Of a DNA stretch of 64,000 nt, positions 1 to 64,000 are shown piece after piece. Made by a program: the position numbers and the translations under genes. The notes under the pieces were generated by a model. The model made no database searches, was not told where the DNA came from, and was given only the letters and a program-made list of their open reading frames with translations. Numbering within the stretch: the first letter of the stretch is position 1; each line of letters opens with the position of its first letter. Origin of the DNA: Blastocystis hominis (taxonomy: Eukaryota; Sar; Bigyra; Opalinata; Blastocystidae); assembly GCF_000151665.1 (NCBI RefSeq), contig NW_013171820.1, positions 404,444-468,443 on the forward strand. Reading direction: 5' to 3'.

Positions 1-2
1 AT

Positions 3-140
3 AATCTGCGAAGACTGGAAGCCGAAGGAAAGTTAAAGCGAACTCAGGAAAGGAAAGAACGGACCGAGAAAAGCATGGAGGAAATAGAGCGAAGAATGAA
101 GAAGATTCAGGAGCTGCGTTCTAAACCGGGCTCGACATAA
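3..140 (+). CDS. 3' end of an unrecognised coiled-coil protein (partial)
   Basis: The first 138 bases read as one open frame ending in TAA at 138-140, and the start lies outside the window. The visible 45 residues are almost all charged (Lys, Arg, Glu) with regular Leu/Ile/Met spacing, as in the end of a long helical coiled coil; the last residues are KPGST. No domain can be named from this fragment. The stretch 141-279 up to the next start is AT-rich and non-coding. Real coding end is likely; identity unknown. Confidence 0.55.
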   Translation, partial: NLRRLEAEGKLKRTQERKERTEKSMEEIERRMKKIQELRSKPGST

Positions 141-279
141 AATTCCTTTTTGTTTTAAACGGGATGATGAGAAATCAATTTGAAAAAACTGAGACAAAGG
201 AAATTATGCCAAATTATTGCAATTCCAGATTTGTGTCAAATTTTCGTTGAATTGGTTTGAACTAATTCTTGACTGTACA

Positions 280-1715
280 ATGCAAAGGACATTGCAACAA
301 TTGGCTGGAGCCGCGCTAGACTCTCTTGGTTTAAGTAAAATAGAGGATGCGCAGCTTTTGGCTCATCTCCACACTCTCGATTCTATGGAAGTATCTCTCA
401 GGTGATTCGTGCTGTTTCGGAGATCAGGTCTAGAGATATTGAAAAGGTATCTAGCGAAGTGTTCTCTGCTTTTGAAAGCATGCAGACTTCCATGTCAAAC
501 GTCATTTCCTCGTCCACAGAGCTGGTGAACGCCTATGACAAGGATCCAACGATGAAGTCGACGCTATCTTGCTACAAGAATATGTACATGTTCAGCACAT
601 CGAAATTAGAGAAGGAACTCGTAGCATCTGCCGTAATGGATCTAATCTCAAGAGATCCCGAATCGAGGAGAACATCTTCGCGAAAGTGGAAATCCGGCGC
701 GAAGTCCTGTCCTCCATCCGCAAGCGGATCGAGGACTGCAATCAGCTCAACGCGCACTACACCAACGTCTCTCACAACCTCGACTCGATCCGTTCCGACC
801 CTGCGAACCTCGAACAACTCACCCCCACCGAGCTCTCCGACGTAGTTTCCACGTTTCCCCATTCATCGCAGCTCGAATCGGAGTGCGCCCAGCTGCAGTC
901 GCAAGTGCTCGAGCAGAAGGAGCAGCTGGCGAACGACATCTCGAGCTACGTGACCAACACGCGGCAGTTTCTCTGCGAATGTTATCACTACGTTTTTTGG
1001 AATTCCATTTTTCTGACCTGCAGCTCGGATCGCTCGATTCGCTTCTCCTCACCAGTTTCCACACCTCGCTCACCGAGAACCGCGGGGATGACGCCTTCCC
1101 GCCGATCCCCGAAACGGCCGCCACGCAGGTGGTTCCATTGCAGATAACCGCGGGATTGTCGACGATTCATTACTTCAATATGAAGGTATTCCCGCGGGGA
1201 TGGGTTGAGGGTAGAGCGGAGCGCGCGTGTGGTGGGAAATAACCGTGGAAGGCGGGGAAATTGGATTCGGTGTGCTGTTCAAACGGCTCGAAAAACGCCC
1301 CAAAACCTCCATAGATGAAACGCTCCGACCCGAAGTGGAGGCCGAGGTGGAAGCCGAAGAGGAAGCCGAGGTGGAAGTGAAGACAGAGAAAGCAACGGAG
1401 TCGAAGGAAGAAGCAGCGGAGACACATGATGCACATGATGCACATGATGTGAAGGAGTCCACGGAATCGAAGGAATCGAAGGAATCGAGCGAAGCTACGG
1501 AAATAAGGGTGAAGGAGGGCGAGCCATCGCGGGTGGTGGAGAAGCCGGTGATCGAGACGGTGGTTGCGATTCGGCGCGTGGACCCTTCGAAGGAAGATAT
1601 TCGGGGGTATTTTGAGTGCAAGGAGGAGGGATGCTTGGAGTTCGGATTTGATAACAGTTTTTCGTATTTTCGGACCAAAATCGTCGAGTTGAATCTTTCT
1701 GTGATGGATGTGTAA
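280..1715 (+). CDS. GOLD-domain protein with an N-terminal helical region
   Basis: A spliced gene of about 436 codons starting at ATG 280. Removing four GT-AG introns (391-422, 621-652, 992-1023, 1186-1214; 29-32 nt) joins four reading frames into one. The N-terminal half is helical and coiled-coil rich. The C-terminal half resembles a GOLD domain (Golgi dynamics beta-sandwich): a WWEITVEGGEIGFGV strand, then after an acidic Glu/Lys/Ser insert the typical closing block FGFDNSFSYFRTKIVEL. The acidic insert (about 1320-1500) contains short repeats such as HDAHDAHD and ESKESKESS. GOLD domains sit in Golgi and lipid-traffic proteins (p24, Sec14-like, ACBD3, FYCO1), so a membrane-traffic role is inferred. 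No transmembrane segment or Sec14 domain is seen, so it is not a p24 protein. The exact family is not recognised. Confidence 0.7.
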
Positions 1716-1769
1716 AAGCCATGTTTTTTGGAATTCCGATGTTTGTCGCAACAATGCAAATCGAACAAA

Positions 1770-2166
1770 ATGAGTTCTGCTGGAGAAGGGAGCGAGCGGG
1801 GAGGAGAGAAAACGCCGAACCCGATCGATTATGAACAGGAAGTGAGAAACTTCCGACAGGAACAGGGGTTGGCCAGGGAGGTGCAGGAGAAGTACAAACG
1901 AGAGGCTTTGCGGAAATGTAACGATCTGCATCGAGTTCTGTTGGATTGCTACGAGAAGAAGTATTTTTGCGGAAAAGAGGAGAAAGAGTTTTGGGATTGT
2001 TACCGTCGGGAACGGGTTTGCAATCTACTCGGTTTGTAATGCATAGGGATTTAAAAAGTCAAAGGTTTCGCAAATGGCGTACAAGTTCTATCACAAGGTT
2101 TCTTCTCAGAGCGATTTCACTGACGAGGTGAAAGTGGAGCCTCAGGAGAAGGAAAGAGAGGAGTAA
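1770..2166 (+). CDS. Small twin CX9C (CHCH) mitochondrial protein
   Basis: ATG 1770 opens a frame with two CX9C motifs, CNDLHRVLLDC and CGKEEKEFWDC, the hallmark of CHCH proteins imported into the mitochondrial intermembrane space by Mia40 and often used in respiratory-complex assembly. Two ends are possible. Unspliced, the frame stops at TAA 2037-2039 (89 aa, ending RRERVCNLLGL). If a 31-nt GT-AG intron (2016-2046) is removed, it continues to TAA 2164-2166 (121 aa) with a charged tail. I favour the spliced form because it ends 20 nt before the palindromic 3' element at 2187, while the shorter form has no such signal. Blastocystis has mitochondrion-related organelles, so the partner complex is uncertain. 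Specific family (COX, CMC or COA type) not resolved. Confidence 0.7.
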
Positions 2167-2186
2167 CGTTTTTCTTTTAGCTTCTG

Positions 2187-2201
2187 TGTTTGGCTCAAAC
2201 A
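2187..2201. terminator. Palindromic 3'-end element shared by convergent genes
   Basis: The sequence TGTTTGGCTCAAACA reads as TGTTTG on both strands. It lies 21 nt after the longer stop of the CX9C gene (plus strand) and immediately after the last coding T of the GH99 gene (minus strand). The known Blastocystis 3'-end motif is TGTTTGTT; this is a variant that could serve both genes. Confidence 0.5.
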
Positions 2202-3616
2202 ACGATATGATACAACTATTTCTTGCTATTTTCAATGATCTACCCATCAGCAATGTCCCCAGCCAATCACTCACCTCTCGCGTCAATTTCAGATAGAACT
2301 CTGGATCGGATCCATAATCACTGTATCCCTCCTTCTGCACCGCCTTCTCAATCTGCGTTCCTTCGTGCCATTCATTGAAAGACGTGATCGACACAATCTC
2401 CGGCTGCAGTTGCAGCGCATCTGCCCACATCTGCCGATAATAGTTCCCTCCCAACCGATCCTTCGTGTTTCGGAAGTTCCACGGCCGCACCACCGTGTCG
2501 TCGTACCCCGGGCCCACCGACGGAATGAAGAATCGCAGGCGGGGATTTTGTTTTGCCGCGTTTTTCATTTCCCTCCAATTCCGCGACGTGCTGCCATAAA
2601 CGAAGTTCTGGGCGGCGAAGTAGGTGTAAAAACCATCGAAGTAGCCGCTGGACAGCTTGGAATTGTCCCCTCTCTCTACATAGAGGCCGATGGCGATCAC
2701 ATCGAGAGGCGTGTTGCGAATTGTGATTTTCCCGTCGGGAGCCAATAATTCCCGCCATTCGCTGCTCGGAACATTGTACGAATCGTAAATGTACACCAAT
2801 GGTTTCCCTTCGTAGCGATAAAATGCGGGATGAGATCCATATCTGGGAATAAGCGAAAAAGAAGGCGAGAATTACTTTGTAATTAGATACTCGATATCAT
2901 TTCGAACCGATGCCGCGCTTCGATTGGGATAGGGCTCTAGATGGAAGCAGATCTTCTCCTGGAATTCGTTTGCGATGTCCAAAATGAGGGGGATAAAGTC
3001 ATCGACGAACAAGATCGCATTGTCGTCCTTTGTGTTTGGCGGATACCAAGAAACCGAGAGCGTCCCAATCCCAGCAGATATGCACTGTTTCATGTGATCA
3101 CGAATGACGGAAGGATCGTTCGACGCATAGGGGCCTAAACTGGGATAGTACTTGGCAGCGATATCCTCTGGGGGCTTGTGCTGCTTCTGAGGATACTGCT
3201 TGTTGATTGAGGGAGTCCAATGAGGAATTGTCTTGTGGTTCCAGTGACTCCACTCCCCGTTGAAGCTTTCTGAGGCGTACCACGGGTAATAGAACGCATG
3301 AACCTCGTAGGATACAAAACTCTTCACCGCTTGTTCCTAGTGCTTGAAACTGAACAGAGAAGCATACGATTGGCTGTGCTACAGTTTTTTCTTCTCGCAG
3401 ATGCGGTTTGCTTCTCTTGCTCATAGTATTGTTTAAAAGTGTTCTAGCCACGATTACAGAGTGTTCCTCTTCACTATAGACAGGCGGGCTTCGGCTGATA
3501 TGAGCATTACTCCCATTTCGTATGGCACTCCGGATCACTGACATTGAGTACGATATGAAGACTATGCCTATCACCGCCACTGCTAGGAATAGATACCTTT
3601 GAAGAGGTAAGACCAT
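2202..3616 (-). CDS. GH99 endo-alpha-1,2-mannosidase-like glycosidase
   Basis: A type II membrane-anchored glycosidase of about 450 aa. ATG at 3616 is followed by a hydrophobic anchor (RYLFLAVAVIGIVFISYS). Two introns, 3337-3367 (31 nt) and 2843-2875 (33 nt), join the frames. Family signs: HAFYYPWY near the start of the catalytic domain, a GIGTLSVSWYPP block, the FHLEPYP strand, YGSHPAFYR across the second splice, and NEWHEGTQIE, which carries the two conserved glutamates of GH99. The enzyme trims glucosylated mannose from N-glycans in the Golgi, which fits ALG11 nearby (8.5 kb). The frame has no encoded stop at the expected place: the last codons run to a T at 2202 beside TTGTTTGAG, so the stop is probably made by polyadenylation. 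Coding length then fits exactly (450 codons plus T). Confidence 0.85.
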
Positions 3617-4378
3617 TTGTGTGAAAACAAACAACAAGACTATCAAGAAGAATATTACGTAATAATAATATACAATATTTATAGTACATATACACTCTCA
3701 ATCCTGAGAGAACGCTCAACGCAAAAGGAAATGTCTCAAAGCGAGCTAAGCGGAATTGGCAACCGCTAAAAGCTGCAAATCAGAAAATGAAAGACATATG
3801 ATAGAATGCCTGTCTCTTCTTCTTCTTCTTCTAGGCTTAATCACTACAAAACGTAAGAATCATTCACAAGTATAGGAAACTCAATAGGGCTCAGAGTGAG
3901 CTAGGCAATCCTCATAAACATCAGATATAGGGAAGCCAAATTCTTCATCGCCACTATGAATTTTGTGCAATCAGAGTTGCTCTAAAGTAGTTTTCCTCAA
4001 AGAGGGTCAGAACAGGTCTGTGTTATTTCATCAGATTGCCAAAACCATAAAACCAGATTTCCTTCATACCTTCATTGTCTCCCTAGCACAATGATTCCAA
4101 GCACAATTCAATAAAGCACTGGATCGATAGAAACAAAAAATGAGGTTTTGTAGAAACCCTCGCATGAGGATGCTCACAAGAGGGTGCATGGCTCCTTAGT
4201 TCCTTATTACGATTTTCTGCAACAGAAAATTTTTGAGAGCATGAACCCACTGATTCAGAAATCGATTCCAACCTCAAATTTGTAATTTTACAAAAGAGCT
4301 CCTTTTTTTGGATCATCATGAAACAAAAAAAATCGTCTAATTTTGTCAATAGACATTATCAAAAAGCCGAGAAATTGA
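3617..4378. other. Intergenic stretch, no supported gene
   Basis: About 760 bp between the divergent GH99 and Rrp6-like genes. It contains a CTT repeat (around 3820) and a minus-strand open stretch at 4083-4349 (up to 88 aa, no good ATG). A possible spliced small minus-strand gene (ATG near 4355) could not be made consistent. It probably holds the two promoters. Confidence 0.4.
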
Positions 4379-6241
4379 ATGGAAGAAGCGAAAGAGAAGT
4401 GCGGCATTATGAGCGAAGAGTTCAAGCAACTCTTGAAAGAGTCGAAAACGGTACCGCTTGGGAATCGCTTTCTGAGTTTTAGTTATGTGGTTCGATACCT
4501 ACACTTGGAGACTACAGCTATTTTACTGCCTTCCCAGAGTTTACTACGATGTGCAACATGATAAAAACTACGTGTATTCAGTCTTATCAAGAGCTTTTTG
4601 ATCTCGTATTCGGTCTCCTATCTCTCTCAATGTAGTACGAACCGAATAATGGTTTAAGTCTTTTGGAAATTCCCGCTCTTGAAAGTGGTGACGAATTTGA
4701 AGTGATTCGCCAGTTAGAAGACTATATGTTTGCATTAACAGATGCATGCCTAAATAAAGCCGATTCTACTCCAGCGAGTAGTTCAGACGTAGATGTATTT
4801 CTGCTGCATTTGGTTGACGATAGAACCTTATAAAGGACGTGCAGGAGGCAATCCAGACACCGCTCATCAACTACACCATTACGGAGAAACCCCAAGACCG
4901 TTTCGGCGACCGTGTCGATGCTCTGGATCTGAACTTTGCCCCCAAACTTCGTGAGAAACACAATGCCCGCAAGGAATGGGTCTACGAAGGTACTGTTTTT
5001 TTGTTGTCTGCTTTTCGCTAGACATCTCTCGAATTCCGGGGATCTTCTTCCAAGACGACTATCAACGCGAGCTAGGCATCGACCCGCGCACTCAGCTGAT
5101 CTCCATCTACCGGAACCCCTACTCCTACGAGATCCACAGTCCTCCTTTTTTTCTCTTCTTGCTGACGCCCAGATTTGGAGTTCCCCGACTGGGAAGTGCG
5201 CGGCGATCTGGGCGTGCCGCCTTCGTGCAGCCTGGACGACACGGTCGTGGAGTTCATCGACACGGAAGAGAAGATCATGGATCTGATCGCGAGGCTGAAA
5301 TCCTTCCGCTGCATCAGCGTGAGCGTGATCCAGCACAGCTATCGCTCCTATCTTGGCTATTGCAGCATGATCATGGTGGGCCGTCGATCCAATCCGATCC
5401 ATCCTTCTAGATCAGCTCGGGCGAAATCGACTACGCGATCGACGCCATCGCGACGCACAACAGCTGCTGGAAGCTCAACGACCTCTTCACGAACCCCTCC
5501 ATCGTGAAGGTCATGTTCAACGCCGGCGACCAACTGCTCTGGCTCCAGCGCGACTTCGGCGTCTTCATGGTCAACCTCTTCGACGTCCAAATGGCGCTCA
5601 AGCTCCTCGACGAGAAGCAGACCAGCTTCAGCGACGTCCTCATGAACCGTATGAACGAGTACATCAACATGCGATTCCGGAGAGCTGATTGGCGGACACG
5701 GCCGCTCACCGCGGGAATGCTGCGCTTCGCGCGGCAGACGGCGCACTCGACGCTGTATCTGAGCTCGATGGTGATCGAGCAGCTGCAGAACGAGTCGGAG
5801 AAGCACATCAACCGAGTGGGAGATGGGCGTGTGGGTGACGGGCAGATCGTGGAGACGCTGGCGGCGTGCAATGAGCTGTGCTTGGAGACGTACCACAAGC
5901 CGGTGCAGACGTACGAGACGGGGGAGTCGACGATCGCGGAGCTGGGCCAGATCTTCCAGCCGGTGCAGAAGATGCTGTTTTTGTCGCTGTACTATTGGAG
6001 AGACGTGGTGGCGCGCGAGTAGGCCAGCGAGGCTGGGGTCATGGGAAGGCTGGACGAGAGCGTGCAGTATGTGCTGCCGCTGCTGCCGCTGCTGAAGGTG
6101 GCGCACGCGGTGCCGAAGACGAAGGAGGAGCTGCGGAGACTGCTGAGCCCGCTGTCGGCGACGGCGGAGCAGCGGCTGGACCGACTGTTCAGCATCGTGG
6201 AGAGCTGCCGGTCCGAGAAACTGGTCGAAAAGAACGCGTAG
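4379..6241 (+). CDS. Rrp6/EXOSC10-type exosome subunit, catalytic residues missing
   Basis: Nuclear exosome 3'-5' exonuclease family. Seven GT-AG introns (4476-4510, 4606-4635, 4813-4844, 4990-5021, 5139-5172, 5376-5410, 6005-6031; 27-35 nt) give about 545 aa. Domains in order: PMC2NT-like N-terminus (FTAFPEFTTM, LFDLVFG type), the conserved INYTITEKPQDRFGDRVDAL linker, a DEDD exonuclease fold (QHSYRSYLGY, VKVMFNAGDQLLWLQRDFG, ADWRTRPL) and an HRDC-like domain (ESVQYVLP). The active site is gone. The Exo I D-x-E position reads SVSV, the Exo II aspartate is Gln, and Exo III Y-x3-D reads F-ARQ-T. So the protein is predicted to be a structural exosome subunit or an inactive paralogue. The last intron (27 nt) also removes an in-frame TAG. 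The C-terminus may be longer than shown (see the next gene). Confidence 0.85.
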
Positions 6242-6609
6242 GGATCTGAGCGATGGGTGAATGAGTGATTGAGTGATCGGGGTTTGAATGAATGAATTGA
6301 ATGAGTGATCGGGGTTTGAATAAATGAATCATTGATTGAATGAATGAATGAATGAATGAATGAATGAATCATTGAATGAATGAATTTGGATTGAATCTTG
6401 TTCTGGTTTTTTGATTCTTTGATTCCTTCCTCGTTGGTTTCCCCGTTTCCCCGTTTGATTGGATAGGATGAGACTTTGTTCCGAGAGCGATGCGATGAAT
6501 CCTAATCTTCTCTCTGATCCAATCCTTTTTTTTTGAATTCTATTCGAACTCCATTGAAATTCCATTCGAATTCCATCGGAATTCCATCGAATTCTGTTCC
6601 TCACCCTTC
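6242..6609. repeat. TGAA-type tandem repeat and direct-repeat AT/GC tract
   Basis: Positions about 6250-6400 are built from TGAATGAA/GAATGATTGAATGA units, with the block GAGTGATCGGGGTTTGAAT occurring twice. About 6540-6600 holds a second short repeat, GAATTCCAT(C/T)(C)GAATTCCAT. No open frame on either strand looks like protein. It lies exactly between the HRDC-like end of the Rrp6-like gene and the next plus-strand coding block. Confidence 0.75.
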
Positions 6610-7527
6610 TCTAGATTCTCCGCCATCGTCCAGCAGGCCTGCGCCTCGGGCTCGGTTTCCCCGTTTCCCCCTTCTCACGGGTAGCCCAAACTGCAGCTGA
6701 TCCTAGCGAACGACCGCTGTCTGTTCAACGGCATCACGGTGGAGGAGGTGTCCATCCCGCACCCGAAGGCGCCGCTCTCCGAGCTGCTGCACATCGAGAC
6801 GCTGGAGCACCCCACCAACGCGCAGCAGCTCAGCGTGCTGCTGGACCGCGGGACCTTCCGCCGCCTGTCCTCCTCGGACAACCCCGCCGACCGGTTCCTC
6901 GTCTACACCCCCAAGACGCTGCCGTACAACCCCTCCGCCCCGCTGCGGAACACGGTGCCCTACATCCCGCTGCGCTTCTCCGCGGCGGGCGTGGAGATCG
7001 ACCCGGTGCTGCCCCCGGAGTTCGTGAACCCCAGCGTGAGCAAGTTCGTGCGGACCTTCAACCAGAAGCTCTCGCCGGCGCAGAAGGCGGAGCTGCGCGC
7101 GGAGCAGCAGCTGATCCGCGAGCAGCTGGGGCTGGAGCGCATCCAGGCGGAGCTGAGCCACATCGGGAGCGTGGTGGAGGACGACTGTCTGTCGCTGTCG
7201 TCGGACGCGGAGGACATGATGCAGGCCTTCGCGCGCGACTTCGACATCGCGGTGCCGCCGGGCATGCCGCCGCGGTCGCTGAAGGAGATCCACCAGCTGC
7301 CGCACAAGGGGAAGAACTACCGCGAGGGAGAGGAGGAGGCGAGGGAGGAGCGCGCGGAGGGCGCCGGCGGAGAGGAGAAGGCGTTCAGTATCTGCGAGCT
7401 GCTGCAGACGAAGCCGACGATGGAGCTGAGCGACGAGGAGTTCATGCAGCAGATCGGGTGGAGCGAGGAGGCGGCGAGCCAGGCGGAGAACGCGAGCAAG
7501 GAGATCTTGTTTCCTTATATAAAGTAA
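6610..7527 (+). CDS. Unrecognised GC-rich protein; possible C-terminal part of the Rrp6-like gene
   Basis: A strongly coding, GC-rich frame ends in TAA at 7525-7527. One 30-nt intron (6655-6684) joins an upstream exon ending ACASGS to PKLQLILANDR. I could not find a convincing ATG; 6610 is only where the frame is still clearly open. About 280 residues are visible: a proline-rich first half (IPHPKAPLSEL, VYTPKTLPYNPSAPL), a helix with KLSPAQKAELRAEQQ, an acidic Glu/Arg-rich stretch and a final block with SDEEFMQQIGW and FPYIK. The first residues (FSAIVQQACAS) resemble the helix that follows HRDC in EXOSC10, so this may be the tail of the preceding gene separated by a repeat expansion. Otherwise it is a separate unknown gene. 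Function not assigned. Confidence 0.6.
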
Positions 7528-7591
7528 AGCAGCAATGTGATAAAAGAAAAAGAGAAAAAGAGAAAAAGAGAAAAACAGTTTGGGAAGGGAG

Positions 7592-7607
7592 TGTTTGAGA
7601 ACAAACA
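7592..7607. terminator. Palindromic 3'-end element TGTTTG-AGAA-CAAACA
   Basis: The element lies between the convergent unknown gene (plus, ends 7527) and the small membrane protein (minus). On the minus strand it reads TGTTTGTT four bases after the T that completes the last codon, exactly T-N4-TGTTTGTT. On the plus strand it reads TGTTTGAG, 65 nt after the stop. Confidence 0.6.
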
Positions 7608-7611
7608 GACG

Positions 7612-8280
7612 AATTCTTACACAACTCGATTGCTTGGTCGAGCAGAAGGAAGACCAGGAAGGAGGAGAGCGAGAGCAGGGATAGCCGGGTGGGATCTACA
7701 GACCACTTCACGGCATGCAGGTTGCGGAGCTTCACGGCGATGAGGTGCGTGGTGATAAAGGACATTGAAAACAGGGACGAGAGGAGAATGCTTCGGGAGG
7801 AAATGATCAGCCAAAACCAAAGACATTGAACCAGACAGGCGGTAAACACGTCCCATAACCGATTTTTGTAAGAAATCTGGATTGTGCGGAACTAGGGAGT
7901 GACGAGAAAATGGAAAGCATGCAATGTAAAAAAGAATGGTAAACAGAAACGAGTAGTAAGCCACATTTCGAAGCAAACGAGTCACAAAATAGCCTCTCAC
8001 ACGGCCTTTCTACGAATAAGACACACCAGGAAACAATTACCTTCACACCTCGCTTAGTGTAGTCCACATCTCTATGTATTAAGAAAACGCAAGAAATGCT
8101 AGTTTACGAGTAAAGGGACTTTTCTTGCAAGGACAAGGACTGGATACTTTTCCAAAACTCGGGTTGATCTACACTACATGTTATGCACATCTCCAAATCG
8201 AACTAGTCGCTCCCGATGCGCTGTTTTCGTTGGAAGGTGGTAGAAGTTGTTTGATTTGCATCCTCTGAGGACGACGACAT
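7612..8280 (-). CDS. Small multi-pass membrane protein, unknown family
   Basis: Five exons from ATG at 8280, with introns 8174-8203, 8072-8107, 8010-8040 and 7791-7824 (30-36 nt), give 179 aa. The first 75 residues are polar (a Ser-rich start, then Lys/Arg-rich). After that come about three hydrophobic segments: NVAYYSFLFTILFYIACF, IILLSSLFSMSFITTHLIAV and LSLLSLSSFLVFLLL. No cleavable signal peptide is seen, so the N-terminus is probably cytosolic. The frame is open well past the end; termination is predicted at T 7612, four bases before TGTTTGTT, so the stop would be UAA made by the poly(A) tail. Coding length is exactly 179 codons plus one T, which supports the model. I do not recognise the family. 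Confidence 0.7.
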
Positions 8281-8454
8281 GATTTCTGTATTTAAAATAC
8301 AGAGTGGTAGCAAAAGGATTATTTTTGTTAGGAAGTCTTCGATTGTGTTCGATTCAGTGCATTTCATTCGTTCTTCCGAGGAACATGCACTTCAGTATTA
8401 CCTCCGTTTTCGTTATTTCAGCAGACACTTTAGATAAAAACCTTCACTTCGAGG

Positions 8455-10310
8455 ATGATATTGGATTCTACATTTTTTCTGAAAGGTTTTATTTATTTCT
8501 TGTATGAGATATCGATTTTTAAACCGACTTTTAGGGATGCCTTTTGTCTTGCCACCCTTTTAGCAGCAGTCCTCGTTTTTACCTTGCGGAGGTTCTACTT
8601 TGACTCGAAAAAGCGCGTAGTGTACATTGATGGAAAAGTAGGGACGGTGCTGCGTCCTGTTGGAATAGAGGGCGAAAACGGTCGGTTTCTTCCACCCCTA
8701 CGCGAACAGCTGTGGAGGAGGAGAGAAAGTACTGTGGTGCGCTGTTCAAGCTCTCCAAGAGATTGCTGAGTAGTTTTTGCGTGGGTACCCCTACCGACAA
8801 GATTCCAGCCCATTCATTGCGTGATTTACACCGGAGATACATGTTCCTCCGAAGAGATTTTGGAAACGACCAAGGTACTTGGCTGGATGTTCCCAATTCA
8901 TAATCGCAGAGAATCCTGCACATCGACATCAAGCCTTCCTTCCATCTCGAATTCGTGCGTCTCTCCAAGCGAACCTGGCTGGAGGCCTTCCACTATCCCC
9001 ATTTCACGATGCTTTTCCAGTCCCTGGCATCCATGCTGGTCATGCTGGAAAGTCTCAGCCAGTTCATTCCCGACCTTCTCGTCGACACAACCGGCCTGGC
9101 ATTCACGTATCCCGTCGTCAAGCTCTTCACCTCCTCTCGCATTCTCTCCTACACGCACTATCCCACCATCAGCACCGACATGCTGCATCGCGTCATCCAT
9201 CGCGAGACCCAATTCAACAACGACGCGTTTATTACTTCCCACCCCATTCTTTCTCTTCTCAAGCAATTGTACACACATCTTAATCATCCATCTAATCATC
9301 AGCTACTACCGCGTCTTCGCCGTCTTCTACGGCCTCGCGGGCCGCTGCGCCGATCTCGTCCTCGCAAACGGCTCCTGGACGTACAACCACCTCGTCTCGC
9401 TCTGGCGGCAGCCACACAGTGAAAATTGTGGGATCCCATCATTTCGAGCTCTGCGTCGTTTATCCGCCCTGCGACACCACCGAGCATCGAATGCTCGCAT
9501 CCCAAAACTCGTCAAACACGACGCTAAACGGCAATAATAATAATAATAACACAAATAATAATGCAAACAACACCAATGCAGCTGCATCATCATTAATGAT
9601 CCCGTTGCGGCAGCGGGTGATTTTAAGCATCGGGCAGTTCCGTCCGGAGAAAAACCACGTGCAGCAGCTGTACATTATCCGCAGACTCATCGATCTCGGT
9701 ATTCCCGCGGGAATTGCTTCCATCTAGACGAGCGATTCGCGGATGTGCGGTTAGTGATGGTGGGAGGCTGCCGCAACGCGGAGGACGCTGCGCGCGTGCA
9801 GGAATTGAAGAAGATCGCGGAGGATATTGATCTGACGCGATCGGTGATGTTTTTGGTGAATGTTGGAATGGCGTCGTTTTTCGCATTGTAGGCTCCGTAC
9901 GAGACGGTGCAGCAATATCTCGCGTCCTCGTCGGTCGGATTGCACACGATGCGGGATGAACATTTCGGCATCAGCGTCGTGGAGTTTCTGGTGCGAATCG
10001 CTTTGGATTGTGACGTAGGCTGCGGGATTGATCGCGGTAGCGAATGACAGCGCGGGACCGAAGCAGGACATCGTGGTGCCTGCATTCCCGCGGGGAGGGA
10101 AGAAGTATCGAATGGAGGCGGAAGGAGCGGAGAAAGCGACGGGATTTTTGGCAGGAACGATCGACGAGTACGTGGAAGCACTGCAGTTCATTTTTTCGCA
10201 TGAGGAGCAGTTGGAAGGAATTCGGGCGAATGGACGGGAGAGGAGTAAAATGTTTAGTACCGAGAAGTTTGTGAAGACTTTTAAGGAGAAATTGATTGCA
10301 ATGTTGAATT
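8455..10310 (+). CDS. ALG11: ALG11, GDP-Man:Man3GlcNAc2-PP-dolichol alpha-1,2-mannosyltransferase
   Basis: ER enzyme that adds the fourth and fifth mannose to the dolichol-linked oligosaccharide on the cytosolic face. Recognised by an N-terminal hydrophobic anchor, then [49 protein letters not shown], the VVYPPCD and GQFRPEKNH blocks and the GT-B donor site [14 protein letters not shown]. Introns at 8638-8668, 8770-8801, 8875-8909, 9269-9302, 9699-9727, 9862-9891 and 9991-10018 (28-35 nt) restore the frame. Between NHLVSLWRQ and VVYPPCD (about 9390-9450) I could not find a GT-AG intron that keeps both conserved blocks. An Asn-rich insert (9520-9590) sits between YPPCD and GQFRPEKNH. The stop is probably created at T 10310, before GGGG-TGTTTGTT; the genomic frame only stops at TGA 10321-10323. 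Confidence 0.9.
9520..9600 (+). repeat. AAT/AAC microsatellite encoding an Asn-rich insert in ALG11
   Basis: Runs of AAT and AAC codons encode a low-complexity Asn/Ala/Thr stretch (NGNNNNNNTNNN type) in a surface-loop position of ALG11, between two conserved blocks. It stays in frame. Confidence 0.85.
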
Positions 10311-10491
10311 GGGGTGTTTGTTGAAAATGAAAATCATGGGGGGAGACACAGAGAGAGAGGGTGGGTAGTGCATAAGAAGCATAGCTGTATGAGTTTTAAA
10401 AAAAGGTGTAGGAATTGGAGTGATTACCGCATTGCAGGACTCAGATTGAATCGCTTATGCCACCTGTATTTACAGTTTACAACAAACAAGA

Positions 10492-12452
10492 CTAATATCC
10501 AAGAAGACGCGCTGCAGCAGCCACACCCGAAGATGTCTCTTTTTTCTCTGCATCCACGCTTTCCACAACTATATCCGCGCTTTTAACGCTTTCTTTCTCC
10601 TTCTTTTCCTCCTTTTCTTTCTTTTCTTTCTTCTCCTTCTTCTCCTTCTTCTTTTCACTCTTCGTCGCATTCTTCTCTCGCTTCAGCTTCAGTCGCAGTC
10701 TTCCCATGCATCGCTTCATCTCCTTCAGCCTCGATTCGCCGAGATCATTCATCACCGTCGGCGCATTCTCCGCCTTCAGCCCCTTCTACCCATCACAAAT
10801 CGATTTGGACGCTACCAAACCTTCCCTCCAAACCTGACGATCTTTTCCCTCCATCTGATCCACCAGAAATCCGATCATTTTTCTGCCGATCGAGCAGCTC
10901 AAATGCACGCGGACCAGCGTCTCCACAGACCACTTCAAGAAAGGAAGGCAGAACGAAGCTCCCAGCGGCGGAGAGAGCTGCATCAACTCGAAGATGAAGC
11001 TTGCCCGCGACTCGTCCAACTTCACCTATGAATCAACTGTGCAATCAAAGCACAGTACGTGGCCGCCCTCCTTTTGGATGTTCAACGCCTTGTTCACGAT
11101 TTCAGAATTGAAGTCATCCCCGCGGTTCTCGATCTGCAATGTATGCTGGAAAATGTCGAGCAGCTTTGCAGCGCACATTTCTTCGCGTGTCTTGCAGCGA
11201 CGACATGCATTTAGGAGTTGCAGCAGAATGCCCGTCTTGTGGTTATTGAAGAGAATCTCGAGGCGATCTGCGAGAATATCGAACGCTTGGTCCACCTGCA
11301 TGGAAACCAGGCCGCGAGCCTACTAATGATGGATCGGTGACTCGCGAGAAGAACATTTGCACGACGAAATTGGAGCGTAGTCCCTCGCAGTACTCCACCA
11401 AGCTGCCTAAAAGAATTGTTCTGTGCGCATGAAGGAATCTCGTTGGCGGGGCTCATTCCCAGGATATAAAAAACGAGTTCACGACGTCGTCGGCCGCCGA
11501 ACGCACCAGTCCCTCCAGCGAGCGACTTCCGTTGACATCGACGATGAGCTCCTTGACGAGCTTCTGCGCGGCGTCTGGGTCCTCGACATCCAAGAGAATG
11601 TGCGCGAGCTTGGTCCTCTGCTCGGCGGGGAGGTTGTTCATGAGCATCTGCACGATGAAGCAGCCGTGCTGGTTCTTCATCAGCCATTCCCGCTCGCTCG
11701 CGCCCAGCTCCGCCAGCGCGAACAGCACCGCGCTGCGCGCCTCGTCGAACGCCTCCACCATCGCCGCGTTGCTCTGCGTCTCAGCGCCTTTCTCTCCTAG
11801 CATCAGCCCTACCTTCTTCATTAACGCGCCCTTCACGATGTGCTTCTTCACCGCCGCGCTCGCGTTGGGGCAGCCCAGCAGCACGCACAGCAGGCTGCGC
11901 AGCACGTGCGAGCCGTTCACGTCGCAGCAGACCTCCACGATGCGCGGCAGCACGTTCTCCACGAACAGATTCACCAGGTCCAGCAGCGGCTCCAGCGGCT
12001 CGCCGTCCAGACGCTGCGCCAGCGCGGAGGACGGCTCGTCGAGGCGATCGCTGAGGAACGTGTTGGCCAGCTCCAGCGCGGTCTGCATGCAGTGCGAGGC
12101 GTAGGTCTGGGTGAACATGTGGACAGCGAAGTCTAGGAGAGAGGGCGATGGAGGATGTACCTTTGGAGTAGGAGAGAAAGAGACGCAGTTTGTCGCGGTT
12201 GCCGTTCTGAAGAATGGATTGAATCACATAGCTTGTTTTCTTGTTTGAGGCCAAACTCACTTCCGAACCTCGCAGTTCCTCGTTGATGTTGTTGATTAGA
12301 ATGTGCTTCTCGTTTTCGTCCGTCGTGTTGCTCAGCACGCCCTGAATTTGAAGCAAGTAGCGAACTTCCTCTTCCGTCGCATGACGCGGACGCCGGGTCG
12401 CACTACGAGTCAAGGAGAGCGTTTTTGCGACGTACAGCTTGCCTTGGTCCAT
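10492..12452 (-). CDS. NOP9: NOP9-like Pumilio-repeat nucleolar protein
   Basis: Predicted small-subunit rRNA processing factor. ATG 12452; introns 12133-12160, 11439-11474, 11296-11323, 11026-11058 and 10786-10815 (28-36 nt) give about 601 aa, the coding length dividing exactly by three. PUF-type repeat signatures are visible: TQTYASHCMQTAL, DVNGSHVLRSLLCVLLG, KNQHGCFIVQMLM, DVNGSRSLEGLV, RSNFVVQMFFSRV and KTGILLQLLNACRRC. The GSHVLR and GSR-LE repeats are typical of NOP9 rather than Puf3 or PUM1. The C-terminus ends in a Lys/Glu tail. NOP9 binds the 20S pre-rRNA near the D-site. The stop TAG (10492-10494) is followed by TC-TTGTTTGTTG, so a polyadenylated TAA is also possible. It is convergent with ALG11 and lies 70 bp downstream of THOC2 on the same strand. 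Confidence 0.83.
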
Positions 12453-12522
12453 TTTTGAGAAAAAGTCTGATTTCCAAACAAACAAACAAACAAAACACAC
12501 TCTGATTCGTATGAACCATTCA

Positions 12523-15500
12523 TTACTTTAACGAAGCCAGCGACGTGTGCAGCATCTGCGCAGACGCTTGGATGCCCGAGTTCTCGCCCTACACCATCAT
12601 CCCACGTTTGCGCGGCTACAAGGATCAAATTCTCAAGATACGGCAGCAGCGCGTCTCCGTAGCCCGACTTCTGCGGATACACAGCCTTCATCCGCTGCAA
12701 GAAATTCAGCGCATTGCGCACATGCAGCACCTCCTTGGCCTGCAGATCGGAAACGATAATCACCGAAATGAGCTTCATCCAGTGATCATAGACCTACCCT
12801 CGACGCCCTCGCTCTGCCCTACCTTCCTGAACAAATCGTAGCTGAACGTTCCGTTTTCGGGCTGCTGAATCGACTTCAAAAAGCACGGATTGCCCTCGCT
12901 CCACTCCTTATACACCGAATCGCTGTCGTTCATGCGCGATAAATCGCCGAACAGCTCCAAAAAGAACACGGCCAGATTTAATGATTCGCATTCGGAGGTT
13001 GCGCGCAGCAGCGGCATCAGCACATACAGCGAGCGTCGTACGAACGTAATAAAGTCGAAATTGGGCGTATGCCACTGCACGAGTTTCCGCACGAACCGCG
13101 CCGCGAAGAGCGCGTCCATCGGCGAAGCCAAAAGACGCGGCAAAACGCAGAACTGAATGAACACCGGGATCGCATCAGAGCTTCGAAACAACGACTTCAT
13201 GACGCTCTGCACGGCCTTCTAAGCGTCATCCGCTCTCTCCGCGCTCACCTCGACGGCTTCGATGTGCGTTTCGATCCGCTTCTCGTCGCCCTGCAGCAAC
13301 TCGCGCTGCTGCCTCAGCCGCGCGATCTGCTTCCCGATCGACCGATCGCTGCGCGCCGCGCTCCGCTCCTTCTCCTTCTTCTCGATCGACGCGTCCAGCT
13401 GGCTCCGATACGCCGCGTAGCACGGCGCGGGCAGCTCCAAATCCGCGTAGCGCAGCATCCAGAACCCCACGAACCCGCCAAAATCCAGCGTCTCCCACAG
13501 AGAGGGCGGGTAGAACCGCTTCAACGCCGCGGCGAAGGACTCCGTGGAGACGTCGCAGAACGCGGGGAGCGGCGCGGAGCGAAGGAAGAAGGCCTCGCTG
13601 TCGCAGACGGCGCGGAGCAGAGCGAAGCCGTGCGCGATGCTGAGGTGGAAATCGGCGAAGAGAGCCTCGGGAGTGCCGACGAGGCGAGAGAATTGCTCGA
13701 TGAAGGCGGGCTGCTGGTCGAGAAGCAGCAGCAAGTGGTAGAAAATGTCGGTGTGGCGGTCGAACTGCGCGCTGAGCGCGTTGAGGTCGCTGCAGTCCAG
13801 CTCGAACGGCAGCTCGTCGATCTTCCGCGCGTAGAGCAGGAGGAAGCACTGCAGAATCTCGGGGCGCAGCAGCTCGTTGAGGAGGAAGGTTCCGTCGGGG
13901 TCGGGGCTGCGCTCCTCGGAAAAGCCGATCATTTGAGCGAGGATTCGCGAGGTGGCGAAGGAGTAAACGATGTCCATCGACACGGCGGGGCTGATCGCGT
14001 CGCGTGGCGAGGGAATCTACACGGAAAGGAAGAAAGCAACGCGGACGCTGCAGAGAGACGCGATGAAGTTGCTGACGATGAGCATGGGGTTGGCTTCGCC
14101 GTCGAGCAGCTTCTTCTGGATGCAATCCATGAGCACGGTGAGATCGACCTGCGCGCGGAAGAGCTTCACGAACGTCACGATGAACTGCGTGAGGAATAAG
14201 AAGCCCTGGTTCGGCAGCGCGTCCGGACCGAGCGAAATCTGGCGGCTCTGCAGGTCCTCGACGATGCAGAAGAGCCCGCAATCGACGCCGAGCGGAGAGA
14301 TGAAGGGGAGATTGGGGAGCAAAAAGCCGGTGAAGTTGTCGAAGGTGGTGCATTTGGAGAGAACCATGCGGAAGAAGTAGAGAGGACAGGCGTAGGAGTA
14401 GAACGTGAGCTCTTCGGACATCGCTTTGACGGTCTCCGAGGCGATGCGACGCAGATAGAAGTCGATGGCGAGGTAGTGTCGCTTCATCCAGAAGAACAAA
14501 TCGACGTCCTCGGTGAGCTCCTTGCCCTGCCAGAACGAGTACAGCGCGAATCGGTCGGGCTGAGGCAGGCGCTGCAGGCCGTTCCAGACCTCCACGTTCA
14601 TCAGACTGCAGGGCTGGCCGAAGGAGAGCGCGGGCAGCAGGCAGAACTGATAGATGGAGAGGACGGATGTGCGGCAGGACGAGGCGAGCGAGGGCTGCAA
14701 TGGAAGCGAGAGAGGGAAGAGAAACCTCGGAGAGAACGAAGGAGAGCAGTCTGCAGAGAACGCTGAAGAAAACGGGCTCCTCGGCGAGGTGGCCCCCGAT
14801 CCAACGCAGCGGTTCTTCGAGGACAGAGAGCAGAACGACGGGGTCGGAAATGCGATCCGCGTCGTCCAGATCGCGACACTTCCATCTAGATAAGAATAAA
14901 AAGACGAGCTCTTACCCGAATGGAGAGAAAGAAGTGGATGAATTGGCGGGATTGGATTCATTGAATTCATTGGATTCATTGGATTCATTCAATCTGAAGA
15001 GCAGGGAGAAAGCGGATGGGATCTTCCTGTACACACAACTCGACATATCCACCAGCAGCTTGCAAATCGCTTTCACGAATGCCATCCACCAGCAAGGATT
15101 CACTCCACTCTCTCGCACATGCTTCCAGATTCGCATTACCGCGGGGAACGACAACACCGAACAACCCTCAATGAGAAAGTTCACCAGATTGAGTGTGGCA
15201 GGACTGGGAACCACGGCGTGGGGAGACGAAGGCAGATCACCGCTCAGTTTCTTCATGGTCGAAATGGCCTCGTAAAGCTGATTTGTCTACAGAGAAACAA
15301 ACTATCCAGAAACTACGCGCGACTGAGCGAATTCACGCAGCTTTACTTCCTCGCTGGCGAAGCTGGACAAGATAGAATCGAGGGAAACGAATCCATCGCG
15401 ACAAAGCTGGGCGGAGAGAAGCAGAAGCGAAGAAGGCACCACACCGTCCTACATCTCATTCCATCGCTTTTCAATCACGTTGTGTGTCTGATAAAACACA

Positions 15501-16366
15501 AACTTGAAGCGCAAAATCCGGGAAATCTCCTCTGTTTTGAACTCGCTGAACAGATTTCGAATCAGCACATATTTCGATGGCTCGAACTCACAAGCGTCTA
15601 GAAGCATGTCAAACACACGATTTGGATCGAGCGAGAAGAGTCCGATCGTACTCGAGATTACGGAGAGAAGAGTCGATTCGGTGAGTTTGGACTGATGAAG
15701 AAACGTTAACAACTTCGAGTAACCCTCGTTCTCTTCACGAATCAGATTGAACTTGTGTTGAGTGTAGTAACGCTGCGTGTTGATTCGCTTAATTCGTTTT
15801 GTAAAATCGTCTTGCTGCGTTAGTCGGAAAAGGTTCAATTTGTCCAGCTCCAGACAAAGCTTCAGATCTTCGATCGATACAAGGCGTTCTCTCAACAGAA
15901 TATTGATAATAGAACCCAATCGAGTAATCAAATCTGGATTCGAACAACCCAGTTTGGGATCGACTTCCTCACCTACTCATAACTCAGCCAATTCAAAAGT
16001 ACAGACTAACCACAGCACATTGCACAAACTCGAAGCGAATGATTCTTTGACAAACTAGAAAATGAACAAACCTTGCATCTATTACCTTTTGAATCGTTGA
16101 AAGCTGAACCATAAGAATTGTTTCTTCCAAATTTGAATCCAAATATCTCCAAAACAGCTCATAGATCAACTCCGTGACAGCATCCGAATCTAGTAAAATT
16201 ATGATAGAAATGAATAGTTCCATACTATTTCTGTCTTGATTTTCATTCAAGAACGATAATATATGTGAGTTTCTAATTACAACCTAACAAGAGCTCCATA
16301 CATATTTGAATCAAGCGTTCCTTCTTGGTTATCAAATAAGCTATCTGTAAGCAAAAAATAAACCAT
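12523..16366 (-). CDS. THOC2: THOC2/Tho2, largest THO (TREX) complex subunit
   Basis: mRNA export and transcription-elongation scaffold in the nucleus, about 1,150 aa. ATG 16366 (MVYFLLTDSLFD). Introns placed at 16273-16301, 16190-16225, 16055-16085, 15973-16002, 15449-15478 and 15287-15316, with further ones near 14890-14920, 14690, 14020, 13220, 12800 and 12560. Family blocks: TQHKFNLIREENEGYSKLL, FSLDPNRVFDMLL, ILRFKFVFYQ, LPQPDRFALYSFWQGKEL, DFGGFVGFWMLRYADL, then CVLPRLLASPMDALFAARFV with QWHTPNFDF and the VYKEWSEGNPCF motif, all in THOC2 order. A short repeat (GGATTCATT, 14950-14990) encodes NESNESN. The 5' third is duplicated at 41.5-42.7 kb. The model ends at TAA (12523-12525); TGTTTG repeats follow at about 12480-12496. 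Confidence 0.85.
14970..16338. repeat. Copy A of the THOC2 5' segmental duplication
   Basis: 1,369 bp that reappear at 41473-42682 in the same orientation at about 98% identity by eye. The only indel is a 159-bp segment (15859-16017) missing from copy B. The left edge falls inside the GGATTCATT minisatellite; the right edge stops about ten codons after the THOC2 start. Confidence 0.9.
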
Positions 16367-16969
16367 GGAGGAAAATGCTTTGAGGTAGAAAAACGATTTA
16401 AAAGAGAAGCATTATTAGGAAATGTGAATATTTATAATATATCATGGTTGGAATGACAATGCAATAGTTTATGACACAATTGAACAAGGAATATGAGGAG
16501 TTAGAAATGAAGCGAAAAATCAATCAGATTATAGCCGTGGAATGCTAGAAAGCATAGAATTATGGAATAAATATTATAAAAAATTGCATAATGGGGTAAG
16601 TAACAACGAACAGTCAGTAGTACTAGAAATATATATATATAAATCTTACTTGAATCATGTGTAACATCCTAATGGTAGGAATATGTTGATTGATCAATTG
16701 ATTGTGATGGGATGTTGAAATAACACTGAATAGTCAGAATTTTAGACTAAACATATGGAATATAAAATACCCATTACACAAGTAAAGAACTAAGGAGAAA
16801 CAATAATGGCACGAATGTTAAATTGTTTTAATCGAGACAAGCCTTGAAGAAAATGGAATTCGTTTTATCTAGAAGCATAAATAATAGCTGATTTATCGAC
16901 AAAATAAACAGAAAAATAACAAAGAATAATAAACGGAACAACCTTATTCACCAGATTATTTATGTAATT
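16367..16969. other. AT-rich intergenic region upstream of the giant gene
   Basis: About 600 bp, strongly AT-rich, between the divergent THOC2 and giant AAA gene starts. No open frame of note. It includes a short AT dinucleotide tract near 16630 and probably carries both promoters. Confidence 0.5.
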
Positions 16970-19900
16970 ATGTCAGAGCTCGTGATAGAACTATTCTTTC
17001 TAGCTCGAGAACAGAAGAAAAAGTATATAATACAGAAAACTACAACGCTGGAAGATTTGAGACAGACTATCACAGTTAGGCAAATATAAATGATTAATGA
17101 TATAGAGGGACTTCCGCTCAGAGTTTGATGACTTGTACTTTATAAAAGACCACATGATTATTAACAAGTCGAAATCTTTGGACTCTCAATGTGATGAAGG
17201 AGATCTTATCTTAATCAGTCAAATCTGTGAATATAAAACGACGTGGAAAGGCATTCGAAAGAATTTGTCTTACTTCAGTAACACTTATTGGAGAAATTTG
17301 TATGTTTTTATTTTGAACGAGTATGCTATTTCGCTAACCGATATCAATAAATATAAATTGAAAGCAAAAGGTCAGTTCATCTCTCTGGAAGCTTTAATCC
17401 CATTTGACGGTTTTTCTGATGTAATTGAGGTTATTGAGATACAAGGTAGATGTTTAAGGGTGAGAAGTAAAGTTGTAGGGAATGAATGCCAATCATCGAA
17501 TCTGGATGTACATATCGGTATAGAAATGTAGTTCGATTGAGTAATATAGTAAACACATGTGATGACGAAGAAGAAAATGACTTACCTGCCGAATTAAAAG
17601 ACAAGGAGAATGAAATAACTGGAAACTTCGATACAAGGCAATCGAGTGGGAAGGAAGCAATTGATTCGTAATCGATGATTGATTTGGAACTATTCAATAG
17701 TGAAAATGAAGATCAGAAACATCATATTCGAGTGTTTTGTGAAGGCAGTGAAGAGGAAGAGGATGTCGTATCTTTTGCAGACTCGATGACAGTGAGTCAA
17801 CTCATAATTGAAATGATAGGATCCGAAAATGACAATATATTTGTAACAAAGAAAGGAAGCTCTTTTGTTCTTGAGGGTGAAATTACAACATCCATAGATG
17901 TAACAAGTAGGCTATATAGGTTATTATCCAGCAATAGTGTATATGCACTCAGATAATCCAACGATTAAGCTGAGTATTACTGACAACTCTGCCAAACCTT
18001 CCTCTAACTCCCCTTGCTCTATGGAGTTTCTTCTAGATGTGAGAGGATCAGAAATAATCGAGCTGTTTGGATACAACAGAGACGACGTGTTGCTCTGCAA
18101 AGAGAATGGAGATACATTGAATTTGGACGAATCTGTGTGGTCTCAGGGAGTTGGGAATGAAGATAATCTGAAAAGTAATCAATTTGATTGATTTGAGTAA
18201 TATTGCAGTTAAGAATATTTCAAACACTAAACAAAAATGGGTAGTGTTGAATGATACAAGAAAGAGTATCATAGAGAAGTATGAACTGGATGAGTCGAAA
18301 ACGGTCAGAGACTATCTGTCAGAATATTGGATTGTATTTTTCGTGGATTATTAATAATGTAGAAACACGAGAAGAAAAAATGGAATCACGTTATTGAGAG
18401 AACTCTGATTATTACAAATACTAAGGACAAGAAACAAGTAACCATGGATACAACGATATCATCTTTAAATGTGGATGATACATTAGAATTGGAGAGTGTG
18501 AATAATTAAGTTAGATAAAACTAAGTAACATGGAAAACCGTAGGTAGTCTTGCAAGACCTCCAATTAACAAACCCAAACAAACAGAACCACCAAAACAAC
18601 CCAAAGCCGATTCTTTAGAAACACCCAAACCTACCGAGCAACCAAAAAGAATAGTCACAGCTTCTGACCCTATTTCTAAAACTATTGAATTACAGGTTAT
18701 TCAATGCTTCTGTAATACGAATAACCGATCATCCGTAACAATTTACTCCAATTCAGTAAAAGTCCTAACAGATTTAATCAGCAATTTCATAGATGTTTCT
18801 GTTATTTTTGTATATGAACGAATAGAGAGCAATGAAGTTGCCACCAAAAGAAAAAGGGAAATGGATAATGTTGAATCAAAATGGCAAAATGACAACTCCG
18901 CTAAATATAGCAAAAACCACTGAATCAAGTGTTTCAGTGTTTATCATCCCTGTTCATCAGACTTATTTGTAGAAGAGTTTAATGGATGTTAAATTTCTTG
19001 AGTTCAAATCTATTGAAGCCACAAATCCTTTTTCTAAAGAAATTATATATACAAGTAATACGATTCCTAGTACGACATATCGAGGAACTTGTATTGGAGT
19101 TTTCATTACTTTTCTGTAGGGTACATGTCACGCTATAATATAACACAATTCAAAACAATTCTATCGGATCCACGTTGCCAATCCATAAAGAATGTGATTG
19201 TATCGGGTAGTTTCTTTTATTATGTGTAACTCATAGACCAGGTGAATAATGTGGAAATCGAAATCAAGTATGGAAAAGATCGGTCATCCATAGCATTTAC
19301 CAGCATTCGTTTTCCATGTATTAATTGTTAGTGATATTAATGAATAGTCAAAACTGTTTCCTTAAAAGGAATAAATGAAATGGTGGACTATTTAAGCAAA
19401 AATAACCTCATTCCAATCATAGAGTTCAGGATTGTATTAAGTATGATATATTGTTTGTATCATTATTATTAGACAAAAAAGAAAACGAAAAGCATGTAGA
19501 TACTGTTTCTCACAACTGTCGAGTGGTAATAAATCAAGGAATTGCTAAATTTGACATAATTGTAAACAATAGAAATGTGATGGACACTGAGGAACAATCA
19601 ATAGAACCAGAATATAAAAGAAACAGATTCGTATCAATTGGTATTTTTCGATTACCATTATAAGAAATAGAGCCGATTGATTTTGAAGGACACGACTTTG
19701 AAATAGTAGAAAACAATGAGCGAAGTTATGGAAATGATGAATCGATTTTGATATATGAACATGGAACAAATCAATGTGTTTCTGAGATTTTCGATTTCTT
19801 GAAAGTGAATTATGACCAACCTAATGCTAGGAGTTTTTATTCTCTTCAATCTGCTTTGACTGATGGATGTGATTATGCTCATATGGGAAATATGATTAAT

Positions 19901-22900
19901 TTCAGTGGAATACCTCACTTGCAGAAAGAAGAAACATCATTCATTCTTCCACTAATCAATCATGATGAAGATCAAACTCATAACATCATTCCTGAAACAA
20001 TCTATTTCCACTGCATTTCTGGAGTGAAGAATGCTACGATTGGCATTTTGTCTCCTCTTGATAAGAATAAGGTTATCACTGTATTATGCAGATTTAATGT
20101 GCTCATTTTCCATTCCACAAAAGAGCGTGTTCGACTGATAAAGGCAATACGCTCTGATAGAGAGGATTGGGAGTATATCGAATCGAAAGCCTATCGATAT
20201 GTGGAAACAATGAAAGAAGATCCTCCGTTTATCAGAGAAACAAATCAAACCCGAATTCGAAATCAAATCGTGGAAGATGTGATTCAATACAACATTCCAG
20301 TGGTGATTGAGGGAGTGACTTCGTCAGGCAAAACATTCACGGTGGAGCAATACTGTCGACGTTCTCTCGTTCCCTTTGTGAGATACAACTTCAGTCCTTC
20401 GTCCACAACTGAGGAATTGCTTGGAGATATGGTGATTACGAACGATGATACAGAGAAGATCAAATTCCAGGACGGAGCTTTCACGGATGCATTCATTCAT
20501 GGCAAACTGCTATTGATGGATGAAATGTCTCTGGCTCCTCCTTCTGTGGTTCAGAGTGTGTTATCGTATTTGTTTGGCAAGAAGATTCTCCATGAAGGCA
20601 AGGCTGGAAGTGAAGAACGTGTAATGCATCGAGATTTCCGCATTATTGCTACTCAGAATCCCGCTGGAAGTTCATACAAGCGAAACAATCTGTCTTCTGC
20701 AATTCGCGATTGTTTCCGATTTGTCACTCACGATTCAACGAAACAGAAATACTTCCCAATGATTGAAAGAGAGGAAAGATTGGATATCATAACGGCAATG
20801 TTTGGAGGAGATACAAAAATCGGAAGAAGAGTGTGTGAGATTCATGATCGAGCTGATAATCGAAAGAATGTGTCTGGAAGAGAGATTGATAAAGGGAAGG
20901 ATTACACACTTCGAGATTGTAGTCGAACAAAATGGATGATGGAGACACTGATGGAAAAAGAGAAAATCGGTGAAAGCAAAGCATTGGATCGAGCTTTACA
21001 AATCGCATACAATGAAGATTTGAGAACAAATCCAGTATTCAAAGCGGATATTACTTTCAGCAAAGCTGCTCTAGACAAGGAATGCTGGAAGGATGTGTAT
21101 GATCGAGTTCGACTAGGATTGGAATCTGGATGTCATGTTCTATTGATTGGAGAAACGGAATATGTATCTCGAAAGTATTGTCGAGCAATAATGGAGATAA
21201 TGCAGAATGAAGGAACATCCTGTGAAGTGATTCATTGCAGTTCGACTTCTTCAACAGAAAGTGTGATTGGAAGCTATTCGCTCGAGAAAGATGATGATGA
21301 AGGCAAACCAGTTCCTCGTTTCTGTCCTTCTCCATTGCTTACAGCGATTGAAAATGGAGGTATTTGTGTTCTTCAATCGATGCATTTGATGAAATCGAAT
21401 GTGATCGAGCGATTGAATTCTGTGTTGGAATTATCACCTGCAGATGGCCATCATCATGTAGTTCGATTTGATGAACGTCGAGAAAGACCGGAATTCGAAA
21501 TGAGTCCCGAATTCCGTGTAATCGCAACAACGTCTGAGAAAGGTTTACTGGCATTTTCTCCTGCCTTGAGAAATCGATTTTTGGAAGTATTTGTGAGTCA
21601 TGAAGATGCAAAGCGATTTGAAAACTCTCCCAAACTGGGCAAATGTACAAGAGATGAAATTGGTGAAGTGATTCATGATTATTCTCAAACAATCGACTGG
21701 TTCAATCAGCAAGAACTGCATCAAATGGCTTTTTTCGCTACTTATTTGGCTGGATACGAATTGGATGAATATCTGATTGAAATGCTCGCTAGACAACCAC
21801 CAATTCCTGAACTGCAATCCCTTCGAAGCCATTGGCATGAAGCTTCGAGATTGTTCTATTGTATTTGTAGGAACAAGGCTGTGGCATTGTGTGGACCTAG
21901 AGGTAGTGGAAAGTCCTATGCAATTCGGGAAATCATCAATAAGCTCTATATCAGAAGCTATCAAGTGTTCAGTGTATCTGGAGAAACCGAATTTTCCACT
22001 TTGATGGGAAGTATGGATATGAATGGCGATTTCCGAGCTGGAAGATTACTTCAAGCTGTAAAAAATGGAGAATTGGTGATATTCGAAAATGCTGAAAACA
22101 TGTCAGCAGAATTACTGGAAATGCTTGATACTGTTTGTGATCCTTTCACTGATGAGTTCACTTATCCAGCTACTATCAATCATTCAATTCATCCTTCATT
22201 CCGAGCTTTGTTCGTGTTCACAACACGTCGAGTGAATTCGTTGCCTTCTCTTCCTGCTTATTTCGATATTTGTAAAATGAGTCCAATCCAGAGTGCTGAA
22301 GCGAAAGAGCTGATGAATAGTGAAATCTGCAAACGATTATGTGATCATATTGATAGTGGTGAGATTCCATTGAATGAAGTATTTACTCTGGATAAGATTT
22401 GTTTCAATTCTTCTCATCCAATTTGGAGAGTGGCAGCATTGTTTGCAGATCGAATGGATCGCAAAGAATTACTTGAGAGAGTGATAGAAGAATGGAAAAA
22501 GACAGCTGATACGAAAGTGAAAGAAGAATTGGAAATGGCGAATGCGGTATTGTCAACTCCAACAGTAACAGCAATAAAATCCCCAAAGAATGAATCTAGT
22601 TCATTGCTTCAACGTGGTCCTCTTCAAACAACAGTTCCAATTGAATACTCATTATTGAAAGGTGTTGATATGGCTGTGTGGGCAGCATTATTTACTATTT
22701 CCATTTCCAACTACAAGCAAACTCATCTTCCTGTGTTATTGGTTGGTGATTCAGATATTGCTTCTGAAGTCACTCATTTGCTGTTTCCCAATGCTGCTCA
22801 TATGGAAATGTCTCGTTCAATGGAAATGTCTCACACATTTGGTGAGATTTCTGTTTGTCGCAAAGAAGACATTCAATACATTCTGAGACAAACATCGATC

Positions 22901-25900
22901 CAAAATGTTGATGGAACTCTAATGGAAGTATATCGAGAGTATCTGAAGAGGTTATTGTATGGCATGGCAGATTATGAATCATTGCTCATGATGCGTCCTG
23001 GTCCGATTCTCCGTTCGATAATGAGTAACAATTCGATCGTGTTGAACAATATCAATCTATTGAATGACCGATTGCTTCCTCGATTATATTCATTGTTGTT
23101 TAGTTTGGATTCGCAAGAGTTTAGTCTATTTGAGGATTATTCCCAAATTCAACCAGAGATTCTTGGTAAATCTGTGAATGCGATTGTAACATGCGAAGAT
23201 CCAGATTATGGAAGAGTTGCAAAGAAAGACCAATTCATTCAAGTGTTTTGTCAACCCTATTCTGAATTAGAAAGGGCGAAATATGAGTTTGAAAATCGAG
23301 ATGACTATCCTTTGCACATTCTACGAAAGTCAGATATGCTGAGGAATGAATTTGTGAATGCTGAGAAAGTGATCCCATTCTATCTTCGATTCCTTCAATC
23401 TGATTTGGTATCTCGAGAGAATCTGATTCAAATGGGAATGATGAATAAGGATTTGGAGGAAGTAAGTGAATTCCTTCAATCAAGCAACAAGGATGATGCA
23501 ATGATAGAAGATTTGAAGCAAACTCTATCATTCCTATTTACAAATGATGTAATTGATTATATAGAATCCAGTCTTCAATCCAAGCATCCATTACTTCCTA
23601 CAAAGACTACAATTCAGTTATTGGCATCCATTGTATTGGCAGATCGAAGTCATCTTCCTCTGATTCTTGAAGGAGATCCTGGAGTAGGCAAAACCGTTTC
23701 TGCTGAGAATTATTTCGTAAAGGAGAATCTTGTATATAAGCGAATCAATTTTTCGAATACCATAACGATTGATAGTTTGTTTGGATGCTATACGATTGTG
23801 AATGGATCATTACAATTCAGAGATGGAAGTATTACAGAACTATTGAAAAGAGGAGATCATCCAGATCAACGAATCGCATTGTTATTAGATGAAGTGAATT
23901 TGGCTCCATCAGATGTGCTTGAAGTATTACTCACTCTGATTCGTTGTTATGTGAATCACGATCCATTCCAAGTTCCAGGAGGCGATTTGATCAATATTCC
24001 ATCGAACATGCTGATCATTTGCTGTATGAATCCAGCATCCATGTCAGCAAATCGCAGTACATTGCCTCGTCAATTCTACAAGTATTGTATTTATCATCGT
24101 GATTTGAAATACACATTGAATGAATTGTTCTTCACAGCTCGTCAAATCTTGAGTAATGTAATGAAGTCGGAAGATGAATCAACAGAGAATCAGATTCTTG
24201 ATTTGTTTGAATATTCCTACAACTCCTATCAAAAGACATCGATTCCATTCTCACTTCGAGATGTATTGAAAGTGGATCAGATTGTGAATAATGGAAAAAA
24301 CCTATCATTGGAAACTGCTTTATGGTTGGTGTTTGCTTGCCGTTATGAAGAATCGGAGAGAAAAGAAATCGAGAAGATATTGAAGCTGGAAGATACATTG
24401 AAAGTCGATATTATCAAACAAGACGAACAATGTGTTGTTCGTGGTTATTGGGACATTGAAACACAACAAATGTATTCGGGATCTTTCAAAGAGTATTGTT
24501 TCACTTCAACAGAGAAAGTGACGATATTCAAGTTGAGTCTTGCTTTACAATCCAAACGAGCCATTTTGGTTTATGGTTCTTCTCCCTCTGGCAAATCGTA
24601 TTGTATTTCGAATCTGTCATTGATGTGGGATAAACGATGCACTTCGGTGTTTTTGAATCACAAAAGCTCTCCAGATGTGTTCATTGGTCGTAATACTCTT
24701 GGAATTGATGAAAATGGGAATGAATGTATCAGATTCAGAGAAGGTCCGCTGTTGAAAGCAATGGAGAGTGGAGATTGGATTGTGATCGAAGATATCCATT
24801 TGGCAAACAATGATGTGATGGAATCGCTGAATTCTCTGTGTGAAGAAAATCCAACACTGAAGGTATTAGCAGGAAATGAAGAAATAACGTATTCAATGCA
24901 ACCGAAAGAAGGCGAAAGGAAAATTGACGAAGCATTCCGAATCTTCTTTACAATATCGGATAATACATTGAAACACTTCACTGGACCATTCTTGAGTCGT
25001 TGTGTGATTGTGTATTGTGATCCAATATCGACTCAAGCAGATGTTCAAGAAATCTGTCAAATCAGTGAATCGAGATGCGATCCTTGTAACTTTGGAAGCA
25101 AAGAATCCAGAACATTCCATCGGTGTATTCGAGTGATAAACAGCAAAGAAAGAGATGCATTTTTGTATGAATTTGGATATACATCGAAGAGAAATGCTTT
25201 GGTTTCAAAGATTGAAATCCCAAAATCAATCAATTATGAATTGTTTGAATATTTGTGCAGTGTAAATAGTTTGTCAGAACCTGATAGAATGAATCGAATG
25301 ATTGCTATAATGGAAAAGATTTGTTCAAGTACAAAGAGTGCATTTGTGATCGACGACACTGTTAAAAGATTACAAAGCTGTATAAAGTATTTTGAAAACC
25401 ATTACATTTATTATGTAATGGATTGTGCAATCAAAGTACTTGAAATGAAAGATCTACAGAATTGTATGATGAAAAAGCAAAGAGGAGATAATGCAGGTGT
25501 TCTTCGTCGTTGGTATTTGATTTCATCGATCGATCCGAAAATAAAAAGCAAATACAGAATGTCTGAATGGATGTTTAACCAAGAAATCACAATCAAGCAG
25601 TTATTTGACATTCCTACAACCGAACAATATATATATTTGGAATTGCTGTTTATCTGTGATAGAAGAGATGAATTATATAGGTTTATGGGAGAAACTGTAT
25701 TGATTGATTTCGCACTTAATGTATTTAAGTCTTTAGATACAAGTAACCGGAGTGATTTGACACAAGAAATGATGAGGGCAATTATCAATATTCGAGAAAT
25801 CTATTTGGATGTCCTAAAAAGAGAAAGCTATTTAAGAGACAAAGCAACGTATATTGATTGCATGAATCTTCAGAATTCAATTCAGTTAGTGAATCGATCC

Positions 25901-28900
25901 ATTGAGTGCTTCCCTTCTGAGATAAGGAAATCATGGAATGTGAAGGAAATAATCAGCACTCTTAATACAATCGAATCTGCTGCTAAAATGTGTGTTAAGG
26001 AATGTAATATGGATGATGACGATGAGCAAAGAATGAAGTTCAGATTTACAGAAGCAAAATACAGTTGTAGAAAGAATCAAGGACAGGCATTTGAAGATAA
26101 GATGATTGATAGCAAGACTAACATGTCTTTGATGTTATATGTAAATGAGTCAAGGTATACAAAGTATGAATATAAATCGAGAGCAAATCAATTCATTGTA
26201 AAAACATCTTATTTCATTTATAAACTGAAATCATTCAAAAATTATTTATTCATATTGAGTGAATATGCAGATGTATTGAATCGATTGGAATTGAATGTGA
26301 CAGATATATTAAATGAATTCAGGAGTTTTTCAATTCTTCTTCCTCATTTATTGAAAATGTTGAATGTATTGCTGAAAAAGGAAATGGAAAACTTGGATTG
26401 GGAAAGATTATTAGAGGATTACAGCGAATATCCATTCATTACTCCAGTTGCAGTAACTCAAGAAGATTTTGAAGCAGCCATCGAAATAATGTTTAAAAGA
26501 GATTGGTATAAAACATACTGGAATTCAATTGAAAATAAAGCTAAATACCGTTCTGAAGCATGTGTTGAGCTAAAAAGGAAATTGGTACGTAATTATTACT
26601 CAACCATTCAGCCCAAAGAGATTGTATTGAGAGTTCCATTGATTTTGGAGGCAGTTGATAATCTAAATGGATTAAACAAATACAGCTATTTAGAAGTGTC
26701 TCAAGTTGATGTTTGGTGGAAATGTGATCTTCCTTCTCGTGTTGAACCAGGAACTACCATTTCGAGTGAAATATTGAAAATGGAACAATTGCTTCTGCAT
26801 CCAAATGATATTCTACATAGTTCTCTGTTGAAAGAAATGTGGACACCCGAATGTCCAATGAAAATCTATGATAAGCTGGCTATAGTTTGTCCACGCAAAC
26901 GAACACTCTTAGGAAATGTTGTATTAGACATATTGAAAGTAGATATTTTGCGACGATCTCTGGAGAAAGTGATAAGAAAAGTACAAGATATTGATGATCT
27001 TGTATCAAGAGTAATAGCCACTGCTCAAGCAGATTCTAAAAGGAATTCAAATATGCCCGATAATACAACACAAAAGGAAATAATACCAGTAGAATCAATA
27101 CCCTTTTATTTCTTCCCTCAAGTTTATGAAACAAAGATCACCATTCTAAATGAAATTCCATTTGATATTGCTCTCTGTGTCATATATGAGAAAAACAAAG
27201 CATCAATTTGTCTTCCTGAAAACAAAACATTTAATCTTCCAGTTAGTTACATCGAAGAAGATGGAAATGAAATATCTATCCCATATTTTACAACAAGCAA
27301 AGAAGTTAAATTGGTTTTAAAAAGTAATGATTGTGATATTACTGAGAGTTCCAATAGATTTAGATTTGTCATGAAAGATAAAGGAATAGGCCACAAGAGA
27401 GTTAGAATAATTGCTACAATATATAGAATGTCAGATAATGATATACTAGCAACTGAAAAGTTTTATTTCTGTTATGAGAGGAAGTCATTGCCAAATCATA
27501 TTGTAACATCTGCTCCATGTTATTTATATACTGCCGCTAACTCTAATAGTAGTAATATTCTTTATCCAACAATATTACCAGTTGATATTAATGTTTATAG
27601 AAGAGGCGTGAAGAATACTATTCAAATCAATAATACAAGGGAAACTATATTATATTCACCTAAGGTTGAAGTGTCAAATACTGTAATGATCAAAGCATGC
27701 TATGAATGTGGTACAACGTTTATTTGGAATGAAGAAAGAGTATCTATTTTTAAACGAGAAGAAACAATTATCAACAAAATAATAATTCCTGAGTATTTAC
27801 ATTTGGAAAATACAACTGCTATCGATTATTTTCAATCTAAACAGTTTTGTAAATTCATTAATACGTTATTATTTTTACCCATTGTTTTACTCTCAGCGAA
27901 TAAGGAAGAAAAGCAAGTGATAGTATCAATATTATATGGATGTATGAATAATACTATTCTCCCAACCATAAAAAAAATTGCCGAAAGTAATATGAATTTG
28001 ATTTATAATCATGGATCCTTATGTAGATGGAATTATTGCTTCGACAACGATCATATTATAAAATCAAACAAAAGGAAGAGAGTCAGCAACGCAATAATCT
28101 CCTTATCAGATTGTAACAAAAAGGAAAATCAAATGTATGTAAATACAGCGAACTTTGAGGCTTATCTTGAAGTTATTAACAAAATGAATATGAATGAATT
28201 ATTCGAATTCATATATAAGCGTCGAACGGTCATTGATTATGTCCTGCCATTAAGTAATAAAAACTCTTTATCTTTTGAAAAAACTGAATTACGAAATGAA
28301 TTAATTCCGGAAAGAATTGTAGTGGCTGTTAATAGTGCATCCATTAGAATAATTGAATGGTTTAAGGGGATAGGTTGTATGAACAGAAAACCTCATTCAA
28401 CAATTAATATTATCATCGATACTAATTGTAGTTTGAGAAAGAATAAGCTCCGAATGCGAACAATTATTTCCATTATTATTGTTACAGTTATGAAAGAACT
28501 TGGCATTTTATTCAATCTGTATGTGTTATGTGGTAGATACAAAGGCGTATGTGTTTCTATGGAAAACCGATCAGTTCATGAAATCATATCGTTTTTGTTT
28601 GATATTGAAGGAGTGGTGAAAATGCCTTCAACTCCATTAGATTTACTGACAGTATCAGATCAATTCAATGTTCATGATCCAATAGTGATAATAAGTGATG
28701 GCTTTAGTGAACAATTGATGTCTCAACATGATGAAGTGAAAAGAATATTTAGGCAACACAGAAATCTGTTTTTGCTGTGTGTGAAAGGTAAAGATGATGA
28801 AGCACTGAATGTACTAAATCAACCTTCCCTTGAAATGTCGTTGAAAACTAATTTTGAAGATAATATGATGGTGATAGAAAGAATAGCTGACATAGAAAAC

Positions 28901-31738
28901 CCTTATAATATTGTTCTAATTGATATGTTCTATGAAAAGCATGAATTGGAAATGAATAGTACAATGAATGCATGCTCTTCATCAATGAGTGATCACGTTT
29001 TTCACGATGACTTGAGAGTGAAATTTACGAAGAATGAGTCGATAATATCGATTAATAGAATATCAAGCACAAAACCAGTAAATCTGGTGAATATTACGGA
29101 TAATGATCTATTAGTTGACCCCGATCCTATACACAACATGCAAGTTTTTGCTGAACTAAATCAAATAATACAAGGTGATAATCTATTTGAGGCGATGGAT
29201 CGTTCATTTTTCGTTCCTAATAAGTCGACAGCTTTAATTGCATCCACTTCAGGAACATCGCTTAATATGACAAACTATATCAAAAATGTGATTGGCAAAA
29301 CTGGAGATGGAAAGATATTTAATAGAACAGGAGGTGAAAAGATTCGAAATTACAATGCAAGTGTTGTGATTGATTGCTCTTCAATCGCGTTCAGTGAAAC
29401 AAACCGAGTTCATTCATTGATCACTATTTTTTCCATCCTTCGAAATCTGAGTAATATGCAACTGCCTTGTATTGATGTGTGGGTGGCTTCTTCTAAAATC
29501 ATTCGTATTGCTACAGGAATATCATCTATGGATTTGTGGGAAAACAATACTGTGGCTGGATTGTATTCAAGCTTGCAAACTTCTTGCCAAAATACTTGCT
29601 TGCCTGATTGTATTCGCTATGCTTGTAGCACTTGTAATGCTCGATCATTCCAGTCTATAATGATGATTCTAACAAATGGTGTTCTATGTAATGAATCCAG
29701 AGAAGAAATCAAATCGATTGTGAGTGGGATCGAAATGACCTATCTTGGGATTGGAATTGGCTTGTATTTGTGTGGATTTGAAGATTTGTTCCCCACAATG
29801 ATTTGGAATTCAAATCCAATTCGATTATCCGAAACTTTAATGCATTTAACTAGTGCTTCAATCAGTGGAAAGCAGAATGCAGTCCCAGACAAAATAATCG
29901 ATGATATAATGATGTTTGATACATTCGATAAAAAATATGATAAATTAACCCAGAAGTTATTCAATATTCCTAGTATTTATGAAACAACATTGAGGTATTT
30001 CCGATTCAAAGATGAGACAGAGGACACAATATCAGTTCCAATGATTAAAGACATAAACGACAATAGATATGATTTGGGTCTAGATGGAGCTTTTACAGAA
30101 TATTCGATTCTGTTCATTATTCTATATTTGTGTCGAGGTATTAAGGATGAAAATGGAAAGGTAATTGATGAGTATATTACTGAGGATGTATTAATCAGTG
30201 GGAAAGATATTAATGGGAAAAGATATTCTCCCATAATGAAACTTGGAAAAAATAAGAATAGCGGAGGATTAATAGGAAAGGGATTTGACATCCATTATGC
30301 TTTTGATTACAAATCTGCAATTAAAGAGTTGATGAGTGGGAAATATAGAATGACTTTTATCACTTGTTCTCCTGGAGATGGAATCATGGCAAAGAAATGT
30401 GATAATAACAATGATCAATATGCAGATGCTTTTGTGAGTTGTGTTCATGAATTCAACCGGAGAGGAGGCGGTGTATTCTGGTTTCTGGAAAACTTTCCAT
30501 TTACTTATGAAGCTGATTTGTACTTTAAGACATTCTATGGATTTGAAGCAGTAGGTGACAAAAACAAAACCATCCAAGGAGGTAAAAAAATGATCAGAGT
30601 GAAAAATGAAACACCGAGAGCAGGTCAGTTCATCACCATTGGAGGAAAGATTATGGATTATTACAATTTATCTCGACTGGATTTTGGAATAGTAAGCATT
30701 TTTGAGGGGAGAACACTTTGTACGTTAAATGAGAAGAGTTTTGTAGACAATGGCTTCCGTATATATGCAAGAGAAAGTGAAGGCAACGCTTCAATCATGG
30801 TGAGAGAAAAGCAGGAGGGAATGTTAGGAGGACGCATGATTATAGATACAGCTGCATCCAAACTGTTTTGGGAATTCACAGAAGAGGGCACAGCGAGATG
30901 GATAAGCAATGCTGCAGTGTGGTTGTGTAATACCGAGGAGTTCGAGGAATGTTTACTCTTTGATTTTAATGTGACATCTGGAATAAAAATGGAGGGATTC
31001 TCGCTGCCTAGATTAAAGCCTATGTCAAAACGAGAAAGTGATTATGGAAAAATAAGTCGCAAACAGATAAAATTTTGCTTGAGTATCGTAATGGATACGA
31101 CAGGATCAATGAGTCCATATATTAAGGCTACAAAAGAAAACATTATAAAAATCTTACAAGAGATTAAAAAAGTTGAAAAAGAGCATCATCTTCTTGAAAG
31201 TGCAATTGTGGGACAAGTTGTGCAATATAAGGACTTTAGAGATAGTTTAACCGGTGAGCTAGAAGAATACATTACAAACGATTTTGACCGACTGAAACAA
31301 AAGCTTGCTTCTTTCAAAGCAAGTGGAGGAGGAGATACTTGTGAAGATATTCAAGGAGGATTGATTCGAGCCTTGGAACAGATAATGAGGCCGGAATACA
31401 AGGAATACAATCATCTGATTCTAATTGTAGCAGATGCTCATAACCATGAAGACGGAAAAGAAGATGATGGATGTGATTATTACAGAAACGTTACATACGA
31501 AAAGAGTTTTGCATCAGTTTGGGAAGATATATATGAGATGATAAGGCAGATTAATAGTATTCGCGTTATGTTTATGCCTGTATCAAACAGATTATTATTA
31601 AAAACTGCAGGTATTATGCAATCAGTGTTGGGCACTAAGTTGGTTGACAGTGTTCCTGTAACAACGGAAACGAATTTTGCAGAAATAATAACAAATACAA
31701 CAGTAACGGAATATAAAAAGTTCATCGGTATTTCGTAA
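16970..31738 (+). CDS. Giant ubiquitin-like / midasin-type AAA / GATase-like / vWA protein (about 4,777 aa)
   Basis: ATG 16970 with 14 introns of 28-36 nt, all before 19671 (17075-17105, 17518-17549, 17668-17700, 17907-17937, 18175-18208, 18334-18362, 18496-18525, 18810-18837, 18937-18972, 19091-19119, 19207-19236, 19318-19347, 19441-19472, 19641-19670), then a 12-kb uninterrupted exon. Coding length is exactly 4,778 codons. Residues 1-780 form repeated beta-grasp-like units (TLEDLRQTI, DEGDLILI). Six AAA modules follow in dynein/midasin order: GVTSSGKT (about 969, Walker B LLLMDE), a degenerate one (1245), GPRGSGKS (1497), a degenerate one (1778), GDPGVGKT (2089, LLLDE) and GSSPSGKS (2391). 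After a helical linker come two vWA-like domains without full MIDAS motifs (3669, 3986), a GATase1/ThuA-like fold (about 4260-4430, FITCSPGDG) and a classical vWA (DTTGSM, about 4563). It resembles midasin but differs at both ends. Function unknown; force-generating remodelling is inferred. TGTTTGTT follows the stop by about 19 nt. Confidence 0.85.
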
Positions 31739-32399
31739 AATAGATTATTGAAGATGTTTGTTACAAATCTCAGGCAGAGAATATAAATCAAGATGTCATT
31801 CCACTGAAAAAAGAATTAATATATGAAAAAAGATGAGAATATTATGGATGATTGAAAATGTACGTAATACAAGAAGTGATTAGGAAAATGTTACGAGATC
31901 ATGTACGTTGGGAATATTTGTTAATGAACTGATATATGTGATTCTATATGTATTTTCCTACACAGACGTATAAAGAAAATTTATATATTAAATATTGAAA
32001 CTTCTTATTGTTTTTATGACATTTACTGATATAAAAGTGAATGAGACACGATTGAAAATACATGAATAGAGTTAATGCATATCATCTCAAGAACTAATTA
32101 TGTGTTGAATCAGAATAAGAAAATATGGTTAGATTTTGTCAGGTTCAGCTCTGAATGAAACATTATGACATTCACAAGTGTTTAACTCAATAATCCATTT
32201 TGATTTGATTCAACTTTATAAGTGAATAAATAGGATAAACTGAAAACGTAGAATATATATATATAATATCACTGTATAACATGCATGTGTATCTTTTTAT
32301 CAAGTATTACTTTATACGAACATTCAAAACTTAACCAAAAAACAGATAAAAAATGTTACATTGTAAAGTTTTATATTCTTCCATTTCATTCAGAAATAA

Positions 32400-33640
32400 C
32401 TGAATGAACCTGACAAATCATCGCTTATTCCGCCAAGTGTGCATTGAGCCAGTCGAATGGATTGTAATGATGGAAGATCCATATCAATCATTTTACTCAA
32501 ATTCATTCAATACTTTCAATTACTGTTAATTTTGAAATTCTTATCATTCAGGTGTTCAATATCAGATCAATATTTCCAGCCACAATGGTACTGTAAATTT
32601 ACCCGAACAACTTCCATTTGTACCAGTTTAAGTGTATTATTATTATTGTAGAATAGTCTTCAATCCCAAGTCTCCTCCATAATCAATGAAACTGGATTGA
32701 CCGATTTGAATCTATCCCAATGATTCACAATTCATAATGCAATATGATTTCGAGTGGTTCTTTGCTTCTTCGTTGTTTTAGTTTGATTCTTTCACTTGAA
32801 TAGATGGATTTCTCCCGATTATCAATGTTTTCAATCGATTCATTTTTCAATATTGAGTGTTTTCACGAATCCGAAGCAATTATTACGAACATCAATTGAT
32901 TCAGATCCAGTTTATTCTAATTGTGGCGATATTTCGAATAATCACACGATTCGTCACTTTTAAACTCATTATCTTCAAATCCATCGATTCATTGATCGTT
33001 CTGTAATATCAGGCATAGAACCAGGTGTATGACTCATGGCTGTTGCTAAATTGCACTTTAATACTGCATTGTGTCAATTATTACTCAGAATTATATAGCT
33101 TAATACCATTCATTTCCTCTCCATCTTTCCCTGTACCATCCCGTAAAGCAGTTTCAGTCTTTTCATCAATCAAATATCCTTTCCCTTCACAAACAAAGCG
33201 TTCATTGACTTCGTGATAGTTAAATCCACACGCATAGATCGGGATTCGTTTCATTGTATCTGAACGATCTGCTCTACTTGGCTTCACTTCACTTCACTTC
33301 AGTCCTTGTATCTTCACTGAAACATCGAATCACCTCTTTCAATGCTCCTTTGAATCAGATTCTTTCTACAACCGTGTTTCCATTTTCTTCGCCATATTCG
33401 ATATTCCATTTTTCTTTCATCTCCTTTCGTTGTATTTCCCATAATACAGCATATGCCCCATTTTGGCATACCAGATTTCCATTTGAAGTCCTTATGTGTG
33501 ATAAACAACGTTCTGACTGGATTTCCTTCCTTATCTATTTTCGAATCGATGACTGAAATCAACTCGACCATTCTTGAATCGAATAAACTCCTCTGCTTCC
33601 TTCCTTCCTTTCTTTCTCTCCAATGCTACTGTTATCCATT
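32400..33640 (-). pseudogene. Decayed MORN plus BspA-type leucine-rich-repeat gene
   Basis: Minus-strand fragments separated by stops and frameshifts. The 5' part (33314-33571 and 33081-33287) has short Gly/Lys/Tyr-rich stretches such as SGMPKWGICC and CEGKGYLIDEKTE that resemble the MORN gene at 62.4 kb. The 3' part (33000-32400) shows the BspA/LRR_5 pattern in broken frames: FVKTLNIEK, IDLKTLIIGRN, SSFIDYGG and DLPSLQSIRLAQ. The same order, MORN-like then LRR, occurs at 42.8-44.0 kb on the other strand. No intact frame exceeds 85 aa. Assignment rests on pattern only, so confidence is limited. Confidence 0.5.
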
Positions 33641-34963
33641 ACTCTCATATAGAAATACCTCCCCAATTTTGCTATGCAATTCAAAGTCATTCCTTTGTAT
33701 TTCCTCCGTATCGCTGAACAGTGTTTTGCTTATTATTCTTTTCTGGGATTTCAGAATGGCCTACTGAAGCATATCCATTGGATAGATGCTCTGCTCTGTG
33801 AATTTCAATTAACGAAGCTGTTCATAAGTGTAGAACATAGAAACACTCTTTTCATCCATTTTTATGAGATTAATAGTAAAACCCTATGGGATTAGCGTGT
33901 CAATCAATTTGCTTTGTTCTGTTCTATCCTAACATGATACTATACAATTCATTGATTTGTGATTGTATTCTATATTTATTCGCTGTGAATAATGAAAAGC
34001 AGAATGGGAGTGATGAATCTAGTATTTTGAGGCTTTGAATATTCCTTATTGTAACACATGTCAATTCAAATCGACTCGATTCTTCCAATAAATCGGATTC
34101 TATCCATATCATACTACGAATCGAATAGCAAAGCACTTAATTGATTACACATATCTGATTTCAAAATGTGGCTATTATTCTAATTACTATTGGTCAATAG
34201 GAATTCAAATTTGGGTTTCATTGAAAACACGATGACAATATTAATTCCCTGATCTCTGCAATCTTAATGTCTATTGTATAAACATGATGAAGTGAGTATT
34301 GGACGAAGATAGGAGAATGTTTGATATTTGAGTTGGCATACAAATAACATGTCTATTTTGTATAAACAGCTATATTAAAAGTGTTTTTTATACAGTCATA
34401 CGTTATGCATCATATTGTCTATTTTCTGCCAAACAAGTAGATTCCTAAGTAGATTCTTAAATAACCAGAATTAGTGAGATGTTATGTATCATTGTAAATT
34501 CTCGATTCATTTAGAGGAGTATAATTGTGTTGAAATGAGAGTGTATTCCAAGCGATACTCATTATTCTATTCATGCTTCTCATAGTCACCTGTCAAATTA
34601 CATTATTCAGTAAACGATATAGAGAATAACATTCACTTTATCGAATTCACTAAAACAACAATGAGATTGTAAAGCATTAAAACACAAAACATCGTTATTC
34701 TTCCACACATCTCCCCTAATACTTAGACCAATTCTAGTTATCCAAATACAATAGATCTGGGAATGGAACAATGTACTATGTTGCCATTTTCTCAGAAATC
34801 AATGAGTAACAGTGGATTGAATTTAATCGTCAAACTCTTAGCTAAAACAGTGAAATAGGCATAGCCAACGAAAACTATCAGTAGTGTGTTCGATAAAAGA
34901 AAGAGAATACAAGAAATGTGTTTATACTGTTACGTTACTAATGTTTATTACCTGAGAAATGAG
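33641..34963. other. AT-rich region, no supported gene
   Basis: About 1.3 kb with no frame over 75 aa that looks like protein. It may include further degraded sequence of the neighbouring pseudogene and the 3' flank of the surface-protein gene. Confidence 0.4.
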
Positions 34964-37900
34964 TTAATAATGAACTGGAACAACTTCAACTCTAATCTCA
35001 TTATCGACATCATTAGATTCATTATTGAGCGGTAGAACTTCAATATCAGAATCAGACATATCGAACATTCTTTCTTCATTCTCAACATTGACAACAATGG
35101 GTCCTCTTCTAGGTTCACTATTAAGTCGCATCACTTCATTATCTGAATCAGATCTGTTAAGTATATCGACTGCTGTATTCCGGCTTCTGTGTGAATGATG
35201 TCTTCTATGATGTGCATTGACTGGCAAACCTTTATTATGTGAATGAGATCTTTTATGTTTTTTCATTCTCTTATTCTCAGGATTGACAACAATGGGTTCT
35301 CTTCTAGGTTCCACATTAACTGGCATCACTTGAGGAAGAGAAGAAGATCTCTCAGATATTCTTTCTTCTCCCTTGTCAGCATTGAGATTAATAGGCTTTT
35401 TTATAGGTTCCACTCTGTGTTCCGGTTTCACACGAACAGGTTCTAGTTTACGCACAGTACGATTTAAGGAGAGATGATTTTGATTCTTTGTAGAATTTGG
35501 TTGTTTTGTTTTCAAATGCTTTTTCTCTTTTCTAGGATTCACTTTCTGATGTCTAGTTCTCGTTTTTTTAGGTCGTGTGCCGAATTTTATATATGCAACT
35601 ATGCTATTTAATAGAACGGCAATAATTAAAACAATAACAGGGACCCAATAAGCAGACATGCAGAATCCATTGATTTCGCCCCATTCTCCATCCTTTTCTC
35701 CAAGTACACAAGCTCTGGTTATTTTACCCACATATAAGTCATCCAATGGGCATTGATAAACATAAACATCACCAACGTTTGTGGCTTCAAAGATTCCGTC
35801 AGATTCGCATCTTCCTTTTCTAACAGTCATTGTGATAGTTGTAGAAATATAACCGACCTGATTCTTTCCATAGATCGTGATCCTTCTTTCATAATACGTT
35901 TCAGTTGGCACTCCAGTGATTTCTCCATTCTTAGAATTCAATGATAATCCATCAGGAAGAACCATTTCATAACCCAAATAAAACTCTTCGATTATGTTAC
36001 TATGAGTTGGAGCTTTAATACGAACTTCCTTATCTAAGATAAATTCATACACACTATTTTCATAATGTAAATTAGCGGGCGGCTTTAGTTTGCAATACTC
36101 AGAGTGAATTTCTCCCAATTGGCCGTTCGAGCAAATACGATATTTGTTTCCATAATATCCACCTCCACAATCACCCAAAGAATACTCTCCTTCTCTAGCA
36201 GAAGCATAACCATCAATTCCAGGACAAACGTCCGTTCCAGTAGGTTTGCAGTACAAGAGCATATACGAGCTCAAAATCACATTGTCCGATGCTGGAATAT
36301 CCACTTGAAACTTGAATTGTCTGAATCCAAATGTTCCCCGAGGAATCGACCAACTATTTCGTCCCAGTTCCTTTACAGTTTCGTTGGTAACTACCAGTAT
36401 ATTATCAAAAATAGAAGAGGTAACCTTCATGGCAAACAGAGAAAATCCATAATGGTCTCTATTATACACAGTCTGCATACCAAAAGCATTGAATCGAGTT
36501 CCTTCCAAATTATCTACTTTCCAATCAAGAATTGTTCCCACAGAATTTATCTGGAATCCATAGGTTGTAGGATTCAAATCAAGCAAAGTATCGAAGGTTC
36601 CCATAGAAGGAATCGTTCCAATAATTGATGAATAACTATCCAACACAATCGAACATTCATTTACTCCAAATACTCCACTGGCATCAAACACAACATCATG
36701 AGAACATGAACTACTCAAACAATAGACTTCAAATGCTATTATGTTCTTTCCGTTCACTCCTCCAACAATGCTTAGAATCACATGAAACTTTGAGAATTTT
36801 GTTCCACTATATTGAGAAATGGATAATGCTTCTAAATCGAAATTCTCATTCAGATTAAATCGAGCGACCACCCTGCCATTGAAATAGGCAACGATGCCTC
36901 CTTCATACTTCACAAGAATATTCAACACTTGATAAATATCAATATCAGGAAGATCCACTTCTTTGCGAAGGTAGGTTATGATTCTTTCGTTTTTTCCAAT
37001 CGCAGCCGCTTTCTTCGACGCCCATTCAGAATCATCAAAACTTACTGTATTCCAATTCCTTTCATATTCGTAACTGATCTTCCATTCAGTATATTCCATC
37101 TGGAATGGCAAATAGGAAGAGAACATCGTACTTACAGAAGCCACCCCGCTGGGAACCTGACCCATTTCAAAGATCATGTCACCCTTTTCAACAGTGAGAT
37201 AATAACCAGCAGGATTCGACCAACCATCACCAGCAGAATCGAATAGTTCTAGAGTGTAGATTCCATTCTCTAAACAAATGTCTACATAGTTCAGAGAAGT
37301 AGACAACTCAAAATGATCATTCGATCTTATTACAGATCCACTTGTCCCAATTCCTTGATAGAGTTTGTAGGAGGATTGCTCAGGAAATTCATCTGTACGA
37401 ACCACCAGACTGATTAACCCACGACTTTCTGTGCAAACCTCGACAGTAATAGAGAAGGTAGCTGTGGAAGTACCTCCAGTTAGCTTATTGGCAGTGATTG
37501 AATAAGTGGTAGTTCCCATCTCATTCCTTGGAGTTCCAGAAATAATGCCAATGTTAGGATCGAAAGTAATTCCATCAGGTAGAGCAGGACTGATCTGGAA
37601 ATTGTAGTAATATTCGGAGTTAGGATACAGTATATCCATAATATAATCCTTGGGAATTACGATAGAATTATATTCGAGTTCGGGAATTGTCATCGATGTA
37701 TCTATCGAATTCAAGTTTATCGTATTCAACTTCCATCCACACTTCGAATTATCACCTGTTGCAAAGTCCTCAAAACGGTATTCATGATATGCTATGCTGT
37801 TGGCAAAATAGATTGTGCGTGACCCGCCAATTTGACTCCAAGTAAGATCAAATACAGTAGTCAAAACTGTCCAATCATCATTTCCACTTCGAGCCTTCAA

Positions 37901-40457
37901 TACAAACTCATGTGGTTGTTGATCATTCTGCGTGTAGTACAATTTGAGAGTCACAGAGTTGATCCATTCATGACGATCATTATTGAAAGCGATATTCAAA
38001 TAGTTTTCAGTACAGGTTGATGAATAAATAGAAGAATCATAATATTGGCTAAATATAGATGAAGAATCACCATTGATTCCACTGTAACTAACTGCATAGT
38101 CAAAAACACGAGATTCAGTTTCGTCACTCATCAATCGAAGAGCACAATCGAAGATTGCTTCTTTCTGGTTTGCATCGGCAGCAACGATTCCAATAGCAAT
38201 GGTATTCAATCCTTGCTGAATATAATTCACAGCAAGAGTATTTCCAATTTGAACCGTCTTGATAGGAAGGGAAACTTGACGATATATAGCAGATGAGTAG
38301 CTGTTGTTATCCGAATAACTCGAAGTAGTGATCGTGGCATCCGTCAAGCCCTTTCTATATGCTTCATGTCCATTCAAATAGACAATGCATCCATACTTGA
38401 ACTTCAGAGAAAGAACGAATCCAATCGAATTGTTCATATCCAAAATAGAAAATGTCCTCTTGTACAGCTGAATCTGATTGGACGAATCGGGAAAATTGCT
38501 TTCATTTCCTTCGTTCCATCCTTCAGTGGAAGTCGATGAATACCAATCTGCTGGAATTGTTCCAAGCTTGTAATACCAGTTAGAACGAGGATGAATAGTG
38601 TATCGAGCATTGAAAGTACGAGTTGCAGCAGAACCACTTTTCATATCATATCTCATACGAAGAATCGTTTCCATTTCATTACCATACAGATAAGAATATA
38701 TGTATAAATAAGATTCTAGATACCAAGAATCAGTAGTGGATCCAAGCGTCACTTCATACTTCGATCCACTGACACAAACATTTGTTGTCCAGTCTTCATT
38801 ATTCGTCTGATTCGAATTGAAAGCAATAGACATAACCACTTCCTGAGTCAAAGCATCCTTGATTTCGAAACTCTCATAAGCAGCATTAAATTTGTAAGTA
38901 CGAAGAATATGAAGCATTGTACCAGCACATTCTTGAACTGTAAGAATAAACGATCCAGTGTATGTTCTGACACTCATAGTCGATGTTACAGTAATCGTCT
39001 GGTTTGACACACCGACATTCGCAAATCCAGAAATCACACAAGTGGAAGAATCGATTGTAAGACCTTCAGGAAGGTTTTCCGCTGAACATGAAGAGAATCC
39101 ATCGAGATCAGGTTGAATATGTACCTCTTCGTATTTTGCCCAAATAGTGTAATTGTTAGGAGTGAAAGCGATTGAAGGAGGAATTGATACGTGACAAATC
39201 ATAGGATGCAATTCATATGCCGTTACATAAGTAGAATTAACACTACTAGCAATTCGGACACGATAGTGGTTAAATAAAGAAGCTTGGTAATAGCCAGTAA
39301 ACCAGTCGAACACTTCGCCATCATACGATGCATTTTCAATACTAATCACATCCATCCATTCCGAATTGTCATTCGATCCTTGCCAATAGACTTCACTTGG
39401 TGCTGATAAAATCGATGTATAAGGCCAAATACGGATTGCATTAATGAAGGGTTTCGGTCCCTGAAAAGTGTAGGTTACAGTAGCAGGAAGATCGGAAGAA
39501 TTGGCATAATAATAGGATAGCTTATCAAAATCAATGATATTATCCACATTTGATCCAGTATCAGATTGTACCTCGATAGACTCAGCATACATAAAGCAAT
39601 TGAACTGATTAACTGAATGAGCCAGGATAGCAAGATAGGCATTGAAATCGACAGTACTTTGAGGATTTAGAAAATGAACCTCCACAGCCAGAATCGATTG
39701 TTGTGAAGCCACTTCCGAGCCAGGTCGAATGAATCCACGATAGGCAAGCTCAGAATATTGCCCAGTCGCAGCAGTAGTAGAAGAAACAGATCCATCAGGT
39801 AGATTGTCCCGATACACTTCATTCCCATTGATATAGGCAATCACTCCAGCCTTGTAGTACAATCGCACATCATAAGCAGCCATATCAGAAAGACCCACAA
39901 ACTGTTTGCGGAAATACTGAGTTCCAGACATTGCAGGAATTGGATCAGAGCCAAGTGTAGCATTTATCCAAGAACTATCGGAGAAAGAGTAATCAGTCCA
40001 TCCTGAAGAAGCACTTCCAGAGACTATTTTCCACGTAGCATTCTGTTCAATACCGTAATACAAAGAAAGAGGATAGGTTCTTCCACTCGCATCAACCAAC
40101 AAAAATTTGAATACAGCATTCCCATATTTGCCATATATAGTAAGATAAGAACCACTGGACCAACTAGTACCAGATGTAGTGAATAACACAATAGTATACT
40201 GATTATTTAATGAAGAGGTCAAGCATTGCTCAGTAATACGAGTTTCATTGTTAATAAAGCCAGAACCAGTGTAAAGAGTAGTAACGCCAGATAAAACTAC
40301 AAATATCTCATCATTCACATTTTCGTAACCAGAAACTTTTACAAATTTCATATAGGTTTGTCCAGAGTCACAAGTAATGACGCTTAGCGCAATCGAGACT
40401 AAAAGTCAGTGTTTTGTGCATATCCGTACTTAGTATACAGAATAATAATAGATACAT
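34964..40457 (-). CDS. Large single-pass surface protein with jelly-roll and putative-Ig modules (about 1,820 aa)
   Basis: ATG 40457 and one 31-nt intron (40399-40429) supply a clear signal peptide (MYLLLFCIL joined to ISIALSVITC) in front of a 5.4-kb uninterrupted frame. Without that intron the frame starts too late and lacks the signal. The ectodomain repeats a module three times: a beta-sandwich with W-x-Y-x-F-x-D-x-x-W lines (WTDYSFSDSSW), a discoidin-like part (IRIWPYTS, VYWQGSNDNSEW) and a putative-Ig (He_PIG) unit (LPEGLTIDSSTCVISG, LPDGITFDPNIGIISGTP, LPDGLSLNSKNGEITGVP). Two Cys-rich segments precede one membrane span (VPVIVLIIAVLLNSIVAYI, about residue 1,570). The tail of about 200 residues is basic, then acidic, with repeats of EPRREPIVVNPEN type and His/Arg/Ser tracts. 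Predicted adhesin or cell-surface receptor; ligand unknown. Confidence 0.85.
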
Positions 40458-41472
40458 ACTGCACAATTGAATTTTGACTACAAAAGCAGAATAGATTCGT
40501 TTCCAAAGGTAAAATGGCTATTTTTAGAGATATGTCTCAAAGAAATATATGATTAAATAGCTATAGGTGTTCACTATCGATAAATCCATTAATAGGAGAA
40601 AAGGCACAAAGACTAATGACTTCCTTATTACTTAAGTAATAAATGCATATTATTTGGGATAATCGATACTACGAGGAATAAAGAACATGTTAATTAATGA
40701 TTATTAAATTCATGAAGGCAAAATGGAGAGCGAATGTGGAATTCCTACCAAAAGTGAAATGAGATGAAATCAATGGTGATAAACCATAGAAGAGAAGGAT
40801 ATCCTTATGATCAACACAATAGTTCAGACAGGATGACAAAAGTAGATATTCAATTATCAATGCATAGTGAACCTATCGTTAGATAATACCAAACTGATAT
40901 ATTCAAATAGCCAATATCTGCAAAAGAACAAAAGGGGTATTATAACGAGTATGAATACAACAAACAATAGTACTGCACTTGGGAAATACAAGCAATAGCA
41001 TTCTTTGGTGTTTAATAAGGATGTTTCTAGTAGATGTCCATGAAAAGCGGGTAATCGTTTAATAGAGAGAGATTCTATGTCTCACAGATATGACAATAAC
41101 CAAAAGAATATCATTGCTAATGCAAATAGAGATGATTCATATATGTTGACTATATATGGAGGCAATGAATCTAAACTTATCGATAAATGCTTCATTCCTA
41201 TTACTTGCTTTAGATGAGGATAGGAATAATGCTTCGTAAAACGTTAAATCGCAATATGAAACAATGCGTGGTTAAATCATGAATGTGATGGAAGAACACA
41301 CTACCCGAATGAATACAACGTTGTGATTATAACAGAGACATCTGATAGTAATCACAATCACAGATATTGGGTGGAAAAGCATTCAAAATCTAAATTGAAT
41401 GAATGGAATAAGAAGACCCAAAATAAGTGATGTGAATTCAATATTCGAAAAACAACAATAGAATGAAGTGGA
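40458..41472. other. AT-rich intergenic region, nothing recognised
   Basis: About 1 kb upstream of the surface-protein gene and ending at the THOC2 copy B junction. No plausible frame on either strand. Confidence 0.45.
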
Positions 41473-42682
41473 TTGGATTCATTGGATTCATTCAATCTGA
41501 AGAGCAGGGAGAAAGCGGATGGGATCTTCCTGTACACACAACTCGACATATCCACCAGCAGCTTGCAAATCGCTTTCACGAATGCCATCCACCAGCAAGG
41601 ATTCACTCCACTCTCTCGCACATGCTTCCAGATTCGCATAACCGCGGGAAACGACAACACCGAACAACCCTCAATGAGAAAGTTCACCAGATTGAGTGTG
41701 GCAGGACTGGGAACCACGGCGTGGGGAGACGAAGGCAGATCACCGCTCAGTTTCTTCATAGTCGAAATGGCCTCGTAAAGCTGATTTGTCTACAGAGAAA
41801 CAAACTATCCAGAAACTACGCGCGACTGAGCGAATTCACGCAGCTTTACTTCCTCGCTGGCGAAGCTGGACAAGATAGAATCGAGGGAAACGAATCCATC
41901 GCGACAAAGCTGGGCGGAGAGAAGCAGAAGCGAAGAAGGCACCACACCGTCCTACGCCTCATTCCATCGCTTTTCAATCACGTTGTGTGTCTGATAAAAC
42001 ACAAACTTGAATCGCAAAATCCGGGAAATCTCCTCTGTTTTGAACTCGCTGAACAGATTTCGAATCAGCATATATTTCGATGGCTCGAACTCACAAGCGT
42101 CTAGAAGCATGTCAAACACACGATTTGGATCGAGCGAGAAGAGTCCGATCGTACTCGAGATTACGGAGAGAAGAGTCGATTCGGTGAGTTTGGACTGATG
42201 AAGAAACGTTAACAACTTCGAGTAACCCTCGTTCTCTTCACGAATCAGATTGAACTTGTGTTGAGTGTAGTAACGCTGCGTGTTGATTCGCTTGATTCGT
42301 TTTGTAAAATCGTCTTGCTGCGTTAGTCGGAAAAGGTTCAATTTGTCCAGCTCCAGACAAACATTGCACAAACTCGAAGCGAATGATTCTTTGACAAACT
42401 AGAAAATGAACAAACCTTATATCTATTACCTTTTGAATCGTTGAAAGCTGAACCATAAGAATTGTTTCTTCCAAATTTGAATCCAAATATCTCCAAAACA
42501 GCTCATAGATCAACTCCGTGACAGCATCCGAATCTAGTAAAATTATGATAGAAATGAATAATTCCATACTATTTCTGTCTTGATTTTCATTCAAGAACGA
42601 TAATATATGTGAGTTTCTAATTACAACCTAATAAGAGCTCCATACATATTTGAATCAAGCGTTCCTTCTTGGTTACCAAATA
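41473..42682 (-). pseudogene. Truncated second copy of THOC2 (copy B)
   Basis: Copy of THOC2 from about codon 10 to the NESNESN repeat, with no start codon and no downstream two-thirds. Relative to copy A it has a few substitutions and one 159-bp deletion, which corresponds to 129 coding bases plus the 30-nt intron at 15973-16002. The deletion keeps the frame, so CNV joins directly to CLELDKLNLFRL. The remaining introns keep their splice sites. At the 3' side the frame runs into unrelated AT-rich sequence within the minisatellite. It cannot encode a working THOC2. High identity to copy A means the duplication is recent or that gene conversion maintains it. Confidence 0.85.
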
Positions 42683-42834
42683 GGGTTATTGCGAGTATAA
42701 TAGTGAGAACATCTATTATACTCAACATAGAAATCCAACAGTCTATTCAACACAACTAGTATTTGACTTTCTGTTTCCTAATTTTAGATATTTACAATAT
42801 ATGGTTAATGGACATGTAGAATTACAAGCGATAC

Positions 42835-43990
42835 ATGTTAATAATGCTTCTGAAAGTATTCTCTGTGAATGTTGCAAATCAATTTTATATCAAATCTATC
42901 AATACTTCAAATGGGGAATATGTTGTTGAAGTAGGATATCCTCACGAGGGATATACAATTCAAACCACATTATTGAATTCTAAATTGAATGGAAAGTCAT
43001 ACATCATTTCAAATGACAATTTGATAATTGTACAACTCTATTTTGATAATGGAATTGTATCAGGTCTTTGTATATTGTTTGATGAATTAGATTACTATTA
43101 TTATTATTATTATTTACATTCTATTTGGATAATGACTATCGACAAGGAAGGGAACAGAATATGATGAAAATGGAAATATGATAAATAGACGTCAATGAGA
43201 TGTATCTGGGAGAATGAATCGAATTTGAATTCGTATAATGGAATTGGTTAGGAATATGGATGTGATGGTCAAGGAATCGAATATAGAAGTATGAGAATTC
43301 ACTAGAATGGAAAATGGATAAATGGTCACATAGGATGGACTTGATGGATTATTCCCTGTGGATTAAATGCAATGTTGGTCATTATTTGTACAATGAAACT
43401 AACAATACCTGTTTTCGAAATGAAGGATGATATCAAATAGGTGAAGACGATCCATGATGAAGAGTAGAATTATTGGAATATGGATCGTTTTCAACTCGAT
43501 CAATCGATCCATTGGAAACTTTGAAGATCGGTGATTATTCTTTCCTTTTTTCCTAGAATTGATCCAGATTGGATTGAAAGAACAGAATTGGTGTCGTTTT
43601 TCATATATAGTAGTTTTACTGTAAAAGGAAATCGATTCGAATGTGTCTGTCTAAATTGTGGATTTGCCCAAACTTGAGAAATTAATTGCAGGTCCTGAGT
43701 GTTTCAAAGAATGTCGAATCGACATTTCCTAAACGATTCCATGGGTTCAAGCAGAGTTGGATATCGATTCTTCGTTTCGAAAAATCATTTAAGTATCGGA
43801 GTCGAACACTAATTTTTCTCTCTCTCTACATCGTTATCTACAACTATGGGAATAGTGGTTGTTTTCTTCGTGCATTCTACCTTCCTTCCATCGATTGCAT
43901 TCATTGTTTGTATGATCAAAATAAAAACAATATATATTGTGAAACACAGTGATATTCTGTTACAAGAATCGAAATCAACAGAGAATAAAG
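42835..43990 (+). pseudogene. Decayed MORN plus BspA-type LRR gene
   Basis: The first 110 codons (42835-43164) match the start of the MORN gene at 62.4 kb: YPHEGYTIQTTLLNSKLNGKS here against KPHEGCLIRTTLKNSKMEGES there, then FDNGIVSGLCIL against FVDGVATGPCSI, and EYDENGNMI in another frame. A TAT repeat (about 43100) encodes a Tyr run. From about 43400 the broken frames show BspA/LRR_5 lines: DPLETLKIGDYSF, SSFTVKGNRFECV, VDLPKLEKLIAGPECFKE. Several stops and frameshifts interrupt it, and no splice scheme rescues them. It therefore looks like a dead relative of the 62.4-kb gene with an LRR part at its 3' end. Confidence 0.65.
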
Positions 43991-44699
43991 AAGCTAGATT
44001 GTTCGATTCTTGAACTTGCTCATTTTAGTAGATAATCCATTACAGAACTCTGATTCTGTGCCACTATTGTTGAGTAGCATGCTATTAAGTAAGAAACTCT
44101 ATTGCAAGTAGACAAAGGCTGAGTATCAAGAAACTCACAGTGTATCGTACATTAACCATCTACAATGGCATCATTCAATAATTACAATCACGAATTTTTA
44201 TTATCCCTATTCGTCCTAACCACTATCACCATTCTTGTGTACAACACTCTGTTTCTATCATCACCTATTTATTTCATTATCAAAAGACAAATAGAATACG
44301 ATCCAACCCTACAATTCCATCATTTTCACTCAGAAACAATACCCCTGCCCTCTTTTCAGTAGAAACTCTTCTTCCTCTCGTCACATTACTCCCTCTAACA
44401 ACCTAGATCAATTCCTAGTCGTAAAATTCGACTTCAAGACTTCTCCTCCAAAACAGTGCTCAATATTCACAATTTTCTCCAAAACACTGCCATTTCTTAC
44501 ATGTACATTACAAAATTATCATCCCAAACCAACAACTGTTTTCTACTTGATAATCGCACAACAAACCCATCGGTTCGTCTTCATACATTCACATTCGCTT
44601 TCTCAACCACAAATTCATTCTTTTCATATTCTATACAACTCAAATTGGGTCGTTTCTTTCACGTTTTTATCACTATTTATATTTCGTTTTCATTTATTC
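43991..44699. other. AT-rich edge of the island, nothing recognised
   Basis: About 700 bp between the pseudogene and the CCT2 start. Open frames at 44165-44362 and 44456-44707 are low-complexity translations of AT-rich DNA and are not supported. The CCT2 promoter must lie here. Confidence 0.4.
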
Positions 44700-46569
44700 A
44701 TGGCTGAAGTTTGCAATACATTTTTAGTGTCATTCTATAGGCAGCTGTTCTAAAAGACAACACAGAAGTGAACAAGGTATATTTGTTGTGGTAATGTGAG
44801 TAATAACACAGGGAGCGAATGCTCGACTTGATTCGTTCGTTGGAGCTACTGCGGTTGCAGATTTGTTGAAATCGACTTTAGGTCCTAAAGGTATGGACAA
44901 AATTATTCAAAATGTGGTATTTGAGAACAGGTGCGATGTTTAGGTAACGGTGACAAATGGTTCGCTGCTTCTTACAAACGATGGGGCGACCATTCTAAAA
45001 TCAATCAATGTGGATAACCCAGCGGCGAAGGTTCTTTGTGATTTGGCCCGTATTCAGGACCAGGAAGTTGGTGATGGAACAACGAGGTAAGTAGAAAGGT
45101 ATTGGTAATATGAAAGTGTTGTGGTGTTTGCAGGTGAGTTACTGCGTGAGGCGGAGAAGCTGATCGATTCGAAGATCCACCCTATGGTGATTTTGGATGG
45201 TTGGCGTTTGGCTCAAAATGCGGCACGCGAAGCATTGGAGGCGTCTGCGGTGGACCATTCTGTGGGAGTGTGGAGTGTGTGTGATGGGCAGGGGAACGCG
45301 GATCTGTTCTACGAGGATTTGCTGAACATAGCCCGCACGACCTTGTCATCGAAGCTGGTGAATCGGGACAAGGATCACTTCGGTAGGGATGGGGCGTGTG
45401 TGTGAGGTAGCTCGGTTGGCGGTGGACGCGGTGCTGCGCATTCGTGAGTCGGGGAACCTGGACTACATCCAGATCCTTCAGAAGCCGGGCGGCTCGCTGC
45501 AGGACTCGTTCCTGGAGGAAGGATTCCTGCTGGAGAAATCGTTCGGCGTGGGTCAGAAGCACGAATGGGTGCATCCGAAGATCCTGGTGGCGAACACGTC
45601 GATGGACAGCGACAAGATCAAGGTGGGTGTGAGGAAGGACTTCGATGGTAGATCAACAGCACGCGCGTGCGTGTGGACAGCATCGCGAAGGTGGGCGAGA
45701 TCGAAGAGGCGGAGAAGGCGAAGATGCGCGCGAAGGTGAATCGGATTCTGGCGCACGGGATGGACGTGTTCATCAGTCGCCAGCTGATCTACAACTACCC
45801 CGAGCAGCTGCTGACGGACGCGGGGAAGGGGAGCATCGAGCACGCGGACTTCGAGGGCGTGGAGCGTCTGGCTGCGGTGCTGGGCGGTTTGGGTTGGGGC
45901 AGGCGTCGAGGGTAGCGGACATCGTGTCGACGTTCGACAGTCCGGAGAGCGTGCGTCTTGGCGAGTGCGAGAAGATCGAGGAGGTGATGATCGGGGAGGA
46001 CAAGGTGCTTCGGTTCAGCGGGTGCAAGGGCGGCGCGGCGTGCACGATCGTGCTCCGCGGCGCGAGCTCCCACCTGCTGGAGGAGGCGGAGCGGTCGCTG
46101 CACGACGCGCTGGCGATTCTCCAGCAGACGCTGCGCCACCCCGAGCGAACGCTGGGCGGCGGGTGCGCGGAGATGGCGATGGCGGAGGCGGTGGACCGGC
46201 TGGAGCCCCAGGTGTCCGGGAAGAAGGCGCTGGCGGTGGCGGCCTTCGCGCGCGCGCTGCGGCAAATCCCCACGATCCTGGCCAACAACGCGGGACTGGA
46301 CGGCGTGGAACTGACCGCCCAGCTGCGCGCGGCGCACCACGGAGGCGCGAAGAACGCGGGATTGGACATGTAGGGACGCAGAGAGAGCGGTGAAGGGTAG
46401 CGAGGGACGCGGAATCGGAGACATGGAAGCTCTCGGCATCTACGAAAGCCTCCAGCTGAAGAGACAGGTACTTCTCTCCGCCACCGAGGCCGCGGAAATG
46501 ATCGTACGCGTCGATGAAGTGATAAAGAGCGCGCCGCGTGAACGAATGCCCGACGCTGGCAGACATTAA
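44700..46569 (+). CDS. CCT2: CCT2, T-complex chaperonin beta subunit
   Basis: Subunit of the cytosolic TRiC/CCT ring that folds actin, tubulin and WD40 proteins. ATG 44700 and nine introns (44709-44740, 44777-44811, 44914-44943, 45087-45116, 45262-45291, 45383-45410, 45623-45651, 45887-45915, 46370-46400; 28-35 nt) give exactly 531 aa, the normal size. Group II chaperonin motifs are intact: [25 protein letters not shown] with [14 protein letters not shown], and the apical [12 protein letters not shown] and [13 protein letters not shown]. The [15 protein letters not shown] and [10 protein letters not shown] blocks identify beta rather than another subunit. The 3' exon ends [12 protein letters not shown]. 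Base composition jumps from AT-rich to GC-rich within its first exons, marking the island border. Confidence 0.95.
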
Positions 46570-46593
46570 CTCTTGGGTTATTTTGGTGGACGT

Positions 46594-46610
46594 TGTTTGA
46601 GAAACAAACA
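46594..46610. terminator. Palindromic TGTTTG-AGAAA-CAAACA element after CCT2
   Basis: It lies 25 nt after the CCT2 stop. Like the other palindromes it reads TGTTTG on both strands (TGTTTGTT on the minus strand), but no convergent gene is visible here because eIF4E is also on the plus strand. Confidence 0.4.
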
Positions 46611-46870
46611 AGCAGGAGAGTAAAGTTCAGGCTCGGGATAGTGCTGCCAAGGAAGCTGAGCCTTCTCCAAGCAGTTATCGATGGTGATTGTTCCTCAATG
46701 TTCACAAGCAGCATGAAATGGATACACTCACAAATTGGAGAGACAATATGGGAAGAACTAGTTCCAATTAGCGATGTTTCTATAGGCTGTGAAACGACTG
46801 AGAAAGCACTATCTGGAGAGGTCTTGACTAATTATTGTTGGTTGAGAAGTACTCTTTTTTTGATAACATT

Positions 46871-47686
46871 ATGACAAAGAACCAGTCTTCTTCAGAAGTG
46901 CATAATATACGTTTTAGTATTATTATGAGCTCGGGTTCTTCCTGTATTATGCACCCACTTCAATACGGATGGGTTATTTATGAACAAATACAGTTCTACA
47001 ATGAATCGGATAAGAAAAAGGGATACAAAAATTCTTTTACTTATGTTTGTAAGTTCACAAATGTAGAAGGATTCTGGTTGAATTGGAACAAGTTAGAGAA
47101 CGTGACGTACCTCTCTTGCCAAGTTCTAATATCTAGTAATATGTTTTATGACGGAGAGTCCAGAGTCATCAAAAGAATTGATATCACCTGCCCAACGGAT
47201 CAGCCAAAAGACATTAGTGTAGAAATGTGGAATACTGAGTAATAATGACGTAGATTGAAGGACAGAGTATCTTCAAACTCGGAGTTGAACCTCTCTGGGA
47301 AGATCCTATTAATGAGAATGGTGGTGAGCTTCGAGTGACCTTGAATGGTATATTTTATATTTCAAATTAACTTTAGTCACTACTCATAAAACGCTTGCAA
47401 AGTTTTGGGAATCGATCGTAGTCCTTATGATTGGTGGCAGTCTGATTGACTGTGAAGAGATTTGCGGAGCTCGTATTTTAGATAAAGTGAATCTATATTA
47501 TGTTGTGTGATATGTAGAGCAAACCAAAGAGGAAGATTATTGAGTATCGTTTGGAGATCTGGTTCAAAGATTGGTCAAATGAAAAGTTTAAGGAAGCTCT
47601 GAAGAGCCGTGTCCTCGATATTTGTAAGGAGTATGATTATAAACCGGACATTAGTTTCGTGAGGCACGAGAAAGCCAAATATGTAT
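46871..47686 (+). CDS. eIF4E-family cap-binding protein, divergent
   Basis: Translation initiation or repression factor of the eIF4E fold. Introns 47107-47136, 47219-47253, 47348-47376 and 47487-47517 (29-35 nt) give 230 codons plus a terminal T. Family blocks: HPLQYGWVIYEQ, TNVEGFW, FKLGVEPLWEDPINENGG, FWESIVVLMIGGSL, EEICGARIL and YRLEIWFKDW. The Trp102-equivalent (LWED) is kept, but the first cap-stacking Trp (Trp56 of human eIF4E) seems replaced by Tyr in KGYKNS, as in some class II (4EHP-like) proteins. Start is uncertain: ATG 46871, or ATG 46699 if a 29-nt intron (near 46825-46855) is removed. The stop is predicted at T 47686, in T-GGAT-TGTTTGTT; otherwise the frame runs to TAA at 47707. 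Confidence 0.8.
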
Positions 47687-47760
47687 GGATTGTTTGTTTT
47701 ACCTATTAAAATTTGTGGGATCCCACGTTGAACTAGAAAGTCTCAATTCTTACCTTAAAA

Positions 47761-50067
47761 ATGTCAGATTTTTCGGATGACGACTTGAATGATGAGAAGC
47801 CGACGATGTCTATGCCGAATGTAGGAAAAGAGTATCATCTTTTCATATTAGTTCTCTCACTTTGGTGCTCATGATTTGAAAGATGTCACCATTGATCTGC
47901 TTCGAGTCGGTATAAGAATTATTCTTTTTTGTGAGTTTAGTTGATGATGACCGAATAAAGAAATTACTCAGTGAATTTAAGGAAAGGAATATTAGTCCAG
48001 CGGTTTGTTTTCTTTTTACTTTGTTCATTGTAGATCAATCAGGTTATCGATTTTATTTTAGAAGGTGACGTCGATGTCAAAGCTTGGAGGACGTTTGCCT
48101 ATTTAATTCGAGACCTGCCTTTGGAGGATGCGAGACGAGGATATGAAATTCTATTCGAACGTTTTCCTTGCTGTGGAGACTACGCGAAGCAGTACCTAGA
48201 ATTGGAAAAGAGAAATAACAATCATCAAATGGTTCTCGATGTGCTCTGTCAGGTGTTTGTTGAATGTAGACACTTCGCCGTCTCCTCCCTTACTGCGTGA
48301 ACATCGATATCTGGGAATTCTATTGCAAATACTTCGAAGACACTCTAATGAAGGGCAAAATCGGCAAGGAGTTCAGAGAAGCCTTCGAAGAAGTAATTTC
48401 CTCCTTCCTTTTCCCAAAATAGGTCGAGAAGGTGTACCAATACGCCGTGGACACAGTGGGCTTCTTCATCGATAGCGATTCTCTCTGGTGGGACTACCGC
48501 GAGTTCCTGAAGAAATACCTGCGCGACACCTCCGACCGCTCGCAGCGCAACAACCCCAACGCTCGTCTTCGCCGCTTCTTCCAGAAAGCGGTGGTGATCC
48601 CCTTCCACAGTATATAGTTCGTTAGGGAGATTTACCGCAGATTGCGACTCGATCTGGAAGGAATACACGCTCTTCGAGGAGCACAGCGTGGAAACGCACG
48701 ACCCCGCGCAGAAGCGATCGATCGCGAGCAAGCAGCGCTCCGTGGTGGAGGACAAGCACAAGCTCGCGGAGGACGTGTAGAACCGCGCGGGTGGAGTGAG
48801 GCGCAGGTACAAAGAGCGCTCCGAAGTGTGCCAGCTGATCACGTGGAACCTGCTCCCCATGCGCGTGCTGACCCCCGAAGCCATCAAGCAGGTGGATTAC
48901 TGGAATCGCTACATCGAGTGGGCCCGGCGCTCTGTCCGTTCACTCGCGTAGATTCGAGGCGTCGAACCCCATGCATCTCTCGCCGGAGCGGCTCTACCAC
49001 TTCATGCACATGTCCTACCTCCGCTGGCTGTCCTGCTGCTATTTCTGCCCCGACGTCTGGATCTCCTTCGCCAAGTTCGAGGCCCAGTTCAGCTGGGAGC
49101 GCGCCAAGGCGGTGCTCGACAAGGCCGTCGCCGCGATTCCGCACTCGCTTCTGCTCCGCACGGCGTACTGCGACTTTTTGGAGGAGCACCATCACATCGA
49201 CGACGCGCGAAGCCTCTACGAGAAGACGCTCCGCGAGTTCCAGGAGCCCGTTTTGTGGATCTTGTTCATGCAGTTCGAGCGTCGACAGCGCGGAGCGGAC
49301 GCAGCGCGAAGCGTTTTCTTGAAGGGGCGCTCGGCGCTCTGCCATCCTTCGCTTTATCTCGCGGCGGGTCGATGTATCGATCGGTTCTCATGCGTAGCCG
49401 ATCTGGAGCGCAACGCCAACCGCGATCCGAAGCAGGGACTCGCCATTCTGCGAGCCGGAATGACGCATTTCCAGCGGGACGTGCAGTACATCGTCGGCTT
49501 TGCCGAGTATCTTCAGAAAATCGGAGATGCCTCCAATGCCTTCGCCTTGCTCCAGCAGTCGCTCGAGCGCGTGGATGAGGCCGGGAAAGCCGTTCTCTGG
49601 GACAAGATCATTCTGTTGCAGGCGCAGTTCGCGCTCGATAGCGATATTAACCGAGTGCTCGATCTGGAGAAGCAGTTTCGTCTGCAGGTTCCGTCGAAGA
49701 CAAATGCTGGAATCCTGCTGGATGTCGGGAGATATATGCTGTGGGGCGTAATGATTTGGAGGGAGATGAATGGTAGGGAGAACTTGTGTCTTTGGAGGAT
49801 CGCGAATTGCTGAAGCGACGATTCCCGGATGAACCGAAGCAGGAGGAGCAGCCGTTTAAGCTGTTCGAGATGGACCAGAGTTTGTTGAGTTCGGGGGAGA
49901 GAAGAAGTGGAGCTGGGTATGACTCGCATGTTCCCTTGTGGATTATCAAGTTTGTGAGCAAGTTGCCTCCTGATGGAATGAAGTCTGCGCGTGGAGATAC
50001 GGTGGACAATGTGATGGGAAGACTTTTGGGTTGGAACATTCCAAAAGTGGAAGATATCTTGATATGA
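47761..50067 (+). CDS. CSTF3: CstF77/Rna14, HAT-repeat scaffold of mRNA 3'-end cleavage factor
   Basis: Nuclear scaffold of the cleavage stimulation factor, which binds downstream GU-rich elements through CstF64. About 674 aa after removing nine introns (47821-47851, 47910-47940, 48003-48033, 48241-48269, 48393-48422, 48610-48640, one of 36-39 nt ending near 48780, 48918-48951, 49748-49776). HAT repeats run through most of the protein: DARRGYEILFERFPCCGDYAK, the NIDIWEFYCKYFEDT line, WWDYREFLKKY, SIWKEYTLFEEHSVE, VDYWNRYIEFEASNP, DARSLYEKTLREF. The C-terminus (LEDRELLKRRFP, MGRLLGWNIPKVEDIL) matches the CstF77 end. The stop is TGA 50065-50067, in T-GACT-TGTTTGTA. It is notable as a candidate reader of the TGTTTGTT signals seen throughout this window. 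Confidence 0.88.
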
Positions 50068-50162
50068 CTTGTTTGTATTGAAACCAGAGATATGATTGGA
50101 TCGGGCCCGATTCTTGTTATTGGGACATTCGAAATCTCATCGTTTCTTCATTTTTGTAAACG

Positions 50163-51906
50163 ATGAAATCCTACCTGATCTTTGGCAGTACTAGACGCAT
50201 TTCATTTTCTCATGGCTAGTCTTGGTTGCCGTTGTTTGCGCTACTGGTTGTTTTCGATCGAATGTGGCGGCTCCCGAACATGTGAAGTCGCCTCTTCCGC
50301 AGAATTACGTTCGCTCCGGACAACTTCCCAAGAACTATGATCCGTAAGCTATTCTGGATCAAATCTCACGAATAGTCGTAATATCAATGGCCTGAATATG
50401 GTGAGTGTCAACAAGAATCAGCATATCCCTGTTTGGTGTGGATCGTGCTGGGCATTCTCGGCTACTTCCGCTGTGTCGGATCGTTTGAAACTCATGACGA
50501 AAGGAGCCTGGCCGGAGCATGATCTCTCCGTCCAGGTGGTTATTAACTGCGCAGATAATGCGGAGGGCTGCGGAGGTGGTCATCCCACGGATGTTTACCG
50601 TCTGATGAACGAAATGGGTGTTCCGGCGGAGGGCTGCATGCGCTACGAAGCCAAGAACATGGAATGCACGGACATCAACATTTGCCGTGATTGCGATATG
50701 GATCATGGCTGCGTCGCTGTGAAGAATTATACGAAGTACTACGTGGAGGAGTATGGCAACGTCAATGGCGAAGAAAACATGATGAAGGAGATCTACGCGC
50801 GCGGTCCGATCACCTGCGGAATTGCCGTTCCCCAGGACTTCGTGGACTACAAGGGCGGTATCTACAAGGACGAATCGGGCGCCGTGGAGAAGGTGCACGC
50901 GATTTCGGTGGTCGGTTGGGGCGAAGAGAACGGCGAGAAATACTGGATCGGCCGCAACAGCTGGGGCAATTACTGGGGCGAGGAGGGCTGGTTCCGCATT
51001 GCGCGCGGCATCAACAACCTGGCGATCGAGTCGGAGTGCCAGTGGGCGGTTCCGAAAGTCCCCGAAGCGAGGAAGAGCCGCGAGTTCCGCCGCCGCGAAT
51101 TGCTGCTGCACGTGCGAGAGGGCTGCGTGGATAAGAGCCGCGCGGTGAACAAGGAGCACGTGGTGTCGCCGCTGCCGCACACCTATCTGAAGGCGAACGA
51201 TCTGCCCGCGAGCTACGACATCCGCAACGTGGACGGCGTGAACTACGCGACGTGGAACCGCAATCAGCACATCCCGGTCTGGTGCGGATCGTGCTGGGCG
51301 CAGGGATCCACCGCCGCGCTCTCGGATCGCATCAACATCATGAGAAAGGGCGCGTGGCCTGCGGTGAACCTCGCAGTGCAGGTCGTGCTGAACTGCGGCG
51401 ACGCGGGATCGTGCCATGGCGGCTGGGACGACGGCGTGTACGCCTACGCGCACGAAGTGGACATTCCCGATCAGACCTGCCAGCCCTACGAGGCGGTGGA
51501 CCACGAGTGCTCGCCCGAGAATATCTGCAGGAACTGCGATCCGGAGAAATGCTGGGCGGTGACGGACTACAAGGTGTACAAGATCTCCGAGTATGGTCGC
51601 GTGAGAGGAATCGATGCGATCAAGGCGGAGATTTTCGCGCGCGGACCGGTGTCGTGCTCGATGACGGTGCGCGAATCCTTCCTGGATTATCATGGAGGCG
51701 TGTATGAATCGGATAGCAGCCCCATGGTGGCTGGACACATCGTGGAGATTGCGGGATGGGGCGTGGAGAACGGACGGCCGTACTGGATTGGACGCAACAG
51801 CTGGGGCGAGTACTGGGGCGAGGAAGGCTGGTTCCGCATTGATATGGAGAAGGACAGCGGAATCGGATCGGACTGCGGATGGGGAGTTCCGATCATCGAT
51901 TTTTGA
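50163..51906 (+). CDS. Secreted tandem cathepsin X/Z-like cysteine protease
   Basis: Clan CA, family C1A. ATG 50163 and introns 50188-50219 and 50344-50375 (32 nt each) supply a signal peptide (MKSYLIFGILVAVVCATG) followed by two complete catalytic domains in one chain of 559 aa. Both domains have the cathepsin X start (RN-x-NG or RNVDGVNYA, then NQHIP), the active-site Cys (PVWCGSCWA), a His (KVHAISVVGWG; AGHIVEIAGWG) and the Asn (RNSWG-YWGEEGW). Domain 1 spans about residues 50-310, domain 2 about 345-559, joined by a charged linker (EARKSREFRRRE). The propeptide is very short, as in cathepsin X, which works mainly as a carboxypeptidase in lysosomes or outside the cell. Termination falls in T-GAGT-TGTTTGTT. 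Confidence 0.92.
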
Positions 51907-51908
51907 GT

Positions 51909-51925
51909 TGTTTGTTGAACAAACA
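51909..51925. terminator. Perfect palindrome TGTTTGTTGAACAAACA shared by two convergent genes
   Basis: The plus strand gives T-GAGT-TGTTTGTT for the cathepsin gene; the minus strand gives T-CAAT-TGTTTGTT for MutY. The two coding regions end about 25 bp apart with this single element between them. Confidence 0.75.
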
Positions 51926-51929
51926 ATTG

Positions 51930-53461
51930 ATTTTGGAAGCTTTTTGAGCTGCTGGACAGAGTAATGCGCGGTCTTTAGCATCTGTAGAATCAAAAGAGCG
52001 AGGAAAGATTACCAGAAGAAGCCAGGAAGTAGTTCCCGCTTCGCGGATCTGCTGGCTCGTCCACCACGCGAAGTCGCGATGCTTCGGAGTCTTCGCCTCC
52101 TCCACAGTTCCCGAAAACACCGACAGCAAGTGGACTCGATGGGAAAATACGTGCTTCACCGTCGAATGGAATCGAAGCGAAACCTCTGGAAGCCCTGGAA
52201 GTTCGCTTCGCAGCGCCGCTTCCATCTCTTCCTTCTTCTTCATTTCCTCCGGAATTCGCGCCAGCAGCGGTTCCAGTTGTCCGGTTAGGATGGGATCTGT
52301 GCGGCGATGCAGCCACAGCGCTCCTTCCCGCTCCTTGCTCTCCAACTACATCAAAATAACCCGTTCAGTCCGCACCACCAACACGACGTAATGTTCAGTC
52401 GGAACCTGCTTCGACTGCGCGGCCAGCGGGTACAACTCGACGCTTTCGATGGCTTTCTACATCGCAACGCACGTTGAATCGTACCGGATAATCGCAGCAC
52501 ACGCCACAGCTCGACTCCACGCGTTCCTCCCCGCCCTTTTTCCCCTCTGCCGCCAGTTTCGCCGCCTTGCAGAACTCCTATTCGTCGTGCTTCCCTTCCA
52601 TTCCCACTCTCAATGGACAGCTGGAGCACGAGGGAGACTGCGGAGTACACACGACTGCCCCCAGCTCCATGATTCCCTGCGTGTAGTCAGAGGGAGGCGC
52701 ATGCGCCACCAGCTGCTCCGCTGTTTTCCAACACCACTGGATGAATTCTTTCTGCGTTTTGATCTGGTAAACGGCGCGGAGTCGCGAGAGAACGCGCATC
52801 ACATTGCCATCCACCGCTGCTTCTGGCTTGTTGAATGCGATCGACAAGATGGCTCCCGCGGTGTAGTCGCCTACGCCCGGGACTTTCTGGAGTTCTTCCT
52901 TTGTGGATGGAATTTCGCCGTTGCAGTGCTCCATGATGTACTACAATCAAGTCGAGGTAATATATCACCAACGCGAGCACCTTTCACCAGATACTGGGCG
53001 CGTCGGTAGTAGCCCAGACCGGACCAAAGCGAGTTGACTTCCTCCTCGGTTGCTTCTGACAGCGACTTGATTGTAGGAAAGTGCTGCATCCACTGAATAT
53101 ACTTGTCAATCACCGTGTCAACTCTTGTTTGTTGCAGCATTATTTCCGACACATATTCCGTATAGCCAGTAATGCCATTCTTTACAAAATCATATTCTTG
53201 AGCTTCTTCAGGCTTCGATTCGACTTTGCGCTTTTTCGGAGTAAAGAAACTTGTCAACGAGGACTGATTCTTTGCCGTTTTGGAAGAAGTCTTCACATCC
53301 GCAGTTTTAGAATACGGAGGTTGGTCCCCTCGCCAGGGTAGTTTTCTTCGGTTCTTTTGATACCACTGAACAATTCGGTCGGTCACTTCCTTGATTTCCT
53401 CTTCTGTGAACGCATGGAAATCCTCTGTGTGATTTATATAGTCTTCAATATCACTCCCCAT
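51930..53461 (-). CDS. MUTYH: MutY adenine DNA glycosylase with PIP box and NLS in an N-terminal insert
   Basis: Base-excision repair enzyme that removes A opposite 8-oxoG. ATG 53461; introns 52941-52972, 52578-52607, 52457-52484, 52346-52375 and 51982-52012 give 460 codons plus a terminal T. Motifs: LPWRGDQPPY, SEIMLQQTRVDTVIDKY (catalytic Glu), LWSGLGYYRRA, the helix-hairpin-helix VPGVGDYTAGAI with the catalytic Asp in AVDGNVMRVLSRL, and a 4Fe4S cluster C-x6-C-x2-C-x5-C whose last Cys is only placed correctly after the 30-nt intron is removed (CPLREFC). The C-terminus holds the NUDIX-like 8-oxoG domain (STVKHVFSHRVHL). An insert after WRGDQPPY carries QSSLTSFF, a PCNA-binding motif, next to PKKRKVE, a nuclear signal. 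The stop is predicted from polyadenylation at T 51930. Confidence 0.9.
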
Positions 53462-53520
53462 GAAAGGAAATCAATATTGAAAGATTGATGTTCAACAAAG
53501 AAGAGAATCAAAAAAGTAGT

Positions 53521-54352
53521 TCAATTTCGCAAAGGCTTTAACTTGCTTGGGTCAACTATCTGAATCATTTTTCGAGCCATTATCCAAGAAGGATTCAAAA
53601 TAGGAATCCCTCGATAAACTGACTCCGAAATCGCTAAAGGAATCTCTGTGCATCCCAGAAGAATCGCGTCGCAATTCTCTTCTATTAGCTCGTCCATCAC
53701 GGAGCACACTTTGGAATGGACATACTGCCTATCAAACGTTGGAGACTTGGCTCCCCTTCACATGAGAATCTTCGAAAGCCGCTTACCATTGCTCATTAAA
53801 AATACAACTTGTAATGATAGACTGCTGATCGTCATTCAAATACACCAGCGATATGCCCTGTTTCGACATATCATCTTCAAAGGGTCTGACATGACGCGTT
53901 CCATCGGTGGACATGATCCCCACCCGCCTCAAGTGAGGATACAGAGTGCGAACGAATTCTACTGTAGCAGAGATAATGCTAACCAGCTCAACTTCAGGAA
54001 ACCTTGATTTCACTCCCTGTTGGAAAACCGAAAAAACCGATGGACAATGAAAGGTGATGCACGCTACGCCGATGACGACTCGCTTGTATGTGCGAACTAT
54101 GCATTCTAGCTGAGATTGCAAAAAATCCAATACAGACTCGCCTGGATTTTTGCAACTCTTTCCCAGGACATAGTCAACTCTGTTTCCGATACTTCTTGGG
54201 TAGGAAATGATAAGACTATTGAGATTGTCCTGGTCAGTCCCATTTGTGGTGGTATTCTCTAAAACGTACTTATAGCACTCAATTCCAGCCATGGGGCCCA
54301 TTCCACCCACAATGACAAGAACGCTTTCATCACACACTATAGGAGAATTCAT
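53521..54352 (-). CDS. Aspartate/glutamate racemase family protein
   Basis: 266 aa from ATG 54352 with one 31-nt intron (about 53757-53787) joining NEQ to WGAKSP; the stop is TGA 53521-53523. Family signs: the nucleotide-free GGMGPMAG start, the first catalytic Cys in GVACITFHC, where the family usually has a CNT core, and the second in LLGCTEIPL. Both cysteines needed for two-base racemisation are present, so it is probably active on aspartate, glutamate or a related substrate. The family is mostly bacterial, and horizontal origin is plausible. An upstream in-frame ATG at 54457 would add a hydrophobic leader, but that stretch also looks like a 31-nt intron plus UTR, so I chose the shorter start. 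Confidence 0.78.
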
Positions 54353-54719
54353 GACAGGAAATAGGAGAATAGAGATAAAGCAAAATTTTAAACCTAAAAG
54401 AACAAGAAAACTGAGGGAATAAACAAAAAGAAAATAAAACAGTGTTTTGCTCCTCATCTATTTGTTCTCTTGACCTCAATTGTCGGTGATTACCCATAAA
54501 AGGGTGTAGAGATGTTATGGAGGAAACAAGGATGGTAGAGCCATAATTCAGAGCCATCTCAATGGCTTGCCTTGCCAACACCACCATCATGAAGAAACCA
54601 GCACGAGCATTGTATCCAAACCGAAATTTCAAACTCTGTACATAAGTGGAAACTCTAGAATGTTAGGAGAAAAAATACAAAATACAATTTTATTTATTTT
54701 ACTGGTGCTTTTAGAGAGA

Positions 54720-55250
54720 ATGCCTCTGCCTGATATGATCTATATTTACTATGGTTCCGAAATGGGAACGGGAGAAGGTTTTGCTGAAGACTTGGGTAAA
54801 TTTTTAACCGAAAAGGGAATAAAGAACACGGTTCTTGATATTGACGAATTCGAAGAATCTGAAATTGTCGAACAGCCCCTGTGCATCTTCTTCTTTTCGA
54901 CTTACGGTAATGGAGTTCCTACACGTTTTTTCTCATTTCTTTTATGAATTTCAGGTTCCTCGCGAGCTTTCTTTGCATGGATGAAGAGCAACTGTGGTGA
55001 TCCTACCGTAATGGCCAAAGTCCAGTACGCCATGTTTGGTCTTGGTGATCACAATTATCCCCACTACCAGTCAGCCTCGATTGTACTCTTTTCTCTCTCT
55101 CTCTTTAAAGTGTAGCTTGCTGACGGACTGCTTCAGAAGATGGGAGCGCGTCCTATCATGGAGCTTCGCAAGGGAGACGCTGCCGAAGACATCGATGGAG
55201 ACTTCCAAACCTGGCAGAACGACCTCTATCAGAAGCTTTTGACTTTGTAA
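54720..55250 (+). CDS. Stand-alone flavodoxin-like FMN protein
   Basis: 155 aa after removing introns 54925-54954 (30 nt) and 55083-55115 (33 nt). It carries the FMN phosphate loop YYGSEMGTGEGFAEDL, the FSTYGNGVPTR loop that stacks on the flavin, an AFFAWM helix, and FGLGDHNYPHYQ, the lines that define flavodoxin domains of diflavin reductases. No FAD/NADPH reductase domain follows; the frame stops at TAA 55248-55250 after a short C-terminus (DGDFQTWQNDLYQKLLTL). An in-frame ATG at 54660 would add a hydrophobic stretch (TILFILLVLLER) and make it membrane-anchored; this cannot be settled here. Likely a single-electron carrier. Confidence 0.85.
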
Positions 55251-55394
55251 AGTGAATGATGTGAATTGCATCGAACCATGCCATGCTTCGTCCGATTTGG
55301 TCCGACTGGACTTGTTTTGGTTTGATGCACTCTGCTTGTTGCAATGTTTGTTCGAACAAGGATTTGGGAATTGATGTGGGTCGTGAACAAATAC

Positions 55395-55984
55395 TTATTT
55401 CTGGTGCTTTCTCTGCACTTCTTCGTACGAAAGAGGCTTATAGAAAATGACGGGCCTCGACTGGGTTTTTCGGAACAGCTGGTCAACCGATATTACCTCC
55501 ACCTTCTGACTAGGCTTGCTTACCTCTCGCTGAGGACGCTTTTGCGACGAGACTGGCCTTTTGGGCTGCATCTCTGCGGCTGTGATGGTAGTTACACGCA
55601 CATGCAACCTTTTCTGACTCCCTTCAGGAAATTGGCAGCCATCACTACATTGTTAGCTTATTCAAGGAACATACAGATCCTTTAGCACTTTCATCGCGTC
55701 TTCTACGTTCTTATACGTAACATAACAGAAATTTCGAGAACCGCTCAAAAAGAAATGTTCTTCTGTGTTGATAGGCTTTACCACTCTGGAAACAAGTTCC
55801 TTTATGTCCTCGATCTGGGAAGATCGGGTGAATCCGTCAATATATAATGTGGTTGGCTTTTCCTCTGCCTTTTCTTCCTCTTTCTCGACTTTGGGTTGAG
55901 AAACTAGTGATGAACGGCAAAAAGCGTTCTCCCACCTTCTTCTTCATCGTTTTCGTAGTCTACGTGTGTCTCTTCCTTGTTCAT
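55395..55984 (-). CDS. Acinus-like RRM protein with RNPS1/SAP18-binding motif
   Basis: 175 aa from ATG 55984 with introns 55904-55935 and 55645-55674 (30-32 nt). After an acidic start there is one divergent RRM: LYIDGFTRSSQIEDIKEL, then NFCYVTYKNVEDAMKVL (the RNP1 line). The C-terminus carries ISVDQLFRKTQSRPVIFYKP, which matches the Acinus RSB motif (LFRKT, then hydrophobic and Pro) that builds the ASAP/PSAP complex with RNPS1 and SAP18 on spliced mRNA. The protein is far shorter than animal Acinus: no SAP domain and no RS repeats are seen. It starts 65 bp from ARMC6 on the opposite strand, so the two may share a promoter. Confidence 0.8.
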
Positions 55985-56049
55985 CGTCTCAGCAGAGATT
56001 CTAGACTTTTGTTTGGATTATTCTCACCAACTGTTGATTCACGAATTGA
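55985..56049. promoter_or_regulatory. 65-bp divergent intergenic region (Acinus-like / ARMC6)
   Basis: The start codons of the two divergent genes are only 65 bp apart, so both promoters and 5' UTRs must fit here. No TATA-like box is obvious. Confidence 0.4.
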
Positions 56050-57559
56050 ATGATCCCTCTTACGCAGTTTGCATTCAATGCTACCGTTCGGTTGAATGTG
56101 GAAGATTTTGAGATTCCCTGGTCTGAGGCCATTGATATGACCGTTGAAGAGTATAAGGTGCAGAGTAGGGATCTGTCATTTTATGTCGAGCATAGGGTAC
56201 GATTTATCAAAGATTAGTACATCCATCGATTTTGTGCAATTCGATAGTTCTGCAGCCGAAGCAAAATTGAAAGAGTTGCTCACATTAGACGCGTTCGACA
56301 AAGTTGCTGATTCTGTGGAACAATGCTTTGTATTGTCCACCAAATTATTGAGTGCGAGTATCTTTGTAAAGGGGTTTAAACAGATTGTGAGATTAACATA
56401 TAGAGGTTTTGTGCGCCACTGTTATGACCTGCTCGACAAGGATGCATCGATCAGTCTTTTGATTCGATATCTAGATATTGTTACGATTTGCATACAAGCG
56501 GATGGATTCAACACAGACGACATGGTCTGCATTTACCCAATCGTGTTGAAAGGATTGTCTAGCGATGATGACGAATTCGTAAAGCACTCTCTCACAAGCC
56601 TACAGACGATTCTCCAACAGAGAGGAGAACGACACGCTTGCTATTCTTTTCGAATCGATCAGATTCTAATCGATCTTCTTCCAGTGGATCACTTCAAACC
56701 ATTGCGATACTTGACTTTTTCATGCCTTCTTTTGTATTTACAAGGTAGATCTAGAGTTGGGAGATCATTCAAGAGGAAAAGGACGAAGAGAATGCACAGG
56801 AGAGAAAAATGCAGCGACTGAATGCAATGGCGAAGATTGACAGCATTCTTGACATCTTCGTCACACAGTTCGATGTACGAGTCGTTAGGATAGAATCACC
56901 AACAGAGCTTGGAAAATGATGTAGAAACCCGCTCAATGGCTCTCCGAATGCTCGCAATCCTTACACGAGACGAAACCATGTGCAAACAATTAGATGAAAT
57001 GGGAATTCTATCAAAATGCGAGAGTTTTGTATTGAATCAAATCCATTCGCCTTCGGTGATGTTTGTTTTGAAGCGTTTTCACGATGTAGAATCGATGTGT
57101 TTCGATTGTTTACATCGCTGAGTCGCTCCGATTTGCTGAAACAACGCGTTTTTTCCATTCTATCTGCCGTGTTGAGAGATCTAATAAATCGATATCAATC
57201 CAATCTAGCCGTGATGAAAAGCGTAGTTTCTTTTGCTGATTGAATGATTTGAAAGTTGATCGAGTTGTTGGGAGGCTGCACGCTACGAAACGCAGAGGCT
57301 TGCTCGTGTTTGACAGAGCATCACAAGTTTGAATTGATTTGTTTCCGACTAATGAAAAATGCAAAGAATGATCGCAAGTTTGTTCTTCATTCTTGTCTGT
57401 TGCTTCGAACTCTTCTCTCGAATTGCCACGATAACGAAGAGGAATTGGTGAAGGCGGGATTGATGGAGTTCTTGGATTCCGTGAAATCGATGGATTCTGC
57501 AGTCAACATCGCAGTGGTGCAGCTCAAACGGAGCATTCTCAGCGTTCCCTTCACTCCAT
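56050..57559 (+). CDS. ARMC6: ARMC6-like armadillo-repeat protein
   Basis: About 452 aa from ATG 56050 with introns 56165-56195, 56745-56773, 56875-56905, 57061-57089 and 57223-57255 (29-33 nt). The N-terminus FNATVRLNVEDFEIPWSEAI followed by YDLSKI matches the conserved start of ARMC6 (a VREN-EEF-M-x-x-EEA then VDLSNI pattern). The rest is all-helical with armadillo-like spacing (LSSDDDEFVKHSLTSLQTIL, NDVETRSMALRMLAILTRDE, LLLRTLLSNCHDNEEELV). The molecular role of ARMC6 is poorly defined. The frame reaches TGA at 57568, but T 57559 sits in T-GGCG-TGTTTGAT, so termination by polyadenylation after SVPFTP is likely; that gives exactly 452 codons plus T. Confidence 0.75.
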
Positions 57560-57563
57560 GGCG

Positions 57564-57581
57564 TGTTTGATTCAACAAACA
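57564..57581. terminator. Palindromic TGTTTGATTCAACAAACA between ARMC6 and IML1
   Basis: The plus strand reads T-GGCG-TGTTTGAT for ARMC6; the minus strand reads T-CCAC-TGTTTGTT for IML1. Coding ends are about 26 bp apart. Confidence 0.7.
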
Positions 57582-57585
57582 GTGG

Positions 57586-60500
57586 AGATTACAAGTTCAT
57601 CTTCAAAGAACGATTCCACACACTGACAGACCGCTTTATAACTCTCCACGATCGCGAAAATCTCGCTCTTCGTGTTGTGATTCATCAACCGAATCACCTT
57701 CTCCTTCAAGCTGATCTGCACGAACTCCTTTAACGACCCATCCACATAACCAATCACACTCTCCGAGTACACAAACACGCGATAAAACTCCTTTTCGATC
57801 AATGCACAGAAATACTCCAAATTCACATCGCTCAACGCGATCTCATACGAATAAAACAGAGGTGAGACAGCGTCATTCAATGGCCGGATGAGCTCATCGG
57901 GGTACTGCAAGCAGAGGAAATAAGCGCGCGTCGCTCGCTTTCGGAACTCTTCCATGACCTTTCGCACCGTGGACAGCGAAGCCACCGCCCAGTAAATGTC
58001 GTAATTGATGCGCTCTCCCTGCGTGTATTTGCTTCGGATCGTGATGAACACCGTCTCATAATCGATCGTAATCGGAATCAGCAGAAGCTCTCCGTCCTCT
58101 CCCGCGGGGATCAGAGGAATTTCTGGAAAGGCCTGATGAAGAGAGGAATAAAACAGATCGTAAAGAGCGTGTTTGGAGTGCGAATTCAGCAGAACAAAAT
58201 GAGCTCGATGGAAATGACGACTGCTCTGCACGGCTTTCACGCTGAGCGAACTGATCACGAGCGACTGCACGTGGGAGAAGCAAATGGGAGGCGTACGCTA
58301 TCGAGTTTGTTCCAGTCGATGTTCAGTTGACTCAGATCGATTCGCTTAAAAACCGCGATCGGAGAAGACGGATGTTCGAATAGAATTTCTTGCGAAGCGA
58401 CTTCCACACGTGGACCGCGCGACTGAGCCTTAGGAACCGCGGAAATCGCTTACTTGCAGATCGATGACCACATTATTGTTTCCATCCACTGATAATTTGT
58501 GTTCCTCTCGGTGGTATAGCACCATTGTGGCGGCGTCGAGGGATAAATACGACGGAATCGACTGAATGAACACGCACCCCAACAAAAGAAACGCCTTTGA
58601 ATTGAAAGTTGTACGACAAACGGAGTCGAATGAAGTCGATGAGAAGCCGATCGCGTGGCTGATGACTGCTGATGATGTTGTTCCCTTTCACTCCTTCTCC
58701 CAAATCGGACTTCGCCAGTTCTTCCGAAACGACCAGCGGAAAAATCGAAGGGCGAACCAGCGATCGAACGAAGAGCTTTGTGTACTACACGTTTCGTTTC
58801 CCTGCAAAATCCCACTTGATTGTCGTATTCTCGGTTGATCCAGAACAGAATATCGTCGTTATTCTGAATGCTACGCATGATAGAACGCCTTTGTGATCTA
58901 CCTCTGCTTCGAATAGTCCTCGATATACACGTTATAAGGTCGGTTTCGCACACTCTGGGTGAAGAAAGTCAAGTCCGGCGAGCTCACCACCATGTGAAGC
59001 AGCGAATCACTCGGATGAGTCTCTCCAGCTTCTACTCTTTATCGAATTCGAATCGAATTCACCTCGCAGCGATCCAAACGGTTCGTGTCTACGATTTATT
59101 CCTTTGCATCCAATTCGAACAGAGTCGATTCCTCGCTTTCGCGAACGTTCTTATCCAGTCCAAAGCTGCTATCCAAACTGAATTGCGCTCCAGGCGTTCC
59201 GCTCGTTTGGGACTGCAAATCCTGATAGCGTTGACTGTGTGAAACCTACGCTTCTCAAGATTCAGAACAAGAAACGTTGGCCAAGTCGGGAGAAAAGGCG
59301 GAAGGATCGTTTTCATCACCCGAAAGAATGCCTTGAAGCGGCAAATCGTCGAAGTAAACTCGACTGGACAGAGCGGAAGGGAGTTTGGGAAGCACTGAAT
59401 ACAAGAGAGAAAGGAATGCAAACAAACAGAATCAACTTCGAGGATGGGACGAAGCAAAGCGCATTGCTTATAGAAACCTTGAAGCTGCTTTTGAATCTGA
59501 TCGATACTGCCTTTGCATTTATTCACATCCACGGATTGAACAAAATCTATTTCAGAAATCGGCACCATTTTGATTACCATTGGTTTCGGTTCGATAGAAA
59601 ATCGCCTGCATAAACCCAGGAACGATCGAATCACTCTTCTCTACTGAAAATCTGAAAATCACAGACAGGTAAATCACCAACCGAAAAAGAGGAGCTTGAA
59701 AGGGTGAAATGGGAGCAACCGAAACCAAATCCACGCCCACAGCAGCTTCGTGAAGATTGTCCTGTGTCATCTGCGTTCGAATTCGGATAGAAAAGATACG
59801 TTATAGGAAACTCGATCATCGATATAAATTGGAACGGAAGGTGTGATAACGATAATGTGGGATCCATTCATGTCAAACAATGGATTTCGTTTGTTTTGTT
59901 TGATATCCTTAAGAATGACATTGAAAGCAATGAGTGGAGAAGAATAGTGCGAAGGAGACAAAACAACTAGGTTCCATCGATTCAAAATCGTTACATTTAT
60001 CCGAAGAACTCTCTCCGAATTGATTGCAAACGATGGGGACTTTGCTATTTCTCAATCTCCCACACAAAAACAAACAAATCCGAGTCAATATAACTAATAA
60101 ACTTGCGGATCTCGATCTTCACGTCTTCCAAATCGTCCGTTCGATCTTTACACAACACCTATTATTCTGAGCAAAATAACCCCGATTTTTGTACTTTCAC
60201 AAACGGCTTTCTGGATTGTTGCTCAATAATCGACTCCCCATGAAACATGTCCAAATCTTTTCGTTAGAAACAAACATTCAAAAACCCAACGCATCATCAG
60301 CATCACTGTTACCAAATGATGCGTGTTTCCCTGTTTCCACATTTCTTGGATCTTTCGCAGACACGAATCCGCTACGATTTCGCCTCGAAGAAACCCGCTC
60401 GAATCCATACACAAAATCTCCCTCGTTATGTGCACCACCACATACATTCGGCAGTTATTTCGATAGAAAAAGCAATTCGTTTCCGCGGTTATCACACCTC

Positions 60501-61211
60501 CGAAAACAGTGCGATTTCCCGCGGTCAAGCGAGTGATCTCGATTTCGCACTCATCGAGGTTTAAGTGTTGTTGCACGTACACAAACTGCCGCTGGAGGCT
60601 TAGAATCTTCTGCCAAATCTCCTGACGCGGGAGACAGCCAGCGATGATGATGATCTCGATGGAGCTGAGAGCGACGGATTCTCGGCTACAGGAACCTACC
60701 TGCACTACCTGTTGAGGGAGGAGGTTTAATGAGCGGCCCAGCTTTTCTTGGATACTGATTGCGACGTTGTTTTGAACAGCAGTGAGCGAACCAACTTCCA
60801 AATAGATCGTGGGCTTTTGGTTTTTGGAGGTTTGGAAATAGAGAATATCGCCTTGTTCGATTCCTGGAAAGCTGCTGGGGTTGAGAAGGAGCGTGGTATT
60901 GGAAAAGGTAGAAGAATGGAAGTAAATGGTTTTTTCTCCGAAAGACCGAATAACTGGAATGCGGGTCGATGTAATTGGAGATTCTAGAGGAAAGAGAGTG
61001 AAGTTTAAGGACTGTTAATGGTTTCGGTGTGCTGAAGGGTGGAAGACCACATACCCGTATCAATCTGTGTGAAAAGACGACAAATAGTATTTACTGGAGA
61101 GAGTTCATCAACAGTTGGTAGAGGTTCTTTCGTTCGGTGAATAAAACTTGGATTATTATTCCTTGGGTTTTTAGATTCCTCTTGGAGACGTAATTGTTCC
61201 CTATGGTTCAA
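57586..61211 (-). CDS. IML1/DEPDC5-like GATOR1 subunit
   Basis: GATOR1 is the GAP complex that switches off Rag GTPases and TORC1 at the lysosome when amino acids are low. The gene is multi-exon; one 29-nt intron (about 60985-61013) is clear, and others are implied by frame changes. N-terminal lines match the IML1 domain in order: NPSSFPGIEQGDILYFQ, RQEIWQKILSLQRQFVYVQQ, a GNRTVFGGVITAETNCFFYR block, MYVVVHITREIL, HLVTVMLMMRW, then FNVILKDI with GSHIIVITPSVPIYI and a GVDLVSVAPISPFQAPLF block. The last third (57586-58330) is less conserved; I see no clear DEP domain. Length is roughly 1,050-1,100 aa, shorter than human DEPDC5. The 5' end is uncertain: the frame is open to 61211 without a good ATG. 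The stop is predicted at T 57586. Confidence 0.75.
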
Positions 61212-62375
61212 GGAACCGAACTTTTACAATACGCGCGTTTTCGTCTCCTCTGATTTAATATTTGGAGTGGATTCGACATACAAAGGAAAAAGAATGGAGA
61301 ATGTAATAGGAGTAATAAGAAGAATGTGATTGTGTGACAAACACATAATAGAAAGGAGATTTGAAAGGAAAGAGGAATAGATGATAGAAGGGTAAAAATA
61401 CATGATTGTGGGGAAAACAAATGTTGAATTGCGTTAATGAGGATGGAGAAGGTTAGGGCAGTGATAGCGTCATAATATTTTAGGAGATTGGAGGTTGAGT
61501 TGCCAAGAGAGTGCGAAGTTCTTTTGGAAATAGACTTATTATGGTGTGGGATGTTGTGAAGTAATGGAATTACACAGAATATGAGTGCTATTTCCAGAAA
61601 ACAGCAAAAATAAGGAGGACAGTGAGTTATCACGTAGCATTTCGCAGGTTGAATGTACACTTTTAGAATCTGTTCCATTTTCATAAAGAACAAGGAAAAC
61701 GATGATGGACTATCATTATAATGTTCCATGCACTACTCTATCTGTTTCATTTCATTACTGTGGATTATATTGCAAAAATACATTCCTGTACGACAAAGGA
61801 GAAATGATGGTCATTCACGGTTCTTCTCTAGCCTATTGCCATAGCGTATTCAATAATATATTAGACACATTTCGAGATACATAAAAACAAATGGAGCTTG
61901 CTTTATGTTCTACAGGTATGGAAACTATAATTCCACTTAGAATAGACAGATTTTACACTATTACACATGGACAATAAGAATAGAAGAGGAATATTGTGAG
62001 CACATAGGAAACAGCTTAATTCGATCAACATACGATATGGATGCTTACTACTATAGTGAAATTACAAAAAGAAATACTAAAAACCTTGAAAACAGAGAAC
62101 AAATGAAAACCAAAGGTTAAGCAGTGTCAATTCTATATTATCACTATATGTACAGTAAATAGATGGCCTTTTTATAGTTTGAACAAAGAACAATTACATC
62201 TATCGAACAATAACATGAGTGACCGCTTGAATATCCTTGGAAAACACATGCAGAAAAAAAAGATTATTACACGAGAAGACGCAAAAGAATAACAAAATAG
62301 AGGAAATGTACAATGTACAGTAATCATTGATGATTATAGAATAATGATTAATCTATATCCATAACTATCAGTTCA
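61212..62375. other. AT-rich intergenic region; one hydrophobic ORF of doubtful status
   Basis: About 1.15 kb. The only notable frame is on the minus strand (61208-61729, 173 codons, ATG 61729), which is hydrophobic (Leu/Phe/Ser/Cys-rich). It has no recognisable motif and could be chance in AT-rich DNA. Nothing else is seen. Confidence 0.35.
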
Positions 62376-64000
62376 ATGATTAACAGATTAAAAATGGGAG
62401 AAGACTGTGCCTCTGGCATTGAACTAACCACGATTCGTGTGAAAGGTTCTGGAAACCACAATGCTGACACATGGTGGGAATATGATGTTTCTGAACAATT
62501 TCCTATCAAGTCAGCCAATGAAACGAATGGTTCTGTTAATATCGAGGTGGACAAACCACATGAAGGGTGTCTAATAAGAACAACGCTGAAGAATTCCAAA
62601 ATGGAAGGAGAATCATGCATCTATTCTAAGGATAATGTATTGATGGCGAAACTAACATTTGTGGATGGAGTAGCGACAGGACCGTGTTCCATTTATAATA
62701 ATGGTTATTTGTTCTTTTCTGGCTATTTTGAAAATGGTTATCGCGAAGGGAGAGGAAAAGAATATGATAGAAATAGAAACCTGATATCAGATGGATATTA
62801 TTCGAAAGGCAAGAAAATGAATAGTGAACCATCGAAAGAAATGGGAAAGGGCTATCGGAAAGAATATGATGACAATGGTGTATTGATTCGAATTTGTCAA
62901 AGAGATAATTTCGGAAAGTATAATGGGTTTTGTTATACTTATAAGAATGGCAATTTGGATCAATTGAGTTACTGGGAGAATGGATGTGAAAGTTTATACC
63001 ATGGTTATTTCCAGTTATATGATGAGGTTAATAAGAAATGGTTTAAAGGCAATTTTGAAAATGGTTATCGCGAAGGGAGAGGAAGAGAATATGACAGAAA
63101 TGGAAACCTAATATCAGATGGAATTTATTCGAAAGGTACAAAACAAGTAGATATTACATTAAATGAAATAGGTAAAGGCTATTGGAAAGAATATGATGAC
63201 AGTGGTGTATTGATTCGTATTTGTCAAAAAGATGATTTCGGAAAGTATAATGGAATTTGTTATTCATTTAACTCAGGAAAGATAAGTCGTGTAAGTTTGT
63301 GGAAAGAAGGGAAAGAAATAGAATTGCTGAAGCAATTCAGCGATGATATCATGACGGAGTATAAGAATGGTAACAAAGTATATGAAGGCGGATTTTTAGA
63401 TTCTCTGGAATTACAATATCCCAGAAATGGAAATGGAGTAGAATATGGAAAAGATGGGAAAACAAGGATTTTTCAAGGAAACTACAAATTCGATAAACGT
63501 CATGGCAGAGGATCTAAATTCCAGAATGGTTTGGCAACTAAGGAAAGAAAGTGGACATTGGGTAAAAGATCACCTACTTTCTGGTGTATTGAAGCATTCA
63601 TAATAATTTATGTACTTCTAATGGTTATTGGTTATATAGTTGATGTCGCTATTGGAGTTTCATTCCTGATATTATTGGTAATACTGATAGTAATCCGATG
63701 GATACACTACAAGAGAAGTGATAATACAAAAGGGAAAAGACATGATTTGGATTTCGTAAGTGCTATGGTTTATACATGGTCAATAAATCGTAATGGAAAT
63801 AATAAACTGGGTAAAAACGAAAGAAGACAGTCCTATAGAAAGACTCTTTATGGAATACACCTAATACTAATTTGTGTGTTGGGATTATTAATAGTATTTG
63901 GTGTAATTGGTACAATAGTGCAAAATATTTATATAACACCCTATATACATCTGTTTCAAACTGCATTTGTGGTTGAATCAAATAAATACAATGAAGTAAG
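62376..64000 (+). CDS. MORN-repeat membrane protein (3' end outside window)
   Basis: ATG 62376 opens an uninterrupted frame of at least 541 codons that runs past the end. Residues 1-110 form a beta-rich start (KPHEGCLIRTTLKNSKMEG). Then come MORN-type units with the usual Gly-x-Gly-x-x-Tyr pattern: FENGYREGRGKEYDRN, KGYRKEYDDNGVLIRI, NFGKYNGFCYTYKNGNLDQL, FENGYREGRGREYDRNGNLI, KGYWKEYDDSGVLIRI. FENGYREGRG and its flanks occur twice, about 310 bp apart, almost unchanged. From about residue 415 two hydrophobic segments follow (AFIIIYVLLMVIGYIVDV with SFLILLVILIVIRW), and near the window end another (LILICVLGLLIVFGVIG). MORN repeats tether proteins to membranes or cytoskeleton. No intron is needed. 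Two decayed relatives lie at 42.8 kb and 33.6 kb. Confidence 0.8.
   Translation, partial: MINRLKMGEDCASGIELTTIRVKGSGNHNADTWWEYDVSEQFPIKSANETNGSVNIEVDKPHEGCLIRTTLKNSKMEGESCIYSKDNVLMAKLTFVDGVATGPCSIYNNGYLFFSGYFENGYREGRGKEYDRNRNLISDGYYSKGKKMNSEPSKEMGKGYRKEYDDNGVLIRICQRDNFGKYNGFCYTYKNGNLDQLSYWENGCESLYHGYFQLYDEVNKKWFKGNFENGYREGRGREYDRNGNLISDGIYSKGTKQVDITLNEIGKGYWKEYDDSGVLIRICQKDDFGKYNGICYSFNSGKISRVSLWKEGKEIELLKQFSDDIMTEYKNGNKVYEGGFLDSLELQYPRNGNGVEYGKDGKTRIFQGNYKFDKRHGRGSKFQNGLATKERKWTLGKRSPTFWCIEAFIIIYVLLMVIGYIVDVAIGVSFLILLVILIVIRWIHYKRSDNTKGKRHDLDFVSAMVYTWSINRNGNNKLGKNERRQSYRKTLYGIHLILICVLGLLIVFGVIGTIVQNIYITPYIHLFQTAFVVESNKYNEV

Follow-up and report, generated by a model that had tools for sequence, protein, structure and literature searches.

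A giant midasin-like AAA protein family in Blastocystis with a near-uniform six-module ring, diverged ends and candidate ubiquitin-like units in the same chain

Midasin (Mdn1/Rea1) is an essential motor of ribosome assembly, and its MIDAS domain grips and pulls the ubiquitin-like (UBL) domains of its clients. RNF213 is a giant protein whose dynein-like ring has only a few active sites, and the family that we describe here resembles it in this; unlike RNF213, the long exon of our gene shows no RING family among its Pfam matches at E values of up to 1. The MoxR-vWA systems consist of separate small subunits, unlike the single chain of our family. In these systems (NorQ-NorD, CobS-CobT and the ternary conflict systems), an AAA protein of the MoxR clade is paired with a vWA protein, as described in the accessible part of PMC7159879.

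The window, i.e. the whole stretch of 64,000 nucleotides that has been analysed (Blastocystis hominis, assembly GCF_000151665.1, contig NW_013171820.1, positions 404,444 to 468,443), carries one gene of this family. The encoded protein resembles midasin in its six-module ring of the dynein-midasin type, in its long linker and possibly, by structure match only, in a MIDAS-like vWA on the tail. It differs from midasin in several respects: the family has a UBL array in cis, and two extra vWA folds and an alpha/beta region past the MIDAS-like vWA; the window protein lacks the D/E-rich stretch; and about 14 copies of the gene occur beside a true midasin. The accessible parts of the literature (PMC9896827, PMC7159879, PMC5608401, PMC3129679 and PMC6624252 included) hold no description of a giant midasin-like family with UBL units that we could find. 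The features of the window gene are as follows:

16970..31738, + strand: whole gene, with 15 introns between 17075 and 19670; product of 4,766 residues
16970..19640, + strand: front, putative beta-grasp/ubiquitin-like array (residues 1 to ~770)
~16970-17225, + strand: UBL1, candidate unit
~17235-17450, + strand: UBL2
20285..25027, + strand: six-module AAA ring (residues 950-2530), with complete Walker A and B in AAA1 and AAA5 and Walker A only in AAA3 and AAA6
25028..27034, + strand: linker (residues 2531-3199)
27035..28285, + strand: fast-diverging post-linker region, ~410 residues shorter in the window copy
28286..28948, + strand: vWA1, midasin-MIDAS-like (residues 3617-3837)
29345..29839, + strand: vWA2 (residues 3970-4134), with some of the MIDAS residues lost, as judged by eye
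30005..30937, + strand: conserved alpha/beta region, called GATase1/ThuA-like by an earlier note on this DNA
31058..31732, + strand: vWA3 (residues 4541-4765), VWA_4 family, with the motif DTTGSM

The gene reported at this position by the earlier note is borne out by our splicing script: 15 GT-AG introns of 29-34 nt are followed by a single 12-kb exon, and the spliced product runs through its 4,766 residues without stops. The narrow range of intron sizes is partly imposed, because the script permits introns of 26-60 nt and prefers 31; published ST7 introns peak at ~32 nt, according to the accessible part of PMC3129679. Since frame 1 of the front is full of stops, a pseudogenised front was considered; it is ruled out, because four paralogues with complete 5' ends, as well as the gene on C13 discussed below, likewise become open after splicing (9-17 introns of 29-36 nt, with the same script preference of 31). 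In C14, the closest paralogue at the front, all eight comparable introns are GT..AG, and when this copy is read by the intron positions of the window gene, one stop and four gapped codons are left at residues 487-586. The window copy is atypical of the family, with one UBL unit and ~410 residues absent.

The ring is midasin-like by sequence, with its six AAA modules in one chain; Walker A is intact in modules 1, 3, 5 and 6 and degenerate in modules 2 and 4, as had been noted from the letters, and both Walker motifs are complete in AAA1 and AAA5 only. At E <=0.1, the ring matches midasins, chains of the CbbQ/CobS type and a single uncharacterised protein in the PDB, with no dynein among them; AAA_7, the dynein motor region, is over its Pfam cut-off in the long exon, and the dynein of the genome is presumably located on C18.

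The earlier note had placed beta-grasp units before the ring, and this claim holds better for the family than for the window copy. At the family level, it is supported by a ubiquitin-superfamily Pfam match above the cut-off in one paralogue exon and in a protein of Blastocystis sp. Blastoise; the same paralogue exon also passes the cut-offs of DUF2604 and CLU_N, with the ubiquitin family itself below its cut-off. In the window copy, the sequence evidence is weak: the UBL1 profile matches SUMO at E ~0.05, the Pfam search of two front exons gives no match, and the predicted structure of exon 2 (pLDDT 33.8) is useless for the fold. The UBL3 unit of the other copies is missing from the window copy, which is thus without the best-supported unit; no ubiquitin-family match has been found for UBL4, and hhalign comparison among the UBL units gives a probability below 10% for all pairs.

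The tail contains three vWA folds, as revealed by structure comparison of a tail model that is poor overall (pLDDT 49.7, pTM 0.31). Two of these had been described as degenerate: both folds are present, but vWA1 is not simply degenerate, as the D, S, T and D of the MIDAS pattern are retained by eye and its best structural match, from this low-confidence model, is the MIDAS of human MDN1 and fungal Rea1. In the Foldseek search of the whole tail, the MDN1 MIDAS is 36th in the ranking. In a further structure comparison, the other vWA chains are placed on vWA2 or vWA3, so that it gives no measure of the fit of an ordinary vWA to vWA1. A profile search of the PDB with vWA1 returns nothing, and hhalign gives a probability of 0.9% against the genome's own MIDAS; the suggested likeness of vWA1 to the midasin MIDAS is thus a structural one. 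At the C-terminal end, the DTTGSM vWA that had been read from the sequence is recovered as Pfam VWA_4 (PF25106, 36.7 bits against a cut-off of 27), matched by 4 of the 4 rows of A8. A role as adhesion-type sensors is a suggestion of the earlier note: the chains that align with vWA2 and vWA3 are extracellular vWA and integrin domains, yet a common fold does not establish a function. The alpha/beta region shows beta-alpha alternation with pLDDT mostly below 70; no GATase or ThuA chain is among the best 50 of either fold search, which barely cover this region, and no such family is among the Pfam matches listed for the long exon.

That the window gene might itself be the Blastocystis midasin orthologue, as the similarity of its ring to midasin could suggest, is rejected, since C13 carries a separate midasin gene that spans 1303657 to 1321954 or beyond. 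Its matches are to midasin chains, the best one at chain residues 3235-3371, and it has a MIDAS and one stretch with 58 D/E per 100 residues; beyond residue 2500, the window copy never exceeds 23 D/E per 100 residues and has no D/E-rich stretch before the MIDAS-like domain. The family, with ~14 copies beside this midasin, is also not a single orthologue. The first of the two refuting checks named by the earlier note thus leaves its claim standing; the second, on the beta-grasp units of the front, turns out in favour of the claim for the family and weakly so for the window copy. An unknown remodelling machine remains the best class for the window protein.

The ~14 copies are dispersed in the genome, and 10 of the 14 have one open frame across the ring and a complete tail. 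The synonymous difference is ~0.13 in the ring, 0.72 in the fronts and 0.57 in the tails, and the fronts are ~30% identical between paralogues; a near-uniform ring between diverged ends therefore seems to need gene conversion or exchange, by which some fronts and tails may also have been recombined. The case is built on this contrast of distances, since the ring tree has rejected none of the tail pairs: in the AU test, C24-C15 (p 0.486) and C34-C38 (p 0.395), which have similar tails and fronts that are not close, are both retained. C8a and C8b also form a clade in the ring, and the tail tree again places C6 and C14 nearest to each other (92/98, long branches). A mobile element was considered and set aside: no other copy matches the 3' flank of the window copy beyond the stop codon, all comparisons being made with the window flank.

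We tentatively favour, at somewhat less than even odds, a giant midasin-type remodelling ATPase whose vWA1 grips UBL units, whose variable ends choose the clients and whose ring is homogenised by conversion. The protein is probably intracellular; ATP turnover in the ring, at AAA1 and AAA5 with their complete Walker motifs, would move the long tail, which carries the MIDAS-like vWA1, followed by vWA2, the conserved alpha/beta region and vWA3. We propose that vWA1 may grip the UBL units of its own chain, as a latch or clutch, or those of a sister paralogue, because the midasin MIDAS grips a client UBL and the UBL units are here fused to the same chain; the variable front and tail would then select the clients. 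If this proposal is true, a second, multi-copy lineage with UBL units in cis has put the grip-and-pull device to a use other than ribosome assembly, and would be a natural system for the study of MIDAS-UBL mechanics. In so large a protein, a near-uniform motor with strongly diverged ends is unusual, and the pattern makes neglected hypothetical AAA ATPases of common gut protists testable.

An unlikely but weighty alternative is that the UBL array docks on general receptors (the proteasome, p97 cofactors or deubiquitinases), in which case the protein would act as a ubiquitin-system segregase or unfoldase and bind its clients through the vWA domains. The supported UBL units do resemble ubiquitin and SUMO, and no family of the NLE type is among the matches listed; yet no E3, DUB or UBA-like family is among the 23 that the Pfam search lists for the long exon, and the low identity of the fronts is unlike that of a conserved docking site.

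The divergence of the ends from the uniform ring could also point to combinatorial recognition. In a form that we consider rather improbable, the ring, kept uniform by conversion, would be the common platform on which UBL fronts and vWA tails are exchanged by recombination, the fused MIDAS and UBL units would let paralogues latch themselves or each other, and the family would serve recognition by a gut protist. Somewhat more doubtful still is a recognition family in the manner of NLR or RNF213 cell-autonomous defence, or for prey, symbiont or kin, with a constant motor and variable ends; the tail pairs with unlike fronts, the units gained and lost across the array among copies, and the two copies that end without vWA3 are in its favour, but positive selection, sought in one front pair and three tail pairs, leaves no sign, with dN/dS below 1 in all four (windows at 0.91, 0.95 and 1.01), and in C6-C14 and C8a-C8b both the front and the tail are close. 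To a by-product of frequent segmental duplication and conversion, with largely redundant, drifting copies, we give the same low credence: four copies (C5, C20, C23 and C24) are split, gapped or shortened, and the accessible part of PMC3129679 reports 320 duplicated blocks for ST7, with gene conversion possible. These blocks are, however, ~99% identical in their coding parts, according to the same part of PMC3129679, against far greater divergence outside the ring here, and the 3' flanks of other copies do not match that of the window copy, while the copies keep their long open frames and remain under purifying constraint.

Relatives have been found in Blastocystis and Tritrichomonas; one pattern scan of prokaryote genomes has given no relatives of the tail, and one pattern scan has given no viral relatives. 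Tritrichomonas musculus M9Y10_042260 (P0004) has the ring and, at 26% identity, the same succession of vWA2, alpha/beta region and VWA_4, but has no UBL front as predicted, and its vWA1 matches by position only (14% identity). M9Y10_041465 (P0009) of the same species has the ring, tail matches and VWA_4, again with no UBL front as predicted. By eye, the MIDAS pattern is absent from vWA1 of P0004 and P0005. The predicted models of P0004, P0005, P0009 and P0045 leave no room for a UBL front, so that the wider family cannot depend on UBL units in cis, unless these models miss 5' exons. WA158_005327 (P0007) of Blastocystis sp. Blastoise, with an annotated model of 5,255 residues, has the UBL front, the ring and a tail with vWA3, at ~30-35% identity.

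The ring of the giant midasin-like protein of the window is present in the genome in many nearly uniform copies, whose ends are strongly diverged. The search with 1,000 ring residues (905-1904) of the window protein found 14 places at 89-100% ring identity, located on contigs C2, C5, C6 (the window copy), C8 (twice), C9, C14, C15, C20, C23, C24, C34, C36 and C38; in the same search, the C13 gene is found at 32% identity. Synonymous difference (pS) over the searched ring residues is 0.132 (range 0.093-0.181; 66 pairs from 12 of the 14 copies, with C9 and C20 left out due to a split match), while for the tail it is 0.566 (range 0.156-0.695; 55 pairs from 11 of the 14 copies, with the partial C5, C20 and C23 left out). 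Along five spliced copies, mean pS falls from 0.72 in the front to 0.11-0.16 in the ring, rises to 0.44-0.53 in the linker and 0.74 in the post-linker region, and is 0.66 in vWA1 and 0.45 in vWA2, followed by 0.61 and 0.67 beyond vWA2. Such a contrast cannot arise from one history of duplication in which synonymous change was even; it requires that the ring was converted between genes or that the ends were exchanged. The rings of the family copies are only 37-58% identical to that of the ENA relative P0002, and therefore the ring was made uniform after the split from P0002.

In the 10 copies that have all three parts (45 pairs), the distances of the front flank (1,120 nt), the ring and the tail are not significantly correlated with each other (Mantel r 0.09, 0.10 and 0.21; P 0.34, 0.36 and 0.15), at low power. 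The pairs C24-C15 and C34-C38 have most of the tail in common (third-position difference 0.12, the mean being 0.40), but are 56% and 46% different, respectively, in the front flank (mean 50%); in C24-C15, tail dS is 0.02-0.17 in alignment columns 100-800 and 0.54 and 0.84 in the adjoining segments. Against free shuffling, the front flanks of C6 and C14 are only 5.3% different and the two copies also group closest to each other in the tail tree (92/98, with long branches); the two C8 copies resemble each other at the front and at the tail, and the ring tree places them in one clade. Nor are the C24-C15 and C34-C38 pairings rejected by the ring data (p 0.486 and 0.395), as the ring carries little signal. 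Overall dN/dS of the compared copy pairs is below 1; this demonstrates constraint, but not positive selection, of which there is no sign in these pairs.

One open frame runs through the ring and the complete tail in 10 of the 14 copies (frame length 4,024-4,552), as judged by the ring and tail searches reporting the same frame length. The C5 (L050) and C23 (L051) copies stop just past the alpha/beta region, without vWA3, and their last two residues are identical to those of the long copies; one TAG is also read in the tail search of C23. The ring and tail of the C24 copy lie in two frames, and the tail of the C20 copy is partial, with a run of N. The 3' flank of the window copy is matched by no other copy's 3' flank. 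An open frame at the 5' side of the C15 copy (L064), which we take to be Rad51-like, adjoins a family that seems to be shaped by recombination. The window is G000:C6:404444-468443; features of the genome (18.7 Mb, 40 contigs) and of the window are as follows.

Window 16970-31738, plus strand: giant midasin-like gene, stop-free spliced product of 4,766 residues
Window 14017-14988, minus strand: THOC2-like frame, ordinary RNA-processing neighbour
Window 34964-40351, minus strand: open frame of 1,795 aa in which Pfam finds three stretches of He_PIG (Ig-like)
Window 48971-49810, plus strand: Suf/HAT-repeat protein, ordinary RNA-processing neighbour
Window 50398-51903, plus strand: papain-family cysteine protease (E 2.3e-91)
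G000:C9:314482-315057, minus strand: stray piece (L053) with 55% identity to vWA3, lying about 4 kb before the C9 ring match and in the opposite orientation
G000:C13:about 703700-717500: single divergent relative (L023, L054-L056) whose front is UBL-like and whose ring motifs are degenerate, with vWA1 and vWA2

To splice the window gene, the least costly series of GT..AG introns was sought (sizes of 26-60 nt permitted, 31 preferred), giving 15 introns of 29-34 nt, all within 17075-19670 and followed by a single long exon; a size peak at about 32 nt has been published for ST7 introns (PMC3129679). The same splicing opens the frames of four paralogues whose 5' ends are complete, and of the divergent C13 gene (9-17 introns of 29-36 nt), but the C14 copy, read at the intron positions of the window gene, speaks against it, with one stop and four gapped codons at residues 487-586. 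The post-linker region of the window copy has 391 residues vs 789-933 in ten aligned relatives, being about 410 short at residues about 3200-3218.

In Pfam, the window ring matches AAA_5 over five stretches and exceeds the cut-off of AAA_7 (dynein motor region), and midasins are its top matches in the PDB (E 2e-47, over five stretches). Read from 11 aligned proteins, the motifs agree with the earlier note that Walker A is intact in AAA1, 3, 5 and 6; Walker A and B are both complete only in AAA1 and AAA5 of the window ring. In the divergent C13 gene, Walker B is lost from AAA1 and Walker A from AAA3, AAA5 and AAA6 (in AAA6 by K to R), no domains are seen in it after vWA2, and it is likely a pseudo-motor. 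A second, separate ring protein, encoded on C13 (1303657 to at least 1321954), matches midasin chains and has, besides a MIDAS, a stretch in which D/E reach 58 per 100 residues; beyond residue 2500, the window protein reaches at most 23 per 100. The window gene is therefore rejected as the midasin.

The ubiquitin-like front that the earlier note proposed is upheld for the family, but is weak in the window copy, whose UBL1, like the other UBL1 units, matches SUMO at E about 0.05 only. The UBL3 unit is found in the four other spliced paralogues and in the divergent C13 gene, its number varying from two in C8 (89% identical) to zero in the window copy. Among UBL3 rows at E up to 1, Pfam gives Rad60-SLD in four of six (best 1.4e-4) and ubiquitin in three of six (best 2.4e-4), and the PDB matches of the UBL3 profile are mostly ubiquitins; judged by these matches, UBL3 resembles ubiquitin and SUMO. 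In a paralogue, an exon carrying two UBL3 units that are nearly identical exceeds the cut-offs of Rad60-SLD (33.7 vs 23.8 bits, E 3.1e-8), DUF2604 and CLU_N, and stays below the ubiquitin-family cut-off. In Blastocystis sp. Blastoise WA158_005327, the front exceeds the ubiquitin cut-off (33.1 vs 25.4 bits, E 4.8e-8) and matches tetra-ubiquitin (E 2.6e-5). The search found no ubiquitin family for UBL4.

Three protein searches found 10 proteins with the ring and a matching tail: P0001 and P0007 (WA158_005327) from Blastocystis, P0004 and P0009 from Tritrichomonas musculus, and P0002, P0003, P0005, P0006, P0008 and P0045. Most of the remaining proteins among the 66 of one of these searches (only 1,689 candidates scored) bear the name midasin or have midasin lid families. 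P0004, which as predicted begins at the ring, has kept three parts of the tail (vWA2, the alpha/beta region and vWA3), with 26% identity. One pattern scan each for viral and prokaryotic relatives found none; since the searches require shared short words, absence elsewhere is weak evidence.

The MIDAS of Rea1 binds UBL domains via an acidic residue (PMC6624252). With UBL units present in one chain together with a midasin-like ring and a MIDAS-like vWA1, the most economical idea is that vWA1 would latch UBL units in cis or between paralogues. The parts themselves are shown; their contact, a release driven by ATP and the identity of the clients are inferred.

Longer genes gather more SNPs. In a table of a Colombian Blastocystis SNP survey, a “Midasin-like protein”, which may be another family, is listed among the products with the most high- and moderate-impact SNPs, beside a “He PIG protein family” (PMC9896827).
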